Part shown: positions 1 through 64,000 of the stretch, piece by piece
Layout: every line of letters begins with the position of its first letter
How positions within the stretch are numbered: position 1 is the first letter of the stretch
Assembly: GCF_021044625.1 (NCBI RefSeq)
Contig: NZ_CP087999.1
Location: 885,001 to 949,000 of the forward strand
From: Geomonas sp. RF6
GTDB taxonomy: Bacteria > Desulfobacterota > Desulfuromonadia > Geobacterales > Geobacteraceae
Direction: 5' to 3'
DNA: 64,000 nt
Program-made: the position numbers and the translations under genes
The notes under the pieces: model-generated
Told to the model about the DNA's origin: nothing
What the model saw: the letters and a program-made list of their open reading frames with translations, nothing else
Database searches by the model: none

Positions 1-40
1 TAAGGGCCGCCGCGGAGTCGATGGAAGATGACGAATCCAC
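1..40 (-). CDS. Probable start of the next chemotaxis gene (partial)
   Basis: A GTG overlaps the cheA stop codon (bases 40-38, inside TAGTG) and opens a frame that runs off the left edge, reading M-D-S-S-S-S-I-D-S-A-A-A-L. This stop/start overlap matches the other junctions of the operon (STAS/cheY and cheY/cheA both overlap). A cheW- or cheR-type gene would be usual here, but only 13 codons are visible, so the product cannot be named. Confidence 0.4.
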   Translation of the reverse strand, partial: MDSSSSIDSAAAL

Positions 41-2124
41 TAGTGCGCCTCCCTCTCGACCGACTGGATCAGGTGCTGGATGTCCAGGATGAGCGCCACC
101 GAGCCGTCGCCGAGGATCGTCGCGCCGGAGATCCCCTCGATGTTCTTGTAGGCGCGCCCGAGCGACTTGATGACCGTCTGGTGCTCCCCTATGACGTGGT
201 CCACCACGAAGCCGACGCGGGCCCCCTCCACCTCGGTGATGACGATCTGCTCGATCTCCGGCGGCTCGCCGGAGATCCCGAAGCGCTCCCTGAGCGGGAT
301 GTAGGGGACGAGGTGGTCGCGTACGTTCGCGAGATTGCGTCCGTGAGCCCGTGCCACGTCCTCGCGGGTGAGTTCCACGCACTCGTTCACGAGAGCGAGC
401 GGCAGCATGAAGGAGTCGCCGCCGATCTTCACGAGGAGGCTCTCGATGATCGCCAGGGTGAGCGGTATGCGCACCGTGATGCGGGTCCCCTCGCCGCGGC
501 TGCTCGAGACATCGATGGAGCCGCGCAGCGCTTCTATGGCGCGCTTCACCACGTCCATGCCGACCCCGCGCCCGGAGACGCTGGAGAGCTTCTTCGCGGT
601 GGAGAAGCCGGGGGCGAAGATCAGGTTGAAGAGTTCCTTCTCCGAGAGCTCCGCAGCCGCGGGGATGATCCCCTTCTCGACCGCCTTCGCCCGGATCGCC
701 TCCTTGTCGAGCCCCGCCCCGTCATCCTTGATGGTGATGAGGACGCTGTCTCCGGAGTGGACCGCGGCAAGGTGCACCGTGCCGTGGCGCGGTTTCCCTG
801 CGGCGACCCTTGCCTCCGGGAGCTCGATGCCGTGGTCGATGCTGTTTCTGATCAGGTGCACGAGGGGGTCGTTCAGCTTCTCGATGACGGTCTTGTCGAG
901 CTCCGTCTCCGCCCCGTCGGTGGTCATCTCGATCTCTTTTCCGAGCTCGGAGGAGAGGTCGCGCACCAGCCTCTTGAACTTGGAGAAGGTGCTCCCGATC
1001 GGGAGCATGCGGATATTGAGCGCGCTGTCGCGCAGCTCGCTGGTGAGGCGCTCCACCTCTTCGGCGATCGCCGAGAGTTCCACGTCGTCCCGCTCGATCG
1101 CCGTCTGGGAGAGGCGCGCCTGCACCGTCACGAGCTCACCGACGAGGTTCACGAGGACGTCGAGCCTCTCCGCGGGGACACGGATGCTTGTCGCCGCCTC
1201 CTGGCTCTGCTTCTCCTGGCGCACCTCCTTTATGTGGCGCTGCTCCACGAGAGCGGACTGCACCTTCGCCTCCGGGATGATCCCCTGGCTGACGGCGAGC
1301 TCGCCGAAGCGCTTCTGCTGGCCAAGAACCTCCGCCATCGCCTCCGCGGTTATGTCGCCGCGCTCCACGAGGATCTCGCCGAGCTTCTTGTACCCGTCGT
1401 CCGCGACCGAGGCGCCGTGATCGGCAATCTCCTCGATCCTGATCTCGCAGTCGTCCTCCACGAAGATGAAGACGTCGCGAATGGCGTTCACCCCCTGGTC
1501 GGTGGTGAGTACGATGTCCCAGTAGACGTAGCACCCCTCCGGGTTCATCCCCTCCAGCGGCGGGAATCCCTTGCTCTGGGCGGTGATGCTGCAGGTGCCC
1601 ATTTCACGGAGCTCGTTCAGGAGGTGCAGCGGGTTCGTGCCGCACGCCATGATCTCTGCCACCGGGGCGAAGCGGATCCGGTAGGTCGCAAGGGTAGCCC
1701 GCTCCGGCTGCGCCTTCGGCTCGTGGACCTGCGGCTGCTCGTCGCCGTGCGGCGCGAGCTCGCGCAGCCCCGCGATGATCTGGCAGCTCACGCTCTCCTC
1801 CGGGAGGTCCCCCCGCTCGGCAGCATCGAGCATCGCCTTTATCTGGTCGCGCGCCGCCAGCGTCAGGTTCACCAGTTTCTTGGTGACCTTCAGCCGTCCG
1901 TTGCGCACCATGTCGAAAACGGTCTCCACCTCGTGGGTGAAGGCCGCGATGTCGTCAAAGCCGAACATCGCGCCGCTCCCCTTGATGGTGTGCATGGCGC
2001 GAAAGACCCGCCCGATGATATCGGGATCCTCAGGCCTCTCCTCCAGCTCGAGCAGGGAGGTCTCCAGCTCCGTCAGGAGCTCCGCCGCCTCCTCCAGGAA
2101 TGCCTGCCTGTGGATGTCCATCAT
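40..2124 (-). CDS. cheA: Chemotaxis histidine kinase CheA
   Basis: CheA (694 aa) autophosphorylates on a His in its P1 domain and passes the phosphate to CheY, coupling receptor state to motility in the cytoplasm. An N-terminal Hpt domain carries HTIKGSGAMF with the phosphoryl His at residue 45. Residues ~141-236 resemble a CheY-binding P2 domain. A dimerisation helix pair starts near 315. The HATPase has an N-box (LIRNSIDHG, ~425-432), a D-box (DDGAGLD, ~467) and GRGVGMD (~518). A CheW-like regulatory domain ends the protein. Unusually, residues ~246-297 hold two tandem copies of an LGE-(I/A)-x-V-x-x-G-x-I...Q motif like the N-terminal domains of GspE/MshE ATPases (see findings). The ATG overlaps the cheY stop, so translation is probably coupled; a second ATG one codon on is equally possible. 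Confidence 0.95.
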   Translation of the reverse strand: MMDIHRQAFLEEAAELLTELETSLLELEERPEDPDIIGRVFRAMHTIKGSGAMFGFDDIAAFTHEVETVFDMVRNGRLKVTKKLVNLTLAARDQIKAMLDAAERGDLPEESVSCQIIAGLRELAPHGDEQPQVHEPKAQPERATLATYRIRFAPVAEIMACGTNPLHLLNELREMGTCSITAQSKGFPPLEGMNPEGCYVYWDIVLTTDQGVNAIRDVFIFVEDDCEIRIEEIADHGASVADDGYKKLGEILVERGDITAEAMAEVLGQQKRFGELAVSQGIIPEAKVQSALVEQRHIKEVRQEKQSQEAATSIRVPAERLDVLVNLVGELVTVQARLSQTAIERDDVELSAIAEEVERLTSELRDSALNIRMLPIGSTFSKFKRLVRDLSSELGKEIEMTTDGAETELDKTVIEKLNDPLVHLIRNSIDHGIELPEARVAAGKPRHGTVHLAAVHSGDSVLITIKDDGAGLDKEAIRAKAVEKGIIPAAAELSEKELFNLIFAPGFSTAKKLSSVSGRGVGMDVVKRAIEALRGSIDVSSSRGEGTRITVRIPLTLAIIESLLVKIGGDSFMLPLALVNECVELTREDVARAHGRNLANVRDHLVPYIPLRERFGISGEPPEIEQIVITEVEGARVGFVVDHVIGEHQTVIKSLGRAYKNIEGISGATILGDGSVALILDIQHLIQSVEREAH

Positions 2125-2486
2125 CCCAGCACCTTCTTTACCACGGCCATGAGCTGCTCAGGCTTGAAGGGCTTCACGATCCAGCCGGTCGCGCCGGCGG
2201 CCTTCCCTTCCTGCTTCCTGGAGTCCTGGCTTTCCGTGGTCAGCATGACGATGGGGATGAACTTGCAGCTCGGCAGGGCACGCGCCCCCTTGATGAGCCC
2301 GATCCCGTCCAGGTTCGGCATGTTGAGGTCGGTGATGAGCATGTCGACCTTCGTGGAGGAGAGCTTCTGCAGGGCGTCTTTTCCGTCCACCGCTTCCACC
2401 ACCTCGTAGCCGCCCTGCTTCAGGGTAAAGGTCACCATCTGCCGCACACTTGCCGAGTCGTCGGCCGTCATAATTACTTTTGCCAT
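2121..2486 (-). CDS. cheY: CheY-type single-domain response regulator
   Basis: A receiver domain alone (121 aa), with the acidic pair DD near residue 9, the phosphoacceptor Asp in LITDLNMP (~residue 54), a Thr in MLTTES and the conserved Lys in VKPF. It is expected to take phosphate from the adjacent CheA and act on a motor or another effector. I chose the ATG at 2486 rather than a GTG two codons upstream because a GGAGG lies nine bases before the ATG but only three before the GTG. Its start overlaps the stop of the STAS gene and its stop overlaps the cheA start, so the three genes are one tightly coupled unit. Confidence 0.95.
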   Translation of the reverse strand: MAKVIMTADDSASVRQMVTFTLKQGGYEVVEAVDGKDALQKLSSTKVDMLITDLNMPNLDGIGLIKGARALPSCKFIPIVMLTTESQDSRKQEGKAAGATGWIVKPFKPEQLMAVVKKVLG

Positions 2487-2842
2487 CAGCACTTACCTCC
2501 GGTCCAGATGCAGCTTTTCGCTTCGCGCTGGCACCCCACGTGACATTGGAATCCTGCCTCTTCGACCACTTTAACGTACACCTCGTTCCCCGCGGGGGCG
2601 ACCGTCAGTGACTTCTGCGCCGCGAGCGCGCTCCCGTGCGCCGCGCACAAAAGCTGCAGCGAGGTGAGGTCCATGCCGGTGACCCCGCGCAGATCGACCA
2701 CCACCTCGTCGGCGGCGCCGAGCGCCTCCACGAGGACTTCCTTGAAACGGGCCGCTTCCGCTATCGTCACGGGGCCCTGTACGGTGATTTCCAGCACGCC
2801 CTCCCCTTTTCCGGAGGCGCGCCCTACAGTCATTTCAGCCAT
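2486..2842 (-). CDS. STAS-domain protein with a Cys-rich tail
   Basis: A single STAS domain (118 aa) of the anti-sigma-factor-antagonist type. The loop GMDLTSLQLL holds the Ser that is phosphorylated in SpoIIAA-like proteins. The last ~25 residues contain four Cys (QCHVGCQ, KSCIW, GGKC), which SpoIIAA lacks and which could bind a metal or heme or respond to redox state; that is inference. STAS proteins are known in several chemotaxis operons as a replacement or companion for CheW-type signalling parts, but the partner here is unknown. It lies between the MCP-like gene (14 bp upstream) and cheY. Confidence 0.85.
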   Translation of the reverse strand: MAEMTVGRASGKGEGVLEITVQGPVTIAEAARFKEVLVEALGAADEVVVDLRGVTGMDLTSLQLLCAAHGSALAAQKSLTVAPAGNEVYVKVVEEAGFQCHVGCQREAKSCIWTGGKC

Positions 2843-2856
2843 TTATCTTGTCCTCG

Positions 2857-4620
2857 CTAAAAAAGCTCCACGTTGTCGCCGTATTCGCCATCGCCTTCGG
2901 CCGTTTCCAGACCCGCACCGTCGAAGAGTGCCTGGTGCACCTGGCGCTCGCTGTTCATGGTGTAGCGCCGGGCGATCTCCTCGAAGTCGATGCTCCCCCC
3001 GGTGCCGGGCGCGACCGTGCGCGCCTCCTCTATGACCGCGGAAAGCTCCGCCAGCGCCCCCTCCAGCACCTCGGAGACCTTGCGGTGCACCGTGATCCCC
3101 GCGGTGGTGCGGTCGATGTCCTCGGTGAGCTCGGCGACGGAGGCATCCATCCCGTGCACCGAGCGGTCCAGCGTCTCCTTCACCGACCGGAGCGTGTGCA
3201 GGAGCTCGCCGAAAGTCGATACCATCCCCTGCACCTTCCCCTCCAGATCGCCGGCATCCTCCCCTTGCGCACCGAAGAGGATCTCGGTGGAGCGGGTGAT
3301 CGCCTGCAGCGTGCGGGAGACCTCTCCGGTCTGGTCGATGGCGTCGACGGAGAGCCGCTGGATCGCCTCGGCGAGAACTCCGAGCGCCGCCCCGTCTTCC
3401 CCTGTGTAGGCGGACTTTATCTGGGAGTTGAGGGCGATGAGCTTTATCTCCTCGCCGACCGTCTCGATCTGCCCCACAAACGCCGCGATGTCCCCCACGG
3501 TGTCGGAAACGGAAGCCATGGCGCTGCAGAGGGTACGGTTCGCCTCGAGGCTCTCGGTGAGCGCCGCGGTGATGGTGCCGAGATCCTTCTCCATTTCCTG
3601 GAAAAAGCTCTTTCCCGCCTGGTCGCTGACACCGGAGATCTTCGCGGTCTCCCGCAGGAGGTGCGACTGTTTCTGGGCGATCTCCTGGAGGTTCGCCACA
3701 ATGAGGCGCACCGCCTGGGTCAGCGCACTCTCCGCGTGGCGCAGCTGCGCCGCCTGGAGCTCGCAGACGATCGCGACCTCCTCCGCGCCGGTCTGACGGG
3801 AGGCGCACCCTCCCTGCAGCTCCACCAGCGACTCCTCCACGTGCTCTATCTGCTGGCGCACGATGTCGTGGGTCTGCATCGACATGACGATCTCCCCGAG
3901 GTTCCGGGTCAATTCGTCGCAGGAAGCGGTAACCTCCGTGATCGCCGCACCGCAGCGCTCGCGGATCTCCGAAAGCGCCTCGAGGCTCCCCCTCGTCTTC
4001 GCCAGGAGGCCGATGACGAGATCGTGCTGCCGCTCGCCGGTCTGCACGACGCGTAGGAGTGTCTGCTCTATGATCTTCGCGAGCTCGTCCTTTCGTCCGA
4101 CGATGATCCCCGCCTTCTCGCTCACCTGGACCGAGAGGGTCTCAACGTCGTTTGCCAGGGTGTCGAAGCCCGCGGCGCTGTTACCTAAGCGGGCGCTTTC
4201 GATCTTCGTGGAGATGCCGAGCATTCTCAGCACCTTGTTTATCTTCTTGAATCCCGCCAGCGGGGCGGAAACCTTCTCCAGGAGCCCGAGGATCTCCTTC
4301 AGCGCGGCCGAGTTCCTCCCGGTCTCCTCCTGGGTGCGGCTCACATACTCCGCCATCTCGTCCAGGACTCCCCGGAAGAGCTCTACCGCCCCGGTCACCG
4401 TCTCGCCGGCCCCCTCGCGGACCATCTCCTCGCCCGCAGAGCCGATCCCGGTGCTGCGCATGTAGAAGTCCTGCAGCTTCCCCCCGATCGACAGGAACTC
4501 GTCCTCGGTGGTGGAGGCGACGAGCTTGAGCTCCGCCCCTATCGCCTCGAGCCTCCTGGACCAGGCATCACATAGCCCCGAGAGCTCTTCTTGCGAGGGT
4601 GTTGATATATCGCTTTCCAT
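2857..4620 (-). CDS. Soluble methyl-accepting chemotaxis-like protein
   Basis: First gene of the chemotaxis operon (587 aa). The protein is almost all predicted coiled coil and has no hydrophobic segment long enough for a membrane helix, so it should be cytoplasmic. Two stretches look like degenerate receptor hairpin tips: residues ~128-150 (GISTKIESARLG) and ~393-425 (LIALNSQIKSAY followed by LGVLAEAIQRLS). The second matches the CheA/CheW-binding tip of MCPs loosely (usual form LALNAAIEAARAG). The C-terminus is acidic and ends GDNVELF, not an NWETF-type CheR tether. It is probably the dedicated sensor or scaffold for the CheA encoded downstream. The ligand is not deducible. Confidence 0.8.
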   Translation of the reverse strand: MESDISTPSQEELSGLCDAWSRRLEAIGAELKLVASTTEDEFLSIGGKLQDFYMRSTGIGSAGEEMVREGAGETVTGAVELFRGVLDEMAEYVSRTQEETGRNSAALKEILGLLEKVSAPLAGFKKINKVLRMLGISTKIESARLGNSAAGFDTLANDVETLSVQVSEKAGIIVGRKDELAKIIEQTLLRVVQTGERQHDLVIGLLAKTRGSLEALSEIRERCGAAITEVTASCDELTRNLGEIVMSMQTHDIVRQQIEHVEESLVELQGGCASRQTGAEEVAIVCELQAAQLRHAESALTQAVRLIVANLQEIAQKQSHLLRETAKISGVSDQAGKSFFQEMEKDLGTITAALTESLEANRTLCSAMASVSDTVGDIAAFVGQIETVGEEIKLIALNSQIKSAYTGEDGAALGVLAEAIQRLSVDAIDQTGEVSRTLQAITRSTEILFGAQGEDAGDLEGKVQGMVSTFGELLHTLRSVKETLDRSVHGMDASVAELTEDIDRTTAGITVHRKVSEVLEGALAELSAVIEEARTVAPGTGGSIDFEEIARRYTMNSERQVHQALFDGAGLETAEGDGEYGDNVELF

Positions 4621-4768
4621 CTTCGATTCCTCTGGAGGTTTCAGCAGTTACGTCCGGGACGACACCCACGGCGGAGGTCTTCCGGTTCCCGTATTGAGGT
4701 ATCTATCGACAGGGAGCGGGATATCTGTAGGATTTTTTTTGGAGACTGTATGAGGTGCAGGAGCGACT

Positions 4769-4788
4769 AAATTAGCTATGGCTAATTT
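4769..4788. promoter_or_regulatory. Perfect inverted repeat, possible operator
   Basis: AAATTAGC and GCTAATTT flank a four-base spacer. The AT-rich palindrome sits about 150 bp upstream of the first gene of the chemotaxis operon. A role as operator is inference from position and symmetry. Confidence 0.3.
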
Positions 4789-4810
4789 CACTAGCAGTGG
4801 GGAAATGATT

Positions 4811-4865
4811 CAGTCGGACCAGTCGGACCAGTCAGACTAGTCAGACCCGTCGGACCAGTCCGAGA
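4811..4865. repeat. Nine-base tandem repeat array
   Basis: About six copies of a nine-base unit close to CAGTCGGAC follow each other, with variants such as CAGTCAGAC and TAGTCAGAC. The array is non-coding and lies between two divergent transcription units' outer ends. Degeneration increases to the right. Confidence 0.8.
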
Positions 4866-4884
4866 GTCTGAAAAACGGTGGACA

Positions 4885-4917
4885 CAAAAAAAGGCGCCCC
4901 TCCGTGAAAGGGCGCCC
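4885..4917 (-). terminator. Rho-independent terminator of the cytochrome P460 gene
   Basis: Read leftward, GGGCGCC and GGCGCCC form a stem around a loop of about ten bases, followed by an eight-base T-run. It lies 24 bp after the stop codon of the P460 gene. Confidence 0.8.
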
Positions 4918-4940
4918 CTAAAAGCTGTGGCCTGCTGCCG

Positions 4941-5417
4941 CTACTTGAAATCTGCGTACTTCGAGATGACGAGGTCTGTCCCCTTCGCGGTCTGCAGATG
5001 GCACTCGTAGCAGTTCTTCACCGGATCAATCCCGGACGGCGCGCCTTCGGCGGTGAATCCTGCAAACTGCCAGCCGCCGGTCTCCTTGAAGCGCTTGTCC
5101 TTTTTCATCAGGACGATCATCTTCTTTTTCCCCTGGGCCGGCTTGCCACCCTCGTCCTTGATCCCGTACTGCACCACCACAAAGGCGCTCCCTTCCGGGT
5201 AGGTGCCGGAGCCGGCCTTGTATGTCGCCATCGCCTTCGGGTTCACGTAGGTGTAGTGGATGCCGTAAAAGAGGGACTTCTTGTCGTTCACGATCTGCTG
5301 GCGGCTCTTCTCCCACTTCTCGTACCCTTTCGGGAGAGCGGCCTTCGGTGCGGCCATGGAAGTAACAGGGGCCAACGCGCACACCCCCAGCACGAGGGCG
5401 AGTAGCATCTTCTTCAT
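4941..5417 (-). CDS. Exported cytochrome P460-family protein
   Basis: A 158-aa protein with a clear signal peptide (KK followed by LLALVLGVCALAPV, cleavage near SMAAP) and one C-terminal heme motif, CYECH. Spacing and fold-like features (GYEKWEK near the mature N-terminus, KRFKETGGWQFAGF before the heme site) match the cytochrome P460 family. Those are periplasmic c-type cytochromes whose heme is cross-linked to a Lys in characterised members. Function in Geobacteraceae is not established; electron transfer or stress-related NO/hydroxylamine chemistry are possibilities only. Two adjacent ATGs compete; the second (5417) lies five bases from AGGAGG, the first only two, so I chose 5417. The gene is monocistronic, with its own terminator. 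Confidence 0.85.
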   Translation of the reverse strand: MKKMLLALVLGVCALAPVTSMAAPKAALPKGYEKWEKSRQQIVNDKKSLFYGIHYTYVNPKAMATYKAGSGTYPEGSAFVVVQYGIKDEGGKPAQGKKKMIVLMKKDKRFKETGGWQFAGFTAEGAPSGIDPVKNCYECHLQTAKGTDLVISKYADFK

Positions 5418-5492
5418 CATTTCCTCCTGTAGAGACGTTGAAAACCGTCTGTAAAAATAGCGCATGTCGCGCCAAAGTCCATTTGCAATACT

Positions 5493-5516
5493 CCCCCGGC
5501 TCGTGCGGCCGGGGAG
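5493..5516 (-). terminator. Hairpin after the DtxR-FeoA gene
   Basis: CCCCCGGC and GCCGGGGAG form a strong GC stem just beyond the stop codon of the repressor gene. No long T-run follows in either direction, so it may be a weak terminator or an mRNA-stabilising hairpin. Confidence 0.4.
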
Positions 5517-5523
5517 GAACCCG

Positions 5524-6168
5524 CTACTTCCTGACGAAGATCTCGCGCGCCATGGCGCTGTCGATGGCGAACTCGGAGTACCCTACCCTGAAGACGTAGG
5601 AGGGGAAGGACTGCACGAGGACGATGCGGTTTCCCGGGAGGACCCCCATCGCCATCAGCTTTTGCATCTTCTTGCTGTCGTCGGTCTGGATATAGGCGAT
5701 GTCGCCTTCCTCGGCGCATTTGAGCTCCGTCAGCGGTACCACACCGAGATCACCCGCCTTGCGCGCCTCTTCACAGCAGGCACCCGGAGGGATCGGCTTG
5801 CCGTGCGGGCAGGTCGTCGGGTGGTTCAGCATGGTGCACACCTTCGTGTCCACCCCCTCGTTCAGGAGGTGCTCGAACTGGCATGCCTTGTCGTCGCCGC
5901 TTTGCCCGTGGATGCCGAAGATATCCATCATCAGCCGCTCCGCGAGGCGGTGGCGCCTGATGGTGGTGCGCCCCTCCTCTCTCCCGGTGCGCGTAAAGAA
6001 GAGGCGGGCGTCCTTCACCTCTATCAGCCCGTTTGTGAGGAGCTCCGCTACACCGTCGTCCTGCGGCTCCAGCTTCAACGTGGAGAGGAGCGCATGTCCG
6101 TGCCCCTCTTCCACCGCCTCGATCCACAAGGACTCCAGAATCTCCTCAGCGTGGTCCGTCAATTTCAT
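5524..6168 (-). CDS. DtxR-family metal-dependent repressor with FeoA-like domain
   Basis: 214 aa. Residues 1-75 form a winged helix (EILESLWIEAVEEG, then LFFTRTGREEGRTTIRRHRLAERLM). The dimerisation/metal domain holds the DtxR hallmark C-x-x-L-x-H-P-x-x-C-P-H-G-x-P-I-P (~112-127). Residues ~140-214 are an SH3-like FeoA domain (GDIAYIQT, GVLPGNRIVLVQ). DtxR/IdeR/MntR proteins bind operators when loaded with Fe(II) or Mn(II). Position last in a feoB operon implies iron-responsive autoregulation of ferrous iron uptake. No separate feoA is seen, so the fused FeoA domain may also act on FeoB; that is speculative. Confidence 0.88.
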   Translation of the reverse strand: MKLTDHAEEILESLWIEAVEEGHGHALLSTLKLEPQDDGVAELLTNGLIEVKDARLFFTRTGREEGRTTIRRHRLAERLMMDIFGIHGQSGDDKACQFEHLLNEGVDTKVCTMLNHPTTCPHGKPIPPGACCEEARKAGDLGVVPLTELKCAEEGDIAYIQTDDSKKMQKLMAMGVLPGNRIVLVQSFPSYVFRVGYSEFAIDSAMAREIFVRK

Positions 6169-6202
6169 ACTATCTCCCGTACCGATACGTCGAGGCCCAG
6201 CC

Positions 6203-6388
6203 TCACTTCGGCGTTCCCCCGCGCCTGAAAAGCTTCTTCACCGTCTTTATCATCTTCGGCTCCGGAGGATTCTCATAGTTGCAGCGCGGGCACTTTATCA
6301 TCTTGCACCCTGAAGACATGGGGCAGCTGCTGCACCCCTGGTTTCCTTCTTCTTCCCTGAATTCGTAGCCGCAAAAACCGCAGCGCAT
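6203..6388 (-). CDS. Small Cys-rich zinc-ribbon protein in the feo operon
   Basis: 61 aa with four Cys pairs or near-pairs: CGFC, CSSC, a lone C in SSGCKM, and CPRC, giving enough ligands for a zinc ribbon or an iron-sulfur site. The C-terminus is basic. It lies between feoB and the DtxR-FeoA repressor on the same strand with short gaps. Small Cys-rich proteins are commonly found next to feoB (FeoC and the FeoB-associated Cys-rich family), but the sequence does not match either convincingly. An accessory role in Fe(II) transport is inferred from context. Confidence 0.7.
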   Translation of the reverse strand: MRCGFCGYEFREEEGNQGCSSCPMSSGCKMIKCPRCNYENPPEPKMIKTVKKLFRRGGTPK

Positions 6389-6449
6389 ATATCCTTCCAG
6401 TTGCCCCCTCCGATCGGGTTTCGAGCCGGAGCAGGGAGCGTTAAGCCTT

Positions 6450-8441
6450 CTACAGTATTCCCGTCGCCAGGAGCACCTGGTTTAAAACCCAGCCGCTGCC
6501 AAAGGCGAAGGTCGAGACAAAGAGCCCGATGGATAAGGAGACCTTCCACCCGCGCTCTTTTTTCATGATCAGAAACTGCGCGACGCACGGGATGAAGAGG
6601 GTCAGCGTCACCGCGGCGACCGTGAGCTGCCGCGGATTGAGAATCCCCTTCGTCTGCAGGTCGTAGAGCCCCGCCGCACCGTAGTCGCGCCGGAAGAACC
6701 CGAAGATGAAGGAAACTGCGGTCTCCTTCGGGAGCCCCAGCGCCCCCATCACCGGTGTCATGGCGTCGACCATCTTCTCGAAGAAGTGCGTGATCTTCCC
6801 GAGCCACAGCAGCACCGAGGCGACGATGAAGAGGGGGAGGATCTCCATGAAGTACCACTGCATGCGGCTCACCGTCTTCGTGAGGACGTTGGACCACTGC
6901 GGGAGCCTCATGGGGGGGAGCTCCATGTAGAACATCGGCGTCTCCCCGGGGAGAACCCGTGCGGCCAGGAGCCCCACCAGGAGGAAGATCAGGAGGAGGC
7001 ACCCGAGCCACACGGCGAGCGCCCCCGGCGCCTTCGAGAGGAGCGCCAGGATGACCCCGAGCTGCGCCGAGCAGGGGATGGCCAGCGCCAGGAGGAGGGT
7101 GGCGATGACCCGCTCACGCACAGTCTCCAGCGTGCGCGTCACCATCGTGGCCATGGTGTCGCAGCCAAAGCCGAGGACCATCGGTATGACGGCGCGCCCG
7201 GTGAGACCGACCTTCTTGAAGATGCGGTCGACTAAAAGCGCGAGGCGCGGGAAGTAGCCGCTATCCTCCAGCATGGAGAAGAAGAGGAAGAAGGTGGCCA
7301 CGATCGGCAGGATGATCCCTACCGCATAGCGCATGCCGAGGGTGATGACCCCGTACTCCCCGACGAAAAGCTCCCGGATGATTTCCCAAGGGATCAGGTT
7401 GTTCACCACCCCGGTGATCCACGGGTTGAACCACTCCTCGAATACCTTCCCTTCCAGGAGATCGACCAGTGTTCCCGCCCCGAACTCGCCGACGAACTTG
7501 TAAAGACCGTAGTAAAGGACAACTATGAGGAGCGGCACTCCGGTAATCGGCCGAAGGGTCAGGCGCGACAGCCTCTCCGACCAGGTTACCGGCCGGACCG
7601 CCGGCACCCGGAAGGTGCCGTCGAGGACCTTCTGCACGATCGCCTTCCGCTCCAGGGAAAGGTCGAGATGGAAAGAGTCCCGGCGCTTGAAGCGCTTCTC
7701 GCGCACGCACGCCTCCAGCGTGCCGTAGCGGTCCCCCTCCAACTTTGCCACCAGCTCGGCGACTTCCGTGTCCCCCTGCAGGAGAAGGAGCGCCATCGCC
7801 TTCCGCGAGAGGATGTACTCACCCCTGAGGAGCTCGGTGATCTCCGCGAGGTCTTCCTCCAGCTCCGGGGCGTAGCGCGGCACGGGGGCCGTCACCGGAT
7901 GCACGGAGGCGATCGCCGCGCGGATCTCGGAGAGGCCCACCTTCTTCGCGGTCGCCGCCCCGATCACCGGGATGCCGAGGCGCCGGGAGAGCTCGGGGAT
8001 GTCGATCTCCAGTCCGAGGCGCGCCGCCTCGTCCATGATGTTCACCACCAGCACGAGGGGGAGTTCCGCCTCGATGAGCTGCAGGGTCATGGGGAGCATG
8101 CGCTCCAGGTTGCGCGCGTCGAGGACGTGGATCACCAGGTGCGGGCGCTCGTTCAGGAGGATCTCGCGGGCGACCCGCTCCTCCTCCGTGATCGGCAGGA
8201 TGGAGTACATCCCCGGTGTGTCGATGACCTCGTACTGGACCCCGTCTATGACCGCGTTGCCGCGCGCCACCTCCACCGAGGTGCCGGGGTAGTTCGACAC
8301 GGTGACATAGGCGCCGGTGAGGGCGTTAAAGAGAACGCTCTTCCCGACGTTGGGGTTGCCGACCAGCGCTACCTTCCTGGCACCGCTGGCGGCGACGCTA
8401 ACAGTCTCGTGACAGGATGCTTTCTTCTTGAATATGGACAT
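6450..8441 (-). CDS. feoB: Ferrous iron transporter FeoB
   Basis: 663 aa inner-membrane Fe(II) transporter. The N-terminal G domain shows GNPNVGKS (G1, ~28-35), a TVSNYPGTS switch I, DTPGMYS (G3) and NIMDEA (G4). Next is a helical spacer, then a membrane domain with two Gate motifs typical of the family: the region around GFGCDTMATM with the conserved Cys, and the later segment FFRRDYGAAGLYDL. It starts a leftward operon feoB - zinc ribbon - dtxR. The 146 bp upstream contain an imperfect AT-rich palindrome that could be a Fur site. The usual separate feoA is missing. Confidence 0.96.
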   Translation of the reverse strand: MSIFKKKASCHETVSVAASGARKVALVGNPNVGKSVLFNALTGAYVTVSNYPGTSVEVARGNAVIDGVQYEVIDTPGMYSILPITEEERVAREILLNERPHLVIHVLDARNLERMLPMTLQLIEAELPLVLVVNIMDEAARLGLEIDIPELSRRLGIPVIGAATAKKVGLSEIRAAIASVHPVTAPVPRYAPELEEDLAEITELLRGEYILSRKAMALLLLQGDTEVAELVAKLEGDRYGTLEACVREKRFKRRDSFHLDLSLERKAIVQKVLDGTFRVPAVRPVTWSERLSRLTLRPITGVPLLIVVLYYGLYKFVGEFGAGTLVDLLEGKVFEEWFNPWITGVVNNLIPWEIIRELFVGEYGVITLGMRYAVGIILPIVATFFLFFSMLEDSGYFPRLALLVDRIFKKVGLTGRAVIPMVLGFGCDTMATMVTRTLETVRERVIATLLLALAIPCSAQLGVILALLSKAPGALAVWLGCLLLIFLLVGLLAARVLPGETPMFYMELPPMRLPQWSNVLTKTVSRMQWYFMEILPLFIVASVLLWLGKITHFFEKMVDAMTPVMGALGLPKETAVSFIFGFFRRDYGAAGLYDLQTKGILNPRQLTVAAVTLTLFIPCVAQFLIMKKERGWKVSLSIGLFVSTFAFGSGWVLNQVLLATGIL

Positions 8442-8470
8442 CTTGGGGGAGACCCTTCTTGCCTGGCGGC

Positions 8471-8497
8471 AAAGTCAATTGGAATTCAATTTCAAGG
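8471..8497. promoter_or_regulatory. Possible Fur-type operator upstream of feoB
   Basis: An AT-rich imperfect palindrome centred on GAATTC (AATTGGAATTCAATTTCA) lies about 35 bp upstream of the feoB start, between feoB and fur. A GAAAATGAAA-like stretch occurs near 9085, upstream of fur. Geobacter Fur boxes are AT-rich inverted repeats of this sort, but the match here is by eye only. Confidence 0.3.
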
Positions 8498-8587
8498 TGG
8501 AGTGACGATCGGTGCCGTCGCGGACGCAACGGGAGGGGGAGGGACCCTTGCGGGCGCGCCGGCTTTCCCCCGGGAGAGGAGCGCCGC

Positions 8588-9019
8588 CTACTTGCGGCAG
8601 GCGCCGCACAGACCGTACAGCTCGAGCCTGTGCCTCTCGATGAGGAATCCCCGGTTCGCTGCGACCTCTGCCTGCAGCTTCTCGATTCCCTCGTTTTCGA
8701 ACTCTTCGATGGAGCCGCACCTGGTGCAGACGAGGTGATCGTGATGCTCCCCTTCCCCCACGTGCTCGTACCGGGTCTGGCCGTCGCCAAACTGCATCTC
8801 CCGGGCGATCCCCGACTCGGCAAAGAGCTTCAGGGTGCGGTAGACGGTGGCGTAGCCGATGTTCGGGTGCTTCGCGCGCAGCTTCAGGTAGAGCTCCTCG
8901 ATGCTCATGTGGCGGTCGGAGGAGAGGAAGCAGTCGAGGATCAGGTCCCGCTGCCGGGTGGACTTCAGGCCCCGCTGAGCGATGAAGTCGGCGAATGCTT
9001 TTTTCTTTGCCCGTTTCAT
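8588..9019 (-). CDS. fur: Fur-family ferric uptake regulator
   Basis: 143 aa. The winged-helix N-terminus contains LKSTRQRDLILDCFL and YATVYRTLKLFAESGI. Metal-site residues include HVGEGEHHDH (the H-x-H cluster) and two CXXC motifs (CTRC ~residue 99; CGAC at the C-terminal end), the usual structural zinc site of Fur/PerR. It probably represses iron uptake genes in the presence of Fe(II), including feoB directly downstream. PerR or Zur identity cannot be excluded by reading alone. The upstream region (9020-9100) is AT-rich, as expected for an autoregulated fur promoter. Confidence 0.9.
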   Translation of the reverse strand: MKRAKKKAFADFIAQRGLKSTRQRDLILDCFLSSDRHMSIEELYLKLRAKHPNIGYATVYRTLKLFAESGIAREMQFGDGQTRYEHVGEGEHHDHLVCTRCGSIEEFENEGIEKLQAEVAANRGFLIERHRLELYGLCGACRK

Positions 9020-9202
9020 TAAAGCTCCAATTGAAAGTGGAAATCATAATATAAAGTGCATGCCTGCCTGTCAATCGCTTTTTTTGAAAATGAAAGGAGA
9101 TGGCGTAAACGTCAATTCGCGGCTGAAGGGGTACCGGCGGGGGTGAGGATGGTGGAAGGTTGGGAGGAGCGGCGGGATTTTTCGGCGATCCTGCGGCGCG
9201 GG

Positions 9203-9235
9203 TGCCGGGAACGCTCCGCTTATCCCGCCCTACAT
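9203..9235. repeat. REP-like palindromic repeat (copy 1)
   Basis: The sequence GCCGGGAACGCTCCGCTTAT and the adjoining CCTACA end match other copies at 16541, 35636, 35702, 35760, 35826 and 43801. It lies directly after the stop codon of the hybrid kinase. Confidence 0.7.
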
Positions 9236-9242
9236 TATTGCA

Positions 9243-11141
9243 TTAATCGTCCAGAAGCTGGCGCACCCGCTTTATGAGCTGGGTCGGCATCACCGGCTTC
9301 GCGATGAAGTTTGGGCCTACATGGTCGCCGTCTTCGTAGATGTCCGCGGCATAGCCGCTGGTAAAGAGGACCTTCACCTCCGGCCTGATGCGCGCGATGT
9401 CGCGAAAGGCGTCGCGCCCGCTCTTCTTCGGCATGATGGCGTCGATGAAAACAAGGTCTATCCCCTCCGGATTTTCCAGGAACTTCTGCACCGCATCGAC
9501 CCCGTCTACCGCCTCGATAATCCGGTAGCCGAAGTTCTCCAGGAGCTGACGATTCATCTGCCTCGTCGCCTCGTCGTCCTCCACCAAGAGGATCGTCTCG
9601 CTCCCCCTCGGCAGCACCTCTCTCGGCTCGGCCGCTTCCTCCTCATGGGCTTGGGTCCGGGTCATCGGCAGGTAGATCTGGAAGGTCGTCCCCCTGCCCG
9701 GCTCGCTGTAGCAGTTGATGAACCCCCCGTGCTGCTTGATGATGCCGTAGGTGATGGAGAGACCGAGCCCTGTCCCCTTCCCCACTTCCTTCGTGGTGAA
9801 GAAGGGCTCGAAGATGCGCTGTCTCGTTGCCTCGTCCATCCCGGTCCCGTTATCGCTGAAGAGAAGGGAGGCGTAACTGCCGGGGGTGCCGTAGCCGTGG
9901 GCGTGGACGAACGCCTGGTCGAGCCGGACGCGTGAGGTCTGCAGCCGGATCGCGCCGCCGGAAGGGAGGGCATCGCGGGCGTTCGTCACCAGATTCACCA
10001 CGACCTGCTCCAGCTGCCCCGCGTTCCCGATGATGTTGAGCGGCGAGCCGTCGGTGTCCCAGCGAAAATCGACGTCCTCCCGCATGAGCTGCACCAGGAG
10101 ATTTTCCACCTTGGCGATGACCTGGTTCAGGTCGACAGGCTCGGTCTGGGACGGCTTTTTGCGGCTGAATGCGAGAAGCGACTGGGTGAGGGTGGCGGCC
10201 CGCTCGGTTGCCTCCAGTATCTGCTGGAGATGCGGCCCGATCGCCTCCCCCGACTCGAGCTTCATCGACATGATCGTCGCATGCCCCATGATGGCGGTGA
10301 GGATGTTGTTGAAGTCGTGGGCGATCCCGCCGGAGAGGGTGCCGAGCGCTTCCATCTTCTGGGCATGGTGCAGCTGGCTTTCCAGGTTTTTGCGGTAGGT
10401 GATGTCGGTTCCCACGGAGGAGGCGCCGGTCACCCGTCCCTGCTCGTCGAGGATCGGGGAGATCGTTACCAGCATGTGGATGTGGGCTCCCTCCTTCGTC
10501 ACCCGTAGCGTTTCAAGGTGCTCCACATGCTCGCCGCGCCGGACACCTGCCATTATCTCTTCCAGCTCCTCCCGCTGTTCCTGCGGCACCAGGAGCCGGA
10601 CGGAAGCTCCGACCACCTCTTCCCGGCCGTAGCCGTAGATTCTCTCCGCCCCCCTGTTCCAGCTGGTGATCGTCCCCTCCATGTCGAAGCTTATGATGGC
10701 GTCGTCGGAGGACTCCACGATCGCGGCGAGCTGCTGCAGTTGCCCGTGCGTCTTCGCGAGCTTCGCGCGCTCCACCGCGCTGCGCACCGCGAGAGGGAGG
10801 CAGGCGAGATGCCGCTCCGACTTGTGCAGGAAGAGGTCGGCGCCTTCGCGGAGAGCCTCGTTCGCCACCTCCTCGCCCCCTGCAGCGGTACAGATCAGCA
10901 CCGGGCACCCCGGCAGGCGCGACTTCACCCTCCGCAGCACCTCGATGCCGCTCGACCACTTCAGCCGGTACTCGCTGATGACGAGATCGAAACTCCTTTC
11001 CTCCAGGGCGCCGAAGAACTCGCGCTCCGTCGTCACCCGCTGCATGGTGACCCCTTCGAAGCTTTTCCGGATCTCCCTGGTGATCCACTCCCAGTTGTCG
11101 GCGGTGTCATCGACGAGAAGTATGGTGAGGTAGGTGCTCAT
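9243..11141 (-). CDS. Hybrid sensor kinase REC-PAS-HisKA-HATPase-REC
   Basis: 632 aa, no membrane segment, so cytoplasmic. Domain order: receiver 1 (~5-120), PAS (~135-250; WNRGAERIYGYGREEVVG), HisKA with GGIAHDFNNILTAIMGHA (His ~275), HATPase (NLVTNARDAL, FSDNGTGMD, GKGTGLGLS), and a C-terminal receiver (~515-632) with Asp in VFIDAIMP. In receiver 1 the residue at the phosphorylation site is Glu (ISEYRL, residue 57) while the flanking acidic pair (DD, 11-12) and Lys (LHKS, ~107) remain. A Glu there may mimic the phosphorylated state; this is inference. The gene stands alone between fur and fkp; no obvious target is adjacent. Confidence 0.93.
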   Translation of the reverse strand: MSTYLTILLVDDTADNWEWITREIRKSFEGVTMQRVTTEREFFGALEERSFDLVISEYRLKWSSGIEVLRRVKSRLPGCPVLICTAAGGEEVANEALREGADLFLHKSERHLACLPLAVRSAVERAKLAKTHGQLQQLAAIVESSDDAIISFDMEGTITSWNRGAERIYGYGREEVVGASVRLLVPQEQREELEEIMAGVRRGEHVEHLETLRVTKEGAHIHMLVTISPILDEQGRVTGASSVGTDITYRKNLESQLHHAQKMEALGTLSGGIAHDFNNILTAIMGHATIMSMKLESGEAIGPHLQQILEATERAATLTQSLLAFSRKKPSQTEPVDLNQVIAKVENLLVQLMREDVDFRWDTDGSPLNIIGNAGQLEQVVVNLVTNARDALPSGGAIRLQTSRVRLDQAFVHAHGYGTPGSYASLLFSDNGTGMDEATRQRIFEPFFTTKEVGKGTGLGLSITYGIIKQHGGFINCYSEPGRGTTFQIYLPMTRTQAHEEEAAEPREVLPRGSETILLVEDDEATRQMNRQLLENFGYRIIEAVDGVDAVQKFLENPEGIDLVFIDAIMPKKSGRDAFRDIARIRPEVKVLFTSGYAADIYEDGDHVGPNFIAKPVMPTQLIKRVRQLLDD

Positions 11142-11268
11142 CAGCGTCTTCCTTTACCGGTATTGGCTCGCGGCCACTCTGATGTCTATATTTTCACTTC
11201 CGGCATAGGAAAAGCAACGCCGTAGAGGAGTTGCGCGGAGGGACGGAAAAAGAAGATCCACGGACGCC

Positions 11269-11302
11269 AAACAAAAGAGGGCCGCAGCTCGCGCCACGGC
11301 CC
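11269..11302 (-). terminator. Terminator after the FKBP gene
   Basis: Read leftward, GGGCCG pairs with CGGCCC around a 12-base loop, followed by TCTTTTGTTT. It lies about 50 bp past the FKBP stop codon. Confidence 0.6.
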
Positions 11303-11352
11303 ACCCTTTTTCCTTATTTCATCTCGCCGGCTTTGCCGACGAGCCCTGGCTG

Positions 11353-12045
11353 CTACTTCGACGGAGCAGAGGGCGCTGCAGCACCCTTCACCTCGAGGAG
11401 CTCGACCTCGAAGGCGAGGGTCGAGCCGGGAAGGATCATCTCTCCGGCACCGGCATCACCATAGGCGAGGTCAGGAGGGCACACAAGCTTCGCCTTCCCT
11501 CCGACCTTCATCTTCTGCACACCTTCGGTCCAGCACTTGATGACGCCGTTCAGCGGGAACTCGGCCGGGGTCCCCCTCTTGTAGGAGCTGTCGAACTCCT
11601 TGCCGTCGATGAGCGTGCCGCGGTAGTTCACCTTCACGGTGTCGGTCGCCTTCGGGCTCGGGCCGTTTCCTTCCTTGATGGGGATATACACGAGCCCCGA
11701 CTCCGTCTTAACCGCGCCCTTCTCCTTTGCTGCCTTTGCCAGATATTCCTTCCCGGCCGCAGACTGCTTCTCCCCTGCCGCCTTGCGCCGCGACTGGGCG
11801 AGCGCCTGCAGCTTCTCGGTGTAGGGGGCCGGGTCGAACTGCGCTTTCTTGTCGACGATGGAATCCTTCAGCCCCTGCTGCACGAGGTCGTATTCGGAGG
11901 GAGTAAGCTCGAAGACCGCAAGGGAGCGGGAAATGAGAGCGCCGAGGGCGTAGAAAGTCTTCTGCTCCTCGGTCTTCGGTTCAGTGGCGGCAAAGGCGGA
12001 GGTGGACATGATGAGAACCAGGGCAATACAGATCATTCGACGCAT
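11353..12045 (-). CDS. Exported FKBP-type peptidyl-prolyl isomerase
   Basis: 230 aa. A signal peptide (MICIALVLIMSTSAFA) leads to an N-terminal helical dimerisation domain of the Mip/FkpA type (residues ~20-115, charged and helical). The FKBP fold follows: VKVNYRGTLIDGKEFDSS, FPLNGVIKCWTEGVQKMKVG and DLAYGDAGAG. These match FkpA/Mip periplasmic isomerases, which help fold outer-membrane and secreted proteins. The ATG at 12045 was chosen because AAGGAA lies seven bases upstream; an in-frame start 16 codons earlier has no RBS. The C-terminus has a short Ala/Pro-rich tail. The gene is divergent from the GGDEF-EAL gene. Confidence 0.92.
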   Translation of the reverse strand: MRRMICIALVLIMSTSAFAATEPKTEEQKTFYALGALISRSLAVFELTPSEYDLVQQGLKDSIVDKKAQFDPAPYTEKLQALAQSRRKAAGEKQSAAGKEYLAKAAKEKGAVKTESGLVYIPIKEGNGPSPKATDTVKVNYRGTLIDGKEFDSSYKRGTPAEFPLNGVIKCWTEGVQKMKVGGKAKLVCPPDLAYGDAGAGEMILPGSTLAFEVELLEVKGAAAPSAPSK

Positions 12046-12247
12046 CTTTTTGTTCCTTTCGCTGGCTTTAGATTTGGACAAAAGTGCCCCCATTGTAGCA
12101 AAGCTTCATGAGGGTGCAAGCAATTTGAGCCTCATATTGGCAAAGATCCCATTTCCCCCGTCCCATAGACTATAATTAACTCAGCAATCCGCCACTTTAT
12201 CCGACCGTTGCACCGCTGCCCCTTTACGGAACAGCGGCCAGAAGGGC

Positions 12248-13852
12248 TTGCATGCAGGCGGGAACGGGATGATTTTCGGCAAGACCTCTCCAGCAGCTCG
12301 CTGTTTCAGCCGCCTTACCCCAGCAAAAATCACCGCGGCGTACCTTATCTGCAGTTCGCTCTGGCTCATGCTGGTGCATACCATGATCAGGCGGACACTC
12401 TACCCTCGACCGCTCTGGGGGTGGGTATCGCTCCTGGTAGACGCCCTCGGGGTCCTGTGCACCGCCATCATCGTCTACTACCTCTGCGACCGGCTGGACG
12501 CACGCCATGTGGCGACAGAGAAGCGGATACGGGAGCAGGCCTCCCGCGACGGGCTGACCGGCCTTTACAACAGGCAGGCATTCGACGAGCTCCTGCTGCA
12601 GTCCGTCGAGCACGCGAGGCGCCACCAGGAAGCTGTCGCCGTACTCTTTCTCGACCTGGACCGCTTCAAGAGCATCAACGACACCCACGGGCACCTGGCC
12701 GGCGACGAGGTCCTTCGGGAGACCGCACGACGCCTCACCGCCTGCTGCGGCAGGGTCGGCGACGATGTGGTGGCGCGGCTGGGAGGAGACGAGTTCGTCA
12801 TGATCCTGCGCGCGCCGGAAATGCCGGAGGCTCCGCGCATAGTGGCGGAGCGGGTTCTCGCTGCCATCGAACATCCCTTCCACGCACAGGGGAAGGAGCT
12901 GAACACCTCCGCGAGCCTCGGGATCTCCCTCTACCCTGTGGACAGCGAGGACGCGACGCAGCTCGTGAAGATGGCGGACGAGGCGCTCTACCAGGCAAAA
13001 CAGGAAGGGCGCGGGCGCTTCTGCTTCTACAGCGGGTCGTGGCAGGAGAGGATGCACGAAAGGATGCGCCTGGAGCACGGGCTGCGGCGCGCCATCATGA
13101 ACGACGAGCTTTACCTTCTGTACCAGCCGAAACTGGACACGAGCAGGATGAACGTCGTCGGCGTGGAGGCGCTCCTGCGCTGGCGCCACCCGTTCCTCGG
13201 CGAGGTCTCGGCGGGGAGCTTCATAACCCTTGCGGAGCAGTCGGGGCTCATATGGCAGCTGACGCAGTGGGTGCTGAAGGAAGCGTGCCGCCAGGCGGCG
13301 CTCTGGTTTCGCGAGGAGGGACTCGATCTCAATGTGGCGGTGAACGTCTCCCCCATTCTCTTCGGGCATCATGACCTGGTCGGGATGATCGAGAAGATTC
13401 TCCAGGACAGCGGCCTGCCGCCGGACCGGCTCACCCTGGAGATCACCGAGGGGACCCTCATGCACTACGAGGAGCAGGCGCTCGCCATGCTCGACAAGTT
13501 CGGCCGTATGGGGATAAGCATCCATATGGACGACTTCGGCACCGGCTACTCGTCGCTGGCGTCCCTCAAGAACTACCACTTCCAGGCGCTGAAGATCGAC
13601 CGCTCCCTCGTGCGCGACGTGGTGGCCTCCTCCGATGATGCGGCGATCGCCACCACCATCATGTTCATGGCCAAATGCCTCAACATGGAGGCGATCGCGG
13701 AAGGGGTCGAATCGCAGGCGCAGAAGGATTTTCTCGACTCCATCGACTGCCGGCACATGCAGGGGTACTTTTTCGCCCGCCCCCTGAGCGCCGAAGCGGC
13801 CACTGCCTTTGTACGACGCTACAACCGGAAGGATCCGGAGGGGCGTGGCTAG
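12248..13852 (+). CDS. Membrane GGDEF-EAL c-di-GMP enzyme
   Basis: 534 aa. Two N-terminal membrane helices (~28-45 and ~58-80) are followed directly by a GGDEF domain (DGLTGLYNRQAF; LGGDEF intact; FKSINDTHGHLAGDE) and an EAL domain (GVEALLRW; DDFGTGYSSL; KIDRSLV; EGVES). Both catalytic signatures are complete, so it could make and degrade c-di-GMP; which dominates cannot be told. No I-site RXXD is obvious before GGDEF. The start is uncertain: an ATG seven codons on (12269) is equally plausible and neither has a strong RBS. Confidence 0.92.
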   Translation: MHAGGNGMIFGKTSPAARCFSRLTPAKITAAYLICSSLWLMLVHTMIRRTLYPRPLWGWVSLLVDALGVLCTAIIVYYLCDRLDARHVATEKRIREQASRDGLTGLYNRQAFDELLLQSVEHARRHQEAVAVLFLDLDRFKSINDTHGHLAGDEVLRETARRLTACCGRVGDDVVARLGGDEFVMILRAPEMPEAPRIVAERVLAAIEHPFHAQGKELNTSASLGISLYPVDSEDATQLVKMADEALYQAKQEGRGRFCFYSGSWQERMHERMRLEHGLRRAIMNDELYLLYQPKLDTSRMNVVGVEALLRWRHPFLGEVSAGSFITLAEQSGLIWQLTQWVLKEACRQAALWFREEGLDLNVAVNVSPILFGHHDLVGMIEKILQDSGLPPDRLTLEITEGTLMHYEEQALAMLDKFGRMGISIHMDDFGTGYSSLASLKNYHFQALKIDRSLVRDVVASSDDAAIATTIMFMAKCLNMEAIAEGVESQAQKDFLDSIDCRHMQGYFFARPLSAEAATAFVRRYNRKDPEGRG

Positions 13853-13923
13853 CCGCTGGTCCCCTCCACTCTCCCGAAACTTTCTAAAGAGTTTCGCCTT
13901 GCCACCGAAGAGTCACCATGGTA

Positions 13924-13964
13924 TATCAAGAAAAGTTGATTTAACCCACCACAATTTCTTGATA
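13924..13964. promoter_or_regulatory. Inverted-repeat operator upstream of the ArsR-methyltransferase/ahcY operon
   Basis: TATCAAGAAA (13924-13933) and TTTCTTGATA (13955-13964) form a perfect ten-base inverted repeat ending ten bases before the start codon. Inside it, ATCAA-N6-TTGAT (13925-13940) is a second, tighter palindrome that shares the left arm. Sites of this form suit a dimeric ArsR-type repressor. Binding by the adjacent gene product is inference. Confidence 0.6.
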
Positions 13965-13974
13965 CTCTCTCACT

Positions 13975-14928
13975 ATGCTCGATCTTCTAAAATCATTGGC
14001 CGACCCCTGCCGGCTTCGCCTCGTGGCGGTGCTGCTGGCGGGGGAATATACGGTGCAGGAACTGACCCGCATCATGGGGATGGGGCAGTCCCGCATCTCC
14101 AGGCACCTGAAGATCCTCGCCGAGGCCGGGGTCCTCTCGGTGAAGCGCCAGGGGACCTGGAGCTACTACCGCGTCGGCGACGAAAACGTTTTCTTTACCG
14201 CGATCCGTCCCGCCTTTGAGCGGGAGCTCGAAAAGCTCCCCCAGCGCAATCGCGACCTTGCGGAGCTCGGGAAGGTACTGGAGGAGCGGCGCCAGAAAAG
14301 CCTCCTTTTTTTCGACAGGCACGCCCGCCAGTGGGACACCCTGTCCCGCACCCTCCTGCCGGTCCCGGGGTATCACGACCGCCTCCTCTCGCTGATTCCC
14401 GCCGACGCGACGGTGGTGGAGATAGGTGTCGGCACAGGCGCTTTCCTGCCGCAACTGGCGAGCCACAGCAGCCGGGTCATCGGCGTGGACCACTCCCCCG
14501 CCATGCTGGAGGAGGCGCGGCGGCGCATCGCGGCGGACGGAGTCCCCGGTGTGGAGCTGCGCCTCGGCGAGATGACGCACCTGCCGCTGGAGGATGGCGG
14601 CGCCGACTGCGCGGTGGCGAACATGGTGCTGCACCACGCCGCCGACCCGCTGAAGGTGCTCGTGGAGATGGTGCGGGTGACGAGGGCGGGGGGGAGCGTT
14701 GTCCTCGCGGACCTGGCACGGCACGAGCGGGAGTGGGTGAGGGAACAGCTGGCAGACCAGTGGCTCGGATTCGAAGAAGAGGAGCTTGTGGGGTGGATGG
14801 AGACGGCCGGGCTGGAGAAGGTCCGGATGGAGCATATGGGAGCCGAGGGGCGGGAGGGGGTCCTCCTGGTGCGCGGCATCAAGAGTGGAAGACCGAAAAG
14901 GAAGTCATCAAAAAGCAAAGGAGACTAA
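13975..14928 (+). CDS. ArsR-family regulator fused to a SAM methyltransferase (SahR-like)
   Basis: 317 aa. Residues 1-85 are an ArsR winged helix ([36 protein letters not shown]). Residues ~120-285 are a class I methyltransferase ([13 protein letters not shown] motif [12 protein letters not shown] motif [14 protein letters not shown]). It is followed by ahcY with only four bases between stop and start. This architecture and context agree with SahR-type regulators, described as SAH-responsive repressors of methionine-cycle genes in Proteobacteria. The methyltransferase domain would then serve as the SAH sensor. It lacks the metal-binding Cys motif of arsenic ArsR proteins. Whether it retains methyl-transfer activity is unknown. 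Confidence 0.85.
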
Positions 14929-14932
14929 GACG

Positions 14933-16330
<1,398 letters not shown>

Positions 16331-16348
16331 AAGGTTCGGCGGAAGAAT

Positions 16349-16388
16349 AAAAAAATGCTGGGGGCGGATGCCCCCAGCATTTTTTTTG
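16349..16388. terminator. Strong bidirectional-type terminator after ahcY
   Basis: ATGCTGGGGGC and GCCCCCAGCAT form a perfect 11-base stem with a four-base loop, an A-run on the left and an eight-base T-run on the right. It ends the ahcY operon and could also act leftward. Confidence 0.92.
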
Positions 16389-16441
16389 GCTCTTCCGGCA
16401 GTACCGGCAGCAAGGTTTCAAGGGAGCAGGCGAGGCTACGT

Positions 16442-16475
16442 TCCCCCCTTTGCGAAGGGGGGACAGGGGGGATTT
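16442..16475. repeat. G/C-tract dispersed repeat
   Basis: CCCCCTTTGCGAAGGGGGGA followed by CAGGGGGGATT is an imperfect palindrome. The same sequence in the opposite orientation occurs at 19333-19366; related forms lie at 28679-28712 and 43885-43920. Non-coding. Confidence 0.6.
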
Positions 16476-16540
16476 GCTCTTTGTTCGCACCGCGGGAATA
16501 TTCCAGAACCGCAGTTGCATGGCTCGCCTGAGAGGCGAGT

Positions 16541-16574
16541 GCCGGGAACGCCTGCGGCTTATCGCCGGCCTACA
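16541..16574. repeat. REP-like palindromic repeat (copy 2)
   Basis: Contains GCCGGGAACGCCTGCGGCTT then ATCGCCGGCCTACA, the reverse complement of the copies at 35636, 35760 and 43801. It lies between ahcY and the mannose-1-phosphate guanylyltransferase gene. Confidence 0.75.
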
Positions 16575-16600
16575 ATGCTACATTGCGGTGAAAGCCCCCC

Positions 16601-17674
16601 TTACAGCAGATCCGTCCGCCCATTCTTCTCCAGCTCCTCCACCACCTTCTTCACATCCTGCGCGCTATCCTTCGCGCACACGAGAAGCGCATCCGGCGTA
16701 TCGACCACTACAAGATCCTGCACACCCACAAAGGCGACGACCTTTCCCCTGGCATAGCCAAGGCAGTTCGAGGAGGCAACAGAGACGGTCCCCACTCCTT
16801 CGATCACCACGTGCCCCGCTTCGTCCGCCTCCATGACCTCGGGAAGCGCACTCCAGGAGCCGACATCGCTCCAGCCGAAGGACGCGGGGATGACCTGCAC
16901 CCCGATCGCCCGCTCCATGACGCCGAAGTCGATCGACTCCCCCCTGATCTCGTTGTAGATCTCCGCGATCTGCGGCTTCAGATCGGCGAGTTCCCACACA
17001 TCACGCTCGAACGCCAGCCGCGCCAGCGACCTCGAGAGCTCCGGCATCAGGGTGCTGATCTGGTCGAGGATCGTGCACGCCTGCCAGATGAACATCCCGC
17101 TGTTCCAGAAAAAGCGCCCGGTCTGCAGGAATTCCAGCGCACGTTCCAGCGTCGGCTTCTCCACGAAGCGCACCACGGAGCGCGCCCCCCCACCCTCTTG
17201 CGGAAGCGCCTCGATGTAGCCGAAGCCCGTTTCGGGGCGCGTCGGGGTGATGCCGAGGGTCACCAGCACGCCGGTCTGGGCGACCTTCTCCCCTTCCTCC
17301 AGGACCTCCCGGAAGCGCTCCTCGTCCAGTATGTAATGATCCGCGGGGAGGACCGCCATGACGCCGTCCGGATCAAAGCGGGCTATGATCGAGGCCGCAA
17401 GTCCTATGGCGGGGGCGGTATTGCGCCCTACCGGCTCCTCTATCACATCGACCGGCACCCCTTCCAGGTACTCGAGCTGGGCCCGTGTCTCGGCGGCCTG
17501 CAGGGCATTTGTCACCACCAGCACCCGCTGCGGACGCAACGGCAGCACCCGCTCCACGGTGCGCTGCAGCATCGATTTGCCGCCAAAGACCGACATGAGC
17601 TGCTTCGGCGTGCTCTTTCTCGAGAGGGGCCAAAAGCGCGTTCCTGAACCACCGGCAAGAATGACTATATACAT
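16601..17674 (-). CDS. manC: Mannose-1-phosphate guanylyltransferase
   Basis: 357 aa. The N-terminal nucleotidyltransferase signature LAGGSGTRFWPLSRKSTPKQ is present, with ALPADHYILDE and GFGYIEA. The enzyme makes GDP-mannose from GTP and mannose-1-phosphate for surface polysaccharide. At this length it lacks the C-terminal isomerase cupin of bifunctional ManC; that domain is a separate gene 160 bp upstream on the same strand. The start has AGGAGG about seven bases before it (revcomp of 17686-17691). Confidence 0.93.
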   Translation of the reverse strand: MYIVILAGGSGTRFWPLSRKSTPKQLMSVFGGKSMLQRTVERVLPLRPQRVLVVTNALQAAETRAQLEYLEGVPVDVIEEPVGRNTAPAIGLAASIIARFDPDGVMAVLPADHYILDEERFREVLEEGEKVAQTGVLVTLGITPTRPETGFGYIEALPQEGGGARSVVRFVEKPTLERALEFLQTGRFFWNSGMFIWQACTILDQISTLMPELSRSLARLAFERDVWELADLKPQIAEIYNEIRGESIDFGVMERAIGVQVIPASFGWSDVGSWSALPEVMEADEAGHVVIEGVGTVSVASSNCLGYARGKVVAFVGVQDLVVVDTPDALLVCAKDSAQDVKKVVEELEKNGRTDLL

Positions 17675-17756
17675 CTCTGACGTACCTCCTTCAGTGACAA
17701 GCGTGCAGCGACAGGGAGAGACCCCCTATCGAAAATGATAACCCCTTTTCCGGCAA

Positions 17757-17790
17757 AAGAACGGGCGCGTCGTTTATGACGCGCCCGCGT
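17757..17790 (-). terminator. Terminator between the cupin gene and manC
   Basis: CGGGCGCGTC and GACGCGCCCG form a ten-base stem with a loop of about six bases; leftward it is followed by TTCTTTTGCC. It suggests that the cupin gene and manC are separately transcribed or attenuated. Confidence 0.6.
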
Positions 17791-17836
17791 ATGGTCGAGG
17801 AGCTTTGCCAGCATCTCCCCTTGGCCTGCGATGTCG

Positions 17837-18202
17837 CTAGTGGCCGGCGTCTACAGCCTTCTCTGTGCGATGGTAGTCGTCCTGCAGACGGACGATGTCG
17901 TCCTCGCCGAGGTACTCGCCGCTCTGGACTTCGATGATGACCAGGGGAATCACGCCAGGATTCTCCAGACGGTGCACCGCCCCCATCGGGATGAAGGTCG
18001 ACTCGTTGATGTTGACGGTGAGTTCCCTGTCGTTGCACGTCACCCGTGCGGTGCCGGATACCACGATCCAGTGCTCGCTCCTGTGGTGGTGCCTCTGCAG
18101 GGAAAGTCTTTCTCCCGGCTTTACCTCTATTCTCTTGATCTTGTACCCCTGGTGTTCATCAAGAACCGTATAGGTCCCCCAGGGACGCTCTCCTCGCTCC
18201 AT
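17837..18202 (-). CDS. Cupin-type mannose-6-phosphate isomerase domain protein
   Basis: 121 aa, equal to the C-terminal domain of type II mannose-6-phosphate isomerase/ManC fusions. Motifs: RPWGTYTVLDE, KPGERLSLQRHHHRSEHW (metal-binding His and Glu), VNINESTFIPMGAVHRLENPG. It should interconvert fructose-6-phosphate and mannose-6-phosphate, feeding the neighbouring guanylyltransferase. I placed the start at 18202 because a GGAGG lies six bases upstream; the frame is open 13 codons further but without an RBS. Confidence 0.88.
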   Translation of the reverse strand: MERGERPWGTYTVLDEHQGYKIKRIEVKPGERLSLQRHHHRSEHWIVVSGTARVTCNDRELTVNINESTFIPMGAVHRLENPGVIPLVIIEVQSGEYLGEDDIVRLQDDYHRTEKAVDAGH

Positions 18203-18411
18203 TACTGCCTCCGTTTCGATTTTTGGGATCGCCCCCCTCATTCAAGGCATGCAGCGCCAGGCGCCGCCATCAGATCCCTCCTGTAGTGCCGGAGACGCCG
18301 GGAGTTCCGGCGTATTGAAAGTCGTCATGATACACGTTCCAGCAGAGGTTGTCGAAGGAAGATGTCACAAAACCCCGTGAAAGCCCCTCCACTTCCTTCA
18401 GCGGAAATCCA

Positions 18412-19242
18412 TCACTTCTTGCGCAGTTCCAGGTAGCGCTTCAACGCTTCCTGCCACGGCTGCGCCTGGAAGCCGGTGTCGCGCAGGAGCTTTCCGCAGT
18501 CGAGCGTCGAATAAAGCGGCCTGTTCGCCGGCCGGTTCAACTCCACCGTGGTCATCGGCTTCACCGTCACCGAAAGCCCCGCCTCCTTGAAGATCTCTTT
18601 GGCAAAGCCGTTCCAGGAGACGAATCCGGCATTCGCCGCATGGTAGGTGCCGGTGCACCCCTTCTCCAGGAGCGCCTTGATGGCGAGGGAGAGGTCGCCG
18701 GTCCAGGTCGGCGAGCCGATCTGGTCATCGACCACCGAAAGCTCATCCTTCTCGGCGCCGAGTTTCAGCATCGTCTCCACGAAATTCTTCCCGGCGTGCC
18801 CGTAGAGCCACTGGGTCCTCACGATGAGGTGCTGCGGGTTCTTCCTCGCATTCTCCTCCCCGAGGAGCTTCGACTCGCCGTACGCGCTCAGCGGCCCGAC
18901 CGGATCATCCTCCAGGTACGGGGAGCCCTTTCCGCCGTCAAAGACATAATCGGTGCTCAGCTGCACGAGCTTTGCGCCGATTTCTTCCGTCACGGCCGCC
19001 AGATGCCCGACACCGGTGCCGTTCACCGCCATCGCCAGCTCACGTTTCGTCTCGCAGCCGTCCACATCGGTATAGGCGGCGCAGTTTATCACCGCCCGCG
19101 GCTTCAGGGTCCGCAGCACTCTCTGCACCGATTCAAGGGAGGTAATGTCGATCTCGCCGACGTCCACCCCCCTGGCGCTGCCACCAAGTACGGCCATCAG
19201 CTCCTGCCCAAGCATCCCGTTGGCACCGACGACAAGTATCAT
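18412..19242 (-). CDS. rfbD: dTDP-4-dehydrorhamnose reductase
   Basis: 276 aa Rossmann-fold SDR: VVGANGMLGQEL (NADP site), LSTDYVFDGGKGSPYLEDD, and the Y-x-x-x-K pair in YGESKLLGEE. It reduces dTDP-4-keto-rhamnose to dTDP-L-rhamnose. The ATG at 19242 follows a GGAGG at six bases; the upstream in-frame extension is not preceded by an RBS and crosses a repeat. rfbB lies upstream, separated by 203 bp of repeat-containing DNA. rfbA and rfbC are not in this cluster. Confidence 0.93.
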   Translation of the reverse strand: MILVVGANGMLGQELMAVLGGSARGVDVGEIDITSLESVQRVLRTLKPRAVINCAAYTDVDGCETKRELAMAVNGTGVGHLAAVTEEIGAKLVQLSTDYVFDGGKGSPYLEDDPVGPLSAYGESKLLGEENARKNPQHLIVRTQWLYGHAGKNFVETMLKLGAEKDELSVVDDQIGSPTWTGDLSLAIKALLEKGCTGTYHAANAGFVSWNGFAKEIFKEAGLSVTVKPMTTVELNRPANRPLYSTLDCGKLLRDTGFQAQPWQEALKRYLELRKK

Positions 19243-19332
19243 CCTCCACCTCCCTCTATGTATTTTATTAAAGATTAGTTTAGTCCCGGCCCCTCTTGCG
19301 GGGAGGGATACGGTGGGGGCGGCCCCTAACGA

Positions 19333-19366
19333 AATCCCCCCTGTCCCCCTTCGCAAGGGGGGAAGG
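19333..19366. repeat. G/C-tract dispersed repeat
   Basis: Reverse-complement copy of the repeat at 16442-16475 (AATCCCCCCTGTCCCCCTTC, then GCAAGGGGGGAAGG). Located between rfbB and rfbD. Confidence 0.6.
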
Positions 19367-19445
19367 TTAGGCCTTTTTGCAGTGCTTCGTGGCAATGTAC
19401 CGGCGCTCCCCCCGGAATTCCCTGAAGAACCAGGAACCGAGGGGT

Positions 19446-20522
19446 CTACTGCTCTCCCACTTCTGCGTACTGCTCCCTGTAGTACTGCCGGTAGGCGCCC
19501 GAGACGACCTCAGCGACCCACTCCTGGTGCGACAGGTACCAGTCGATCGTCTCCGCGATGCCGCGCTCGAAGGTATAGGAAGGCTCCCAGCCGAGCTCCC
19601 TTTTCAGCTTCGAGGCATCTATGGCGTAGCGCCGGTCGTGTCCCGGGCGGTCCTTCACAAAGCGGATCAGCTTCCTGCTCGTCCCGGGGGTGCGCTTCAG
19701 CCGGTCGTCCATGAGATCGCACACGAGGTTCACGATGTCGATGTTTCGCCACTCGTTGTTCCCGCCGATATTGAAGATCTCCCCCGGCTTCCCCCCCTTG
19801 AGGACCGTCTCGATCGCCGCCGAATGATCCTTCACGTGGAGCCAGTCGCGCACGTTAAGCCCGTCGCCGTACACCGGAAGAGGCTTTTCCTCCATGATGT
19901 TGTGGATCATGAGAGGGATCAGCTTCTCCGGGAAATGGTATGGGCCGTAGTTGTTGGAGCAGCGGGTATTGAGGGTGGGGAGCCCGAAGGTCTCGAAATA
20001 GGCACGCACCAGGAGGTCTGCACCTGCCTTGCTCGCGGAATAGGGAGAGTTCGGCGCCAGCGGCGTCTCCTCGGTGAAGTACCCTTCCGCCCCGAGGGAG
20101 CCGTAGACCTCGTCGGTGGAAACCTGCAGATAGCGGAAGTTGCGGACTTTACCTGCGTGCTCGCGGCTCGCCTCCAGAAGAATCTGCGTTCCGAGGACGT
20201 TCGTGCGCACAAAAATCTCCGGGCCGGTGATGGAGCGGTCCACATGCGACTCCGCCGCAAAGTGGAGCACCGCGTCGATCCGCTCCTCGTCGAGGATGCG
20301 CCGCACCAGTTCGCCGTCGCAGACATCGCCGTGCACGAAGCGGTAGTCCGTTTTTTTTTCCACTGCAGTCAGGTTCTTCAGATTTCCGGCGTAGGTAAGG
20401 AGGTCGAGGTTGACGACGCGGCAGCCGGGGTTGGCGGGAAGGAAGTGGTTGATGAAATTGGAGCCTATGAACCCGGCGCCGCCGGTGACGAGGATAGAGG
20501 TCGGCTGGAACTTACCTGGCAA
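19446..20522 (-). CDS. rfbB: dTDP-glucose 4,6-dehydratase
   Basis: 358 aa extended SDR. NAD site TGGAGFIGSNFINHF, then STDEVYGSLG, the catalytic YSASKAGAD and NNYGPYHFPEKLIPL. It converts dTDP-glucose to dTDP-4-keto-6-deoxyglucose, the second step to dTDP-rhamnose. The substrate-making RfbA and the epimerase RfbC are presumably encoded elsewhere. Slightly longer than the ~340-350 aa usual length because of a short N-terminal extension (MPGKFQPTS). Confidence 0.95.
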   Translation of the reverse strand: MPGKFQPTSILVTGGAGFIGSNFINHFLPANPGCRVVNLDLLTYAGNLKNLTAVEKKTDYRFVHGDVCDGELVRRILDEERIDAVLHFAAESHVDRSITGPEIFVRTNVLGTQILLEASREHAGKVRNFRYLQVSTDEVYGSLGAEGYFTEETPLAPNSPYSASKAGADLLVRAYFETFGLPTLNTRCSNNYGPYHFPEKLIPLMIHNIMEEKPLPVYGDGLNVRDWLHVKDHSAAIETVLKGGKPGEIFNIGGNNEWRNIDIVNLVCDLMDDRLKRTPGTSRKLIRFVKDRPGHDRRYAIDASKLKRELGWEPSYTFERGIAETIDWYLSHQEWVAEVVSGAYRQYYREQYAEVGEQ

Positions 20523-20704
20523 TGGACACCTCCGGAAGTGGCTCCCATGATGGCAACGGAATGATCAAGACGGTCTTAGATACACCGGCGCCGGGAGAAG
20601 TGTCAATAGGTCGCGTCGCTCCAGTTTGACACGCACCGCGCCGGGAGGCAAGGAAGGTGCAGCCTGGGAGGGGCGGTCTCCTCCCGCCCCAGGGGGCGCC
20701 AGCT

Positions 20705-22936
20705 CTAGAAAACCTTTCCTCCGCCGACAAGGCCGATCCCGGCGAGCGTGAAGTTCACCATGACCTCCCGGTTCCCGGTGCGATCGATGTAGGCGGTGGT
20801 GATGCTCCAGCACTGGCGCCGGTACTCCAGCGCGTAGCGGGACTCCAGGAAACCGCCGCCGTCGAGGGAGTAGCGGGCAAGGACGGTAGCGAAGAAAGGT
20901 TTCCCGATGGGGAAGCCGAGGTGCGCCTCGAGGTAGTTGACGTGCTCGCGGGAGTAGCGGTACGCCACCAGCGCCTCCTTCCCCTCGTCCCCCTTCGCCT
21001 CCAGGGAGAGATTGCCGGTGGAGAGGTTGTTGTCCACCGGATTGTAGCGGCTGTCCACTGCAAGAGTCACCCGTTCCCACGGCGAGAGGCGTCCCTCCAG
21101 CATGAGATCCGTCCAGTGGTGCTTCTCGTCCACGAAGGTGAGGAGATCGCGGCGGTCGCCGCTGAACTGGTACCCCTGGGAGAGGGTGAAGTTCATCAGC
21201 TCGCGATACCGGGGGGTGCCGTCGTCGTCGAACCTCTTCGTGGTGAAGACGTTGGAGAGGGCCCAGCCGAGGATACTCTGCCCGACGACCCGGTCGCCGT
21301 AGTCGAAGAAGGGGAGATCCTCCTGGTACTTCTGCTGCACGAAGGTGTAGTTCAGCTGCGGCACCAGCAGGTGGCGAAGCGTCCCGCCGTAGATCTTCTC
21401 CAGCGGCAGCCCCACGGTAGCGCCGGCATCGGCCTCACCTTCCCCCTCTCCCGTGCTGACGGTGTCGGCACCGAAGGTATGGTAGAAGCGCTGGTGATAC
21501 CCGCCGTAGAGGGAGAAGTCGACCATCCCCCCGGGCTTTGCATAGTAGGAGAGGCGCGGGTGCAGTTCCACCCTCTCGCCGGTGCCGCCGGACTCGCGCT
21601 CGAAGTGAACCGCGCTGGAATCAAGAGAGAAGTACAGCGGCCCGATCCTGTCCCCGGTCCCCACGAAGCTCAGGAGGGGGAGGCGCTGCAGAGTGGTCGT
21701 GTTGTCCACCGGGTCGTTTTCGGAGGGCTGCAGACTCTGCACGTAGCGCAGCCCCCCCAGAGCCTCGTAGCGGTCCCAGCGGTGGGAGAGGTAGGCGGAG
21801 GACTCGTGCAGCTGCCTGTTGTACTGCCCCGCCGTCTCCCCGAAGTCGCGATAGTAGGCGCGGTCCGAGACGAGGGCGATGTCGGAGGCAAAGGTCGTCC
21901 TCGGGGTGAGCATCTCCAGGTGCTTCTGCACCACCTCCCCACGGAAGCGGCGCTCGTTGGTATCGTAGAGGCCGTTGCCAAGGAGCATCCCCTGGCTCCC
22001 TTCCTTGCGGATGTAGCGGTACTCGAATCCGGTGCCGACCCCCCTCGCGCTCTGCAGGTCGAGGCCGACCGTCAGGTCCTGGCTCGGGGAGATCGCCCAG
22101 TAAAACGGCTGGTAGAAGTACGTCCCCTTCTTGGTGGACCTCCCGAACTTCGGGAAGAGAAGCCCCGAGGAGCGCTCGGTAAGGACCGGGAAAAGGAGGT
22201 ACGGGGTGTAGAAGAGCGGCACGTCGCCGGCGTAGAACACCGCGTGACGCCCCGTGGCATACTGGTTCAGCGTGACGTCGAGGTCTGTGACCTCGAAGTG
22301 CCAGCTCGGATGCTCCCCTTCGCAGGTGGTGAAGGTCCCGCGGTCGAGGTGGTAATCTTCGTCGCCGGTCTTCTGGAGCCGGTCCCCCCTGAGGCGGAAA
22401 TTCGATTTCTTCACGAAGAGATCGCCGTTTAGAAGCTCGCCCTGACGGCTCAGGAGGTTCAGCCAGATCCTCTGTCCCCTCAGGACATCGTCGCCGCGCT
22501 CCAGCCGCACCGATCCCTCGGCGACAGCATCCTGGGAGAGGGTGTTGAAGGTCATGCGGTCGGCAAAGAGGGAGGCGCCGTAGCGCTGCAGCCGCACCGA
22601 TCCCTTTGCCTCATACGTCTCGGTGGGGAGATCGAAGGAGAGGGAATCGGCGCTCAGCCGCACGACATCGCCGTTCGCCGCGCCGACTCCGGCAGCGCCG
22701 GTGGCAGGTGCGGGAGCCGCAGCGCCAGCCGCTGCGGGAGCCACTTCCGCAGCCCCCCGTGCGGGCTCCTCGGCGCGGGCGGAGAGGGCGCAGAGGGGGA
22801 GAAGGAGCGTGCAGGCGAGAAGGGCTCGGGAGCCCTTTTTCCTCAGCGGAGTCACGGCCGGGCCGGAAGCGGTCACGGCACCGGGGAGCGGGAGGGCTCC
22901 CTTCCATTTCGATTTGAAAGACTTTTTACTGCGCAC
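20705..22936 (-). CDS. lptD: LPS-assembly protein LptD
   Basis: 743 aa outer-membrane protein that, with LptE, inserts lipopolysaccharide in the outer leaflet. A basic leader and hydrophobic signal segment (ALLACTLLLPLCALSARA) are followed by an Ala/Pro-rich linker, an LptA-like OstA domain (VRLSADSLSFDLPTETYEAKGS; ~95-200) and a long beta-barrel region ending near GLVGGGKVF. FYTPYLLFPVLTERSSGLLFP is typical of LptD. The start appears to be a GTG at 22936, four bases past the folC stop; the ~35-residue basic leader before the signal segment is long, so a later start is possible. Cluster order trpA-accD-folC-lptD is common in Geobacter. Confidence 0.92.
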   Translation of the reverse strand: MRSKKSFKSKWKGALPLPGAVTASGPAVTPLRKKGSRALLACTLLLPLCALSARAEEPARGAAEVAPAAAGAAAPAPATGAAGVGAANGDVVRLSADSLSFDLPTETYEAKGSVRLQRYGASLFADRMTFNTLSQDAVAEGSVRLERGDDVLRGQRIWLNLLSRQGELLNGDLFVKKSNFRLRGDRLQKTGDEDYHLDRGTFTTCEGEHPSWHFEVTDLDVTLNQYATGRHAVFYAGDVPLFYTPYLLFPVLTERSSGLLFPKFGRSTKKGTYFYQPFYWAISPSQDLTVGLDLQSARGVGTGFEYRYIRKEGSQGMLLGNGLYDTNERRFRGEVVQKHLEMLTPRTTFASDIALVSDRAYYRDFGETAGQYNRQLHESSAYLSHRWDRYEALGGLRYVQSLQPSENDPVDNTTTLQRLPLLSFVGTGDRIGPLYFSLDSSAVHFERESGGTGERVELHPRLSYYAKPGGMVDFSLYGGYHQRFYHTFGADTVSTGEGEGEADAGATVGLPLEKIYGGTLRHLLVPQLNYTFVQQKYQEDLPFFDYGDRVVGQSILGWALSNVFTTKRFDDDGTPRYRELMNFTLSQGYQFSGDRRDLLTFVDEKHHWTDLMLEGRLSPWERVTLAVDSRYNPVDNNLSTGNLSLEAKGDEGKEALVAYRYSREHVNYLEAHLGFPIGKPFFATVLARYSLDGGGFLESRYALEYRRQCWSITTAYIDRTGNREVMVNFTLAGIGLVGGGKVF

Positions 22937-22938
22937 GG

Positions 22939-24213
22939 CTACCCCCGGAAAGGCTCGAAGCGGCGGGAGAGGAGAATTCCTCTGGCCTCCCCGACGGTGA
23001 AGAGGGAGCCACAGATAACGATAAGATCACCTTCGCGGGCGGTGGCACGCGCCTCGCTGATGCCGTCGGCCACAGAGGAGCAGGCCTGGGCAGCCACCCC
23101 CCTTTCCCTGCAGAACTCGGCCAGAATCGCCGGGTCGGAGGCGCGCTCCAGCGCCGGGGCGACGGTGAACACTCCATCCGCCAGCGGCAGCAGCGGCTCC
23201 AGCATCCCGATGAGGTCCTTGTCCCCCATGACACCGAGGACCAGGAAAAGGCGGTCCCGCTCCATCTCCCCGAGCGCGTCCGCAAGGGCTGCGGTCCCGG
23301 CCGGGTTGTGCGCTCCGTCGAGAAGGACCCTCGGAGGGCCGGGGAAGAGCTCCATGCGCCCCGGCCACACAGCCCCCGCCACACCGCTGTACACCGCCTC
23401 CGGAAGGAGGGGGAAACCGAGCTCGGAGAGGAGCTCCGCCGCAGCAACCGCGCAGGCGACGTTGCCGCTCTGGTAGCGGCCCGGGGAGCCGGGGACGATC
23501 CCCTCGTACACGCCGTGCAATCCGCGGTAGGTGAGGGTCTTCCCTTCCCATCGCGCATCGAAGGCGTCGGGGGAGAGGTAGAGGGGGGAGCCGGTTACCC
23601 TCGCGTGGTCCATGATGATCCGCAGTGCCGCCGGATGCTGGCGCGCGCACACCAGCGGCACACCGCGCCGGCAGATCCCCGCCTTTTCGGCGGCTATCTT
23701 GTCGAGGGAGTCGCCGAGGTATTCACGGTGGTCCATCGACACCGGCGTGATGACCGAGAGGATGCTTTGCAGCGCGTTACTCGCGTCGAGGCGCCCCCCC
23801 ATCCCCACCTCGAAGACGGCGAGATCCGCGTTCTCCTGTGCAAAGTAGAGCGCCGCCATGGCGGTGACTATCTCGAAGAAGGTGCTCCCCTCCGGAGCCG
23901 CATCCATGACGGTCTGCGCCAGCCCCGCCACCCGCTCCCGCGCAATCTCCGCGCCGTCGACGCGGATTCGCTCGGTGAAGGAGATGAGATGCGGCGAGGT
24001 GAAAAGCCCGGTGCGGTAGCCGTCGGCGCTCATGATGGAGGAGAGGAAAGAGGCTGTAGACCCTTTGCCGTTGGTCCCAGCGACGTGAACGACCCTGTAG
24101 GCGTCCTGCGGGTTTCCGAGGCTTTGGAGAAGGCGGGTGATCCTGTCGAGTCCGGGTTTTATGCCGAAGCGCCCGAGGGCGTAGATATGGGCAAGGGTTT
24201 CTTCATAGGTCAT
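22939..24213 (-). CDS. folC: Folylpolyglutamate/dihydrofolate synthase
   Basis: 424 aa Mur-ligase-type enzyme that adds Glu to dihydropteroate and to folates. Motifs: GTNGKGSTASFLSSI (P-loop), FTSPHLISFTERIRVDG, GMGGRLDASN, ITPVSMDHREYLGDS, LDGAHNPAGTAAL. It begins with an ATG at 24213 and ends three bases before the lptD start, so the two are likely co-translated. Confidence 0.95.
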   Translation of the reverse strand: MTYEETLAHIYALGRFGIKPGLDRITRLLQSLGNPQDAYRVVHVAGTNGKGSTASFLSSIMSADGYRTGLFTSPHLISFTERIRVDGAEIARERVAGLAQTVMDAAPEGSTFFEIVTAMAALYFAQENADLAVFEVGMGGRLDASNALQSILSVITPVSMDHREYLGDSLDKIAAEKAGICRRGVPLVCARQHPAALRIIMDHARVTGSPLYLSPDAFDARWEGKTLTYRGLHGVYEGIVPGSPGRYQSGNVACAVAAAELLSELGFPLLPEAVYSGVAGAVWPGRMELFPGPPRVLLDGAHNPAGTAALADALGEMERDRLFLVLGVMGDKDLIGMLEPLLPLADGVFTVAPALERASDPAILAEFCRERGVAAQACSSVADGISEARATAREGDLIVICGSLFTVGEARGILLSRRFEPFRG

Positions 24214-24269
24214 GACAGCGGGGGATTATAGGTAAAGAGGAGGGAAAAGTCTAGCTAATAGGGGGGCTC

Positions 24270-25805
24270 TCACATCGCCGCGAGATGCTGCTGATACGGC
24301 GTTTTCGGGAGCGCGCCGAGGGTGAAGTAGAAGGTCGCCCCCTTTGCGACTTCCGCCCTTGCCCAGACATCTCCGCCGTGGCGGCGGATCACCCTCTGCA
24401 CGATGGCGAGCCCGACTCCGTTCCCCTCGAACTCCGAGCTCCGGTGCAGCCTGTGGAACGGTGCGAAGAGCTGCGCCGCCTTCTCCATGTCGAACCCGGC
24501 GCCGTTGTCCCGCACGTAGTAGACGGGCCCGAACTCCTGCTCCTCGACCCCGAGCTCGATGGCGGCCACCACCCTCTTCCCGGAGTACTTGTAGGCGTTT
24601 CCCAAAAGGTTGGTGAGAACGGTGCGCATGAGGGTCTCGTCCCCCTGCGCCTCGATCCCCGGTGGGATGGTGAAGTTCACCTGGCGCTCCGGATCGATCG
24701 TCAGGAGCTCCGCGGCGATCTCCTCCCCCATGGCGGAGAGGTCGAGCCTCTTCACGTTTATGGAGGAGCGGCTGATGCGCGCCAGCTGCAAAAGCTCGTC
24801 GATGAGGGCTTCCGCACGCCTGCAGGAAGTGTTTATCCGCTCAAGATAGTCCTGCCCCGCCCTGTCCAGCCGGTCGCCGTAGTCCTCCTGCAGAAGCTGG
24901 GCAAAGGAGCAGACGTTGCGGACGGGGGCGCGCAGGTCGTGGGAGACGGAGAAGCTGAAAGCCTCCAGTTCGGCGTTGGCAGCCTCCAGCTCCGTCTTCT
25001 GCCGCAGGAGGTCGGCGTTCAGCCAGGAAATCTCCTCGTTCGCCTGCACGTACTGCGCGGTCCTCTCCTCGACCCTGTTCTCCAGATCCTTGGTGAGGCG
25101 CGCCACCTCCTCCTCCGCCAGGCGCTTCTCCGTCACGTCGATGCATACCACCGCGAAGGTGCCCGGGCCGGTACAGTAGGCGTGCACCTCGTAGTGCCTT
25201 CCGAGGTCGCGGGAGTAGCCGCCGAAGTGCGCGGGACGCCCCGTCCGCACCACGTCAGCGTACATCTCGAGCCAAGCCGATTCGATTTCGGGGAGCACCT
25301 CTCGCACAGTCCTTCCCACCACCTGGCAGGACTTGAGGCCGGTGATCTCTTCGTAGCCGGGGTTGAACTGGGCGAACCGGTAGTCGACGGGGTTGCCCGC
25401 GTCGTCGTAGATCGCCTCGTACAGCGCGAAACCGTTCTGCATCTTCTCGAAGAGCATCCGGTAGTGAGCCTCGCTTTGCGCCAGCAGCTCGTTCTTGCTG
25501 GCTATCATGGCAAAGCCCCTGCGGATCAGAAGGAAAAGGAGGGTGCCGGTGACGGCGAGGAAGAGCCACCCCTTCACGATCTGGAGGCGGGTCAGGAGGG
25601 CGTTGTCGTGCACCATGTCGCCCAGCAGCATGTCGGAGAAGAGGATCCAGCCGGCGCCGGCCACGAGGTACCAGACGACGATGACAAGCGCCTGGGTGCG
25701 CACCGACTCTTTCTTGACCCTTCTTTCCGGCATGAAAAGATCCTCGTCCACCAGCGCCATCCACTCCGATCTCGGCAGCGGATGGGCCTCTGTTAATCCG
25801 CCCAT
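24270..25805 (-). CDS. Membrane PAS sensor histidine kinase
   Basis: About 511 aa. Two membrane helices (VIVVWYLVAGAGWILF and GWLFLAVTGTLLFLLI) bracket a very short loop. They are followed by a PAS domain (HYRMLFEKMQNGFALYEAI), a coiled coil, HisKA (FSVSHDLRAPVRNVCSF) and HATPase (NLLGNAYKYS, DNGAGFDM, GNGVGLAIVQRVI) as in phytochrome-like kinases. No receiver follows and no response regulator is adjacent. The start is uncertain: the frame is open to a TTG at 25850 and no candidate has a clear RBS. It interrupts the usual accD-folC neighbourhood together with the LysE gene. Confidence 0.9.
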   Translation of the reverse strand: MGGLTEAHPLPRSEWMALVDEDLFMPERRVKKESVRTQALVIVVWYLVAGAGWILFSDMLLGDMVHDNALLTRLQIVKGWLFLAVTGTLLFLLIRRGFAMIASKNELLAQSEAHYRMLFEKMQNGFALYEAIYDDAGNPVDYRFAQFNPGYEEITGLKSCQVVGRTVREVLPEIESAWLEMYADVVRTGRPAHFGGYSRDLGRHYEVHAYCTGPGTFAVVCIDVTEKRLAEEEVARLTKDLENRVEERTAQYVQANEEISWLNADLLRQKTELEAANAELEAFSFSVSHDLRAPVRNVCSFAQLLQEDYGDRLDRAGQDYLERINTSCRRAEALIDELLQLARISRSSINVKRLDLSAMGEEIAAELLTIDPERQVNFTIPPGIEAQGDETLMRTVLTNLLGNAYKYSGKRVVAAIELGVEEQEFGPVYYVRDNGAGFDMEKAAQLFAPFHRLHRSSEFEGNGVGLAIVQRVIRRHGGDVWARAEVAKGATFYFTLGALPKTPYQQHLAAM

Positions 25806-26065
25806 AAACGCACCCCATAGCATAGCGGCACAAAACAGCAACGCAATCAATAAGATGGGTTATCGGAGCGAGTTGCATAATATTTAGTGGAAGGCTCTAA
25901 TCATGACAAAAAAGAGTTTGAAGGGGTGATTGGTGAGGCAGAAAAGGCAAGCATACGAAATGTTTATATTTTTAGGCAGAGTTACCATTAGGAGGGGGTG
26001 CTGTACGGGAACGGCGCGGGGCACAATTAGAGAAAAAAAATTTTATCCTGCCAAATCATGAGGCT

Positions 26066-26689
26066 CTAGAACGGGAGGGCAAGACGCAGGGCGAGGGCCA
26101 TGAGGACGATCCCCGCGCACCTGCCGATGCGGGGAGCGACGCCGGGGCGGCGGTTCAGGAGCGTTCCGACCGAACCGGAACAGATGGCGACAAGGCCGAA
26201 GGAGAACAAGGTGAGGATGACAAAGACCGTGCCGAGGGTGATGATCTGGAGCGGCACCTCGCCGCGCCCGCGCTCGAGAAACTGGGGGAAGAAGGCGAGA
26301 AAGAAGAGGGCGACCTTCGGGTTCATGATGTTGGCCAGCACGCTCTGCCGAAAGACGGTGCGGCACTGGAGGCTCCCACCCCCGCCGTCGGGGACGAAGG
26401 AGGCGCCGCTTTTCAGGAGTCCCCAGCCGAGGTAACCGAGGTAGAGGGCGCCCGCGTATCGTACGGCGCTGAAGGCAAGGGGGGACGAGGTGATAAGGGC
26501 GGAGAGTCCGATGACGGCGAAGAAGGTGTGGGCGAAGTTTCCGAGTGCAAAGCCGGCGGCGGCGGAAAGGGCGACTCTCTTCCCCTGTGCAATCCCGCGG
26601 GTGAGGACGTAGATGATGTCGGGGCCCGGGGTGAATATGAGGAGAAGGGATGTGCCGGAGAAGGTGCCGAGCTGCGAGAAGGAGATCAT
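26066..26689 (-). CDS. LysE/RhtB-family amino-acid exporter
   Basis: 207 aa, about six membrane helices. The family signature appears near the N-terminus (FTPGPDIIYVLTRGIAQGKRV, here noted as FTPGPD plus RGIAQGKRV), with YLGYLGWGLLKSG and ANIMNPKVALFFLAFFPQF further on. LysE/RhtB proteins export amino acids or derivatives by proton antiport; the substrate is unknown. It is separated from the upstream accD by about 60 bp on the same strand. Confidence 0.9.
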   Translation of the reverse strand: MISFSQLGTFSGTSLLLIFTPGPDIIYVLTRGIAQGKRVALSAAAGFALGNFAHTFFAVIGLSALITSSPLAFSAVRYAGALYLGYLGWGLLKSGASFVPDGGGGSLQCRTVFRQSVLANIMNPKVALFFLAFFPQFLERGRGEVPLQIITLGTVFVILTLFSFGLVAICSGSVGTLLNRRPGVAPRIGRCAGIVLMALALRLALPF

Positions 26690-26749
26690 AGGAAGATAGA
26701 GGTGCCGGATAGACAGAGGGGGCCGAATTGGCCCCCTCTCCCGATGTAC

Positions 26750-27598
26750 CTACTGCCGGTACAGCATCTTCAGTATCCTGGAGAGCTGCGATTTCAGCTG
26801 GTGGCGGCTGGCGATGACGTCCACCATGCCGTGATCGAGGAGATACTCGGCACGCTGAAAGCCCACCGGGAGTTTCTGGCGGATCGTCTGCTCGATGACG
26901 CGCGGACCGGCAAAGCCGATGAGCGCCTTCGGCTCGGAGATGTTCACGTCACCGAGCATGGCGAAGCTCGCGGTAACTCCACCGGTGGTGGGGTCGGTGA
27001 GAATGGAGACGTACGGCAGCCCAGCTTCCCGCAGCTTGGCGAGTGCAGCGGAGGTCTTCGCCATCTGCATGAGGCTTAAGATACTCTCCTGCATACGTGC
27101 GCCGCCGGAAGCGGAGACGATCACCACCGGGGTGCGCTCCGCGATGCCGCGCTCGATCGCCCGGGTGATCTTCTCGCCGACGACGCTCCCCATGCTCCCC
27201 CCCATGAAGGAGAAGTCGAAGACGCAGATATGGACCGGAGTCTCTTCCACCGCACCCTTGCCGCAGATGATGGCGTCCTTGCTGCCACCCTTGGCGATCG
27301 CCGCGTCGATGCGGTCCTGGTAGCTCTTGGAGTCCTTGAACTTCAGGAAGTCGGTCGCGGTCATCCCGGCGTCGAATTCCACGAAACTCCCCTCGTCGAG
27401 CAGAAGCTCCAGCCTCTTCATCGCGGGGATGCGATAGTGGTGGTTGCACTTCGGGCAGACGTTCAGGTTTTTCTCGATGTCTTTCGTGTAGATCGTCTCG
27501 CCGCAGCCGACGCACTTCGTCCACAGTCCCTCGGGGACCCGAACCCTCGGGTTTCCACCCTTCGCCTGCGGTGGATTGTCTCTTTTGAACCAGGCCAT
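26750..27598 (-). CDS. accD: Acetyl-CoA carboxylase carboxyltransferase subunit beta
   Basis: 282 aa. The N-terminal zinc ribbon (CVGC ~residue 34 and CPKC ~residue 53) is followed by the carboxyltransferase core: [55 protein letters not shown]. With AccA it transfers carboxyl from biotin to acetyl-CoA in fatty acid synthesis. trpA lies upstream on the same strand, separated by about 195 bp. Confidence 0.96.
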
Positions 27599-27793
27599 AT
27601 TTTCCCTCTTAAAGACTCGATTCCTCGGTCCTTTTATTCTATGAAACGAACGGCCGATTGTTACCAGAAAGGCGCAGCCATGTCAAAGCAAAATCTGGAA
27701 AGGGAAAAACCGCCACGTCCAAGTACGCGGAAACTCTCTCTCCCACGGCTGAAACCCTCGTCCCAACCAGTTGATCCATCGTCGCGTAACTGA

Positions 27794-28591
27794 CTATTTC
27801 GCCGCCACGCCCTGCTTCAGGGTGGAGACGAACTCCCCGACCGACTCCAGAAGCGGGGCGCCACTTTTCGCCTCGAAGTGCTTCACCAGCGCGCTCCCCA
27901 CGACGACGCCGTCGGCGACTTTCGCCATCCGCCCTGCCTGTACGGCGTCGGAGATGCCAAAGCCCACCACCAGCGGCAGGTTGAGCTGTTCTCTCACCTG
28001 CGCCACGCGCTCCCCCAGGGTGTCCGCCATCGTGGTGCGGGCACCGGTCACCCCGGTCACTGAGACGTAGTAAATGAAGCCGCTGCCGAGCCTGGAGACG
28101 AGTTCCACGCGCGTGGGGTCGGAAGTCGGGGTCAGGAGGAAAATGAGGTCCAGCCCGTGGGCATCGGTGGCAACCTTAAGCTCCGGCGCCTCCTCGGGGG
28201 GAAGGTCGACAACCAGAACGCCGTCGACCCCTGCAGCGGCCGCATCAGCAGCGAAACGCTCGGCACCGTACCGGAAGATCGGATTGAAATACCCCATAAG
28301 GACAATGGGGATCTGGGTCTTCGCCCTCAGCGACCGCACCATGTCGAGGATCTTCGGGAGCGTGGTGCCGGCTGCCAGGGCCCGCTCGGAGGAGAGCTGT
28401 ATGGTCGGGCCGTCCGCCATCGGGTCGGAGAAGGGGATGCCGAGCTCGATGAGGTCCGCTCCGGAGCGCTCCAGTTCGAGCACCGCCTCCTCGGTGACCG
28501 ACAGATCGGGGTCCCCTGCGGTGATGAAGGTGATAAGTGCTTTTTCTCCGGCGCTTCGCAGCGAGGCAAATTTCTCGGTAATCCTGCTCAT
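27794..28591 (-). CDS. trpA: Tryptophan synthase alpha chain
   Basis: 265 aa TIM barrel. The catalytic Glu lies in [16 protein letters not shown] and the Asp in [38 protein letters not shown] forms the phosphate site (written in part). It cleaves indole-glycerol phosphate, passing indole to TrpB. No other trp gene is in the window; trpB would be expected upstream, but here 230 bp of repeat-bearing DNA and a chemoreceptor gene follow. Confidence 0.96.
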
Positions 28592-28678
28592 GGTCCGTTA
28601 TCTCCTCTGGTACCCCTCCCGGGAGCGAAAGAGCTTCCGGCACCCGAAGGCTCCCGTTACACGGCGAGCCGCCCGGAT

Positions 28679-28712
28679 GGCGTCCCCTCCCTTTCAAGGG
28701 GAGGGACAGGGG
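28679..28712. repeat. G/C-tract dispersed repeat
   Basis: GCGTCCCCTCCCTTTCAAGG followed by GGAGGGACAGG, an imperfect palindrome that recurs nearly unchanged at 43885-43920. Non-coding, upstream of trpA. Confidence 0.65.
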
Positions 28713-28821
28713 GGGGGATGGTGTTTGTTCTTCACAAAATAGTTACGGCGCGTTCGTCGAACGCGCCGTGACTGCTTTCCTGTAACCGTGGGGCGTGCTG
28801 CCCCGGTCTTTCTCCAGAATC

Positions 28822-31014
28822 CTACCCGGCGGTCTTGAAGGCGCCGAGCTCCTTCTTGAGAATCTCTGTCTGCCTGAAGAGCCGGGAGGCCGCGTCGTCC
28901 AGCGTGCGGCTCGCCTCCAGGTTCCCGTCGGTCGCCTGCTGGATGTCCTCGACGGAGGCGACGATCTGCTCGGAGCCGCGCCCCTGCTCGTCGCACGCCC
29001 TCTTTATGTGCCGGATCATCTCGGTGATGCTCTCGGTGGACTTCGCCATCAGCGTCCCCACCTTGTTCTGCTCGCGCGTCGAGGAGAGGACCTGGGAGGT
29101 GAGGACCTTCATGTTCTCCACCGCCCCCATGATGAGCTCGCTACCCATCCCCTGCTCCCGCGTCGCCTTGGCGATCTGGGTCACCATCTCCGAGACCTGC
29201 TCCATCGCCTCCCGGATCATCTGGCTCCCCTTCGCCTGCTCGACCGTGGTGCGGGCAATCTCCCCTACCTGCGCAGTCGCCTCGCTGACGCCGATCACGA
29301 TCTTGGAGAGCGCCTCACCCGACTTGTGACTGAGGAGCTCGCCGTCGGCGATCGCCGCCTGCGCCTGCTCGATCGCCTCCACAGCCCTGCGCGTCTCCTC
29401 CTGGACCCCCCTGATGACGAGAGCGATCTCGCGGGTGGAGGAAGAGGTGCGCTCGGAGAGATCCTTTATCTCGTCCGCCACGACGGCGAATCCCTTTCCG
29501 TGCTCTCCTGCCTGGGCGGCTATGATCGCCGCGTTCAGCGCAAGGAGGTTCGTCTGCTCCGCCACCTCGTCGATGACGGAGAGGATGTCGCCGATGTCGG
29601 CGGCACGATCGGAGAGGGTGCTGATGACTTCACTGGTGATGCGGGAGGAGCGCTTGATCTCCTGCATCCCCTGGATCACCGCCTGTACCGCCTCTTTCCC
29701 CGTCTCGGCGTCGACCCGCACCGTGTTGGAGATCGCCGCCGTTTCGTTCGCGTTTCTCTCGACCTGCTTGATCGAGCTGTCCATCTGCATGACAGAGGAG
29801 GCGGTAGCGGTGGAGACCTCCATGAGGCTCACCACGCCATTTCCGACCTGGCGGATGGAGGCTGCCATCTCCCCGATGGAGGAGCTCACCTCACCGACCG
29901 ACTGGGAGAGATCCTCCATGTTCTGCACGACCTCCTCGACGGAGGAGGCCATCTCCAGCACCGACGAGGCGCTCTCCGCCGCGGAGATGGAGAGGGAGTC
30001 GACGCTGCTTCCGACCCCGCGCACGGAGGCGTTTATCTCCACGATGGCGGCGGAGGTGCGCGACACGCTTTCCGCCTGGGTCTTCGCCGACTCCACCACG
30101 CTCTGGGAGGCCTTCGCCATGACGTCGGAGATGACGGCGAGCTCGGAGGAGGAGCGGGAGACGTTCCCGATCATCCCGGAGAGCTTCCCGACCATCTCGT
30201 TGAAGTCGCCGCCGAGCTTTCCGAGCTCGTCGGCCGAGTCGGTGGCGACCGTGGCGGAGAGATCCCCTTCCGCCCCGCGGTTTACCGCGGCGACCATGAC
30301 GTTGATGCGGCTCACGATGTTGCGGGTAATAAGGGCGCCCATGGCGACGGCGAGAAGAATCGCACCGATGATGACGGCGACAAAGGTGAAGCCGGCCGTG
30401 CGCTGGATCTGCGTCACGTGGGCGCCGGCATCGGTCATGCGGTTGCCGACCTCCACGAGGATGTCGTCCAGCTCACCCTTTGATTTGTCGCTCGCCATGG
30501 TGATGTCGTCGTTGGCGAGCTGGTGCAGCTTCGGATCGGAGAGGGAAGCCTGCCCGCCCTGGGCCAGCAGCTTCTCCTTTTGTGCGATAAGCTCGTCCGC
30601 GACCCTCTCGAACTCCCCCCAGCTTGCCTGGAAGTCCCTGGTGCGCTTCTCGATGACGCTCCCCTTCACCGCGGGCTTCAGGTGCATCTTTGCGTTGCCG
30701 TCCAGCAGGGTCTGCGCCTGGCTCACCAGGAGGTCCCGCTTCATCCGGTAGTCGTCGACATACTCCTCGAACTTGTCCTTCTCGCTGCGCACCAGCGCAG
30801 CCTGCATGAGGCTCACGTGACAGTACTTCTGAGTCACCGCCATCAAAAGGACCTGCTTTTGCTGCTTCGAAAGCTGTTCGAGAATGTCCTGGATCTGCCC
30901 CCCCACCCTTTTCATGGTGAGGGCACCGAAGGCGCCGGTGATGGCGACGAGGAGCGCCATCACCATGAAGGAGCCTATCAGGCGGGAGCCGATCTTCACA
31001 TCTTTGAGTGCCAT
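28822..31014 (-). CDS. Membrane methyl-accepting chemotaxis protein
   Basis: 730 aa. TM1 at ~14-34, a helical periplasmic ligand domain of the 4HB type (~35-195), TM2 at ~200-222 ([18 protein letters not shown]), HAMP (~223-280) and a long signalling coiled coil. The hairpin tip is [20 protein letters not shown] followed by [13 protein letters not shown]. No CXXCH is present, so it is not itself a heme receptor. The upstream cytochrome gene ends at the very next base (31015), and the porin gene precedes that. The three are probably one transcript, linking the receptor to a redox process; that link is inference. Confidence 0.93.
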
Positions 31015-31374
31015 TTAGTGTTCCGCTTCAACCAGAAGGTAGTTCATGAGGTCGACGGTTGCCTTGATCTCGGGCTTGGACATGTTGGAGTCCGGCTTCC
31101 GGAGCATCTTCACGCCGTACGCCTTCGTGGCGTTACGGTCGAAGGGCTGCCCGGAGATCGGGGCGATGCCGGTCTGGATCGCCACGATGGTGCGCTCCAG
31201 CGTGTGGCACTTTACGCACCGCACCTTCATGATGTCGTAGTTCGCCTTCATCGCCGGTGGGAAGGCGGAGGGGTCGAGGCGCATGGCATCGCCTTTACCG
31301 ACAACCTTCAGTCCTGCATGGGCGGCGCTGACGGAAAGGGCCAGAACAAGGAGCGTAAGGAGAGTCTTCTTCAT
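31015..31374 (-). CDS. Small monoheme c-type cytochrome
   Basis: 119 aa with a signal peptide (MKKTLLTLLVLALSVSAAHA) and one heme motif, CVKCH (~residue 62), followed by HTLERTIVAIQTG. A distal Met (several in the C-terminal part) may be the second heme ligand. Probably periplasmic electron carrier. Start at 31374: GGAGG eight bases upstream. It sits between a heme-tagged barrel gene and a chemoreceptor gene; no intergenic space to the latter. Confidence 0.88.
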   Translation of the reverse strand: MKKTLLTLLVLALSVSAAHAGLKVVGKGDAMRLDPSAFPPAMKANYDIMKVRCVKCHTLERTIVAIQTGIAPISGQPFDRNATKAYGVKMLRKPDSNMSKPEIKATVDLMNYLLVEAEH

Positions 31375-31466
31375 GTAGATATCCTCCACGGATGTTGGGT
31401 TATTGCATGCCGGCAGTCCGGTGACAAACGTATCGGCGAATCCTCTTTTCCCTTTAAGGGAAAGCC

Positions 31467-32750
31467 TTAGAAGCTGAAAGCGAGCGAAGCCAGAGTCGTC
31501 CTGTTGATCGCCTGCGCCCCGTCTTCGTAGATGTACTCGAGCGACAGCTTCGTGTTCTGCAGCGGCGTGTACGCGACCGCCGGAATATAGCGGCGGGTTG
31601 CTCCCTGCAGGTTGTAGAAGTAGTCGTAGCGCATGAGGGCAACCACGTCGACCGGCGCGCCGAACATATACTCACCTTCGACCGTGACGGCATGGCTGTG
31701 CAGCGCGCTCCCACCCGCGGAGAGGTCGGGATTGGTGTCCCTGCCGAGGACGCCGCTTCCCTTCAGGTGCAGCCTCTTGTACAGGAGGTCGATCTCCGCG
31801 CCAGCGCGGTAGAAGTTGTTTCGCTCCTGCGCGACACCAAAGGCGTCGATGACGCCGTTATGACCGGAGTAGCCGAAAGCGCCGACGGTGATCCCGAGGT
31901 AGTCCCAGACGGTCGCTTCCTTTTCCAGGTCGACCTCCGGCTCGTGACCGCTGAAGTCGGTGCCGCCGAACCTCCCGGAGATGTGCCCGTAGTAGTCCTT
32001 GCTGTTTTGCCCTTTCCGGTTCGCCACCCCAGCGGAAACGAGGACGCGGTCCCCTATGAGGGAGTTCACCTCCAGGGCGTCCTGGGGAGTGTCGACGCTC
32101 CACTGGGAGCCCCCCTGCCCCTGGGTGTAGGTCGTGGAAGCGAAGGAGGGGACGGTGATGACGCGGTTCGACTTTTTCCACAGGGAGAGCTTCGGTTCCA
32201 TGCGGCCGATCCGCACGTTCACCGGCGTCTTCAATGCATGGCGCCAGATCGCGAAGAGCTCGTTTATGTCCGGCGAGGCGTTGTTCGGGTTGTTGTGCGC
32301 GCCGGTCTGCAGGTCCTGCGCGTAGAGGTTGTAGGTGAGGTAGAAGGCGGCGACGTCGCGGAAGGCGCTACTTGCCTGGAGCCTGATGGAGCGGCTGGAG
32401 AGGTCGAGCTCGTCCACGGCGCGGCTGTTGTAGGCTGCGTCGATCGTCGCGGTGAAGGAGACCGGGAGCATCTCCGGGATCCCGGAAAGCCACAGCCCCT
32501 CGGTGCGCTGCGCCTCACCCTTCCCCGCCGGTGCGGCATGGGCGCCGCTTGGCCAGACGTAGCTGTTTCGCAGGTACGCCTCGCCGAATTCATTGAGTTC
32601 CGGATAGATCGTATGGCATGTGGAGCACTCGGTCTTGTGCTGGCGGGCATAGGCCGGGATAGCGTGCGACGGGGACGGAGCGACGAGCGGCAAAAGGGCA
32701 GCGGCGGTGAGGGACAGTGCTGCCAGAGCGAGACGGCTTTTAGAAAACAC
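31467..32750 (-). CDS. Outer-membrane beta-barrel with N-terminal single-heme motif
   Basis: 427 aa. Signal peptide (LALAALSLTAAALLPLVAPS, cleaved near SHA), then IPAYARQHKTECSTCHTIYP with ELNEFGEAYLRNSY; the CSTCH motif should bind one heme at the mature N-terminus. The rest is alternating polar/hydrophobic strands ending in LASLAFSF with a terminal Phe, as outer-membrane barrels do. An N-terminal heme-barrel arrangement is widespread in cytochrome-rich bacteria but poorly characterised. A GTG at 32750 is preceded by AGGAGG at seven bases. It probably starts the operon barrel-cytochrome-MCP; a decaheme lipoprotein gene lies divergently upstream. Confidence 0.82.
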   Translation of the reverse strand: MFSKSRLALAALSLTAAALLPLVAPSPSHAIPAYARQHKTECSTCHTIYPELNEFGEAYLRNSYVWPSGAHAAPAGKGEAQRTEGLWLSGIPEMLPVSFTATIDAAYNSRAVDELDLSSRSIRLQASSAFRDVAAFYLTYNLYAQDLQTGAHNNPNNASPDINELFAIWRHALKTPVNVRIGRMEPKLSLWKKSNRVITVPSFASTTYTQGQGGSQWSVDTPQDALEVNSLIGDRVLVSAGVANRKGQNSKDYYGHISGRFGGTDFSGHEPEVDLEKEATVWDYLGITVGAFGYSGHNGVIDAFGVAQERNNFYRAGAEIDLLYKRLHLKGSGVLGRDTNPDLSAGGSALHSHAVTVEGEYMFGAPVDVVALMRYDYFYNLQGATRRYIPAVAYTPLQNTKLSLEYIYEDGAQAINRTTLASLAFSF

Positions 32751-33014
32751 TAACAATCCTCCTGCGAATGCATTGAACCTGAAGCTGAATTAGCGAAAAC
32801 TCATCACTTTATGGATGATGCAGCACAGAAGGTACTCAAGATACCACATCGGGGGACGATTATTACAGTATTGCCGACGTGAAGTCAACTTAACAAAGTA
32901 TACGTGCCGCACATTTGTTGGGAAAAATACGGTGAGATATTGTTTACTTTTTCCTACATTTTTGCCCGGGGAAATGCTATAAGGCTACCAGCAAAATTTG
33001 GAGGACTGTACAGT

Positions 33015-34841
33015 ATGCAGCTTAGAAGTCTCGCCACTCTCGCGATATCTGCCACCCTGCTTCTCTCCGGCTGCGGCGGGGGTGGGACTACGACGACAGC
33101 GGTCTCCAAGGAGGCGCTTTCCCGGGAGTGCATCCGCTGCCACGAAGATGCAGTCTCTCCCGGCACGAAAGTCTCCCTGATAAGCGAGTGGCAGGGATCG
33201 AGCCATGCTCTGGCCAACGGCGCAGGGTGTGCGGACTGCCACGAGCCCGCCATAGGACACCCGAACGTCTGCAGCACCTGCCACGGCGGCGGTGGATCCC
33301 CCACCGGGTACGAGGTGACCCGCAATCCGGACACCGACGGGAAGTGCCTGAAGTGCCACGGAGTAAGTCACTCCGAAGACGTCCTGATGAAAAACGCCCC
33401 GCAGCACTTCGGAAGCGTCTCCGGAACCGGAGTAGTGGGCGCCTCCTACGTCAATGTGGCGAACCAGGGAAAATGCCGCTCCTGCCACAACCCGCACCAG
33501 AACACCCTGACGCCGCAGCACCGCGCCTTCGCCCTTTCCGGCCACGGCAAGACCGACGCGGAAGCGTTCAACCACTACGACTTCAAGAGCAGGACCGACG
33601 GCTGCAATCGTTGCCACACCAGCACAGGATTCAAGAAGTACGTCACCGACTTCGCCACTCCGACTCCCGCCTTCGGCGTCGGAGATACGACCCGCGGGGT
33701 ACTCGGCTGCGACACCTGCCATGAAAGCTACAACTACAAAAGCAGCCTGCGCCAGCTCGCTGCAGTGTCGGCTCCGTACAAGGGAGTCGCCGCGGCGCGC
33801 TTCCCCGATGTGGGTGAGAGTAACCTCTGCCTCCCCTGCCACGCGGGGCTGGAGAGCGGTGCTACCATCAACGCGCTCGCGGACGGGGCTTTCGGCAATG
33901 CGGGTTTCGAAAACTCGCACTACCTGGCGGCTGCGGGGCTCATGTACATGAAGATCGGCTTCACGAACTTCACCTCCGCCAGCGCGCCATTCGGGAGCTC
34001 GACCTACGGGCAGTCCCTCTCGCCCGACAGCGACTCGACCCCGGGCGGGATGTTGAAGGCCACCACCAGTGCGCACAGGAACCTCGGCACCCCCCTCATC
34101 AACGGGGACAGGCATAACCTGTCCTTCTTCGTCCCCGGCGTGCTGGACAAGAACGGTCCGTGCGTCACGTGCCACCTGAATGGAAGCGGAGTCGCGAAAC
34201 GCGAGGCATCTGGGCACTCCATGAAGATCGACGCCAACGCCTACCGCCAGGTGTGCATCAACTGCCACACCTCGGAAAACACGGTCCCCCTCGCGGCGGA
34301 CGGCTCGGACTTCGCGAGGATCTTCCTCGAGCCGCAGGCCGAAGCGTACGAGGAAGCGCTACGCCTCATGGAGCACCTTCTTCTCACGAAGTACGAGATC
34401 AGCTTCAACAAGGCCGTCTACCCCTATTTCTACGACGAGAAGATCCTGCCGGTGAACGGCAAGAAGCAGGCTGTGAGGGACTGGACGCGCGGCGGGACGG
34501 TGAACGGCAAGAAGATGATGGGCGCCTGCTTCAACTTCAATCTCCTGAAGCGCGAGCCTGCCGCCTACGCCCATGCCCGCTCCTATTCACGCAGGCTCAT
34601 CTATGATAGCATCGACTTTCTGGACGACGGCATCATGAACGGCTCCACCGGAGCGACCGCGCTCGCCTCCGGCCTCACCATGGGGGACCATGTGACGCCG
34701 GTGTACGTGAAGGATGATTCCGCCTACAATACAGCCGGCGGGACGATCAGCACCATTTACGGCAACACCTCCGAGGCGATGCTCTACCTCATCGGGTGGA
34801 GCCGCAGCACCGGGAAGTGGAACGCCGTCGAGCGTCCCTAG
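33015..34841 (+). CDS. Decaheme c-type cytochrome lipoprotein
   Basis: 608 aa. A lipoprotein signal (LAISATLLLSGC, Cys ~20) is followed by a Gly/Thr linker and ten CXXCH motifs in order: CIRCH, CADCH, CSTCH, CLKCH, CRSCH, CNRCH, CDTCH, CLPCH, CVTCH, CINCH. The hemes are spread over about the first 420 residues; the last ~150 have none. Membrane anchoring and heme number resemble outer-surface or periplasm-facing cytochromes of Geobacter electron conduits, but I do not recognise a named Omc. The ATG at 33015 has a GGAGG about ten bases upstream. A divergent promoter region (32751-33014) separates it from the heme-barrel gene. Confidence 0.92.
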   Translation: MQLRSLATLAISATLLLSGCGGGGTTTTAVSKEALSRECIRCHEDAVSPGTKVSLISEWQGSSHALANGAGCADCHEPAIGHPNVCSTCHGGGGSPTGYEVTRNPDTDGKCLKCHGVSHSEDVLMKNAPQHFGSVSGTGVVGASYVNVANQGKCRSCHNPHQNTLTPQHRAFALSGHGKTDAEAFNHYDFKSRTDGCNRCHTSTGFKKYVTDFATPTPAFGVGDTTRGVLGCDTCHESYNYKSSLRQLAAVSAPYKGVAAARFPDVGESNLCLPCHAGLESGATINALADGAFGNAGFENSHYLAAAGLMYMKIGFTNFTSASAPFGSSTYGQSLSPDSDSTPGGMLKATTSAHRNLGTPLINGDRHNLSFFVPGVLDKNGPCVTCHLNGSGVAKREASGHSMKIDANAYRQVCINCHTSENTVPLAADGSDFARIFLEPQAEAYEEALRLMEHLLLTKYEISFNKAVYPYFYDEKILPVNGKKQAVRDWTRGGTVNGKKMMGACFNFNLLKREPAAYAHARSYSRRLIYDSIDFLDDGIMNGSTGATALASGLTMGDHVTPVYVKDDSAYNTAGGTISTIYGNTSEAMLYLIGWSRSTGKWNAVERP

Positions 34842-34853
34842 ACGAGGAAAGCG

Positions 34854-35384
34854 ATGCAAGTGCTGCTGCACATCTGCTGCGCGCCGTGCGCCATCTACCC
34901 TGTAAAGGAGCTCCGGTCATCGGGGCTGGAGGTGACCGGCTTCTTCTACAACCACAACATTCACCCGTACACGGAGTTCCGGCTGCGCAAGGAGGCGCTT
35001 CAGAGCTACGCGGCGATGGTGGAGCTGCCGGTGGTGATGAGGGACGAGTATCTCCTGGAGGAATTCCTAGCGGCCGTGGCGCAGGAGCCGAAAAGCCGCT
35101 GTACCTACTGTTATCGCTCGAGGATGGAGGAGACGGCGCGGACCGCCGCGGAAAAGGGATTCCCCGCCTTCACCAGCACCCTTCTCTACAGCAGGTACCA
35201 GAATCACGACGCCATACGCGAGGCGGGGATTGAGCTGGGGGAGCGCTACGGGGTAAGATTTCACTATGACGACTACAGGCGTGGCTGGCAGGAAGGGATC
35301 AACCTCTCGAAGGAGATGGGGCTCTACCGCCAGAAGTACTGCGGGTGTATCTACAGCGAAAAGGAGCGCTATCTGAAGAAGTAG
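34854..35384 (+). CDS. queH: Epoxyqueuosine reductase QueH
   Basis: 176 aa, formerly DUF208. Signature Cys: LLHICCAPC at the N-terminus, RCTYCYRSRM in the middle, and QKYCGCIYS at the C-terminal end, binding an iron-sulfur cluster and a further metal in characterised QueH. GWQEGINLSKEMGLYR is typical. The enzyme carries out the last step of queuosine synthesis in tRNA. It begins 12 bp after the decaheme gene and is followed closely by a DUF2905 gene. Confidence 0.93.
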   Translation: MQVLLHICCAPCAIYPVKELRSSGLEVTGFFYNHNIHPYTEFRLRKEALQSYAAMVELPVVMRDEYLLEEFLAAVAQEPKSRCTYCYRSRMEETARTAAEKGFPAFTSTLLYSRYQNHDAIREAGIELGERYGVRFHYDDYRRGWQEGINLSKEMGLYRQKYCGCIYSEKERYLKK

Positions 35385-35399
35385 CGCGAGAGGTTGATC

Positions 35400-35612
35400 A
35401 TGCCGGGATTCGGAAAGAGTCTTATCGTGATGGGGCTCCTGATAGCCCTGGTAGGCGTCCTCTTCACCCTCGCCGGGAAGGTGCCGTGGCTCGGGCGGCT
35501 TCCGGGGGACATCTACATCAAGAAGGAGAACGTCACCTTCTACTTCCCCCTTGCCACCAGCATCATCGTCTCGGTGGTTCTCTCCTTCATCCTCTGGCTG
35601 CTGCGGCGGTAG
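35400..35612 (+). CDS. DUF2905-family small membrane protein
   Basis: 70 aa with two membrane helices (SLIVMGLLIALVGVLFTLAG and FPLATSIIVSVVLSFILWLL) joined by GRLPGDIYIKKENVTFYF, the DUF2905 signature. Function unknown. The ATG at 35400 follows GAGAGG; queH ends 15 bp upstream, so it may be in the same transcript. Confidence 0.88.
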   Translation: MPGFGKSLIVMGLLIALVGVLFTLAGKVPWLGRLPGDIYIKKENVTFYFPLATSIIVSVVLSFILWLLRR

Positions 35613-35635
35613 AGTGCTGCCGAAGCCGTAGGAAA

Positions 35636-35732
35636 TGTAGGCCGGGATAAGCCGCAGGCGTTCCCGGCACCTCGGGCGGCGATCTGAGCTGCCACCTTTC
35701 TGCCGGAAACGCTTCGCTTATTCCGGCCTACA
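35636..35732. repeat. Paired REP-like repeat (copies 3a and 3b)
   Basis: TGTAGGCCGGGATAAGCCGC with AGGCGTTCCCGGC (35636-35668) and its inverted partner GCCGGAAACGCTTCGCTTAT with TCCGGCCTACA (35702-35732) can fold on each other. A near-identical pair follows at 35760-35855, so the region is two tandem BIME-like units. Confidence 0.85.
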
Positions 35733-35759
35733 TGAGCAGATGTGAAGGGGGAGCAGAAA

Positions 35760-35855
35760 TGTAGGCCGGGATAAGCCGCAGGCGTTCCCGGCGATATGCC
35801 GGCCTCTCAGCGCTGCAACCTTTCTGCCGGAAACGCTTCGCTTATTCCGGCCTAC
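35760..35855. repeat. Paired REP-like repeat (copies 4a and 4b)
   Basis: Same arms as the pair at 35636-35732, about 124 bp further on: 35760-35792 and 35826-35855. The spacer between arms differs, so the arms are more conserved than the loop. Confidence 0.85.
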
Positions 35856-35881
35856 ATGGACACGCCACCAGCCCCTAGTAA

Positions 35882-35912
35882 AAAAGGGCTAGCTTTCACG
35901 GCTAGCCCTTTT
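35882..35912. terminator. Bidirectional terminator between DUF2905 and hpnI
   Basis: AAAAGGGCTAGC and GCTAGCCCTTTT form a stem with a short loop, giving a T-run in both directions. It separates two convergent genes. Confidence 0.85.
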
Positions 35913-35919
35913 CTCATTC

Positions 35920-37059
35920 TCACTCCGCAATCTCCGCAATCTTCCCCCCCGGGGAAAGCTCAAAGAGGTGACCCCTCCAGCGCACCCGGTTCCCCAGAAA
36001 CGACAGCCCCCACACCGCAAAGGAAAAACCATCGCGAATCGGCAGCAGCCAGAGCCAGCGCGGCAGCAGCTTGTCCCTCACGAACGAGCGGCTGTAGGAA
36101 AGACAGGTAGCAGCGCGCACCGCATAAAGAAACGCCGCGGCGCATATGCCGCCCGCGGAAAAGCCGGAGATCAGGAGGGCCAGGAGTGCCGCCGGGAAGG
36201 GGAAGGTGATCCCCGAGGCGAAGTACCCGCCGGGGCGGGAGACGCGCATGGTCCGCGCCCAGCGCAGCTGCCGGGAAAGGACCTCCGGCACCTTCTCCCC
36301 TTTCATGATGCTCTCGACGTAGAAGGGGGAGAGCTCCAGGCGATACCCCGCCTTGAAGATCATGTGCCCGAGCTGGTAGTCGTCGGCGAGGTAGTCGACG
36401 AGCGCCTCGAATCCGCCGATCTTTCTCAAGGCGTCGCGGCGCACCGCCATGGAAGCGCCGAGAGCAAAGGACAGCCCCTCCAGCTTCAGCGCCGCCATGA
36501 CGTTTGGCACCATCTCGCATGAGAAGCCGAGCGCCTCGATGGCGCACCCGGCCCCGGCAACGCCTGAGGTGCGGTACAGGGAGGTAACGAGACCGACCTG
36601 CGGGTCCGCAAAGGGGGCGCACACCTCGCGCAGGTAGGTTTTGCGCACCCGGATGTCGCTGTCGCAGACGATAAGGAAGTCGTGCTTGGCAGCCGCGAAG
36701 GCGTGCATGAGGTTGCACACCTTGTAGTTCGCGCCGTGGATGGCGCCGTCGACGACGAGCTCGATATCCGTTTCGGGGAAAGCCGCCATGACCTCCTTTA
36801 TGACCGGGATGACCGGGTCACTGTCCGAGGCGACGGCGAAGACGATCTGGTAGGCGGGGTAGTCCTGGCAGCAGAAAGAGGCGAAATTCTGGAAGCTCTC
36901 CCCGTCCATCCCCTTCACCGGTTTCAGGATGGAGACAGGCGGAGTGAAGGGAGGAAGAGCGGGATCCGCCCCAAAGAAGGAGCGCCCGCAAAAGTAGGTG
37001 ATAGCAGCGTAGGCAGTAGCCGGCGCACAGATAAGAAAGGGCAGCAATTCCTGCAGCAT
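35920..37059 (-). CDS. hpnI: Hopanoid glycosyltransferase HpnI
   Basis: 379 aa GT2-family enzyme of the ceramide-glucosyltransferase type: an N-terminal membrane helix, VSILKPVKGMDGESF, the DSD metal site in LIVCDSDIRV, the D1/D2 motifs through VDYLADDYQLG, and the QLRWAR acceptor motif, followed by C-terminal membrane helices. HpnI is known to add N-acetylglucosamine to bacteriohopanetetrol in the hopanoid pathway of Burkholderia. Other hopanoid genes follow within 4 kb, supporting the call. It is separated from mnmM by about 185 bp containing a repeat cluster. Confidence 0.85.
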   Translation of the reverse strand: MLQELLPFLICAPATAYAAITYFCGRSFFGADPALPPFTPPVSILKPVKGMDGESFQNFASFCCQDYPAYQIVFAVASDSDPVIPVIKEVMAAFPETDIELVVDGAIHGANYKVCNLMHAFAAAKHDFLIVCDSDIRVRKTYLREVCAPFADPQVGLVTSLYRTSGVAGAGCAIEALGFSCEMVPNVMAALKLEGLSFALGASMAVRRDALRKIGGFEALVDYLADDYQLGHMIFKAGYRLELSPFYVESIMKGEKVPEVLSRQLRWARTMRVSRPGGYFASGITFPFPAALLALLISGFSAGGICAAAFLYAVRAATCLSYSRSFVRDKLLPRWLWLLPIRDGFSFAVWGLSFLGNRVRWRGHLFELSPGGKIAEIAE

Positions 37060-37078
37060 GAAACTCCTTACAACCTTG

Positions 37079-37235
37079 TCTATCCGCAGATTACGCAGAT
37101 GAACGCAGATTTTTAACAGCCAAAAAGCTTTATCCGCAGATTACGCAGATTCCGCAGATTTCTTCAGTCTGGAGTGTGCTTTCATCCATTATGCTTTTGC
37201 CTTAATCTGCGTAAATCTGCGTAATCTGCGGACAA
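37079..37235. repeat. Cluster of CGCAGATTACGCAGAT-type repeats
   Basis: Direct copies of TATCCGCAGATTACGCAGAT occur at 37079 and 37130, with shorter CGCAGATT copies, and an inverted copy reading AATCTGCGTAATCTGCGGAC lies at about 37216-37235. The arms can form a long hairpin. Non-coding, between hpnI and mnmM. Confidence 0.75.
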
Positions 37236-37244
37236 AAAGGGTTT

Positions 37245-37787
37245 TCAAACTTTCTCCACCACCACAAGATACGGCGCGACAGCGGGACGATTCAATTGCC
37301 TGCTGCTCCAGGCGTTGAAGAGTTTCGGCGACAGCGCCCGGCACCACTCCTCCACCGCCTCGGCCTCTTCGGGTCCCCCCTCATGGCCTGTATAGACGCA
37401 GATGAGGATAAAGCCGCCGCGAGCCAGCAGCTCCGCCGCCTGCCCGAGGGCAGCGATGGTGTTTTCAGGTGTGGTGGTGAGAGGGGTCTCGCTCCCGGGG
37501 AGGTAACCGAGGTTGAAGACGACCGCACGGACTCCCGGAGGCACGAACTGCGCGAGGCGCTCGTGCCCGCCGTGGATCAGCTCGACACAGGAGCTGACAC
37601 CGTGCACCTCCAGCAAGGCGTGGGTGGCCGCAATGGCGGAGGCTTGCACGTCGAAACCCCACACCCGCCCCCTCGCGCCCACCAGTCGCGCCAGGAGCAG
37701 CGTGTCCTGCCCGTTGCCGCAGGTGGCGTCCACGGCGACGTCGCCTGAGCGCAGCCGCTCCCTCAGGAAGAAGTGCGCCAGCGGCAC
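37245..37787 (-). CDS. MnmM/YtqB-like tRNA methyltransferase
   Basis: 180 aa class I methyltransferase. VAVDATCGNGQDTLLLARLV is motif I; VVFNLGYLPGSETPLTTTPE, TIAALGQAAELLARGGFILI and CVYTGHEGG match the family formerly called rRNA_methylase (PF06962), whose YtqB member was shown to be the tRNA wobble-uridine methyltransferase MnmM. The start has no strong RBS. It lies between hpnI and hpnN, 46 bp from the hpnN stop, with no evident role in hopanoid synthesis. Confidence 0.82.
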   Translation of the reverse strand: MPLAHFFLRERLRSGDVAVDATCGNGQDTLLLARLVGARGRVWGFDVQASAIAATHALLEVHGVSSCVELIHGGHERLAQFVPPGVRAVVFNLGYLPGSETPLTTTPENTIAALGQAAELLARGGFILICVYTGHEGGPEEAEAVEEWCRALSPKLFNAWSSRQLNRPAVAPYLVVVEKV

Positions 37788-37833
37788 CGCCCCCCGCAGC
37801 GACCCCTTTTCATTGCCACGTCCCGCCGCCAGC

Positions 37834-40491
37834 CTACTTCCTCCCGGAGAGCGTCAGCACCGCCGGCAGAGTCACCATGAAGGCGATCTGGCAGGCGACC
37901 ATCCCGAGAGACATGACGGCGCCGATGCTGAAGACCCCCTGGTGGTGCGCCACCATCAGCGCGCCGAAGCTCGCCATGATGGTGAGTGTGTTCAGGAAGA
38001 CGCCCACCCCGGTGCTGGAGGTCACCACCGACCCTGCGCTCCCCTCCTCGCGCCGGTAACGGTTGATCATATAGATGCCCGAGTCCACGGCAATCCCCAG
38101 CACCAGAGGCATGACGATGATGTTTGCCGAGTTGAAGCTGATGCCGCATATATACATGCCGGCCACCATGAATAGCACCCCCACCACCAGCGGGATGAGC
38201 CCGATGACGGCGAACTTCACGCTCCTGAATGCCACAAGAAGTATCAGGACGATGGCGCCGAAGGCGTACAGGAAGGCGCGCTGGTAGGCGTCGCGCATGA
38301 TGGTCATCGATTCGTACACCATCACCGGCTCCCCCGTCGCATGAGGATCGACGCGGCGCACGTCATCGAGGAAACGCTTCAGCGGCGCGAAATCGAAGAT
38401 CTCCCCTTTCGGCGCGATCTGCAGCTGGTACTTCCCGCTCTTACCGATGAAGCGGCTCTTCAGCTCCGCCGGGATGTCCCCCTCGGTGACCGGAGACGCC
38501 TGAAGGCTCTCCTTCAGCACCCCGATCTTCTCCGGGAGCTCCCGGAACATGCCACCCTGGAAATCCTGCAGCATCCCCACCGCATTGCGGTCCTTCTCCT
38601 TCTCAAGCTTCGCAAAGAAGGCATCGAGTATCCCGAGAAACTTCTGCACCTTCGGCGCGTCGGGGTTCCTCTCGTCCTTCAGCTTCGCCGCCAGCTTCAC
38701 GGTGGCGTTGCGGAAGTTCTCAAAGACGGTCGGGAGCTCCATGAGGGAGAGGTCTTCCTCGTACGCCCCGGGATTGACCGAGGCGAGCTCCTTTCGCATC
38801 GCCGCGAGCTCGGCGAGCTTCTCCTCCTGGTGATCGGGCACAAAGGTGGCAAAGCTCACCACGTGGTCCACCGTGGGGAGCGCCTCCAGCGCCTTCGTCT
38901 TCGCCGCAGCCTCCGCCGCGGAATTTGCGGTGGACACCGCGAAGTACCCGGCGTTCTCGGAGCTCCTCATGAGCTTGTAGGCGTAGGTCACCGACTCCAG
39001 CCCCTTCGCCTGCAGGTTCATCAGGTTGTAGTCGAAGGCGATGCGGGAGAGGGGGTAAAGGGATGCGATACAGAGGACGGCGGTTGCCGCGACGATCGCC
39101 TTCGGGTGGCGGTAGAGTGCGAACTCCCTCCGCTTCAGGTGCTCGCGCGCCTCCGGGGTCACCGGCAGCGGACGCGCCTTGCGGTAGCGGGCCAGGAGCA
39201 CCAGCATGGCGGGAAGGACCGTGAAGGTGACGAGGACGCAGATCGCCACACCGCCGGCGGCGATGATGCCGAGCTCGGAGATCCCCTTGAAGTCGGTGAA
39301 GATAAAGGTGATGAAGGCGGCGGCCACCGTCGCCGCTGCCATGACGATGGCCCAGATGTTCCGGTTGAGCCCGATGGCGATGGCGGGGAGCTCCGCCTCT
39401 CCGAGCACCAGCTCCTCCTGGTAGCGCAGGACGAGCTGGATGCCGTACTCGATGCCGATGCCGATCAGCATGATGGCAAAGACCATGGAAAGGATGTTCA
39501 GGTGCCCGACCGCCGCGGTGGCGAATCCGAAGGAGAGAGCCACCGCCACAAGGAGCGACACCATCGCCGCGATGACGTTCAGGACACCGCGGAAAGCGAT
39601 CAGGAGCAGGATTACAGTGAGAGCGAGAGAGACGACGGTGGCAAGGGCGATGTCCTTCTGGCTCGTCGCCATCTCCTCATGCTCCAGAACCGGAGTGCCG
39701 GTGAGGCCGACGGTCACCGTTTTGAACTCGGGAAGTTTTTTCAGCTTCGCCACTTCCTGCCGGACGGTGGCGATCGCCGCCTCGGCCGGGACGAAACTCT
39801 GCGCCTGCTTCACCGGGAGGACCGTAAGGACCTGCTGACGTCCCGCCCTGGCGAAGGCTGAGTCCCCGTCCATCATGAAGCTCTCCAGGGAAATCCCCTG
39901 CTCCCCCTTCCCCGACCCGAACGTCTCGAAGCCCACGCCGAGCTTCTCCAGCATGAAGACGATCCCCGGGAGCTGCGCGCTGTCACCTGCTACGTACTTC
40001 TCCATTCTCCCGGTCAGATGGGTGAAGAGGGTCTGCACGGAGGGGGCGCGGGAGAGGTCGGTGAGGACGGGGCCGGCGAGGGACAGGCTGCGGTGCAGCG
40101 CCTTCAGGTCCTCCAGCGGCATGAACATGAGCCCGTTCTTGCGGAAGAAGGGGAGCCCGTACGGGTAGAAGACGTCGCTGAAGTGCGCCTTGTCCTTGGA
40201 GAGGGTTTCAAAGAGGCGGGTGCCGAAGGCGCCGACACGCTCGGAGTCGGATCCCTCGATGACGACGACGATATCCTCCGTGTCCCCGAACTCCGCGTGC
40301 CAGGCGCGATAGTCGCGGTGGAAGGAGGTATTCTTCGGCATCAGGTCGTCGCGCCCGGTGAGAAACTCCATGGAGCGCCAGGTATAGAAGAGGGAAAGAG
40401 CGGAAAGAAGCAGCGCAAGGCACAATATCAGCTTCGGGTGCTCCTTGGCCATGCCGAAGAGCACGCCGCGGCTTTGAGCCTGATTTTTCAT
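37834..40491 (-). CDS. hpnN: Hopanoid transporter HpnN (RND family)
   Basis: 885 aa RND-superfamily membrane protein. One helix near the N-terminus, a large periplasmic loop (~60-290), five helices, a second helix/loop pair and five terminal helices, consistent with an MmpL/HpnN two-repeat fold. FAIMLIGIGIEYGIQLVLRY and VMPLVLGIAVDSGIYMINRY are the sterol-sensing-like helix signatures. HpnN is known to move hopanoids from inner to outer membrane. The ATG at 40491 follows AAAGGAG; the frame is open 25 codons further, without an RBS. It is divergent from shc. Confidence 0.92.
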   Translation of the reverse strand: MKNQAQSRGVLFGMAKEHPKLILCLALLLSALSLFYTWRSMEFLTGRDDLMPKNTSFHRDYRAWHAEFGDTEDIVVVIEGSDSERVGAFGTRLFETLSKDKAHFSDVFYPYGLPFFRKNGLMFMPLEDLKALHRSLSLAGPVLTDLSRAPSVQTLFTHLTGRMEKYVAGDSAQLPGIVFMLEKLGVGFETFGSGKGEQGISLESFMMDGDSAFARAGRQQVLTVLPVKQAQSFVPAEAAIATVRQEVAKLKKLPEFKTVTVGLTGTPVLEHEEMATSQKDIALATVVSLALTVILLLIAFRGVLNVIAAMVSLLVAVALSFGFATAAVGHLNILSMVFAIMLIGIGIEYGIQLVLRYQEELVLGEAELPAIAIGLNRNIWAIVMAAATVAAAFITFIFTDFKGISELGIIAAGGVAICVLVTFTVLPAMLVLLARYRKARPLPVTPEAREHLKRREFALYRHPKAIVAATAVLCIASLYPLSRIAFDYNLMNLQAKGLESVTYAYKLMRSSENAGYFAVSTANSAAEAAAKTKALEALPTVDHVVSFATFVPDHQEEKLAELAAMRKELASVNPGAYEEDLSLMELPTVFENFRNATVKLAAKLKDERNPDAPKVQKFLGILDAFFAKLEKEKDRNAVGMLQDFQGGMFRELPEKIGVLKESLQASPVTEGDIPAELKSRFIGKSGKYQLQIAPKGEIFDFAPLKRFLDDVRRVDPHATGEPVMVYESMTIMRDAYQRAFLYAFGAIVLILLVAFRSVKFAVIGLIPLVVGVLFMVAGMYICGISFNSANIIVMPLVLGIAVDSGIYMINRYRREEGSAGSVVTSSTGVGVFLNTLTIMASFGALMVAHHQGVFSIGAVMSLGMVACQIAFMVTLPAVLTLSGRK

Positions 40492-40647
40492 ATTACTCCT
40501 TTGTTCAGCTATGTCGGGACCTATACCTAGCACACCCAAAGAGACAAAATCAACATTCAGGAGCAAGGTCCGGTTTTTACAGGGAAAAGGGGCGTGAGCC
40601 CGGAAAAAATGATGTACCTTTCGCCAAAAATGTGGTATCGGTCAACA

Positions 40648-40677
40648 CTTGTATCATGGCGGCAAAAACGCTTAAAA
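40648..40677 (+). promoter_or_regulatory. Candidate sigma-70 promoter of the hopanoid operon
   Basis: TTGTAT (40648) and TAAAAT (40672) are 18 bases apart and end 36 bases before the chosen shc start. The match is by eye; no start site is known. Confidence 0.35.
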
Positions 40678-40713
40678 TTACAATGCATTAATACAATGAA
40701 TAAGGAGCGTGCT

Positions 40714-42762
40714 GTGACGATTCCCGTCAAACACCCCATCTCCCATGCACTTACGTCATTTAACGGAAATCCCGCAGAAACCGAAAAAGAGCCGGCAGTA
40801 AAGCACGGCGCCACCGTACACCACCTCCCCCCCTCCATCTGGAAAAAGAAGCACGGCAGCACTCCGAACCGCCTTGACCGCGCCATCGAGGGGACCCGCG
40901 ACTTCTTCTTCCGTGAGCAGCTCCCGAAGGGGTACTGGTGGGCAGAGCTCGAGTCGAACGTCACCATCACCGCCGAATATGTCATGCTACACCATTTCAT
41001 GGGAATGGTGGACCATGCCAAAGAGCGGAAGATGGCGAAGTACCTCCTCAACAAGCAGACGGAGGAAGGGTACTGGTGCATCTACTACGGCGGCCCCGGC
41101 GATCTTTCCACCACCATCGAGGCGTACTTCGCGCTGAAGCTCGCCGGCTACCCGGCTGAGCACCCCGCCATGGTGAAGGCGCGCGCCTTCATCCTGGAGC
41201 AGGGGGGGATCATAAAGGCAAGGGTCTTCACGAAGATCTTCCTGGCACTCTTTGGCGAGTTCGCCTGGTTCGGCGTCCCCTCCATGCCGGTGGAGCTGAT
41301 CCTCCTCCCCAACTGGGCCTATTTCAACATGTACGAGCTCTCCAGCTGGTCGAGAGCCACCATGATTCCCCTCTCGGTCGTCATGGACGCGCGCCCGGTG
41401 CGCCGGCTCCCCCCCGCCATGCGGGTTCAGGAGCTGTACGTGCGCCCGCCGCGCCCGATCGACTACACCTTCACGAAGGAAGACGGGATCTTCACCTGGA
41501 AGAACTTCTTCATCGGCGTCGACCACATGCTGAAGGTGTACGAGTCGAGCCCGGTCCGCCCCTTCCGCAAGAAGGCGCTGAAGGTCGCCGAGAAGTGGGT
41601 GCTCGACCACCAGGAGCCGACCGGCGACTGGGGCGGGATCCAGCCTGCCATGCTGAACTCGATTCTGTGCCTGCACCTTCTGGGGTACGGCAACGACCAC
41701 CCGACCGTCGCCCTCGGCCTCGAGGCGCTGGCGAACTTCGCCATCGAGACGGAAGAGGAGATCGTGCTGCAGTCGTGCGTCTCTCCGGTGTGGGACACGG
41801 CCCTCGCCCTGAAGGCGCTCGTGGACGCGGGTGTGCCGACGGACCACCCCTCCCTCGTGCGCGGCGCGCAGTGGCTCCTGGACAAGGAAGTCCGCAAGCC
41901 GGGGGACTGGAAGATCAAGTCTCCGGAGCTGGAGGCAGGGGGCTGGGCCTTCGAATTCCTGAACGACTGGTATCCGGACGTCGACGACTCCGGCTTCGTC
42001 ATGCTCGCGCTGAAAGACATCCAGGTGAAGGACAGAAAGTCCATGGACGGCGCCATCAAGCGCGGCATCAACTGGTGCCTCGGGATGCAGAGCAAGAACG
42101 GCGGCTGGGGGGCCTTTGACAAGGACAACACGAAGCACCTCCTGAACAAGATACCCTTCGCCGACCTGGAAGCGCTCATCGACCCGCCCACCGCGGACCT
42201 CACCGGGCGTATGCTGGAGCTCATGGGGAACTTCGGCTACCCCATCGACTTTCCCGCCGCGCAGCGCGCCATCGCATTCCTGAAGGAGATCCAGGAGCCG
42301 GACGGCGGCTGGTGGGGACGCTGGGGGGTCAACTACCTGTACGGCACCTGGTCGGTCCTTTGCGGCCTCTCCGCCATCGGCGAGGACCCGAACCAGCAGT
42401 ACATAAAGCGGGCGGTGAACTGGATCAAGTCGCGCCAGAACATCGACGGCGGCTGGGGCGAGACGTGCGAGTCGTACGTAGACGCCACACTGGCCGGTAT
42501 CGGCGAGAGCACCGCAAGCCAGACCAGCTGGGCGCTACTCGCCCTCATGGCGGTGGGGGAGGCGGAGAGCTCCGCGGTGAGCCGCGGCGTCCAGTATCTG
42601 CTCGCCACCCAGAAGCAGGACGGCACCTGGGACGAGACGCAGTTCACCGGCACCGGTTTCCCCAAGTTCTTCATGATCAAGTACCACATCTACAGGAACT
42701 GCTTCCCCCTCATGGCGCTCGGCACCTACCGCACGCTCACCGGCGGGAAGACCCTGCAGTAA
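40714..42762 (+). CDS. shc: Squalene-hopene cyclase
   Basis: 682 aa. It cyclises squalene to hopene/hopanol at the inner membrane. The catalytic Asp motif appears as DVDDSG (codons 41977-41994), with Ser-Gly in place of the usual Thr-Ala of DxDDTA. Several QW repeats are present (QEPTGDWGG, QSKNGGWGAFD, QEPDGGWWGRWG, QNIDGGWGE, QKQDGTW). A GTG at 40714 was chosen because AAGGAG lies six bases upstream; an ATG six codons earlier precedes that RBS and is less likely. First gene of shc-hpnA-dxs-hpnH. Confidence 0.95.
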   Translation: MTIPVKHPISHALTSFNGNPAETEKEPAVKHGATVHHLPPSIWKKKHGSTPNRLDRAIEGTRDFFFREQLPKGYWWAELESNVTITAEYVMLHHFMGMVDHAKERKMAKYLLNKQTEEGYWCIYYGGPGDLSTTIEAYFALKLAGYPAEHPAMVKARAFILEQGGIIKARVFTKIFLALFGEFAWFGVPSMPVELILLPNWAYFNMYELSSWSRATMIPLSVVMDARPVRRLPPAMRVQELYVRPPRPIDYTFTKEDGIFTWKNFFIGVDHMLKVYESSPVRPFRKKALKVAEKWVLDHQEPTGDWGGIQPAMLNSILCLHLLGYGNDHPTVALGLEALANFAIETEEEIVLQSCVSPVWDTALALKALVDAGVPTDHPSLVRGAQWLLDKEVRKPGDWKIKSPELEAGGWAFEFLNDWYPDVDDSGFVMLALKDIQVKDRKSMDGAIKRGINWCLGMQSKNGGWGAFDKDNTKHLLNKIPFADLEALIDPPTADLTGRMLELMGNFGYPIDFPAAQRAIAFLKEIQEPDGGWWGRWGVNYLYGTWSVLCGLSAIGEDPNQQYIKRAVNWIKSRQNIDGGWGETCESYVDATLAGIGESTASQTSWALLALMAVGEAESSAVSRGVQYLLATQKQDGTWDETQFTGTGFPKFFMIKYHIYRNCFPLMALGTYRTLTGGKTLQ

Positions 42763-42784
42763 GGGCAAAAGAAGGTTTAACGAG

Positions 42785-43771
42785 ATGAAGGCATTTGTCA
42801 CCGGAGCTACCGGATTCATAGGCGCCAGCATAGCGCGCGAGCTTCTCGCCGACGGCGTGGAGGTGCGTGCGCTGGCGCGCAAGGGGAGCGACCGGCGAAA
42901 CCTGGAAGGGCTCGACATCGAGATTTTCGAGGGGGACCTGAGGGACCGGGAAGGGCTAGAGCGGGGGCTGAAGGGGTGCGACACCCTCTTCCACGCCGCT
43001 GCGGACTATCGCCTCTGGACGCGTACCCCTGCCGACATGTACGATATCAACGTCGGCGGGACGAGGAACATCCTCGGCGCCGCCCTTGCCACCGGCACGA
43101 GTCGGGTGGTGTACACGAGCAGCGTCGGCACCCTCGGAAATCCCGGGGACGGCACCCCCGGCACGGAGGCGACCCCCGTCACCTTCGGCGAGATGGTCGG
43201 TGACTACAAAAAGAGCAAGTTCCTGGCAGAGCGGGCCGCGGAGGAGTTCCTGGCAAAGGGGCTCCCCCTCGTCATCGTGAACCCCTCCACACCGGTGGGG
43301 CCGCGCGACGTGAAGCCTACCCCGACCGGGAAGATCATCGTCGACTTCCTGAACGGCAAGATGCCCGCGTACCTGAACACCGGGCTAAACCTCATCGACG
43401 TCAGCGCCTGCGCGCGCGGCCACGTCCTCGCAGCGCAGAAGGGAAAGGTCGGCGAGAAGTACATCCTCGGCAACGAGAACCTGACGCTGGAACGGATCTT
43501 CGCGCTTCTCTCCGAGATCACCGGGCTGAAGGCACCGAAGGTGCGGCTCCCCTACTACCCGATCCTCCTTGCCGCCCACGTGAACGAGGCGATAGCGGCG
43601 GTTACCGGGAAGGAGCCGATGATACCCCTCGCCGGGGTGCAGATGGCGGCGAAGTTCATGTACTTCGACCCGGGGAAGGCGATCAGGGATCTGGGCCTCC
43701 CCCACACCCCCGTGCGCGAGTCGCTGGAAAAGGCAGTGACCTGGTTTCGCCAGAACGGCTACGCGAAGTAA
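42785..43771 (+). CDS. hpnA: Hopanoid-associated sugar epimerase HpnA
   Basis: 328 aa extended SDR. NAD site VTGATGFIGASIARELL; the catalytic Tyr/Lys in VGDYKKSKFLAE; STPVGPRDVKPTPTGKII matches hopanoid-associated HpnA. HpnA is a conserved member of hopanoid clusters with presumed role in side-chain sugar chemistry; the exact reaction is not well established. The start is 22 bp after the shc stop. Confidence 0.92.
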   Translation: MKAFVTGATGFIGASIARELLADGVEVRALARKGSDRRNLEGLDIEIFEGDLRDREGLERGLKGCDTLFHAAADYRLWTRTPADMYDINVGGTRNILGAALATGTSRVVYTSSVGTLGNPGDGTPGTEATPVTFGEMVGDYKKSKFLAERAAEEFLAKGLPLVIVNPSTPVGPRDVKPTPTGKIIVDFLNGKMPAYLNTGLNLIDVSACARGHVLAAQKGKVGEKYILGNENLTLERIFALLSEITGLKAPKVRLPYYPILLAAHVNEAIAAVTGKEPMIPLAGVQMAAKFMYFDPGKAIRDLGLPHTPVRESLEKAVTWFRQNGYAK

Positions 43772-43800
43772 AAGGCGGAAGCCCGCGACAGATATGTTAA

Positions 43801-43833
43801 TGTAGGCCGGGATAAGCCGCAGGCGTTCCCGGC
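43801..43833. repeat. REP-like palindromic repeat (copy 5)
   Basis: TGTAGGCCGGGATAAGCCGC followed by AGGCGTTCCCGGC is identical over 33 bases to the arms at 35636 and 35760. It lies within the hopanoid operon, between hpnA and dxs, and is not paired. Confidence 0.85.
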
Positions 43834-43884
43834 AAGCCAGCGCCCCCTCCGGGCAGGGGAGCGCTCGCGACACGATACACCACA

Positions 43885-43920
43885 GCGTCCCCTCCCTTTC
43901 AAGGGGAGGGACAGGGTGGG
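43885..43920. repeat. G/C-tract dispersed repeat
   Basis: GCGTCCCCTCCCTTTCAAGG and GGAGGGACAGG repeat the sequence at 28679-28712. Located between hpnA and dxs. Confidence 0.65.
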
Positions 43921-44028
43921 GATGGGGTTAGCCCCTCATCCGGTAAAGGCAAAGCAAACTCCTCCTCTTCCTTGTGACTTTGCGCTTTCGCAGTGAGTTC
44001 AACACGCTGCATGATCTCAAGGAGTGTC

Positions 44029-45936
44029 ATGTACAAGCTTCTCAAGGGCATCGACAGCCCCTCGGACCTGAAAAAACTAAGCGTGGAGGAGCTTTCCCCT
44101 CTGGCAGAGGAGATCCGCGCCTTCCTTCTGGAGACGGTGTCGAAGACCGGTGGCCACCTCGCCTCGAACCTCGGGTGCGTCGAGCTCACCATCGCGCTGC
44201 ACTACTGTTTCCAGTCGCCGAAGGACAAGATCATCTTCGACGTGGGGCACCAGGCGTACACCCACAAGATCCTCACCGGCAGGCGGGACGCATTCCACAC
44301 CCAGAGAAGCTACAAGGGGCTCTCCGGCTTCCCGAAGCGCTCCGAGTCGGAGCACGACGCCTTCGGTGTCGGCCACTCCTCCACCTCCATCTCAGCGGGG
44401 CTGGGGATGGCTGTGGCGAGCGCGCTGAACAGCGACGCCAGCAGGGTCATCTCCGTGATCGGGGACGGGTCGCTCACCGGCGGTATGGCGTTCGAGGCGC
44501 TGAACCAGGCGGGGCACCTGAAGAAGAACCTGGTGGTGGTGCTAAACGACAACGAGATGTCCATCTCCAAAAACGTGGGCGCCCTCTCCTCCTTCATCTC
44601 CCGCAAGATGACCGGCGGCTATTTCCGCAGTCTCAAGAAGGAGATACAGTCGCTCCTCACCAACATCCCGGCGATCGGCGGAAACATCCTGCACTTCGCG
44701 AAGAAGGCGGAGAACTCCCTGAAGGGGTTCCTCACCCCCGGCACCCTCTTCGAGGCCCTCGGTTTCGACTACGTAGGCCCGATCCAGGGGCACGACCTCC
44801 CGACGCTCATAGAGGTGCTGCAGGAGGTGCGCGAGATCGAGGGACCGGTGCTCGTCCACGTGATGACGAAGAAGGGAAAGGGGTACACCCCGGCGGAGCT
44901 CACCCCCGACAAGTTTCACGGTGTCGCCCCCTTCGCGGTAAAGCCCGAGGCGGCGCCGAAGGCGAAGGTTGCGGCTCCCCCCTCCTACACCGCGGTCTTT
45001 GGTGAAACGATGGTGAAGCTCGCCGCGAAGGACGAGAAGATCCTCGCCATCACCGCCGCGATGCCGGACGGCACCGGGCTCACCCCCTTTGCCAAACGCT
45101 TCCCCGACCGCTTCTTCGACGTCGGCATCGCCGAGCAGCATGCGCTGACCTTTGCGGCGGGACTCGCGGCGGAAGGTTTCCGCCCGGTGGCGGCGATCTA
45201 CTCCACCTTCCTGCAGCGCGCCTACGACCAGGTGTTTCACGACATCTGCCTGCAGAAGCTCCCGGTGATCCTGGCGCTCGACCGCGCCGGCCTCGTCGGG
45301 GACGACGGCCCGACGCACCACGGCGCCTTCGACTACTCCTTCCTGCGTCACCTGCCGGAGATGACGGTGATGGCCCCGAAGGACGAAAACGAGCTGCAGC
45401 ACATGGTGAAGACCGCCCTCTATGCCGGCGCTCCCATCGCCCTTCGCTACCCGCGCGGCGCAGGGTACGGCGTCCCCATGGACAAGGAACCGGCGGAGAT
45501 CCCCATCGGGACCGGCGAGCTTCTGTGCGAGGGGAGCGACCTCACCATCGTCGCCATCGGCTCCGTAGTGTACGCCGCCGTCGAGGCGGCAAAGGCCCTG
45601 GCGCAAAAGGGACTGTCGGTCGGCGTCATCAACGCCCGCTTCGTGAAGCCCCTCGACCGTGAGCTCATCCTCGAGCAGGCGGAGAAGACAGGCGCCGTCG
45701 TCACGGTCGAGGAGAACGCGCTGCAGGGGGGATTCGGCTCCGCAGTGCTGGAGCTTCTTGCGGACGAAGGGCTGACCGAGGTGCGCGTGAAGAGGATCGG
45801 GATACCCGATCATTTCGTGGAGCACGGGAGCCAGAAGCAGCTCCGCGCAGACCTGGGGCTCGACGCCGAAGGAATCGCGGCGACGTGCGAGGCTTTCCTC
45901 GGCGGCAGGAAGACCGCGCTCGCCCGGGTGAAGTAA
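44029..45936 (+). CDS. dxs: 1-deoxy-D-xylulose-5-phosphate synthase
   Basis: 635 aa thiamine-diphosphate enzyme, first step of the MEP isoprenoid pathway. Motifs: [44 protein letters not shown] (ThDP/Mg), and the transketolase-like pyrimidine domain with [16 protein letters not shown]. The ATG at 44029 follows AAGGAG at five bases. Within the hopanoid operon it would raise supply of isoprenoid precursors for squalene; there may be another dxs elsewhere. Confidence 0.97.
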
Positions 45937-46091
45937 CGGCAAGATGAAGTAGCGGAACGCGGATGAACGCGAGCTGTACGGATGACGCGGAGGTTTCACC
46001 CCACTTTGATCCGCGCCGATCGGTCCACCGCGTCGTCCGCGTTGTTTTTATTGCGATCGAATAACATGCAGCGAAAAGGAATGGAATCTAC

Positions 46092-47090
46092 ATGCGCTTC
46101 CCAATGAGACTCAATTACGACCTGACCAGATACATCATGGGCAACAAGATGAAGAAGGTGGAGAAGTACCCGCTCGTGCTGATGCTGGAGCCGACCCATC
46201 TTTGCAACCTGGCCTGCTCCGGCTGCGGCAGGATCAGGGAGTATGCCGACACGATCACCGAGATGCTCTCCCTGAAGGAGTGCCTCGACTCGGTGGACGA
46301 GTGTCCGGCACCGGTCGTCACCATCACCGGTGGCGAGCCGTTCCTCTACCCCGACATCTTCCCCCTCATCGAAGGGGTGCTCGCCCGCGGCAAGCACATC
46401 TATCTCTGCACCAACGCGCTCCTTCTGGAGAAGGCGCTGGAGAGCATGAAGCCGCACCCGAACTTCGTCCTCAACGTGCACATGGACGGGATGGAGGAGA
46501 CCCACGACCGGATACTTGAGCGGAAAGGCACCTTCAAGATCGCCATGGCCGCCATCAAGAAGGCGAAGGATCTTGGATTCCGCGTGTGCACCAACACCAC
46601 CATCTTCAAGGAGACCGATCTCCTGGAGATCGAGATGCTCTTCAGCCAGCTGACGGAGGCCGGCGTCGACGGCTTCCTGGTGGCGCCCGGGTTCGGGTAC
46701 GAAGCGGTCGGGGAGAGTCTCTTTCTGGAGCGGCGCGACATCGAGAGGAAATTCGAGCAGGTCTACGAGATGAGCAAGCGCTTCCGCTTCTTCTCCACCC
46801 CGATGTACCTGCGCTTCCTGAAGGGTGAGAAGCAGCTCGAGTGCACCCCGTGGGGGAATCCGACGAGGAACACCCGCGGCTGGAAGGCCCCCTGCTACCT
46901 CATCACCGACGCGCACTATCCGACCTTCAAGGAAATGATGGCGAAGACCGAGTGGGACAAGTACGGCGTAGGGAAAGACCCGCGCTGCGCCCAGTGCATG
47001 ATGCACTGCGGCTTCGAGCCGACCGTCGTGGAAGAGATAGGGAAGAGCTGGAAAGACATCTGGGAAATGATGATCTGGAACCTCACCTAG
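46092..47090 (+). CDS. hpnH: Adenosyl-hopene transferase HpnH (radical SAM)
   Basis: 332 aa. The radical SAM cysteines are C38, C42 and C45 in HLCNLACSGCGR, with TITGGEPFLYPD after. A C-terminal Cys set (CAQCMMHCGFEP) matches the HpnH family. HpnH joins the 5'-deoxyadenosyl group to hopene to start the C35 bacteriohopanetetrol side chain. It closes the operon; 155 bp with an imperfect inverted repeat separate it from dxs. Start at 46092; the RBS (AAAGGAATGGAA) is modest. Confidence 0.95.
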   Translation: MRFPMRLNYDLTRYIMGNKMKKVEKYPLVLMLEPTHLCNLACSGCGRIREYADTITEMLSLKECLDSVDECPAPVVTITGGEPFLYPDIFPLIEGVLARGKHIYLCTNALLLEKALESMKPHPNFVLNVHMDGMEETHDRILERKGTFKIAMAAIKKAKDLGFRVCTNTTIFKETDLLEIEMLFSQLTEAGVDGFLVAPGFGYEAVGESLFLERRDIERKFEQVYEMSKRFRFFSTPMYLRFLKGEKQLECTPWGNPTRNTRGWKAPCYLITDAHYPTFKEMMAKTEWDKYGVGKDPRCAQCMMHCGFEPTVVEEIGKSWKDIWEMMIWNLT

Positions 47091-47168
47091 GCTTTTTATT
47101 CTTTAATACCAGTTTTGAACCCTTAAGAAAACCTGAACTATTGAGCGTATTTAGCACTTGACGAGCAC

Positions 47169-47212
47169 AAAAAAACCCGCTAATCTTCGAGAAAGATTAA
47201 GCGGGTTTTTTA
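47169..47212. terminator. Terminator after hpnH
   Basis: AAAAAACCCGC-TAATCTT and AAGATTA-AGCGGGTTTTTT form a long stem with one bulge and a four-to-five-base loop. It ends the hopanoid operon and marks the last clearly core position before the integrase. Confidence 0.88.
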
Positions 47213-47220
47213 ATTCCCGT

Positions 47221-47266
47221 CCTACCTATGGCCTACCTATGGACCTCCTCGATACCCATAGGTAGG
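47221..47266. repeat. Direct and inverted repeats before the integrase gene
   Basis: CCTACCTATGG occurs twice in tandem (47221-47231, 47232-47242) and once inverted (CCCATAGGTAGG, 47255-47266). They lie directly upstream of the integrase start, where arm-type integrase sites or an attachment site would be expected. The attribution is inference. Confidence 0.6.
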
Positions 47267-47282
47267 AAAATTGGGGGTGCCG

Positions 47283-48536
47283 ATGCCGAAGCTCAAACTG
47301 ACGAAGGCGAACATCGACAAGATTCCGTCTCCGGAGAAGAGGCAGGTTGACTACTTCGATACCGAGCTTAAGGGATTAGGCCTGCGGGTGTCGGCGGACT
47401 ACTCGGACAAGAAGACCGGGAAGCAGATGAAGGGTGCCAGGACCTTCTTCGTTCAGATCGACGTGCAGGTTCCTGGGGCAAAAGCCTACAAGACGATGAA
47501 GGGAAAGATCGGCCTCTATGGCGAGTACACTCCGGAACAGGCGCGACAGAAGGCGCCGGAGATCATCAAGCAACTGCGGGAAGGAAAGCCGCTTTCGCCA
47601 GCGGCTCCCCCTACCCTTCGAGACGTCTACGACCGATACACCAAGGACAATGTTCGGGCCAGGGGCACCATCGAGCAGTACCGTATCCACATCCTAGGCA
47701 AGTTCCAAAGCTGGCTCGACGTGCCTCTCCCCGAACTCGACGTTACCCTCACCCCCACAGTGGTCATCGACCGATACCAGCAGGTCCGCACTGGCAGCGG
47801 TCCTGGCGCCGCGAAGAACGCCTTCAAGTGCCTCCAGGCCCTATTCAGCTATGGGGCCATAATTTACCCTCAATTCGTGACCAAGAACCCTGTGAAGGTC
47901 ATTTCTCAAGCCAAACTTTGGGGGGAACGGCAAGCACGAGAGGACTGCATCGAAGCCGGTCAGTTTCAGGCGTTTTATGATGGTCTGCTGCAGTTCACCC
48001 CGATCCACCGGGATGCATTCCTACTTGCCCTATACCAGGGGCTCCGCCCGAACGAGGCGCAAAGCCTGGAGTGGGCCGATGTGAATCTTGAGAAGAGAAC
48101 AGCCTTCATTCGGCACGAGACCGAAGCTTCCAAGCGGAGCTACACTATTCCTATATGTCGACAAACGGTGGAGATCCTGGAACGGCGGAAAGAGGCGAGA
48201 GAGGCGGGGGCTCCCTACGTTTTTTCATCCGACTGGCGGACAAACAAGCGGGGGCATATCACGCTGAGGGCGGAAAAGCTCAAGCAGCGTACGGGACTGG
48301 ATCTGACGGTGCACGGCTTGCGGCGGACATTTATCACCACAGGCGAGCGGTTACGACTTCGGCGTGAGGACATAAACCTGCTAACGGGACACGTCGATGG
48401 AAGCGTTACCGGAAAGCACTACTCCAGACTAGCGATAGACGACCTCCGCCCTACCCTGCAACGCATAGCCGACGAAATCGAGCGCCAGGTTTTTGGGGCT
48501 ACAGCAAAGGTTATCCATCTCCGCCCCGTCATGTAG
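47283..48536 (+). CDS. P4-type tyrosine integrase
   Basis: 417 aa. An N-terminal DUF4102-type DNA-binding domain (KLTKANIDKI, DYFDTELKGLGLRVSA) and a SAM-like core-binding domain precede the catalytic domain: Arg in YQGLRPNEAQSLEW, HGLRRTF (H-x-x-R), the second His in LTGHVDG, and Tyr in GKHYSR. This family integrates islands and satellite phages, usually in tRNA or other conserved 3' ends; no tRNA was seen beside it. The ATG at 47283 has a GGGGG(T) stretch five bases upstream. Confidence 0.93.
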   Translation: MPKLKLTKANIDKIPSPEKRQVDYFDTELKGLGLRVSADYSDKKTGKQMKGARTFFVQIDVQVPGAKAYKTMKGKIGLYGEYTPEQARQKAPEIIKQLREGKPLSPAAPPTLRDVYDRYTKDNVRARGTIEQYRIHILGKFQSWLDVPLPELDVTLTPTVVIDRYQQVRTGSGPGAAKNAFKCLQALFSYGAIIYPQFVTKNPVKVISQAKLWGERQAREDCIEAGQFQAFYDGLLQFTPIHRDAFLLALYQGLRPNEAQSLEWADVNLEKRTAFIRHETEASKRSYTIPICRQTVEILERRKEAREAGAPYVFSSDWRTNKRGHITLRAEKLKQRTGLDLTVHGLRRTFITTGERLRLRREDINLLTGHVDGSVTGKHYSRLAIDDLRPTLQRIADEIERQVFGATAKVIHLRPVM

Positions 48537-49421
48537 GCGGTTCGCGGCGCCACGATGAACCTTTGTACCGGCCCTCCTCGTCAAACTCACTGCCCCCCCA
48601 GAGCGCTATATCCTGCCCCCATGATTCCCGTGCTACGCTGACAGCGATAGCGTGCCTAGCTCTGCGAGGCTCTCCCTAGGTGGGATAGTAATCGAGGTCC
48701 CACCATACGGAGGAGTTCCTTTCGTTTTTCCACCAACTATTTGTGAGCGGGATGGAGTGCGTCCGGCGATTGCAGTTCTCCTTCGACGGCCACCGTTTCG
48801 CCACCGTTTAGAATGCGTTAAGCTGAAAGGCCTCCTAAAGCCGATCGCTCCGGCGGCCAGAGCCATCTTGAATTTCTCCTCAATTTATTCCCTCTACAAT
48901 CTTCTGCGGAAAGTGGCCACAAGGGGTAAACCGGCATCGACAACAAAGATGCCTTCTTAGCAAATTTCCCAACCGCCGATTCGACATTAGGCGGGGTCAT
49001 AGAAGCGCCCACAATCATGAACTGTCCAGTGGCACCCTTCATTCGCGGACTCGAAGGCGCGCGATGCAGGTTTCACGGAGGGAATCCTTTTGACGATGCA
49101 GCCGCCAGGCCCCATTAATCTACCGAAAATGGTGAGGCCGCAGCAAAGGTCTTTTTCGCTCGCCTTCCGGTGCGCCTGAGGAACCCCATGATTACCGTAA
49201 CTGGTTGGTTTTCCTGTGACCCTTGCCAAACACGTTTGGCCAGTAGTGCTGTGTGGGCTGCATGATGAGCTGCATGTCTTCTCCGACTCCCGGAGGGGTA
49301 TCAGTTCGTCGGCTGCATTGTCGAGTACTGAGCCTGAAAAACAGGAATTGAAATAACTGGTCTTTTTTAACTATATCTTGTAAATTTGCACCGTTCAATT
49401 TACCAAACAGGGGGAGAAGTC
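48537..49421. other. Gene-free stretch after the integrase
   Basis: No frame here shows an RBS, a signal or a recognisable domain. A short hairpin (GGTGGGA / TCCCACC, 48679-48704) is visible. Frames up to about 100 codons exist on both strands, but they overlap one another and read as low-complexity, basic sequences. It may contain decayed genes or an attachment remnant. Confidence 0.5.
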
Positions 49422-49745
49422 ATGTTTCAAAAAGTAGTTGTTTTGGTTGTACTGCTCTCGACAATGTTGATGTCACAGTTGACTTGGGCAGACTGTTCCC
49501 AGCTTAGGGACTGGAGAGCACGGAACGCGTGCAATGGGGATTGTTCGTCTATCGAGAACTGGCGCACTCGCAATGCATGTAAAGGAGATTGCTCGTCCCT
49601 CGAAGACTGGCGTATCCGCAATGCCTGCAAAGGAGACTGCGACTCCCTCGAAAACTGGGAAGATCGCAATGCCTGCAAGTCGTGTGGTGGTGGAACCGAG
49701 TGGGCGACGATGTACCTGCTGAATGTGCGACAGAAGTGCAACTAG
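49422..49745 (+). CDS. Secreted protein with four 16-residue Cys repeats
   Basis: 107 aa. The signal peptide (VVVLVVLLSTMLMSQLTWA) is followed by four tandem 16-residue repeats of the form D-C-(S/D)-x-(L/I)-x-x-W-x-x-R-N-A-C-x-x, then a Cys-rich tail (CKSCGGG) ending in CN. The DNA repeat is exactly 48 bp (49491-49682), with synonymous differences between units, so the repeats are not very recent. Each unit has two Cys, suited to a chain of disulfide-linked modules outside the cytoplasm. ATG follows GGGGGAGAAGTC. The family is not one I recognise. Confidence 0.8.
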   Translation: MFQKVVVLVVLLSTMLMSQLTWADCSQLRDWRARNACNGDCSSIENWRTRNACKGDCSSLEDWRIRNACKGDCDSLENWEDRNACKSCGGGTEWATMYLLNVRQKCN

Positions 49746-49768
49746 CACGAAGATGACCGGCAAAGAAG

Positions 49769-49794
49769 CCTCTCGATTTCAGGGAGGTTTTTTT
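49769..49794 (+). terminator. Terminator of the Cys-repeat gene
   Basis: CCTCTC and GGGAGG form a six-base stem (one G-T pair) with a seven-base loop, followed by seven T. It lies 24 bp past the stop codon. Confidence 0.7.
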
Positions 49795-50323
49795 GTAGTC
49801 CGAGCAAGCTCTACCTCAAGCAGCCAAAACCGGAGAAGAACTTTGGCTATGTCCAGCCATGCGGCGAAAGTACAGCGAATACAGCGCACATTGGCCCCGG
49901 TCTCATCGGCTACATTTACACTATCCGAAAGCGACCGGTGCGTACCCTGAGTCTCAGCACATTCAAACCATAAAGACGAAAACGGCTGAAAGGAACGAAA
50001 ATGGAACCAGAACTAACTTTTGTACCGCACGGTGAATGCGTAATAACCCAAAGGTCTGCATGAAGCGGCCTGGATGTAAGACCCTGCGTGGATGCTGTCG
50101 ATGGAATCGGTACCCTTCATCATGCTCCGCGGGGAATGCAGAGACCGGTTCACCGTCACGAGGAAGTTCTACGTGTTCTCCAAAGTCTTCAACCCTCAAG
50201 GAAGGAGAAGCCGTGCAGTATGTAGACTGTATCCAGATGGAGGAGAAAGAGGGGTACCCGAAAAATGCAACGCCGGCTGATGACGTTGTACACCAACCGA
50301 AGGTGAGGAGGTTGAGGGCATGA
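49795..50323. other. Gene-free stretch
   Basis: 529 bases with no gene that can be defended. Only short overlapping frames on both strands are present, with no RBS, signal peptide or known motif. Confidence 0.4.
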
Positions 50324-50548
50324 CACTGCGACTCCTTTCAGCTGTGGAATGGCTCATGCAGAGCCCAAAACGGCGATTGCGGGCTACCAGGCTATGGCCG
50401 GGATTCACCTATAAAGCGTCAGTCACAGAACGTCAATCTGTATCTCACCTACAGGTTCGTCGGTGCCGCAGATGAGTTATCAGGATATTCGAGTAGCACA
50501 GTAGCGACATCCTCGCTCGCATCCGGCTCAGGTTCTGAGGCGCTGTAG
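50324..50548 (+). pseudogene. Remnant of the C-terminal end of an unknown protein
   Basis: This frame has no start codon, begins right after a TGA, and reads as protein for about 74 codons: Cys-bearing segments (WNGSCRAQNGDCGLPGYG) followed by NVNLYLTYRFVGAADEL and a Ser-rich tail (SSSTVATSSLASGSGS). The alternating strand NVNLYLTYRF looks like a beta-strand of a surface or barrel protein. The upstream part is not in any frame as a continuous gene. The coding nature is judged only by composition. Confidence 0.3.
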
Positions 50549-50621
50549 CGTCTGACATTTTCCACGTGGGAGGCTCTAGCCACCACGATACTTCAACCTT
50601 TAATGCAATAGGGGAGGATCT

Positions 50622-51107
50622 GTGAAACGTAGAATCGCATGTCTGTTGATGGTGTGTGTCATCGCCGCGGGTTGTACCAAGAAAGAGGCACTCACGCCTG
50701 AACAGATGGAGAAGAAAAAAGCCCTGTTGGCCGAATTAAAGACAAAGATTCCAGCCGAGGCTGGCCAAGACAAATCCGTCGTTGTTGAAGGTGATAATGT
50801 GACCATGAACGCGACAATGCCTATGGCCAGTACATCTATTTCGCCGGCACAGTTTGAAAAGGCCAAGGCTGAGATGAAAGAAACACAAACTAAGGAGCAG
50901 GCGGGGTACTGCCGCGAATTCAAAGAAGAGACTGCCCTTGGTATCTCTTTCATCTTTAATATTCTAACCTCCGACCACAAGGTCTTCCAGACTATCAAGA
51001 TCGACAAACAGATATGCGCGGCACTGCCGCCGGCTCCGCCGGAAGAAGGGGCCCCGGCGCCGGCTCCGGAACCGGTTTCAGCCCCGGCTCCGGCACCCGG
51101 AAAGTAA
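50622..51107 (+). CDS. Lipoprotein with Pro/Ala-rich tail
   Basis: 161 aa. The lipobox LMVCVIAAGC (Cys ~18) is followed by a charged helical segment, a region with FETAxGISFIFN-like composition, and a C-terminal Pro/Ala repeat (PPAPPEEGAPAPAPEPVSAP, 20 residues shown). GTG start at 50622 has GGAGG four bases upstream. Likely envelope-anchored; role unknown. Located between decayed DNA on both sides. Confidence 0.75.
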   Translation: MKRRIACLLMVCVIAAGCTKKEALTPEQMEKKKALLAELKTKIPAEAGQDKSVVVEGDNVTMNATMPMASTSISPAQFEKAKAEMKETQTKEQAGYCREFKEETALGISFIFNILTSDHKVFQTIKIDKQICAALPPAPPEEGAPAPAPEPVSAPAPAPGK

Positions 51108-51184
51108 GGGTGCAAGAGGGGCAACCTCAAGTGGCCCCTCCTGGCCGATAAGCTCATTCACCCCTTGCTGCACCGGAGGCTACA

Positions 51185-51330
51185 GTGAAAGAAGGTAGTG
51201 AACTCATCCCCCCCCCCAGGAACGGATTGGGCCGGCTCTGGACGCAATCAAGAAGTGCGAAGGTGTCATGACGCCCGGGCAGGTCGCACAGGTGCCTGGG
51301 CTGAGGACACTGATCGAGTCTGCCCCCTAG
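51185..51330 (+). pseudogene. Short frame broken at a ten-C tract
   Basis: A GTG opens V-K-E-G-S-E-L-I-P, then a run of ten C (51208-51217). In the register after the run, the sequence reads QERIGPALDAIKKCEGVMTP and continues GQVAQVPGLRTLIESAP to a TAG at 51328. The two halves are in different frames, so one added C or two removed would join them. It is either a small pseudogene or a phase-variable frame. Function unknown. Confidence 0.3.
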
Positions 51331-51528
51331 ATAAACTCAGGAGGTGGGCGAACTTCGTTGCCTTGGCCGTTGCTGCCGAGGCTTCTTTGACATCAAGTGG
51401 CAAAATCAGCTAGACTCTTCGCATGTTCGAGAATGCTGAAGCGCTTCAGTCAGGGGCGGCAGGGGTGTGGTCAGGAGTGACGGGCCGCTCCCCCTGCCGA
51501 CTCCTCAGTCAAATCCAATTTCCCCTCC

Positions 51529-52092
51529 CGGATAGATCCCCAACTCGCATCGTTCCTCCCAAAAGGCGAACCAGTCCCTGATGGAGATGACTGGCTTCAC
51601 GAGATCAAGTACGACGGGTTCCGTCTCCTGTCGAAGAAGGACAGTGAGCGAGTTTCCTTCTACACCCGAAACGGCCACGACTGGAGCGATCGCTTCCCGG
51701 CGATAGCCGAGGAGATCCGGCGCCTGTCGGCGCACAGTCTGTGGCTCGATCGCGAGCTCGTAGTGTTGCGCGATGATGGGCGCTCCTGCTTCGGGTCGCT
51801 GCAGCACGCAGTCGCGCGACGCGATCAGGCAGTCCCCATTTACTCCACTTTCGACCTCATGCACCTGGACGATCGCAACCTATGCGATGATCCGCTCAAG
51901 GCCCGAAAGCGCCTTCTCTACGAGCTCATTGGGGCTGGTGACGGAATCTCCGGTACGTCGACCATATCAAGGGGCAGGGTGCCGCTTTTTTCGACCTCGC
52001 GTGCGCCAGTCAGTTGGAAGGTATCATCTCAGAGAAAGCATCTTCCCGGTATCTCCCCCGGCGATCGCGCACCTGGCTGAAATCCAATGGAG
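51529..52092 (+). pseudogene. Fragment of an ATP-dependent DNA ligase (LigD-type)
   Basis: Reads as ligase-domain sequence: WLHEIKYDGFRLLSKKD with the nucleotidyl Lys in the K-x-D-G motif, then LWLDRELVVL and FDLMHLDD. Around 51945 the frame shifts, and the other register continues LRYVDHIKGQGAAFFDLACA, LEGIISEKASSRY and RSRTWLK. Homologous LigD ligase domains are continuous across this point. The N-terminal phosphoesterase or polymerase parts and the OB-fold end are missing. It is a truncated, frameshifted relic of an NHEJ ligase. Confidence 0.75.
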
Positions 52093-52152
52093 CGGCTATA
52101 AGGACGTGCGGGAAGTCGCTTGGGAGTGGTGGCGGGAAGGGAGGGGGCGTCT

Positions 52153-52404
52153 GTGAAGGATCTCTTTCAAATCTTTTTCGGTATACTGCTCGCGCCACTG
52201 ATGCTCCCCATTTTGATCCTGGCGCTTATCCTGCGCCTCGTAGTATCTACCGCCGGGCGCCGCCTTTACTGGTTTGTTGCGGACTGCAACCGGATCGTGA
52301 TCAGCGCTGGCGTCAGCGTCTTCCTCCTATATCTCCTCATGTACCTCTTCCCCTCTATCCATGCCTGGGGGGAAACTCCTAAATTGGCTCTGCCTTCCTT
52401 CTAA
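52153..52404 (+). CDS. Small two-helix membrane protein
   Basis: 83 aa. Two long hydrophobic segments (LLAPLMLPILILALILRLVV and VISAGVSVFLLYLLMYLF) flank RRLYWFVADCNRI. A GTG at 52153 is preceded by GGAGGGGGCGTCT. It overlaps no other convincing gene but follows the ligD relic directly. No family recognised; it may be a small prophage- or island-type membrane protein. Confidence 0.5.
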   Translation: MKDLFQIFFGILLAPLMLPILILALILRLVVSTAGRRLYWFVADCNRIVISAGVSVFLLYLLMYLFPSIHAWGETPKLALPSF

Positions 52405-52592
52405 AGTTGTTCCTCTACAACATCGTCTTCCCGGCAACGGACAAGTTGGTCTCACCGCAGTAAGCAGCATTTAAGCCCTTTCCTTGTTTACGGTATTGTA
52501 TTCGTGTTTACACCTCCTTATAATCCAACCCTAATGCACTGTGGGGTGTAGTGGTCTATCAAATACATGATGAAGGTAAAAGGGGAGGGTTG

Positions 52593-53531
52593 ATGGCAGG
52601 GGCTGAGAAAGTGGCAGTAACTTGGAAGGTGCGGACGGGGACAGCTGTGATGATAGTGAGTCTGATCCTGCCAATGCTCTTGGTGGGTGTCGGCGCCGCC
52701 ATATCCATCCTCGACGTCGTGGATGGAGAGGTGAGTCAACTCGGGCCTTTACTTCTGCATGTGTTGCCCCTCCTGGCGGGCCTTACCTGCGGGGGGTACT
52801 GCATAAAGGAGTTCTTCGGACGCTTTTCGTCTGTTACGCTTTCGCGTCACAACGCCGCTGGACTCCTGCTTATGACTATTTTGTTCCTGCTCGCAATGGT
52901 GAAGTTTTTAGGGTTAATAGGGTTTCCCGGCTTCTGGGATCTGTCTGACTGGATCATTGACGAGGACGTCTTTCCCTCTTACCTGTACATGATCTCCTTC
53001 GCCGTGTTCACCGCCGGGTATGGTATCTGGCGCGCAACTTTTGCGCAATACCGTCCTGGGACCGACTTGAAAGAGAGAGCTGAATCAGTTACGAAGCCGT
53101 GGAAAGTGCGTTCCTGTATTGCCGTCATGCTGAGCGGATCTCTTCTGTCCCTCATGTATGTGGCGTTGGTGGTGCTGGAGAGCGAAGGCGGGATTTCAGT
53201 CGTTGTCCTCACCCTTCTCATCATGGCGGGGCTGCTGATCATGAACATGATCTACTGCGTAAAGCAGTTGAAAGGGAATGGCGATAAGGTGTCTGCCCAC
53301 CGGAAGGTGCTGCTGTCTCTCGTAGCTGTGTCGGCAGCATTCCTTGTGCTGGCTTTCATCGAGGAGACTCACCCGGAGATGGGGGAAGTTGTGGCATCCT
53401 TCTGGGCGTGGTGCGAAGATGACTTTTACGGGTTCTACGCTACCACTCAAGCAGTTGGCATTGCGGCGAGCTTCGCAGTCTGGCAGCGGTTAACCCGGCA
53501 ACCGGCCATCCAAGAGAATGAGAATCAGTAG
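52593..53531 (+). CDS. Internally duplicated multi-pass membrane protein
   Basis: 312 aa, about eight membrane helices in two similar halves. Half 1 begins with WKVRTGTAVM (residue 11) and half 2 with WKVRSCIAVM (residue 170). Both halves then show a YC(I/V)K motif (69 and 221), an FW pair (114 and 270) before an acidic segment (DEDVF, EDDFYG), and a final (I/V)W-x-R (145 and 296). This is an internal duplication of a four-helix unit of about 155 residues. ATG at 52593 has GGGGAGG four bases upstream. No known family identified. Confidence 0.75.
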   Translation: MAGAEKVAVTWKVRTGTAVMIVSLILPMLLVGVGAAISILDVVDGEVSQLGPLLLHVLPLLAGLTCGGYCIKEFFGRFSSVTLSRHNAAGLLLMTILFLLAMVKFLGLIGFPGFWDLSDWIIDEDVFPSYLYMISFAVFTAGYGIWRATFAQYRPGTDLKERAESVTKPWKVRSCIAVMLSGSLLSLMYVALVVLESEGGISVVVLTLLIMAGLLIMNMIYCVKQLKGNGDKVSAHRKVLLSLVAVSAAFLVLAFIEETHPEMGEVVASFWAWCEDDFYGFYATTQAVGIAASFAVWQRLTRQPAIQENENQ

Positions 53532-53552
53532 CGCGCCAACACAGACATAGTG

Positions 53553-54190
53553 ATCGGGTAGGAGGCGAGGTTACCCTCGCCGTCCTCCCACACCACCGTG
53601 CGTACGGTTCCGTACACGGCGACGGCGGTTCATATAGCCCTCTGGAAACGGTTGAGTTGGTCCATCAGGCTTACGAGACCCAGCTCATCAAAGTAGGTTT
53701 TCCGAACAGCAAGGTTCATCTGCGCGGCCCCTGAGTTCCACCAGGGGCCGTGTCCGTTTCCGGCGGACTCGCTGTCTTCTTTGATAATCCCAACTTCAGC
53801 AGGTTCTTCTCTCGGGCGCGGGGCCGCTTCCACTGCAGCAACATTATGCAGCGCAGCTTCCGCCGTATCCAGCCGTCCAGCTCTTCGAAGACTCCCCTTA
53901 CCTCGGCATGTCGGAAGTAGTTCATCCGTCCCCGCAGCTTAGGTTGCAGTTCTTCGATTGTGGCCGCAATACTCTTTCCCCGCCCCCTCCGACTGGACAT
54001 TCGGATTCGACTTTTCACCCTCTCCGCCGCTTTTCCCCCAGGTGTGCGGTGACGGGTCATGTCGAAGCTCAGGAACGTCCTGTTCCACGGTCGGTCAACC
54101 GCGCTCTTGCTGCGGTTTACCTACAGTTTGAGTTCACCCTCAAGGAAGGCAGTGCCGAGGCCATCACACGTTCGCCACTCTTTCTATGAA
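53553..54190 (-). mobile_element. 3' remnant of a group II intron
   Basis: Read leftward, the region ends with the typical intron terminus: a TGTACGGAACCGTACGCACG-type domain V/VI stretch (about 53590-53625), then GTGTGGGAGGACGGCGAGGG and CCTCGCCTCCTACCCGAT ending at 53553. The upstream part encodes the C-terminal end of the maturase. The intron's 5' half and the reverse transcriptase domain are missing, so the element cannot splice or move. Confidence 0.75.
53630..54187 (-). pseudogene. Broken group II intron maturase (C-terminal part)
   Basis: Three registers together give the end of a reverse transcriptase/maturase: FLEGELKL, then an in-frame TAG, then VNRSKSAVDRPWNRTFLSFD, IEELQPKLRGRMNYFRHAEV, and LDGWIRRKLRCIMLLQWKRP. 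Near 53785 a frameshift moves the product to EDSESAGNGHGPWWNSGAAQ and the end LGLVSLMDQLNRFQRAI. These match the thumb/X domain and C-terminal end of intron-encoded proteins. One stop and two frame changes make it a pseudogene. Confidence 0.78.
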
Positions 54191-54819
54191 ATTCTTAAGT
54201 TAATACCGATTGCGTTGCAATCAGAACAAAAAATTACATTAGAACATTTCTCCACCAAAGATTACTAGAAAGCACTGTTCCTCTACGGTGCTAAGGTCGC
54301 AAATTACAAAATTGCACTGGGAGAACTCTCCTTTCCCTTGGGAAACATACTAAAACCACGGTGACATGGTAGCAGCTCTCCGAGGAGTTCTTTCAGTAAT
54401 ACCTGCAGCGACTCTCGCAAGGCGATCCGATGCCCCAACTGGCAAACCCATCCTGACAGACCGTTATGGAGCGAATAGTAAGTCTGCACCTTACTGGTCG
54501 GCTTCCCCTTGATCAAGCAATTCAGGACGTGGCGCTAACACCTTTGGGGATGTCGGTTAACCATTCGACCGCGAGAAAAGACCACTTTTTTCGTTTGCGC
54601 TTGCAAATATGATGAAAATACATTAGTGTGTCGCCGCTTTTGTTAGCTGTTACGCCAAATCGGCGTCCGAGCGTAAAAGCCGGATTGGAGGGAGACAGAG
54701 ATATTGACGCATCTCGCGCTTCTGTCCTACTGAAACCAAACAGAGAGTCGTATTTTCTCTGGTTTTGTCTTTTTAACATTTTCATATATCTACATTCAGG
54801 TCAGCAAAAGGGGGTTAAC
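54191..54819. other. AT-rich gene-free stretch before the MORN gene
   Basis: 629 bases of clearly lower GC than the core. A leftward frame of about 70 codons (54304-54516) and another (54522-54785) lack an RBS or a recognisable motif. The upstream extension of the MORN gene into this region is also not supported. The region presumably holds that gene's promoter. Confidence 0.45.
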
Positions 54820-56565
54820 GTGAACATATCCGGGGATGTCTCCATCTTCTCAGCCAAAAGGTTAGTTTTTATTGTGATGGCACTTCTCATCACCTTCAGT
54901 ATGACGGGTTGTGTAAAAACGGTCGGTGTGGGTAGCTTTCAACATGATGAAGATAATCATTTCAAGATACTGAATGAAACGGGAAAGCAGAGAATTGACG
55001 TCCTGCTGGAGTATTCCAAGCCTGTAAACGAAATAGCAGTGAAAGATGTCATTGTTAACGGAAGCGGTAGCTTCGACATGAATGATGTCTATAGAAAAAA
55101 CACTGACCTGTATGAGAAGCACAACAAGGTAATTGACTGTGTCTCTATATTCCCGGATAGATTTGAAACATGCTCGACTGCAGGAAAGAATGATTATACC
55201 TTATTCAGGAAAACCAACTTCGATGCCTTCGCCTTTGTTTTCGACACCGCTTTTTTATTGCCTGTCGACGTAGTTGCCACTGTCTTTTTTCAGCCGTTCA
55301 ACCCTTATGCAAATGCCATAACCGGAGTTTTTGACATCGAAGCCCTTTATGCAGTTGGCGCAGAAGCTAACGGAAAGCTATTGAAACACCTCCAAGAGAA
55401 ATGTACAGTTGACGATCCCAAACTGTCGGTTTGGTACCAGGGTACCTGCAGCGGCGGATACGCAGATGGAGAGGGCATAGCAAAAGGAGACGACACATAT
55501 TCAGGTTCCTTTTCTCATGGCAAACTGAACGGAAAAGGAGAATACCTGTGGAAGAACGGTGACAGATATGTCGGCGAATTCGTAGACGGCTACATTACAG
55601 GAGACGGTGCTATTAGTTGGAGCAACGGCGACGAATACATCGGTGAATTTTTTAAGGGAGGCAGATTGGGGCATGGGAAATATGTCCACAAGAGCGGCAC
55701 CGTGGAAGAAGGCATCTTTCTTGACAGCAAACTGGTTCCCTCTGAGATAGCGTGCGACAAGGCGGCCGTAGACTTCCTCATAAAATATTACCGTGGCGAA
55801 GCAGGTGATTTCATGGGCAGCGTAAAACTTCTTCCCATAGATAGTGCTGTTACCGTTTACAAATACACTAATGATCCTAAAATCCTAAGCTATATTCTTG
55901 ACGAATATAGGAGTTTCAAGACGGCTAATGGCTATTTCAGTGCGTTTAAGCTGTCCAAACACAGAAGTGACATTGGCAAGGCGTTTGAGTACGCAATCAC
56001 GAAAGAACAGCGGTTGGGGCTGGAACAAGACGCTCTTAAGGTTGTGAATCTCGAAAAGGACGTTTTCGACATAAAAATCAAATGCGATAGCATGAACTCC
56101 GCAAGTGACGACAAAAGCAGTTCGGACAATTTTTTGTTATTCAACATGGAAAATAAATCATCAACTGCCGATTTTGTCTGCAGCACATCGGTAGCCGTCA
56201 AGCCAGACTCCTTAGTGCCTCTTTCCCGGAAATACAGGCTAAAGGTCGACTATAGCCTGAAAGTAACCACAGAAACATACACTGGAATCAGTAGAGAATC
56301 GACGGGTTCAGCATTGGGTGACGTTTTTTGGGGAGTCGTACGAGCGGCAACCAGTAACACTAAAGAGACTACGGTAAAAATGGACAAGTCTTTGTATTTT
56401 GTTGTACAGCCTCCAAAAAACAAATTGGACGCCCATGAACTCAAATTCGACAGCGTTGCGGTTTCAGCGAAGACTCAAGCTCTTGGTGGATTCATGGAGC
56501 GGGAAATGAAGTTGAAAGGCCGGGCAAAGGTGAACTTTAACATAACTGAAGTGTCTGCCATGTAA
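54820..56565 (+). CDS. MORN-repeat lipoprotein
   Basis: 581 aa. A GTG start is preceded by AGGGGG at five bases; the signal ends in LLITFSMTGC, a lipobox (Cys ~30). Residues ~205-310 hold about four MORN repeats: YADGEGIAKGDDTYSGSF, LNGKGEYLWKNGDRYVGEF, ITGDGAISWSNGDEYIGEFF, LGHGKYVHKSGTVEEGIF. The C-terminal ~250 residues are polar and beta-rich, with no match I can name. MORN repeats bind lipids or serve as spacer sheets in known proteins. The gene is AT-rich (well below the core GC), which suggests recent acquisition. A small exported gene follows at 27 bp. Confidence 0.82.
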   Translation: MNISGDVSIFSAKRLVFIVMALLITFSMTGCVKTVGVGSFQHDEDNHFKILNETGKQRIDVLLEYSKPVNEIAVKDVIVNGSGSFDMNDVYRKNTDLYEKHNKVIDCVSIFPDRFETCSTAGKNDYTLFRKTNFDAFAFVFDTAFLLPVDVVATVFFQPFNPYANAITGVFDIEALYAVGAEANGKLLKHLQEKCTVDDPKLSVWYQGTCSGGYADGEGIAKGDDTYSGSFSHGKLNGKGEYLWKNGDRYVGEFVDGYITGDGAISWSNGDEYIGEFFKGGRLGHGKYVHKSGTVEEGIFLDSKLVPSEIACDKAAVDFLIKYYRGEAGDFMGSVKLLPIDSAVTVYKYTNDPKILSYILDEYRSFKTANGYFSAFKLSKHRSDIGKAFEYAITKEQRLGLEQDALKVVNLEKDVFDIKIKCDSMNSASDDKSSSDNFLLFNMENKSSTADFVCSTSVAVKPDSLVPLSRKYRLKVDYSLKVTTETYTGISRESTGSALGDVFWGVVRAATSNTKETTVKMDKSLYFVVQPPKNKLDAHELKFDSVAVSAKTQALGGFMEREMKLKGRAKVNFNITEVSAM

Positions 56566-56591
56566 GACTTATTTTAAGTTCGGAGGATTTG

Positions 56592-57014
56592 ATGAGGAAT
56601 CTGTATCTCATCTTTGGTATGTCAATTTTCTTCTCTATTTGCGCCTGTCTCGGCGCCAAGGCTGGAGAATATGCAATTGAAGACAGTGCTGAGGTATCGG
56701 ACCATGCACTACAGCGGCATAAGAGTGATTTCTCCGAAGAAGCGGCCAGACGTCGGGCCGCCGAGTATGAGGCCAATCGGAAGGCGGGGCTTAGGAGTGG
56801 CGGTTTTCGCTATCACGCCGGTACTCCTAAGTATGAAAACGGAAGATTAACCTGGAGCGCCTCCTGTACGGAAGGCGGTTATTCGTGGGTAAGCCTGGCC
56901 GACTCGAATGTGTACTGTTGGGGTGGCGGAGGATATTCTGGTTCTAAAGCTGGTTGTGATGTAGGAATAGGACCGGACGCAAGCTTACGTAAGGCCTGTA
57001 GAGGTGGGCATTGA
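56592..57014 (+). CDS. Small secreted protein, Cys/Gly-rich C-terminus
   Basis: 140 aa. The signal peptide (LYLIFGMSIFFSICACLGA) is followed by a charged helical segment (DFSEEAARRRAAEYEANRKA) and a Gly/Cys-rich end with five Cys (ASCTEGGY, NVYCWGGGG, KAGCDVG, KACRGGH). The ATG follows GGAGG at five bases. It is probably co-transcribed with the MORN lipoprotein, since only a 27-bp gap separates them and a terminator follows at 57107. No family recognised. Confidence 0.7.
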   Translation: MRNLYLIFGMSIFFSICACLGAKAGEYAIEDSAEVSDHALQRHKSDFSEEAARRRAAEYEANRKAGLRSGGFRYHAGTPKYENGRLTWSASCTEGGYSWVSLADSNVYCWGGGGYSGSKAGCDVGIGPDASLRKACRGGH

Positions 57015-57106
57015 TTGTGCTAAGGCTAATGGCATCCTATAACTGAAGGCAAAGAGGGGGACGCCCTTGAAAAGTGCGTTATGCGGGCGCCTACTCTGCT
57101 ACCAAG

Positions 57107-57138
57107 GGCTGCAGCGCAATCTCGCTGCAGCCTTTTTT
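57107..57138 (+). terminator. Terminator interrupted by the IS21 element
   Basis: GGCTGCAGCG and CGCTGCAGCC form a perfect ten-base stem with a six-base loop and a six-base T-run. The last T is the first base of the IS left end. Confidence 0.85.
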
Positions 57139-57258
57139 GTGAATCGGCGTGCAAAAATGACCCACCTTTGGCCGTAATCGGCATCCAAAATTGACCCACC
57201 TCAGCATCCTTCTCCATACTCCCTGGACCTGACCAGAGAGGGGGAGAACTCAAAGGAG

Positions 57259-58779
57259 ATGCTGAACGTGGAGACCATCCGTAAAGTCCGGAAAGCCCAT
57301 TTTGTTGACGGCAAGGGAATTCGCCAGATAGCCCGCGATTTCAACATTGCCCGGAACACCGTCCGCGAGATCATCCGCAGCGGCAAGACCGACCAGAAGT
57401 ACCAGCGGAGCATCCAGCCCCGGCCAAAGCTCGGGACGTTTGCCGACCTGCTGTCAAAGCTGCTGAAGGAGGACAGCGCGAAGCCGGTGCGGCATCGCCG
57501 CAGTGCGCAGATTCTCTTTGAGCAGTTGCAGCGGGAAGGGTACGAAGGCGGGTATGACGCCATCAGACGTTATGTGAGCGCCTGGAAAAAGTCCGAGGAT
57601 GCCGCACCGTCCAAAGCCTTCATCCCTCTGGAATTTGACCCAGGCGAGGCTTTTCAGTTCGACTGGAGTTACGAGCAGGTGGAGTTGGGTGGGGTCCCGG
57701 TCGAGGTAAAGGTCGCCCAGTTTCGTCTCTGCCACAGCCGCAAGCCCTACTGTGTCGCCTATACCCGCGAAAGCCTGGAGATTGTGCTTGACGCCCATGC
57801 GCCTGCTTTCGAGGTCTTCGGCGGCGTCTGCCGCCGTGGTATCTATGACAACCTCAAAACGGTAGTAACCAAGGTGCTGATGGGTAAGGATCGCGTCTTC
57901 AACCGTAGATTCCAGAACCTTGCCTCTCATTACCTCTTCGAGCCTGTTGCGTGCACTCCGGCCGCCGACTGGGAGAAGGGACAGGTGGAGAACCAGGTCA
58001 GCGTGGTAAGGAGCCGCTTCTTCGTCAAGCGCAGACGCTTTGCCAACCTCGAGGATCTGAACGAATGGCTCGAAGCCGAATGCCGCAACCATGCGGCAAC
58101 CGCTTCCCATCCTGAGCGTAAGGACCGGACCATAGATGAGGTATTCGCCGAGGAGAAGGGGCATCTGCTATCGCCGCCGACCTCTCCGTTCGACGGCTAC
58201 CAGGAGACTGTGGCCCGAGTGTGGACCCAGTTGCTGGTCAGCTTCGACCGCAACCGCTATAGCGTGAACGCCATGGCTGTAGGCAAGACTGTTGCGGTAC
58301 GGTCCTACGCCGACCGGCTCATCAGGGTTCTCAACAACAGGGTGGTCGGCGTGCACCGGCGTCACCTTGGCCGGGACAAAGTGATCTATGATCCTTGGCA
58401 CTACGTGGCCGTGCTGGAGCAAAAACCGGGCGCTTTGCGAAACGGCGCCCCGTTCAAGCGGTGGGACCTGCCAGTCCCTCTTCATGAGGTGAGGGGCAGA
58501 CTGGAGGGGCATGCCGACGGCGACCGCCAGTTCGTAGCAATCTTGAGCGTCGTCCGTCGTTACAGCCTCGATGCGGTAGCAGAAGCATGCGCTCAGGCGT
58601 TATTGGACAAGACGGTGAGTTCCGACGTGATCCTCGCCATCCTCTCGCGCCAGCACGACGAGCCGCAGCCGGAACCGGTCCATGAGACGGTCAAACTGCC
58701 GCGCCTGACCCTGCAGCCGATTGTGGACTGCCACCGCTACGATCTCCTTCTCTCAGGAGGCCCCCATGGCACTGCGTAG
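57259..58779 (+). CDS. istA: IS21 transposase IstA
   Basis: 506 aa DDE transposase. An N-terminal helix-turn-helix (GKGIRQIARDFNIARNTVRE) precedes the catalytic core: first Asp in FQFDWSYEQV, second Asp in IYDNLKTVV, Glu in KGQVENQVS. A C-terminal beta-barrel-like region follows. The ATG at 57259 has AAAGGAG just upstream. Length matches the family (about 500 aa), and no frameshift is seen. Confidence 0.95.
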   Translation: MLNVETIRKVRKAHFVDGKGIRQIARDFNIARNTVREIIRSGKTDQKYQRSIQPRPKLGTFADLLSKLLKEDSAKPVRHRRSAQILFEQLQREGYEGGYDAIRRYVSAWKKSEDAAPSKAFIPLEFDPGEAFQFDWSYEQVELGGVPVEVKVAQFRLCHSRKPYCVAYTRESLEIVLDAHAPAFEVFGGVCRRGIYDNLKTVVTKVLMGKDRVFNRRFQNLASHYLFEPVACTPAADWEKGQVENQVSVVRSRFFVKRRRFANLEDLNEWLEAECRNHAATASHPERKDRTIDEVFAEEKGHLLSPPTSPFDGYQETVARVWTQLLVSFDRNRYSVNAMAVGKTVAVRSYADRLIRVLNNRVVGVHRRHLGRDKVIYDPWHYVAVLEQKPGALRNGAPFKRWDLPVPLHEVRGRLEGHADGDRQFVAILSVVRRYSLDAVAEACAQALLDKTVSSDVILAILSRQHDEPQPEPVHETVKLPRLTLQPIVDCHRYDLLLSGGPHGTA

Positions 58780-58815
58780 CCGTATCATGGGGGGGGAGAT
58801 CTCGGGCTTTACGGA

Positions 58816-59499
58816 ATGAAGGTCACCTTTGACGAGATCGTCGCCGCAGGGATCAAGAGCCGAGCTACGCCGGAGAAGATCGTCTACGATCTTCTGCAAG
58901 CGGAGATGGCCGAGCGCAAAGCAAGAAGCATCCGCTACCGAATGGGTCTGGCTAAGTTCCCGGTCGATAAGGATTTGGACAAGTTCGACTTCACCGACTC
59001 GCCCGTCAATGAAATGCAGGTGAGGCGGTTGTTTGAGGGGAGCTTCCTTGCCGATCATACCAACGTCATCATGGTCGGCGGCACCGGCACCGGCAAGACG
59101 CATCTCGCCATTGCGGTGGCCAAACAGAGCATCCGTGACGGCAGGAAAGCCCGTTTCTTCAACGTGCTGGACCTGGTGAACCAGCTGGAGCAGGAGAAGC
59201 TCGACAACCACGGCGGCAGGCTGGCTGAACAGCTCGCCAGACACGATCTGGTCGTACTCGATGAACTGGGATACCTGCCGTTCTCGAAAAACGGCGGGCA
59301 ACTCCTGTTTCACCTGATCTCTAAGCTCTACGAGAGGACGTCGCTGATCATCACCACGAACCTCACGTTTGGAGAATGGCCACAGGTTTTCGGCGACGGC
59401 AAGATGACCACGGCACTCCTCGACAGGGTCACACATCACTGCGAGATCATCGAAACGGGGAACTACAGCTGGAGAATCAAGACCAGAATCAAGAACTGA
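58816..59499 (+). CDS. istB: IS21 helper ATPase IstB
   Basis: 227 aa AAA+ ATPase: Walker [16 protein letters not shown], Walker [14 protein letters not shown], and the IstB signature [17 protein letters not shown]. It assists IstA at target DNA. It is slightly shorter than the usual ~240-260 aa: the first helix is partly missing, and an eight-G run lies about 25 bases upstream, so an N-terminal frameshift is possible. A 17-codon frame (58766) fills the gap to istA. Confidence 0.92.
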
Positions 59500-59729
59500 A
59501 AAACGCTACCTGGGGTGGGTAAATTTTGGACGCCGATGGTGGGTCAATTTTCAAAGCCGATTGACACACAAATTCAATTCTTGAAGGATGGCGATGTTTT
59601 TATAAGGCGATCTCCGCCATCAAAAGAGTTGCCGTCACACACAATTTCTTGACGTGAGCAGATGCTTATGATTAGTATCTTCGCCCAGTAGCTAACGATG
59701 TTATCTCAAATTTCAAATGGAGGGTTTTC

Positions 59730-60209
59730 ATGCGGTTCAAGATGGGCGTTCTTATTGCGGCAGTCCTTATAGGGACAGTAAGTTTATCCGGTATTGCGTC
59801 AGCGGCGTCGACGTCGAAACGCCCGGTTTCAAAGGAGAGCCTGAAGAAGGCCTTCGGACGTTTCGGTACCGAAGCAGAGGTGAAGCTGGATTCAGATGGG
59901 TCTCCTCGCGCTTCCTTCAAGGTCGATGGATATAAGGCATTCGTGATCGCGTACGACTGCCAGGCCGGCACATGCAGCAGCGTTCAGTTTCATTCAGGTT
60001 TCGAGACTAGCAAAACTATCGACCTGGCGCGGATCAACAAGTGGAACGCGATCACTCGTTACGCTAAGGTGTACATATCAGACAGTAATGCAGTTGTTGT
60101 CGAATATGACGTCGACATCATGAAATCTGAGGCGGCATCACAGCTTGAAGAGGCGCTCATAACCTACCGGGCGACGCTGCGCTCATTCGTCAAGGAGTTC
60201 ATTGACTAA
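59730..60209 (+). CDS. Exported YbjN-like protein
   Basis: 159 aa. The signal peptide (GVLIAAVLIGTVSLSGIASA, cleaved ~26) is followed by a fold like YbjN (PF10722): FKVDGYKAFVIAYDC, LARINKWNAITRYAKVYISD, VVVEYDVDIMKSEAA. YbjN proteins in enterobacteria are linked to stress responses, but most are cytoplasmic; an exported version has no known role. ATG follows GGAGG at six bases. It lies 163 bp after the IS21 right end and has its own terminator. Confidence 0.75.
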   Translation: MRFKMGVLIAAVLIGTVSLSGIASAASTSKRPVSKESLKKAFGRFGTEAEVKLDSDGSPRASFKVDGYKAFVIAYDCQAGTCSSVQFHSGFETSKTIDLARINKWNAITRYAKVYISDSNAVVVEYDVDIMKSEAASQLEEALITYRATLRSFVKEFID

Positions 60210-60263
60210 CCGTCCGCTCTACTAAAGCCTTCAGCCCTAAGCTAAGAGAAGATGTTGAATCCA

Positions 60264-60297
60264 AAAGCTGGTGCAAACATGCACCAGCTTTTTTTTC
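60264..60297 (+). terminator. Terminator of the YbjN-like gene
   Basis: AAAGCTGGTGCA and TGCACCAGCTTT form a 12-base stem with a three-to-four-base loop and a following T-run of eight. Confidence 0.88.
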
Positions 60298-60754
60298 GGT
60301 GTCAATGTCCATAGATGCCACAGAATTTACCTTAAGGCATAGCTTATTTACAAATCCTTGCAGTCTATATAAAAAATCACTCGGTCATTGCTGCTTTTGC
60401 AGTTGCATTATTATTCGAGTCTGTCAATACGAGAAGAAATAAGCCGCCACAAAGGGGCACTAAAGCCGTGAAGTGTCTGGTTTCGCTTGACCCCGGCATA
60501 CCCTCTTCAGAGGTATCAGCGAATACGGAACCCTGCTGTGCACGCACAGGATCGAGCAACGAATACATTCCTCTAGCGAGAACAAGTTACATTCGTTGCT
60601 TTCGTCGGTAGTTTGTCTGCAGGTATTTCCCTCGAAAATTCACACTTATCACATTGACAGTTACAGATGACATACATCACTAATGTTGGAAGGCATGTGC
60701 TGCAGGTAAAAGACCTCAACTTTTTCTTGCTTTTTGGTTAAGCAAACTGCCAAC
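60298..60754. other. Gene-free stretch between convergent units
   Basis: 457 bases between a rightward terminator and the end of the leftward WD40-like gene. No frame has an RBS, signal or known domain. Confidence 0.5.
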
Positions 60755-62857
60755 TCAGCGAAGCGAGGCGTTGACTTCTTTTTGGACTAGATTCATGCCG
60801 TGTGCACTGGAATTGGCGATCCCCTTCCTGGTGTACCAGATCCATTCCTTGTACCCGAGGTAGAGGTAAGTCCCGATCCAACGTCCTTCATGCACGTTGT
60901 ACAATCCGACGTCACCCTTGTTCGTGCCGATTGCGAGCATCTTGCCATCGGAAGAAATTGCCATTGCTTCTATCTGATTGCTATGCTCCCATGACTCGAA
61001 GGGGGTGGCGAAAGTCTCTACTCTCCAACTCGTTTGGCCTTGATTGTCCTTGACGATGATAAGTCCGTTGTCCGATCGCATAGAGTAGCGTCCACTGACA
61101 AACAACTTGTAATGGTGCAGAGGCTCCTCCTTCTCCGCTTTCCCCTCTATGGCGCCTTCAAAGGCTCCTTTCTCACAGCTACATGATCCCGCGTGCGATC
61201 CAGCGGCTATTTCTCGCAGTCGTGATCCGTCGACTAGCGAGTACACCAGCGCGCGGTCGGGAGAGTTCCAGGTGCTCGGCCTGTGGCCTTCCGGGTCACG
61301 CCCGCGACCGTCCGTATCGAGCACTGTGGCGGTTTCGGCAACAAAGTCGATACAGCGGAGCTCGTAGAAACGGGCAATGGTGTCCTGCAGGTCCCGCAGC
61401 AGGAATTTCTTGGTGGTCTTGCCAGTCGTGAGGTCAAGCATCTGCAACTCAGGGATCCTCCAGTTGATGCCGTCCTCATATTTGAGGACGTCTCGTGCGA
61501 GCGATACCCCAGTTGTCCCATCGGCGGAAACTCCCAACTGCACGTTGCCATCTTCAAATTCGATTCCGGGAAGAGCGGTCAGTGATGGCCACATCCATTG
61601 GCCCAGATGGTACTTACCGACAGCTACGACTTTTTGCCCTCCGTTGGAAAAACGAAAAGACGAAATGTTGTGCCGATCATCCAGACGCTCGAGCATCTTT
61701 TTACTCTGAAGATCGAACACTTGGGGCATAGCCGTTTCGTGGCTAATGAGCAATGCCATCCCGTCGGGGGAGAACTCGAGAGCTTCCACCTTGGATACAC
61801 GGCTTTCTAGGGAAACAAGTGCTTCGGGTTCCTTTTCTACGAGGATTTTTGCTACCTCGTAGACCTTCAACAGACCGGAGACTCCGGTGATGAGGAGGTA
61901 ACGGCCGTCTGGTGACATATCCATCTGGAATCGGGAGTTGTTGACCTCGCTGGGGCGAAAGGCATAGCCTATCTGCTTCCCGGAGTCGAAGTCGAAGAGG
62001 TAGGAACTGCGACTAGAGGCTGCCAGCACCGTTTTACCGTCCCGCGAGAACCCTCCGAAGAACGCCATGCCATCGACCATCCTGAAATTGTGGCGGATCC
62101 CCCCGCCTTCGACTTCCCACACCAGCAAGTCCTGATTGGCATGATCCAGAGTGATGCGGCCGGGGATGCCGGCAGAGATGAACCTGCCGTCAGGGGAAAA
62201 AGAAATGCTGGCGCTGAAGCTGATCTCATCGTGTGGGATCATCCAGACGGGGGCGCCGGTACCTGCATCGATCACCCTGATCATCCCGATCCGCCCGACG
62301 GCCAGCCTCCTGCTGTCGGGGGAGACGGAAAGAGCTGTGACCTGCTCGTTCTTGATGTTGATCTTCCCTTCGCTGGCAAAGGGAACGAACGGCTTCCCGC
62401 CCTCGGAGCGGTAAAGCACGCCATAGCTATCGCCGACAAAGAGAGCGCTGCCGTCATCAGAGATGGCAATACAGCATGCCTCCCGTTTTGGATCCTTATC
62501 GCGCGGGATGTGCAGGGGGATATCGCGGAATTTGCCGCTGGCGAGGTCGTATGTGACAACTCGGCCATCCGCGGCGACAAAGGCGGCCTTGGCTGCATCG
62601 CGAGTGAGAGCCACACCCATATCTGCGGTGGTAAAAGGAGCCTTTACCCTGCGCAGGATGCGGTTGGCAAGAAAGTCCCATTCGATCAGTACGCCGTCAG
62701 AGGTATCAACGGAGACAACGCGATTGCCGTCCGAAGTGAAGCGGGCTGCATAGACGTTGTCATGATGGGGTTCAATTGGCGCGTACCTCGTGGTGCCGGC
62801 GTAAAGACATCCTGGCATGACAAATAGCATCAAAAACAAAGCAATAATGCGCAGCAT
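60755..62857 (-). CDS. Exported WD40-like beta-propeller protein
   Basis: 700 aa. A signal peptide (IIALFLMLFVMPGCLYAG; the Cys at 17 could also be a lipobox, but -PG-C is unusual) leads to repeated blades with phrases such as ARFTSDGNRVVSVDTSDG, LSVSPDSRRLAVG, FSPDGRFISAG, SPDGRYLLITG and ISSDGKMLAIGTNKGDV, typical of WD40. The C-terminal KEWIWYTRKGIANSSAHG resembles the WD40-linked segment often found next to caspase-like domains, though no caspase domain follows. Last gene of a leftward operon. Confidence 0.8.
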   Translation of the reverse strand: MLRIIALFLMLFVMPGCLYAGTTRYAPIEPHHDNVYAARFTSDGNRVVSVDTSDGVLIEWDFLANRILRRVKAPFTTADMGVALTRDAAKAAFVAADGRVVTYDLASGKFRDIPLHIPRDKDPKREACCIAISDDGSALFVGDSYGVLYRSEGGKPFVPFASEGKINIKNEQVTALSVSPDSRRLAVGRIGMIRVIDAGTGAPVWMIPHDEISFSASISFSPDGRFISAGIPGRITLDHANQDLLVWEVEGGGIRHNFRMVDGMAFFGGFSRDGKTVLAASSRSSYLFDFDSGKQIGYAFRPSEVNNSRFQMDMSPDGRYLLITGVSGLLKVYEVAKILVEKEPEALVSLESRVSKVEALEFSPDGMALLISHETAMPQVFDLQSKKMLERLDDRHNISSFRFSNGGQKVVAVGKYHLGQWMWPSLTALPGIEFEDGNVQLGVSADGTTGVSLARDVLKYEDGINWRIPELQMLDLTTGKTTKKFLLRDLQDTIARFYELRCIDFVAETATVLDTDGRGRDPEGHRPSTWNSPDRALVYSLVDGSRLREIAAGSHAGSCSCEKGAFEGAIEGKAEKEEPLHHYKLFVSGRYSMRSDNGLIIVKDNQGQTSWRVETFATPFESWEHSNQIEAMAISSDGKMLAIGTNKGDVGLYNVHEGRWIGTYLYLGYKEWIWYTRKGIANSSAHGMNLVQKEVNASLR

Positions 62858-62902
62858 CAGGAACCTCTTGAAGTTGTTAAGGTAGACTACATCTGCCCTA
62901 AA

Positions 62903-63373
62903 TTACTCGCACCCGCAGGCGGGTTGGATGTCACCGGTCCGCTCAAACTCATAGAAGAACCCGCAGAAGCACGAGGTGCTCATGTGGGATCCGATGTAGC
63001 GGCGCTGTATCAGTTCCCCGTTTCGGAAAACCCATTCCGCCCTCTCCTTGCCAAAGTACATCATAAAAGGGATCGGGATGGGAACGACCACAACATCGAG
63101 CCAGAATACTCCTCCCCGCCAATCCCCCTCGTCGTAAAAAATCAGCCGCTCGTACTCACCCGACGGCTCCACCTTGTCAGGTGTGCGCCCCTGGAGAAAG
63201 ACTTCCTTAGTAACCGCCCCCTCAGTCTCGATGCCATATTGTTTCTTCAGCGACTCAACATTGGTTTCAGTTTCCTCTCTCCGATTAAACTGGTCGTAAC
63301 CAACTCCAAGGCAACCTGCGAGATTGAGCACGAGGATGACGAGACTGAGAAAAAAAACAATTCGTTTGATCAT
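62903..63373 (-). CDS. Lipoprotein with Cys-rich end
   Basis: 156 aa. Lipobox LVILVLNLAGC (Cys ~21). The rest holds a segment GDWRGGVFWLDVVVVPIPIPF and a C-terminal Cys group (STSCFCGFFYE, PACGCE). Its ATG overlaps the stop of the upstream DUF1566-like gene (ATGA), and the WD40-like gene begins 46 bp downstream, so the three should be co-transcribed. Function unknown. Confidence 0.78.
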   Translation of the reverse strand: MIKRIVFFLSLVILVLNLAGCLGVGYDQFNRREETETNVESLKKQYGIETEGAVTKEVFLQGRTPDKVEPSGEYERLIFYDEGDWRGGVFWLDVVVVPIPIPFMMYFGKERAEWVFRNGELIQRRYIGSHMSTSCFCGFFYEFERTGDIQPACGCE

Positions 63374-64000
63374 TCGCCTCTCCTGACCAGCAGCACGTCC
63401 AGGTATTCCTTCTCGCCCGGGACGAAAGGAGAGTTGGTCTTCAGGGACCAGGCGCTCCCTGCCGGGGACTGAAGCGCAATCGCCTTGAACAGGTCGCTAC
63501 CCAAAAAGCCGAAACGGCGCAAGACGTCGATACGACTTTCCTCCAGAAAACTTCCGACCCGCCGCTTCTCTCCATCAATCGCAGCGAAAAAATCCCGAGC
63601 CTCCGCTTCGGTGGGATATCGCCAATCGTCATGGCCGGCGGGCGTCTCCGCATTCACGGCTTGAAGAGAACGTGCCATTCCGCCAATCGGGGTTCCGATG
63701 ATAGCTCTCGCGTCCCGGAGCCACACCAACTCGCTCTTACGGTCGATGAGCTCTTGCCCCGCGCGCTCGAATCGTGCCGGTTTGAGATCCGCAGTAGACG
63801 GAGAAGCGAGCTCGCGCAGATATTGGGCTACCTGCTTAGGCAGGGCAGCGTCATACTCCTTGACCCGGTCAAACGGGACCAGAATCGACTCCTTGCCATT
63901 CCCCTGGTTCATCCTCCACGAGAGTATGTTGTGCGCCTGGGAGGATGCAGCGTAGCAAGCCGTGCGAAGCGGACGGGTATCGTTTACCTGCTGGTCCTTT
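63370..64000 (-). CDS. DUF1566-like protein (partial at the right edge)
   Basis: At least 209 codons are open to the window edge without a stop. An ATG at 63912 has GGAGG directly against it (too close), and the upstream codons read as protein (VNDTRPLRTACYAASSQAHN, then ILSWRMNQGNGKES), so the gene probably starts beyond 64000. HDDWRYPTEAEARDFFAAI resembles the DUF1566 signature (G-x-x-D-W-R-x-P-T-x-x-E), often found in surface or phage-related proteins. The C-terminus LDVLLVRRGE also fits. It overlaps the start of the lipoprotein gene. Confidence 0.65.
   Translation of the reverse strand, partial: KDQQVNDTRPLRTACYAASSQAHNILSWRMNQGNGKESILVPFDRVKEYDAALPKQVAQYLRELASPSTADLKPARFERAGQELIDRKSELVWLRDARAIIGTPIGGMARSLQAVNAETPAGHDDWRYPTEAEARDFFAAIDGEKRRVGSFLEESRIDVLRRFGFLGSDLFKAIALQSPAGSAWSLKTNSPFVPGEKEYLDVLLVRRGE

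Follow-up and report, generated by a model that had tools for sequence, protein, structure and literature searches.

A conserved locus encoding a Cyc2-like barrel, monoheme and multiheme cytochromes and an optional chemoreceptor: a candidate trans-envelope redox module in Geomonas sp. RF6

The described systems closest to the locus presented here are known from several papers, excerpts of which were used for all comparisons below. The Pcc conduits of Geobacter, e.g. OmbB-OmaB-OmcB, are recognised by a periplasmic c-cytochrome with 5–14 hemes, a porin with 18–22 predicted strands and, in most clusters, an outer-membrane multiheme cytochrome (PMC4245776). Cyc2 proteins are fused cytochrome-porins and Fe(II) oxidases, reported with a 16-strand OprO/OprP-like barrel (PMC8406198). 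The criteria given there are a length of at least 365 aa, one CXXCH, an upstream AXPXFAR[Q/K][T/Y], a downstream PXL, the barrel itself and a blastp E value of at most 1e-5 to a cluster representative. Some chemoreceptors bear heme themselves, GSU0582 and GSU0935 in a PAS-like domain and DcrA in its periplasmic domain (PMC8396549). The MCP-based EsnABCD system is required for electrode colonisation by G. sulfurreducens, and EsnA is a GAF receptor of class 40H that lacks a putative periplasmic domain (PMC5585712). In Shewanella, accumulation at insoluble acceptors has been linked both to mtrBC/omcA and to a Cache-domain MCP, and how metal-respiring bacteria find solid acceptors was called unclear even there (PMC5789149). 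Descriptions of the present locus were not found by title and abstract opening, in a search with most subscription journals outside its scope. The excerpts of PMC10734462 name Cyc2 and chemotaxis proteins, the latter only in a table of the c-type cytochrome section, and those of PMC2996986, which deal with porin and MCP genes of G. bemidjiensis, contain no such locus.

In the window, i.e. the whole stretch of 64,000 nucleotides analysed, an earlier note had placed a heme-tagged barrel, a monoheme cytochrome, a chemoreceptor and a ten-heme lipoprotein at positions 28822–34841. The presence of all four genes was confirmed by sequence, heme motifs and Pfam. The barrel (BARREL), monoheme cytochrome (MONO) and methyl-accepting chemotaxis protein (MCP) genes follow each other on the minus strand, and the lipoprotein gene (DECA) is divergent to them, as had been claimed, with its start moved to 33015. 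The claimed absence of a gap between cytochrome and chemoreceptor also held: the MONO stop codon abuts the MCP ATG (0 nt). The BARREL-MONO gap is 92 nt. A promoter-like site with an extended -10 (32859..32888, minus strand, 10/12) was detected upstream of BARREL and a terminator-like hairpin (28745..28769, minus strand, 11 pairs, T-rich tail) after MCP and before trpA, both by consensus match only. Single sites of these kinds are weak evidence because 4 promoter-like sites were found against 1.3 expected and 8 terminator-like sites against 5.7. The single operon of the earlier note is plausible for BARREL-MONO-MCP from the gaps and the flanking sites.

BARREL (31467..32756, minus strand) is a Cyc2-like fused cytochrome-porin of 429 aa from TTG with 16 predicted strands. 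After a stretch that resembles a signal peptide by look, it has one CXXCH, the CSTCH of residues 44–48 (32613..32627, minus strand, within AIPAYARQHKTECSTCHTIYPEL). Cys44, Cys47 and His48 were invariant in the 29-row alignment A1, and the protein probably binds heme covalently. Pfam assigned Porin_O_P (E 2.2e-5). The AlphaFold2 model had 16 strands at modest confidence (mean pLDDT 66.6); the heme segment, residues 25–94, stayed below pLDDT 50 and the heme was not placed by the model. Profile searches matched 4rjw, 4rjx and 2o4v (the last at E 0.33), the sequence matches included the phosphate porins OprO/OprP, and Foldseek with the model gave many porins, 2o4v and 4rjw among them.

With respect to Cyc2, the length and the single CXXCH of BARREL lie within the published limits, and the model and structural matches give a 16-strand OprO/OprP-like barrel. 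PXL just after the CXXCH was present in 31 of 31 relatives and in this BARREL (YPEL). The strict upstream motif was missing in 32/32, i.e. in all 31 relatives screened with PXFAR[Q/K][T/Y] and in this BARREL, which has PAYARQH. The best tblastn match among plasmids, a protein with the strict motif, was at E 0.02. The heme segment matched two strict-motif proteins, from Caballeronia and Methylocystis plasmids, with 35–49 bits, and the barrel part had no significant match to these two. These matches place the heme segment in the known superfamily of Cyc2-like fused cytochrome-porins.

MONO (31015..31374, minus strand) is a monoheme c-type cytochrome, probably periplasmic, with 119 aa from ATG; the listed frame begins at GTG, 31389. 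Its only CXXCH is the CVKCH of residues 53–57 (31204..31218, minus strand, from the alignment), to which a heme is likely attached covalently. The candidate distal ligands, Met90 and Met98, were both invariant in the 30-row alignment; in the L217-L222 proteins Met90 is kept and Ile takes the place of Met98. Among solved structures, the 30-sequence profile matched mitochondrial-type cytochrome c, and this only marginally (E 0.89–1), and a relation to a solved monoheme cytochrome was rejected at that profile sensitivity.

DECA (33015..34841, plus strand) has 608 aa from an ATG with GGAGG in front of it, and the longer listed frame from 32904 was taken to be a start-codon artefact. It contains ten CXXCH and the lipobox LSGC with Cys20, was assigned to Cytochrome_C7/Cytochrom_c3_2 by Pfam and is presumably located at the outer membrane. 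Solved cytochromes were matched only marginally (nitrite reductases/cytochrome c-552 and PpcA-type, E 0.017–0.088), and a relation to them was rejected. Because the family has paralogues, with 21 matching stretches in this genome, the presence of DECA alone is uninformative, and it was counted only by adjacency to the barrel gene, never by mere presence.

MCP (28822..31014, minus strand, 730 aa) was identified by HAMP (PF00672, 46.7 bits) and MCPsignal (PF00015, 153.4 bits). The predicted layout is a periplasmic four-helix-bundle sensor (residues 33–206; 30397..30918, minus strand) between two membrane helices, followed by HAMP and a long signalling domain. The part after the tip motif has 217 aa, and 219 aa in L200, which has the same tip; in the other rows (n = 29 with L200) it was 129–167 aa in 25, 98 in L186, 266 in L191 and incomplete in one. 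Class 40+24H is defined by 40+24 heptads in the cytoplasmic domain; from the lengths, compared for 30 of 46 MCP matches, this MCP is given as 40+24H-like only. In an alignment of 28 orthologues, this MCP included, 27 had Cys65 of the sensor. It was rejected as a universal redox switch, since it is replaced by Ser in L101 and, by look, in L223, and the second Cys of many relatives' sensors is missing here. The whole protein was scanned and contained no CXXCH; a redox signal would therefore have to be delivered by another protein, in the simplest case MONO. The structural neighbours of the sensor include LytSN, which senses through a partner protein according to the structure title (XylFII-LytSN complex), and TorS, which also senses through a partner protein. 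McpN (nitrate), NarQ and MCP2201 (citrate) were also among them. The search for a cognate CheA gave six H-kinase_dim matches.

The linkage of BARREL, MONO and the multiheme gene was recounted with profiles in 57 named barrel loci. MONO lay downstream of the barrel in 54, the other three being contig edges. The multiheme gene adjoined in 54 (26 divergent, 28 co-directional); the remaining three were two contig edges and a locus whose contig, 3.6 kb long, leaves 1.2 kb upstream. The chemoreceptor was present in 24 loci and missing from 33, in 8 of which the sequence stops within 3 kb past the barrel; the trio can thus presumably work in the absence of MCP. None of the 28 loci with a co-directional multiheme gene had an MCP within 5 kb, 18 of them being flanked by 5 kb or more on either side. 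These MCP counts were unchanged under a signalling-domain profile, which also detects unrelated receptors. Judged by gene content, the chemoreceptor is an optional part of the set.

In a phylum sample of 395 genomes, all 12 in which the barrel matched strongly had MONO, versus 3 of the 383 others (Fisher 1.8e-20, shared ancestry ignored); MONO was found in none of 25 with only weak barrel matches. At most 4 barrel and 11 MONO candidates were scored per genome, and the absences are upper bounds. Non-conservation, which the earlier note had named as a refutation, was thus not observed: the genes were strongly co-conserved in both the named loci and the phylum sample. Neither a full-length barrel nor MONO was found in the seven genomes of genus g11.

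Among 55 MONO loci examined, 37 had an MCP signalling domain within 4 kb, and 7 had no copy of the three partner genes in the vicinity, although one of the 7 lies less than 1 kb from a contig end. MONO and MCP were linked without an adjacent barrel in L095, L096, L097, L099, L101 and L104 (distances of 5 nt in L099, 47 nt in L101 and 80 nt in L096), and five of these six genomes had no full-length barrel at all. MONO looks like the hub of the set, since it is found with the chemoreceptor even in the absence of the barrel. The arrangement varied: all four genes are on one strand in L221, a four-helix MCP is divergent to barrel-MONO in L223/L224, and no DECA was seen in L217 and L218. In genus g9, L095 and L104, MONO and MCP are separated by the gene for a PBP_like_2 binding protein, which could be the real ligand carrier; in L106 a PBP_like_2 gene comes after MONO. 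A PBP-MCP pair was also observed elsewhere in the present genome.

In other families, the gene after MONO, about -17 to 17 nt away, encodes a chemoreceptor unrelated to this MCP, and its sensor is weakly Cache-like. The N-terminal parts of these receptors in L217, L218, L221, L222 and L251 are 41–98% identical to each other and had no significant match to the sensor of this MCP (E at least 0.42), to which the L223 sensor is similar (31%, E 2e-32). Because MONO pairs with two unrelated receptor types, a functional link is argued for rather than an inherited neighbourhood. Chance or housekeeping synteny was disfavoured on the same ground and by the changed gene orders.

The reading that we favour, at about even confidence, is that the four genes encode a trans-envelope redox module, usually coupled in the Geobacteraceae-type family to a chemoreceptor that reads MONO. 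DECA at the outer membrane would exchange electrons with an external partner, the Cyc2-like BARREL would carry one heme at the membrane, and periplasmic MONO would take up or supply those electrons. The heme-free periplasmic domain of MCP would most likely contact MONO and read its redox state (or presence), and MCP would signal through the Che pathway, so that motility or matrix behaviour shifts toward extracellular electron acceptors that the cell can use. A more far-reaching version is doubtful: DECA, BARREL and MONO would act as an antenna dedicated to chemotaxis, relaying the oxidation state of solid extracellular acceptors to the heme-free chemoreceptor, electrons and not a ligand crossing the outer membrane as the signal, and this arrangement would have been assembled at least twice with unrelated receptors.

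It is possible, if somewhat unlikely, that the trio is a respiratory conduit for extracellular electron transfer and that the co-expressed MCP senses a small ligand, e.g. nitrate or another soluble acceptor, by its own four-helix or Cache-like domain, neither electrons nor a cytochrome reaching the receptor. The 28 co-directional trios with no MCP within 5 kb agree with this, as do the ligand receptors McpN, NarQ and MCP2201 among the structural neighbours, and unrelated sensors at the same place fit shared regulation, not a shared binding surface. However, a purely respiratory MONO would not predict the six MONO-MCP loci without an adjacent barrel, three of them with 5, 47 and 80 nt between the genes. 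The conserved MCP-trpA-accD-folC order, found widely and in many of the same genomes, would suit a gene neighbourhood inherited without functional meaning. Mirror-tree distances over 26 loci, corrected for accD/folC distances, gave correlations of 0.10 for barrel-MONO, 0.11 for barrel-MCP, 0.46 for MONO-MCP and 0.66 for MCP-trpA, i.e. no co-evolution beyond shared history and background genes. Mere inheritance is nevertheless hardly credible, given MONO-MCP without trpA in the fetched stretch of L101, the pairing of MONO with an unrelated receptor, and a membership that is kept while orientation and order vary.

Inward electron flow, with the Cyc2-like BARREL taking electrons from Fe(II), a cathode or a partner, MONO as the carrier and MCP steering the cell to donors, is improbable. 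The carriers are mostly Geobacter-type lineages, which are known for outward electron transfer, and the strict Cyc2 motif is absent throughout. The homology of the heme segment to strict-motif proteins speaks for this direction, as does the OprO/OprP-like barrel with the 16 strands reported for Cyc2, whereas the multiheme companion in 54 of 57 loci lies outside the description of Cyc2 in the excerpts of PMC8406198. A role of BARREL as an anion porin whose heme is structural, and which together with a PBP_like_2 protein and MCP forms a nutrient or oxyanion sensing locus, is very improbable. The matches to phosphate porins, the PBP_like_2 genes beside MONO and the PBP-MCP pair in this genome would fit, but PBP was found in only 3 of 57 named loci and not at this one, and the multiheme lipoprotein and two heme motifs would be left unexplained.

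The interpretation in the earlier note, a candidate module not recognised as a named conduit in which the chemoreceptor may sense the same electron flow, was upheld in part: the genes are co-conserved and the set departs from Pcc in heme and strand numbers, but the heme segment is of the known Cyc2-like kind and the chemoreceptor is optional. With a chemoreceptor and a probable redox path through the outer membrane encoded together, acceptor finding becomes testable at one conserved locus. Versions of the set, some with another kind of receptor, recur in distant relatives, and it may be the means by which such cells detect external substrates for respiration. The locus also represents a candidate kind of conduit that would escape the Pcc criteria, and it brings a Cyc2-like fused barrel, known from work on Fe(II) oxidisers, into a Geobacter-type context.

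Compared with known systems, the locus resembles Pcc (PMC4245776) and Ext (PMC5585712) in encoding a barrel, a c-type cytochrome for the periplasm and a multiheme lipoprotein together. DECA, with ten CXXCH, a lipobox and a probable outer-membrane location, agrees with the Pcc multiheme component. Unlike in Pcc and Ext, BARREL bears its own heme motif and has 16 strands (in the model, by a predictor other than that of the paper), and MONO has one heme motif; Pcc membership was rejected on the strand and heme numbers. With Cyc2, BARREL shares the short N-terminal segment with one CXXCH and PXL before a 16-strand OprO/OprP-like barrel; it differs in lacking AXPXFAR[Q/K][T/Y] and in lying, in the named loci, nearly always beside multiheme and monoheme genes. 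Like GSU0582, GSU0935 and DcrA (PMC8396549), the MCP is a chemoreceptor proposed to read periplasmic redox potential; unlike them, it has a predicted four-helix sensor and no CXXCH, by which membership of the heme-c chemoreceptors was rejected. The locus is MCP-based like EsnABCD, and an EsnA-type receptor was rejected, as this MCP has a predicted periplasmic sensor and no Pfam GAF match; it also differs from EsnA in being 40+24H-like and encoded with cytochromes. As in the congregation and electrokinesis of Shewanella, an MCP is combined with outer-membrane electron transfer genes, here candidate ones; there, the MCP SO_2240 and the conduit SO_1776-1779 have separate locus tags, whereas here receptor and candidate conduit form one locus.

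The four-gene arrangement suggested by the earlier note was confirmed at 28822-34841 of the window, in a genome of 5.26 Mb on a single contig. The genes of the barrel (BARREL, 31467-32756), the monoheme cytochrome (MONO, 31015-31374) and the chemoreceptor (MCP, 28822-31014) were located on the minus strand and the gene of the ten-heme lipoprotein (DECA, 33015-34841) on the plus strand. The chemoreceptor had been described as having no gap to the cytochrome, and the ATG of MCP indeed directly abuts the MONO stop codon. The start of DECA was placed at 33015, not 32904; the ATG there is preceded by GGAGG and yields a lipobox. The downstream genes include trpA, a LysE-type gene and a histidine kinase gene (Pfam), with accD and folC among them by look, and queH lies beyond DECA. 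Elsewhere in the window, DtxR/FeoA-like, FeoB-like and Fur-like genes (by look) come after the gene of a small secreted protein with one CXXCH (4941-9019), which suggests iron homeostasis, and an Rfam group II intron match was detected at 53553-53624 on the minus strand (40.8 bits vs the gathering score of 40).

The co-conservation expected for such a module was observed in related genomes. BARREL matched 35 of 58 genomes, the window's own included; three weak matches covered the heme end only (G016, G045, G053), and in all 32 remaining genomes MONO was matched as well (42/58 genomes overall). The DECA query had matches in 48 of the 58, but paralogues exist. In the BARREL and MONO searches, neither full-length BARREL nor MONO was found in the seven genomes of genus g11. 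In the phylum sample of 395 genomes, among the capped number of candidates scored per genome, the BARREL profile matched 37 genomes, 12 of them above our cut-off of 200 bits, and MONO matched 15. MONO was present in 12/12 genomes with strong BARREL vs 3/383 others (Fisher p 1.8e-20, shared ancestry ignored) and in 0/25 genomes with a weak BARREL match, among the same candidates. A second phylum search, around another centre, yielded no further genomes, as its sample was apparently identical.

The pattern scan of the genome collection resulted in 84 matches and at least 57 BARREL loci; it was non-exhaustive, at least G009 and G020 from the BARREL search being absent from its list. The record titles of the 57 loci name Geobacter, Geomonas, Geotalea, Oryzomonas, Citrifermentans and relatives, Geobacteraceae, Desulfuromonadales/Desulfuromonadaceae and unclassified Deltaproteobacteria. 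The highest BARREL identities, 60-62%, were determined for Geomonas species, in a list which may miss very near records. MONO was located downstream of BARREL on the same strand in 54 of the 57 loci, the other three ending too near. A DECA match adjoined BARREL also in 54, divergently in 26 and co-directionally in 28; two of the other three loci end too near, and the third lies on a contig of 3.6 kb, with an upstream stretch of 1.2 kb. MCP was present in 24 of the 57 loci, 23 with divergent DECA and one with DECA beyond the contig edge. The profile recount confirmed these numbers: an MCP signalling domain was detected in 23 of the 26 divergent loci and, within 5 kb of BARREL, in none of the 28 co-directional ones, of which 18 have at least 5 kb of flank on both sides and 10 have less. 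The divergent loci lacking it were L131, which ends at BARREL, and L143 and L166, which do not.

The stretches around BARREL or MONO in the related genomes were retrieved and scored for gene content. An MCP signalling domain was found within 4 kb in 37 of the 55 MONO loci examined, which were picked for holding BARREL or MONO; the additional MONO copies of G006, G037 and G055 lie outside this set. Six of the 37 have a four-helix MCP and neither BARREL nor DECA in reach; one of the six, L094, lies at a contig end with BARREL on another contig. Eight bare MONO loci were counted, reduced to seven because the receptor of L099 is cut by the contig end. At 9210-11663 of L100, a lone MONO copy is flanked on one side by a rhodanese-domain gene and on the other by an oxidoreductase gene with Pyr_redox and rhodanese domains (Pfam), and by look L102 has the same setting. 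In L033, and likewise in L130 (Geotalea toluenoxydans JCM 15764), three genes (MCP, trpA and the multiheme gene) are broken into overlapping frames, at a guess draft-assembly frameshifts.

The MCP sensor was predicted to be a four-helix bundle, and no heme motif was found in the MCP sequence. Its structural neighbours include the ligand sensors Vc1313, MCP2201, McpN and NarQ and also LytSN and TorS, which is a statement on the fold only, since helical bundles match easily. LytSN and TorS sense via partner proteins. The signalling part is long, with 217 residues past the tip motif vs 129-167 in 25 of 29 other rows; the exceptions were L200 (219, same tip), L186 (98), L191 (266) and one cut row. 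This length is consistent with class 40+24H; Geobacteraceae genomes are described as having one to eight receptors of that class (PMC3543383). MONO and MCP are separated by the gene of a PBP_like_2 periplasmic binding protein in genus g9 as well as in L095 and L104 (loci L036, L037, L088, L094, L095, L104), and in L106 this gene follows MONO; it occurred in 3 of the 57 named loci. The window's genome has a separate PBP-MCP pair with a PBP_like_2 homologue (L230, 6155-7075). A further chemotaxis cluster at 40-4620 of the window comprises CheA (H-kinase_dim match) together with proteins named by look: a CheY-like one, a short STAS-like one and an MCP-like one of 587 aa.

Outside the order, the same cytochromes were found with other receptors. 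L217 and L218 have one MCP before BARREL and a second 17 nt after MONO, the latter spanning two reading frames in L217. In L221, BARREL, DECA, MONO and MCP share one strand with a MONO-MCP gap of 4 nt; L222 has MONO-MCP and DECA-BARREL in divergent orientation; and L251 opens with a MONO fragment followed by MCP. At the first-found start codons the last two gaps were -4 and -17 nt, so that the junctions range from -17 to 17 nt. The N-terminal parts of these five post-MONO receptors, 41-98% identical among themselves, tie them into one family. Against the window's sensor their best E was 0.42, which is not significant, and the four-helix profile did not match them either, so the MONO gene is paired with two unrelated receptor types. 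A scan of the receptors from L218, L221, L222 and L251 gave weak dCache_1 matches under the Pfam cut-off for L222 (E 5.9e-6), L251 (5.3e-4) and L221 (0.0055) and reported none for L218. In L223 and L224, from another family of the same class, MCP is divergent to BARREL-MONO and matches the four-helix profile with 174-178 bits; the L223 sensor matches the window's (31%, E 2e-32). In L219, MCP precedes BARREL and none lies within 2.3 kb after MONO.

The MONO relatives were 45-82% identical to the window's protein, with CXXCH, Met90 and Met98 invariant in the 30-row alignment. In L217-L222 the MONO heme motif is widened to CX4CH or CX6CH, with BARREL keeping CXXCH there. Met98 is replaced by Ile and Met90 is retained, which favours Met90 as the probable axial ligand.

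The outer-membrane redox path would end in MONO as a soluble periplasmic monoheme carrier, and in the simplest reading MCP would monitor this carrier. The sequences show the parts and that they recur together; we infer the electron flow and its direction, the cell locations, the contact of MONO with the receptor and the behavioural output. The trio of DECA, BARREL and MONO presumably works without the receptor too, because many loci have none, and a conduit with an optional sensing branch is preferred to a sensor-only role.

BARREL is a Porin_O_P match (Pfam). Among solved structures its family profile matched OprO (E 0.0012, 0.0023), OprP (0.33) and one marginal unrelated chain. The AlphaFold2 model has 16 predicted strands, a more confident C-terminal half and a heme segment of low confidence; Foldseek listed general porins. 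The hallmarks of Cyc2 are CXXCH, AXPXFAR[Q/K][T/Y] upstream, PXL downstream and a 16-strand OprO/OprP-like barrel (Keffer et al., PMC8406198). The BARREL family, with the consensus AIPAFSRQHKTECSTCHTIYPELNEYGEAF, retains CXXCH and PXL, whereas the strict motif was found in 0/31 relatives and not in the window's BARREL. Even so, the profile could be aligned with two strict-motif proteins encoded on plasmids of Caballeronia and Methylocystis, the alignment being confined to the heme segment. BARREL is therefore classed as a Cyc2-like fused cytochrome-porin; under the published screen it does not qualify as Cyc2. L226 (G138) encodes a heme-tagged barrel that is more distant and has a different setting, with an eight-CXXCH gene and, by look, a Rieske-like gene nearby.

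No published description of the four-gene locus was found by title or abstract opening. A word search of the main text of Tran et al. on Geobacter chemotaxis gave no occurrence of 'cytochrome' (PMC2577667). The 2021 Geobacter chemotaxis review covers receptors with built-in hemes (PMC8396549), and in the Pcc survey the periplasmic partners have 5-14 hemes (PMC4245776). The closest functional parallel is the congregation of Shewanella, which correlates with mtrBC/omcA and with a Cache MCP (PMC5789149).
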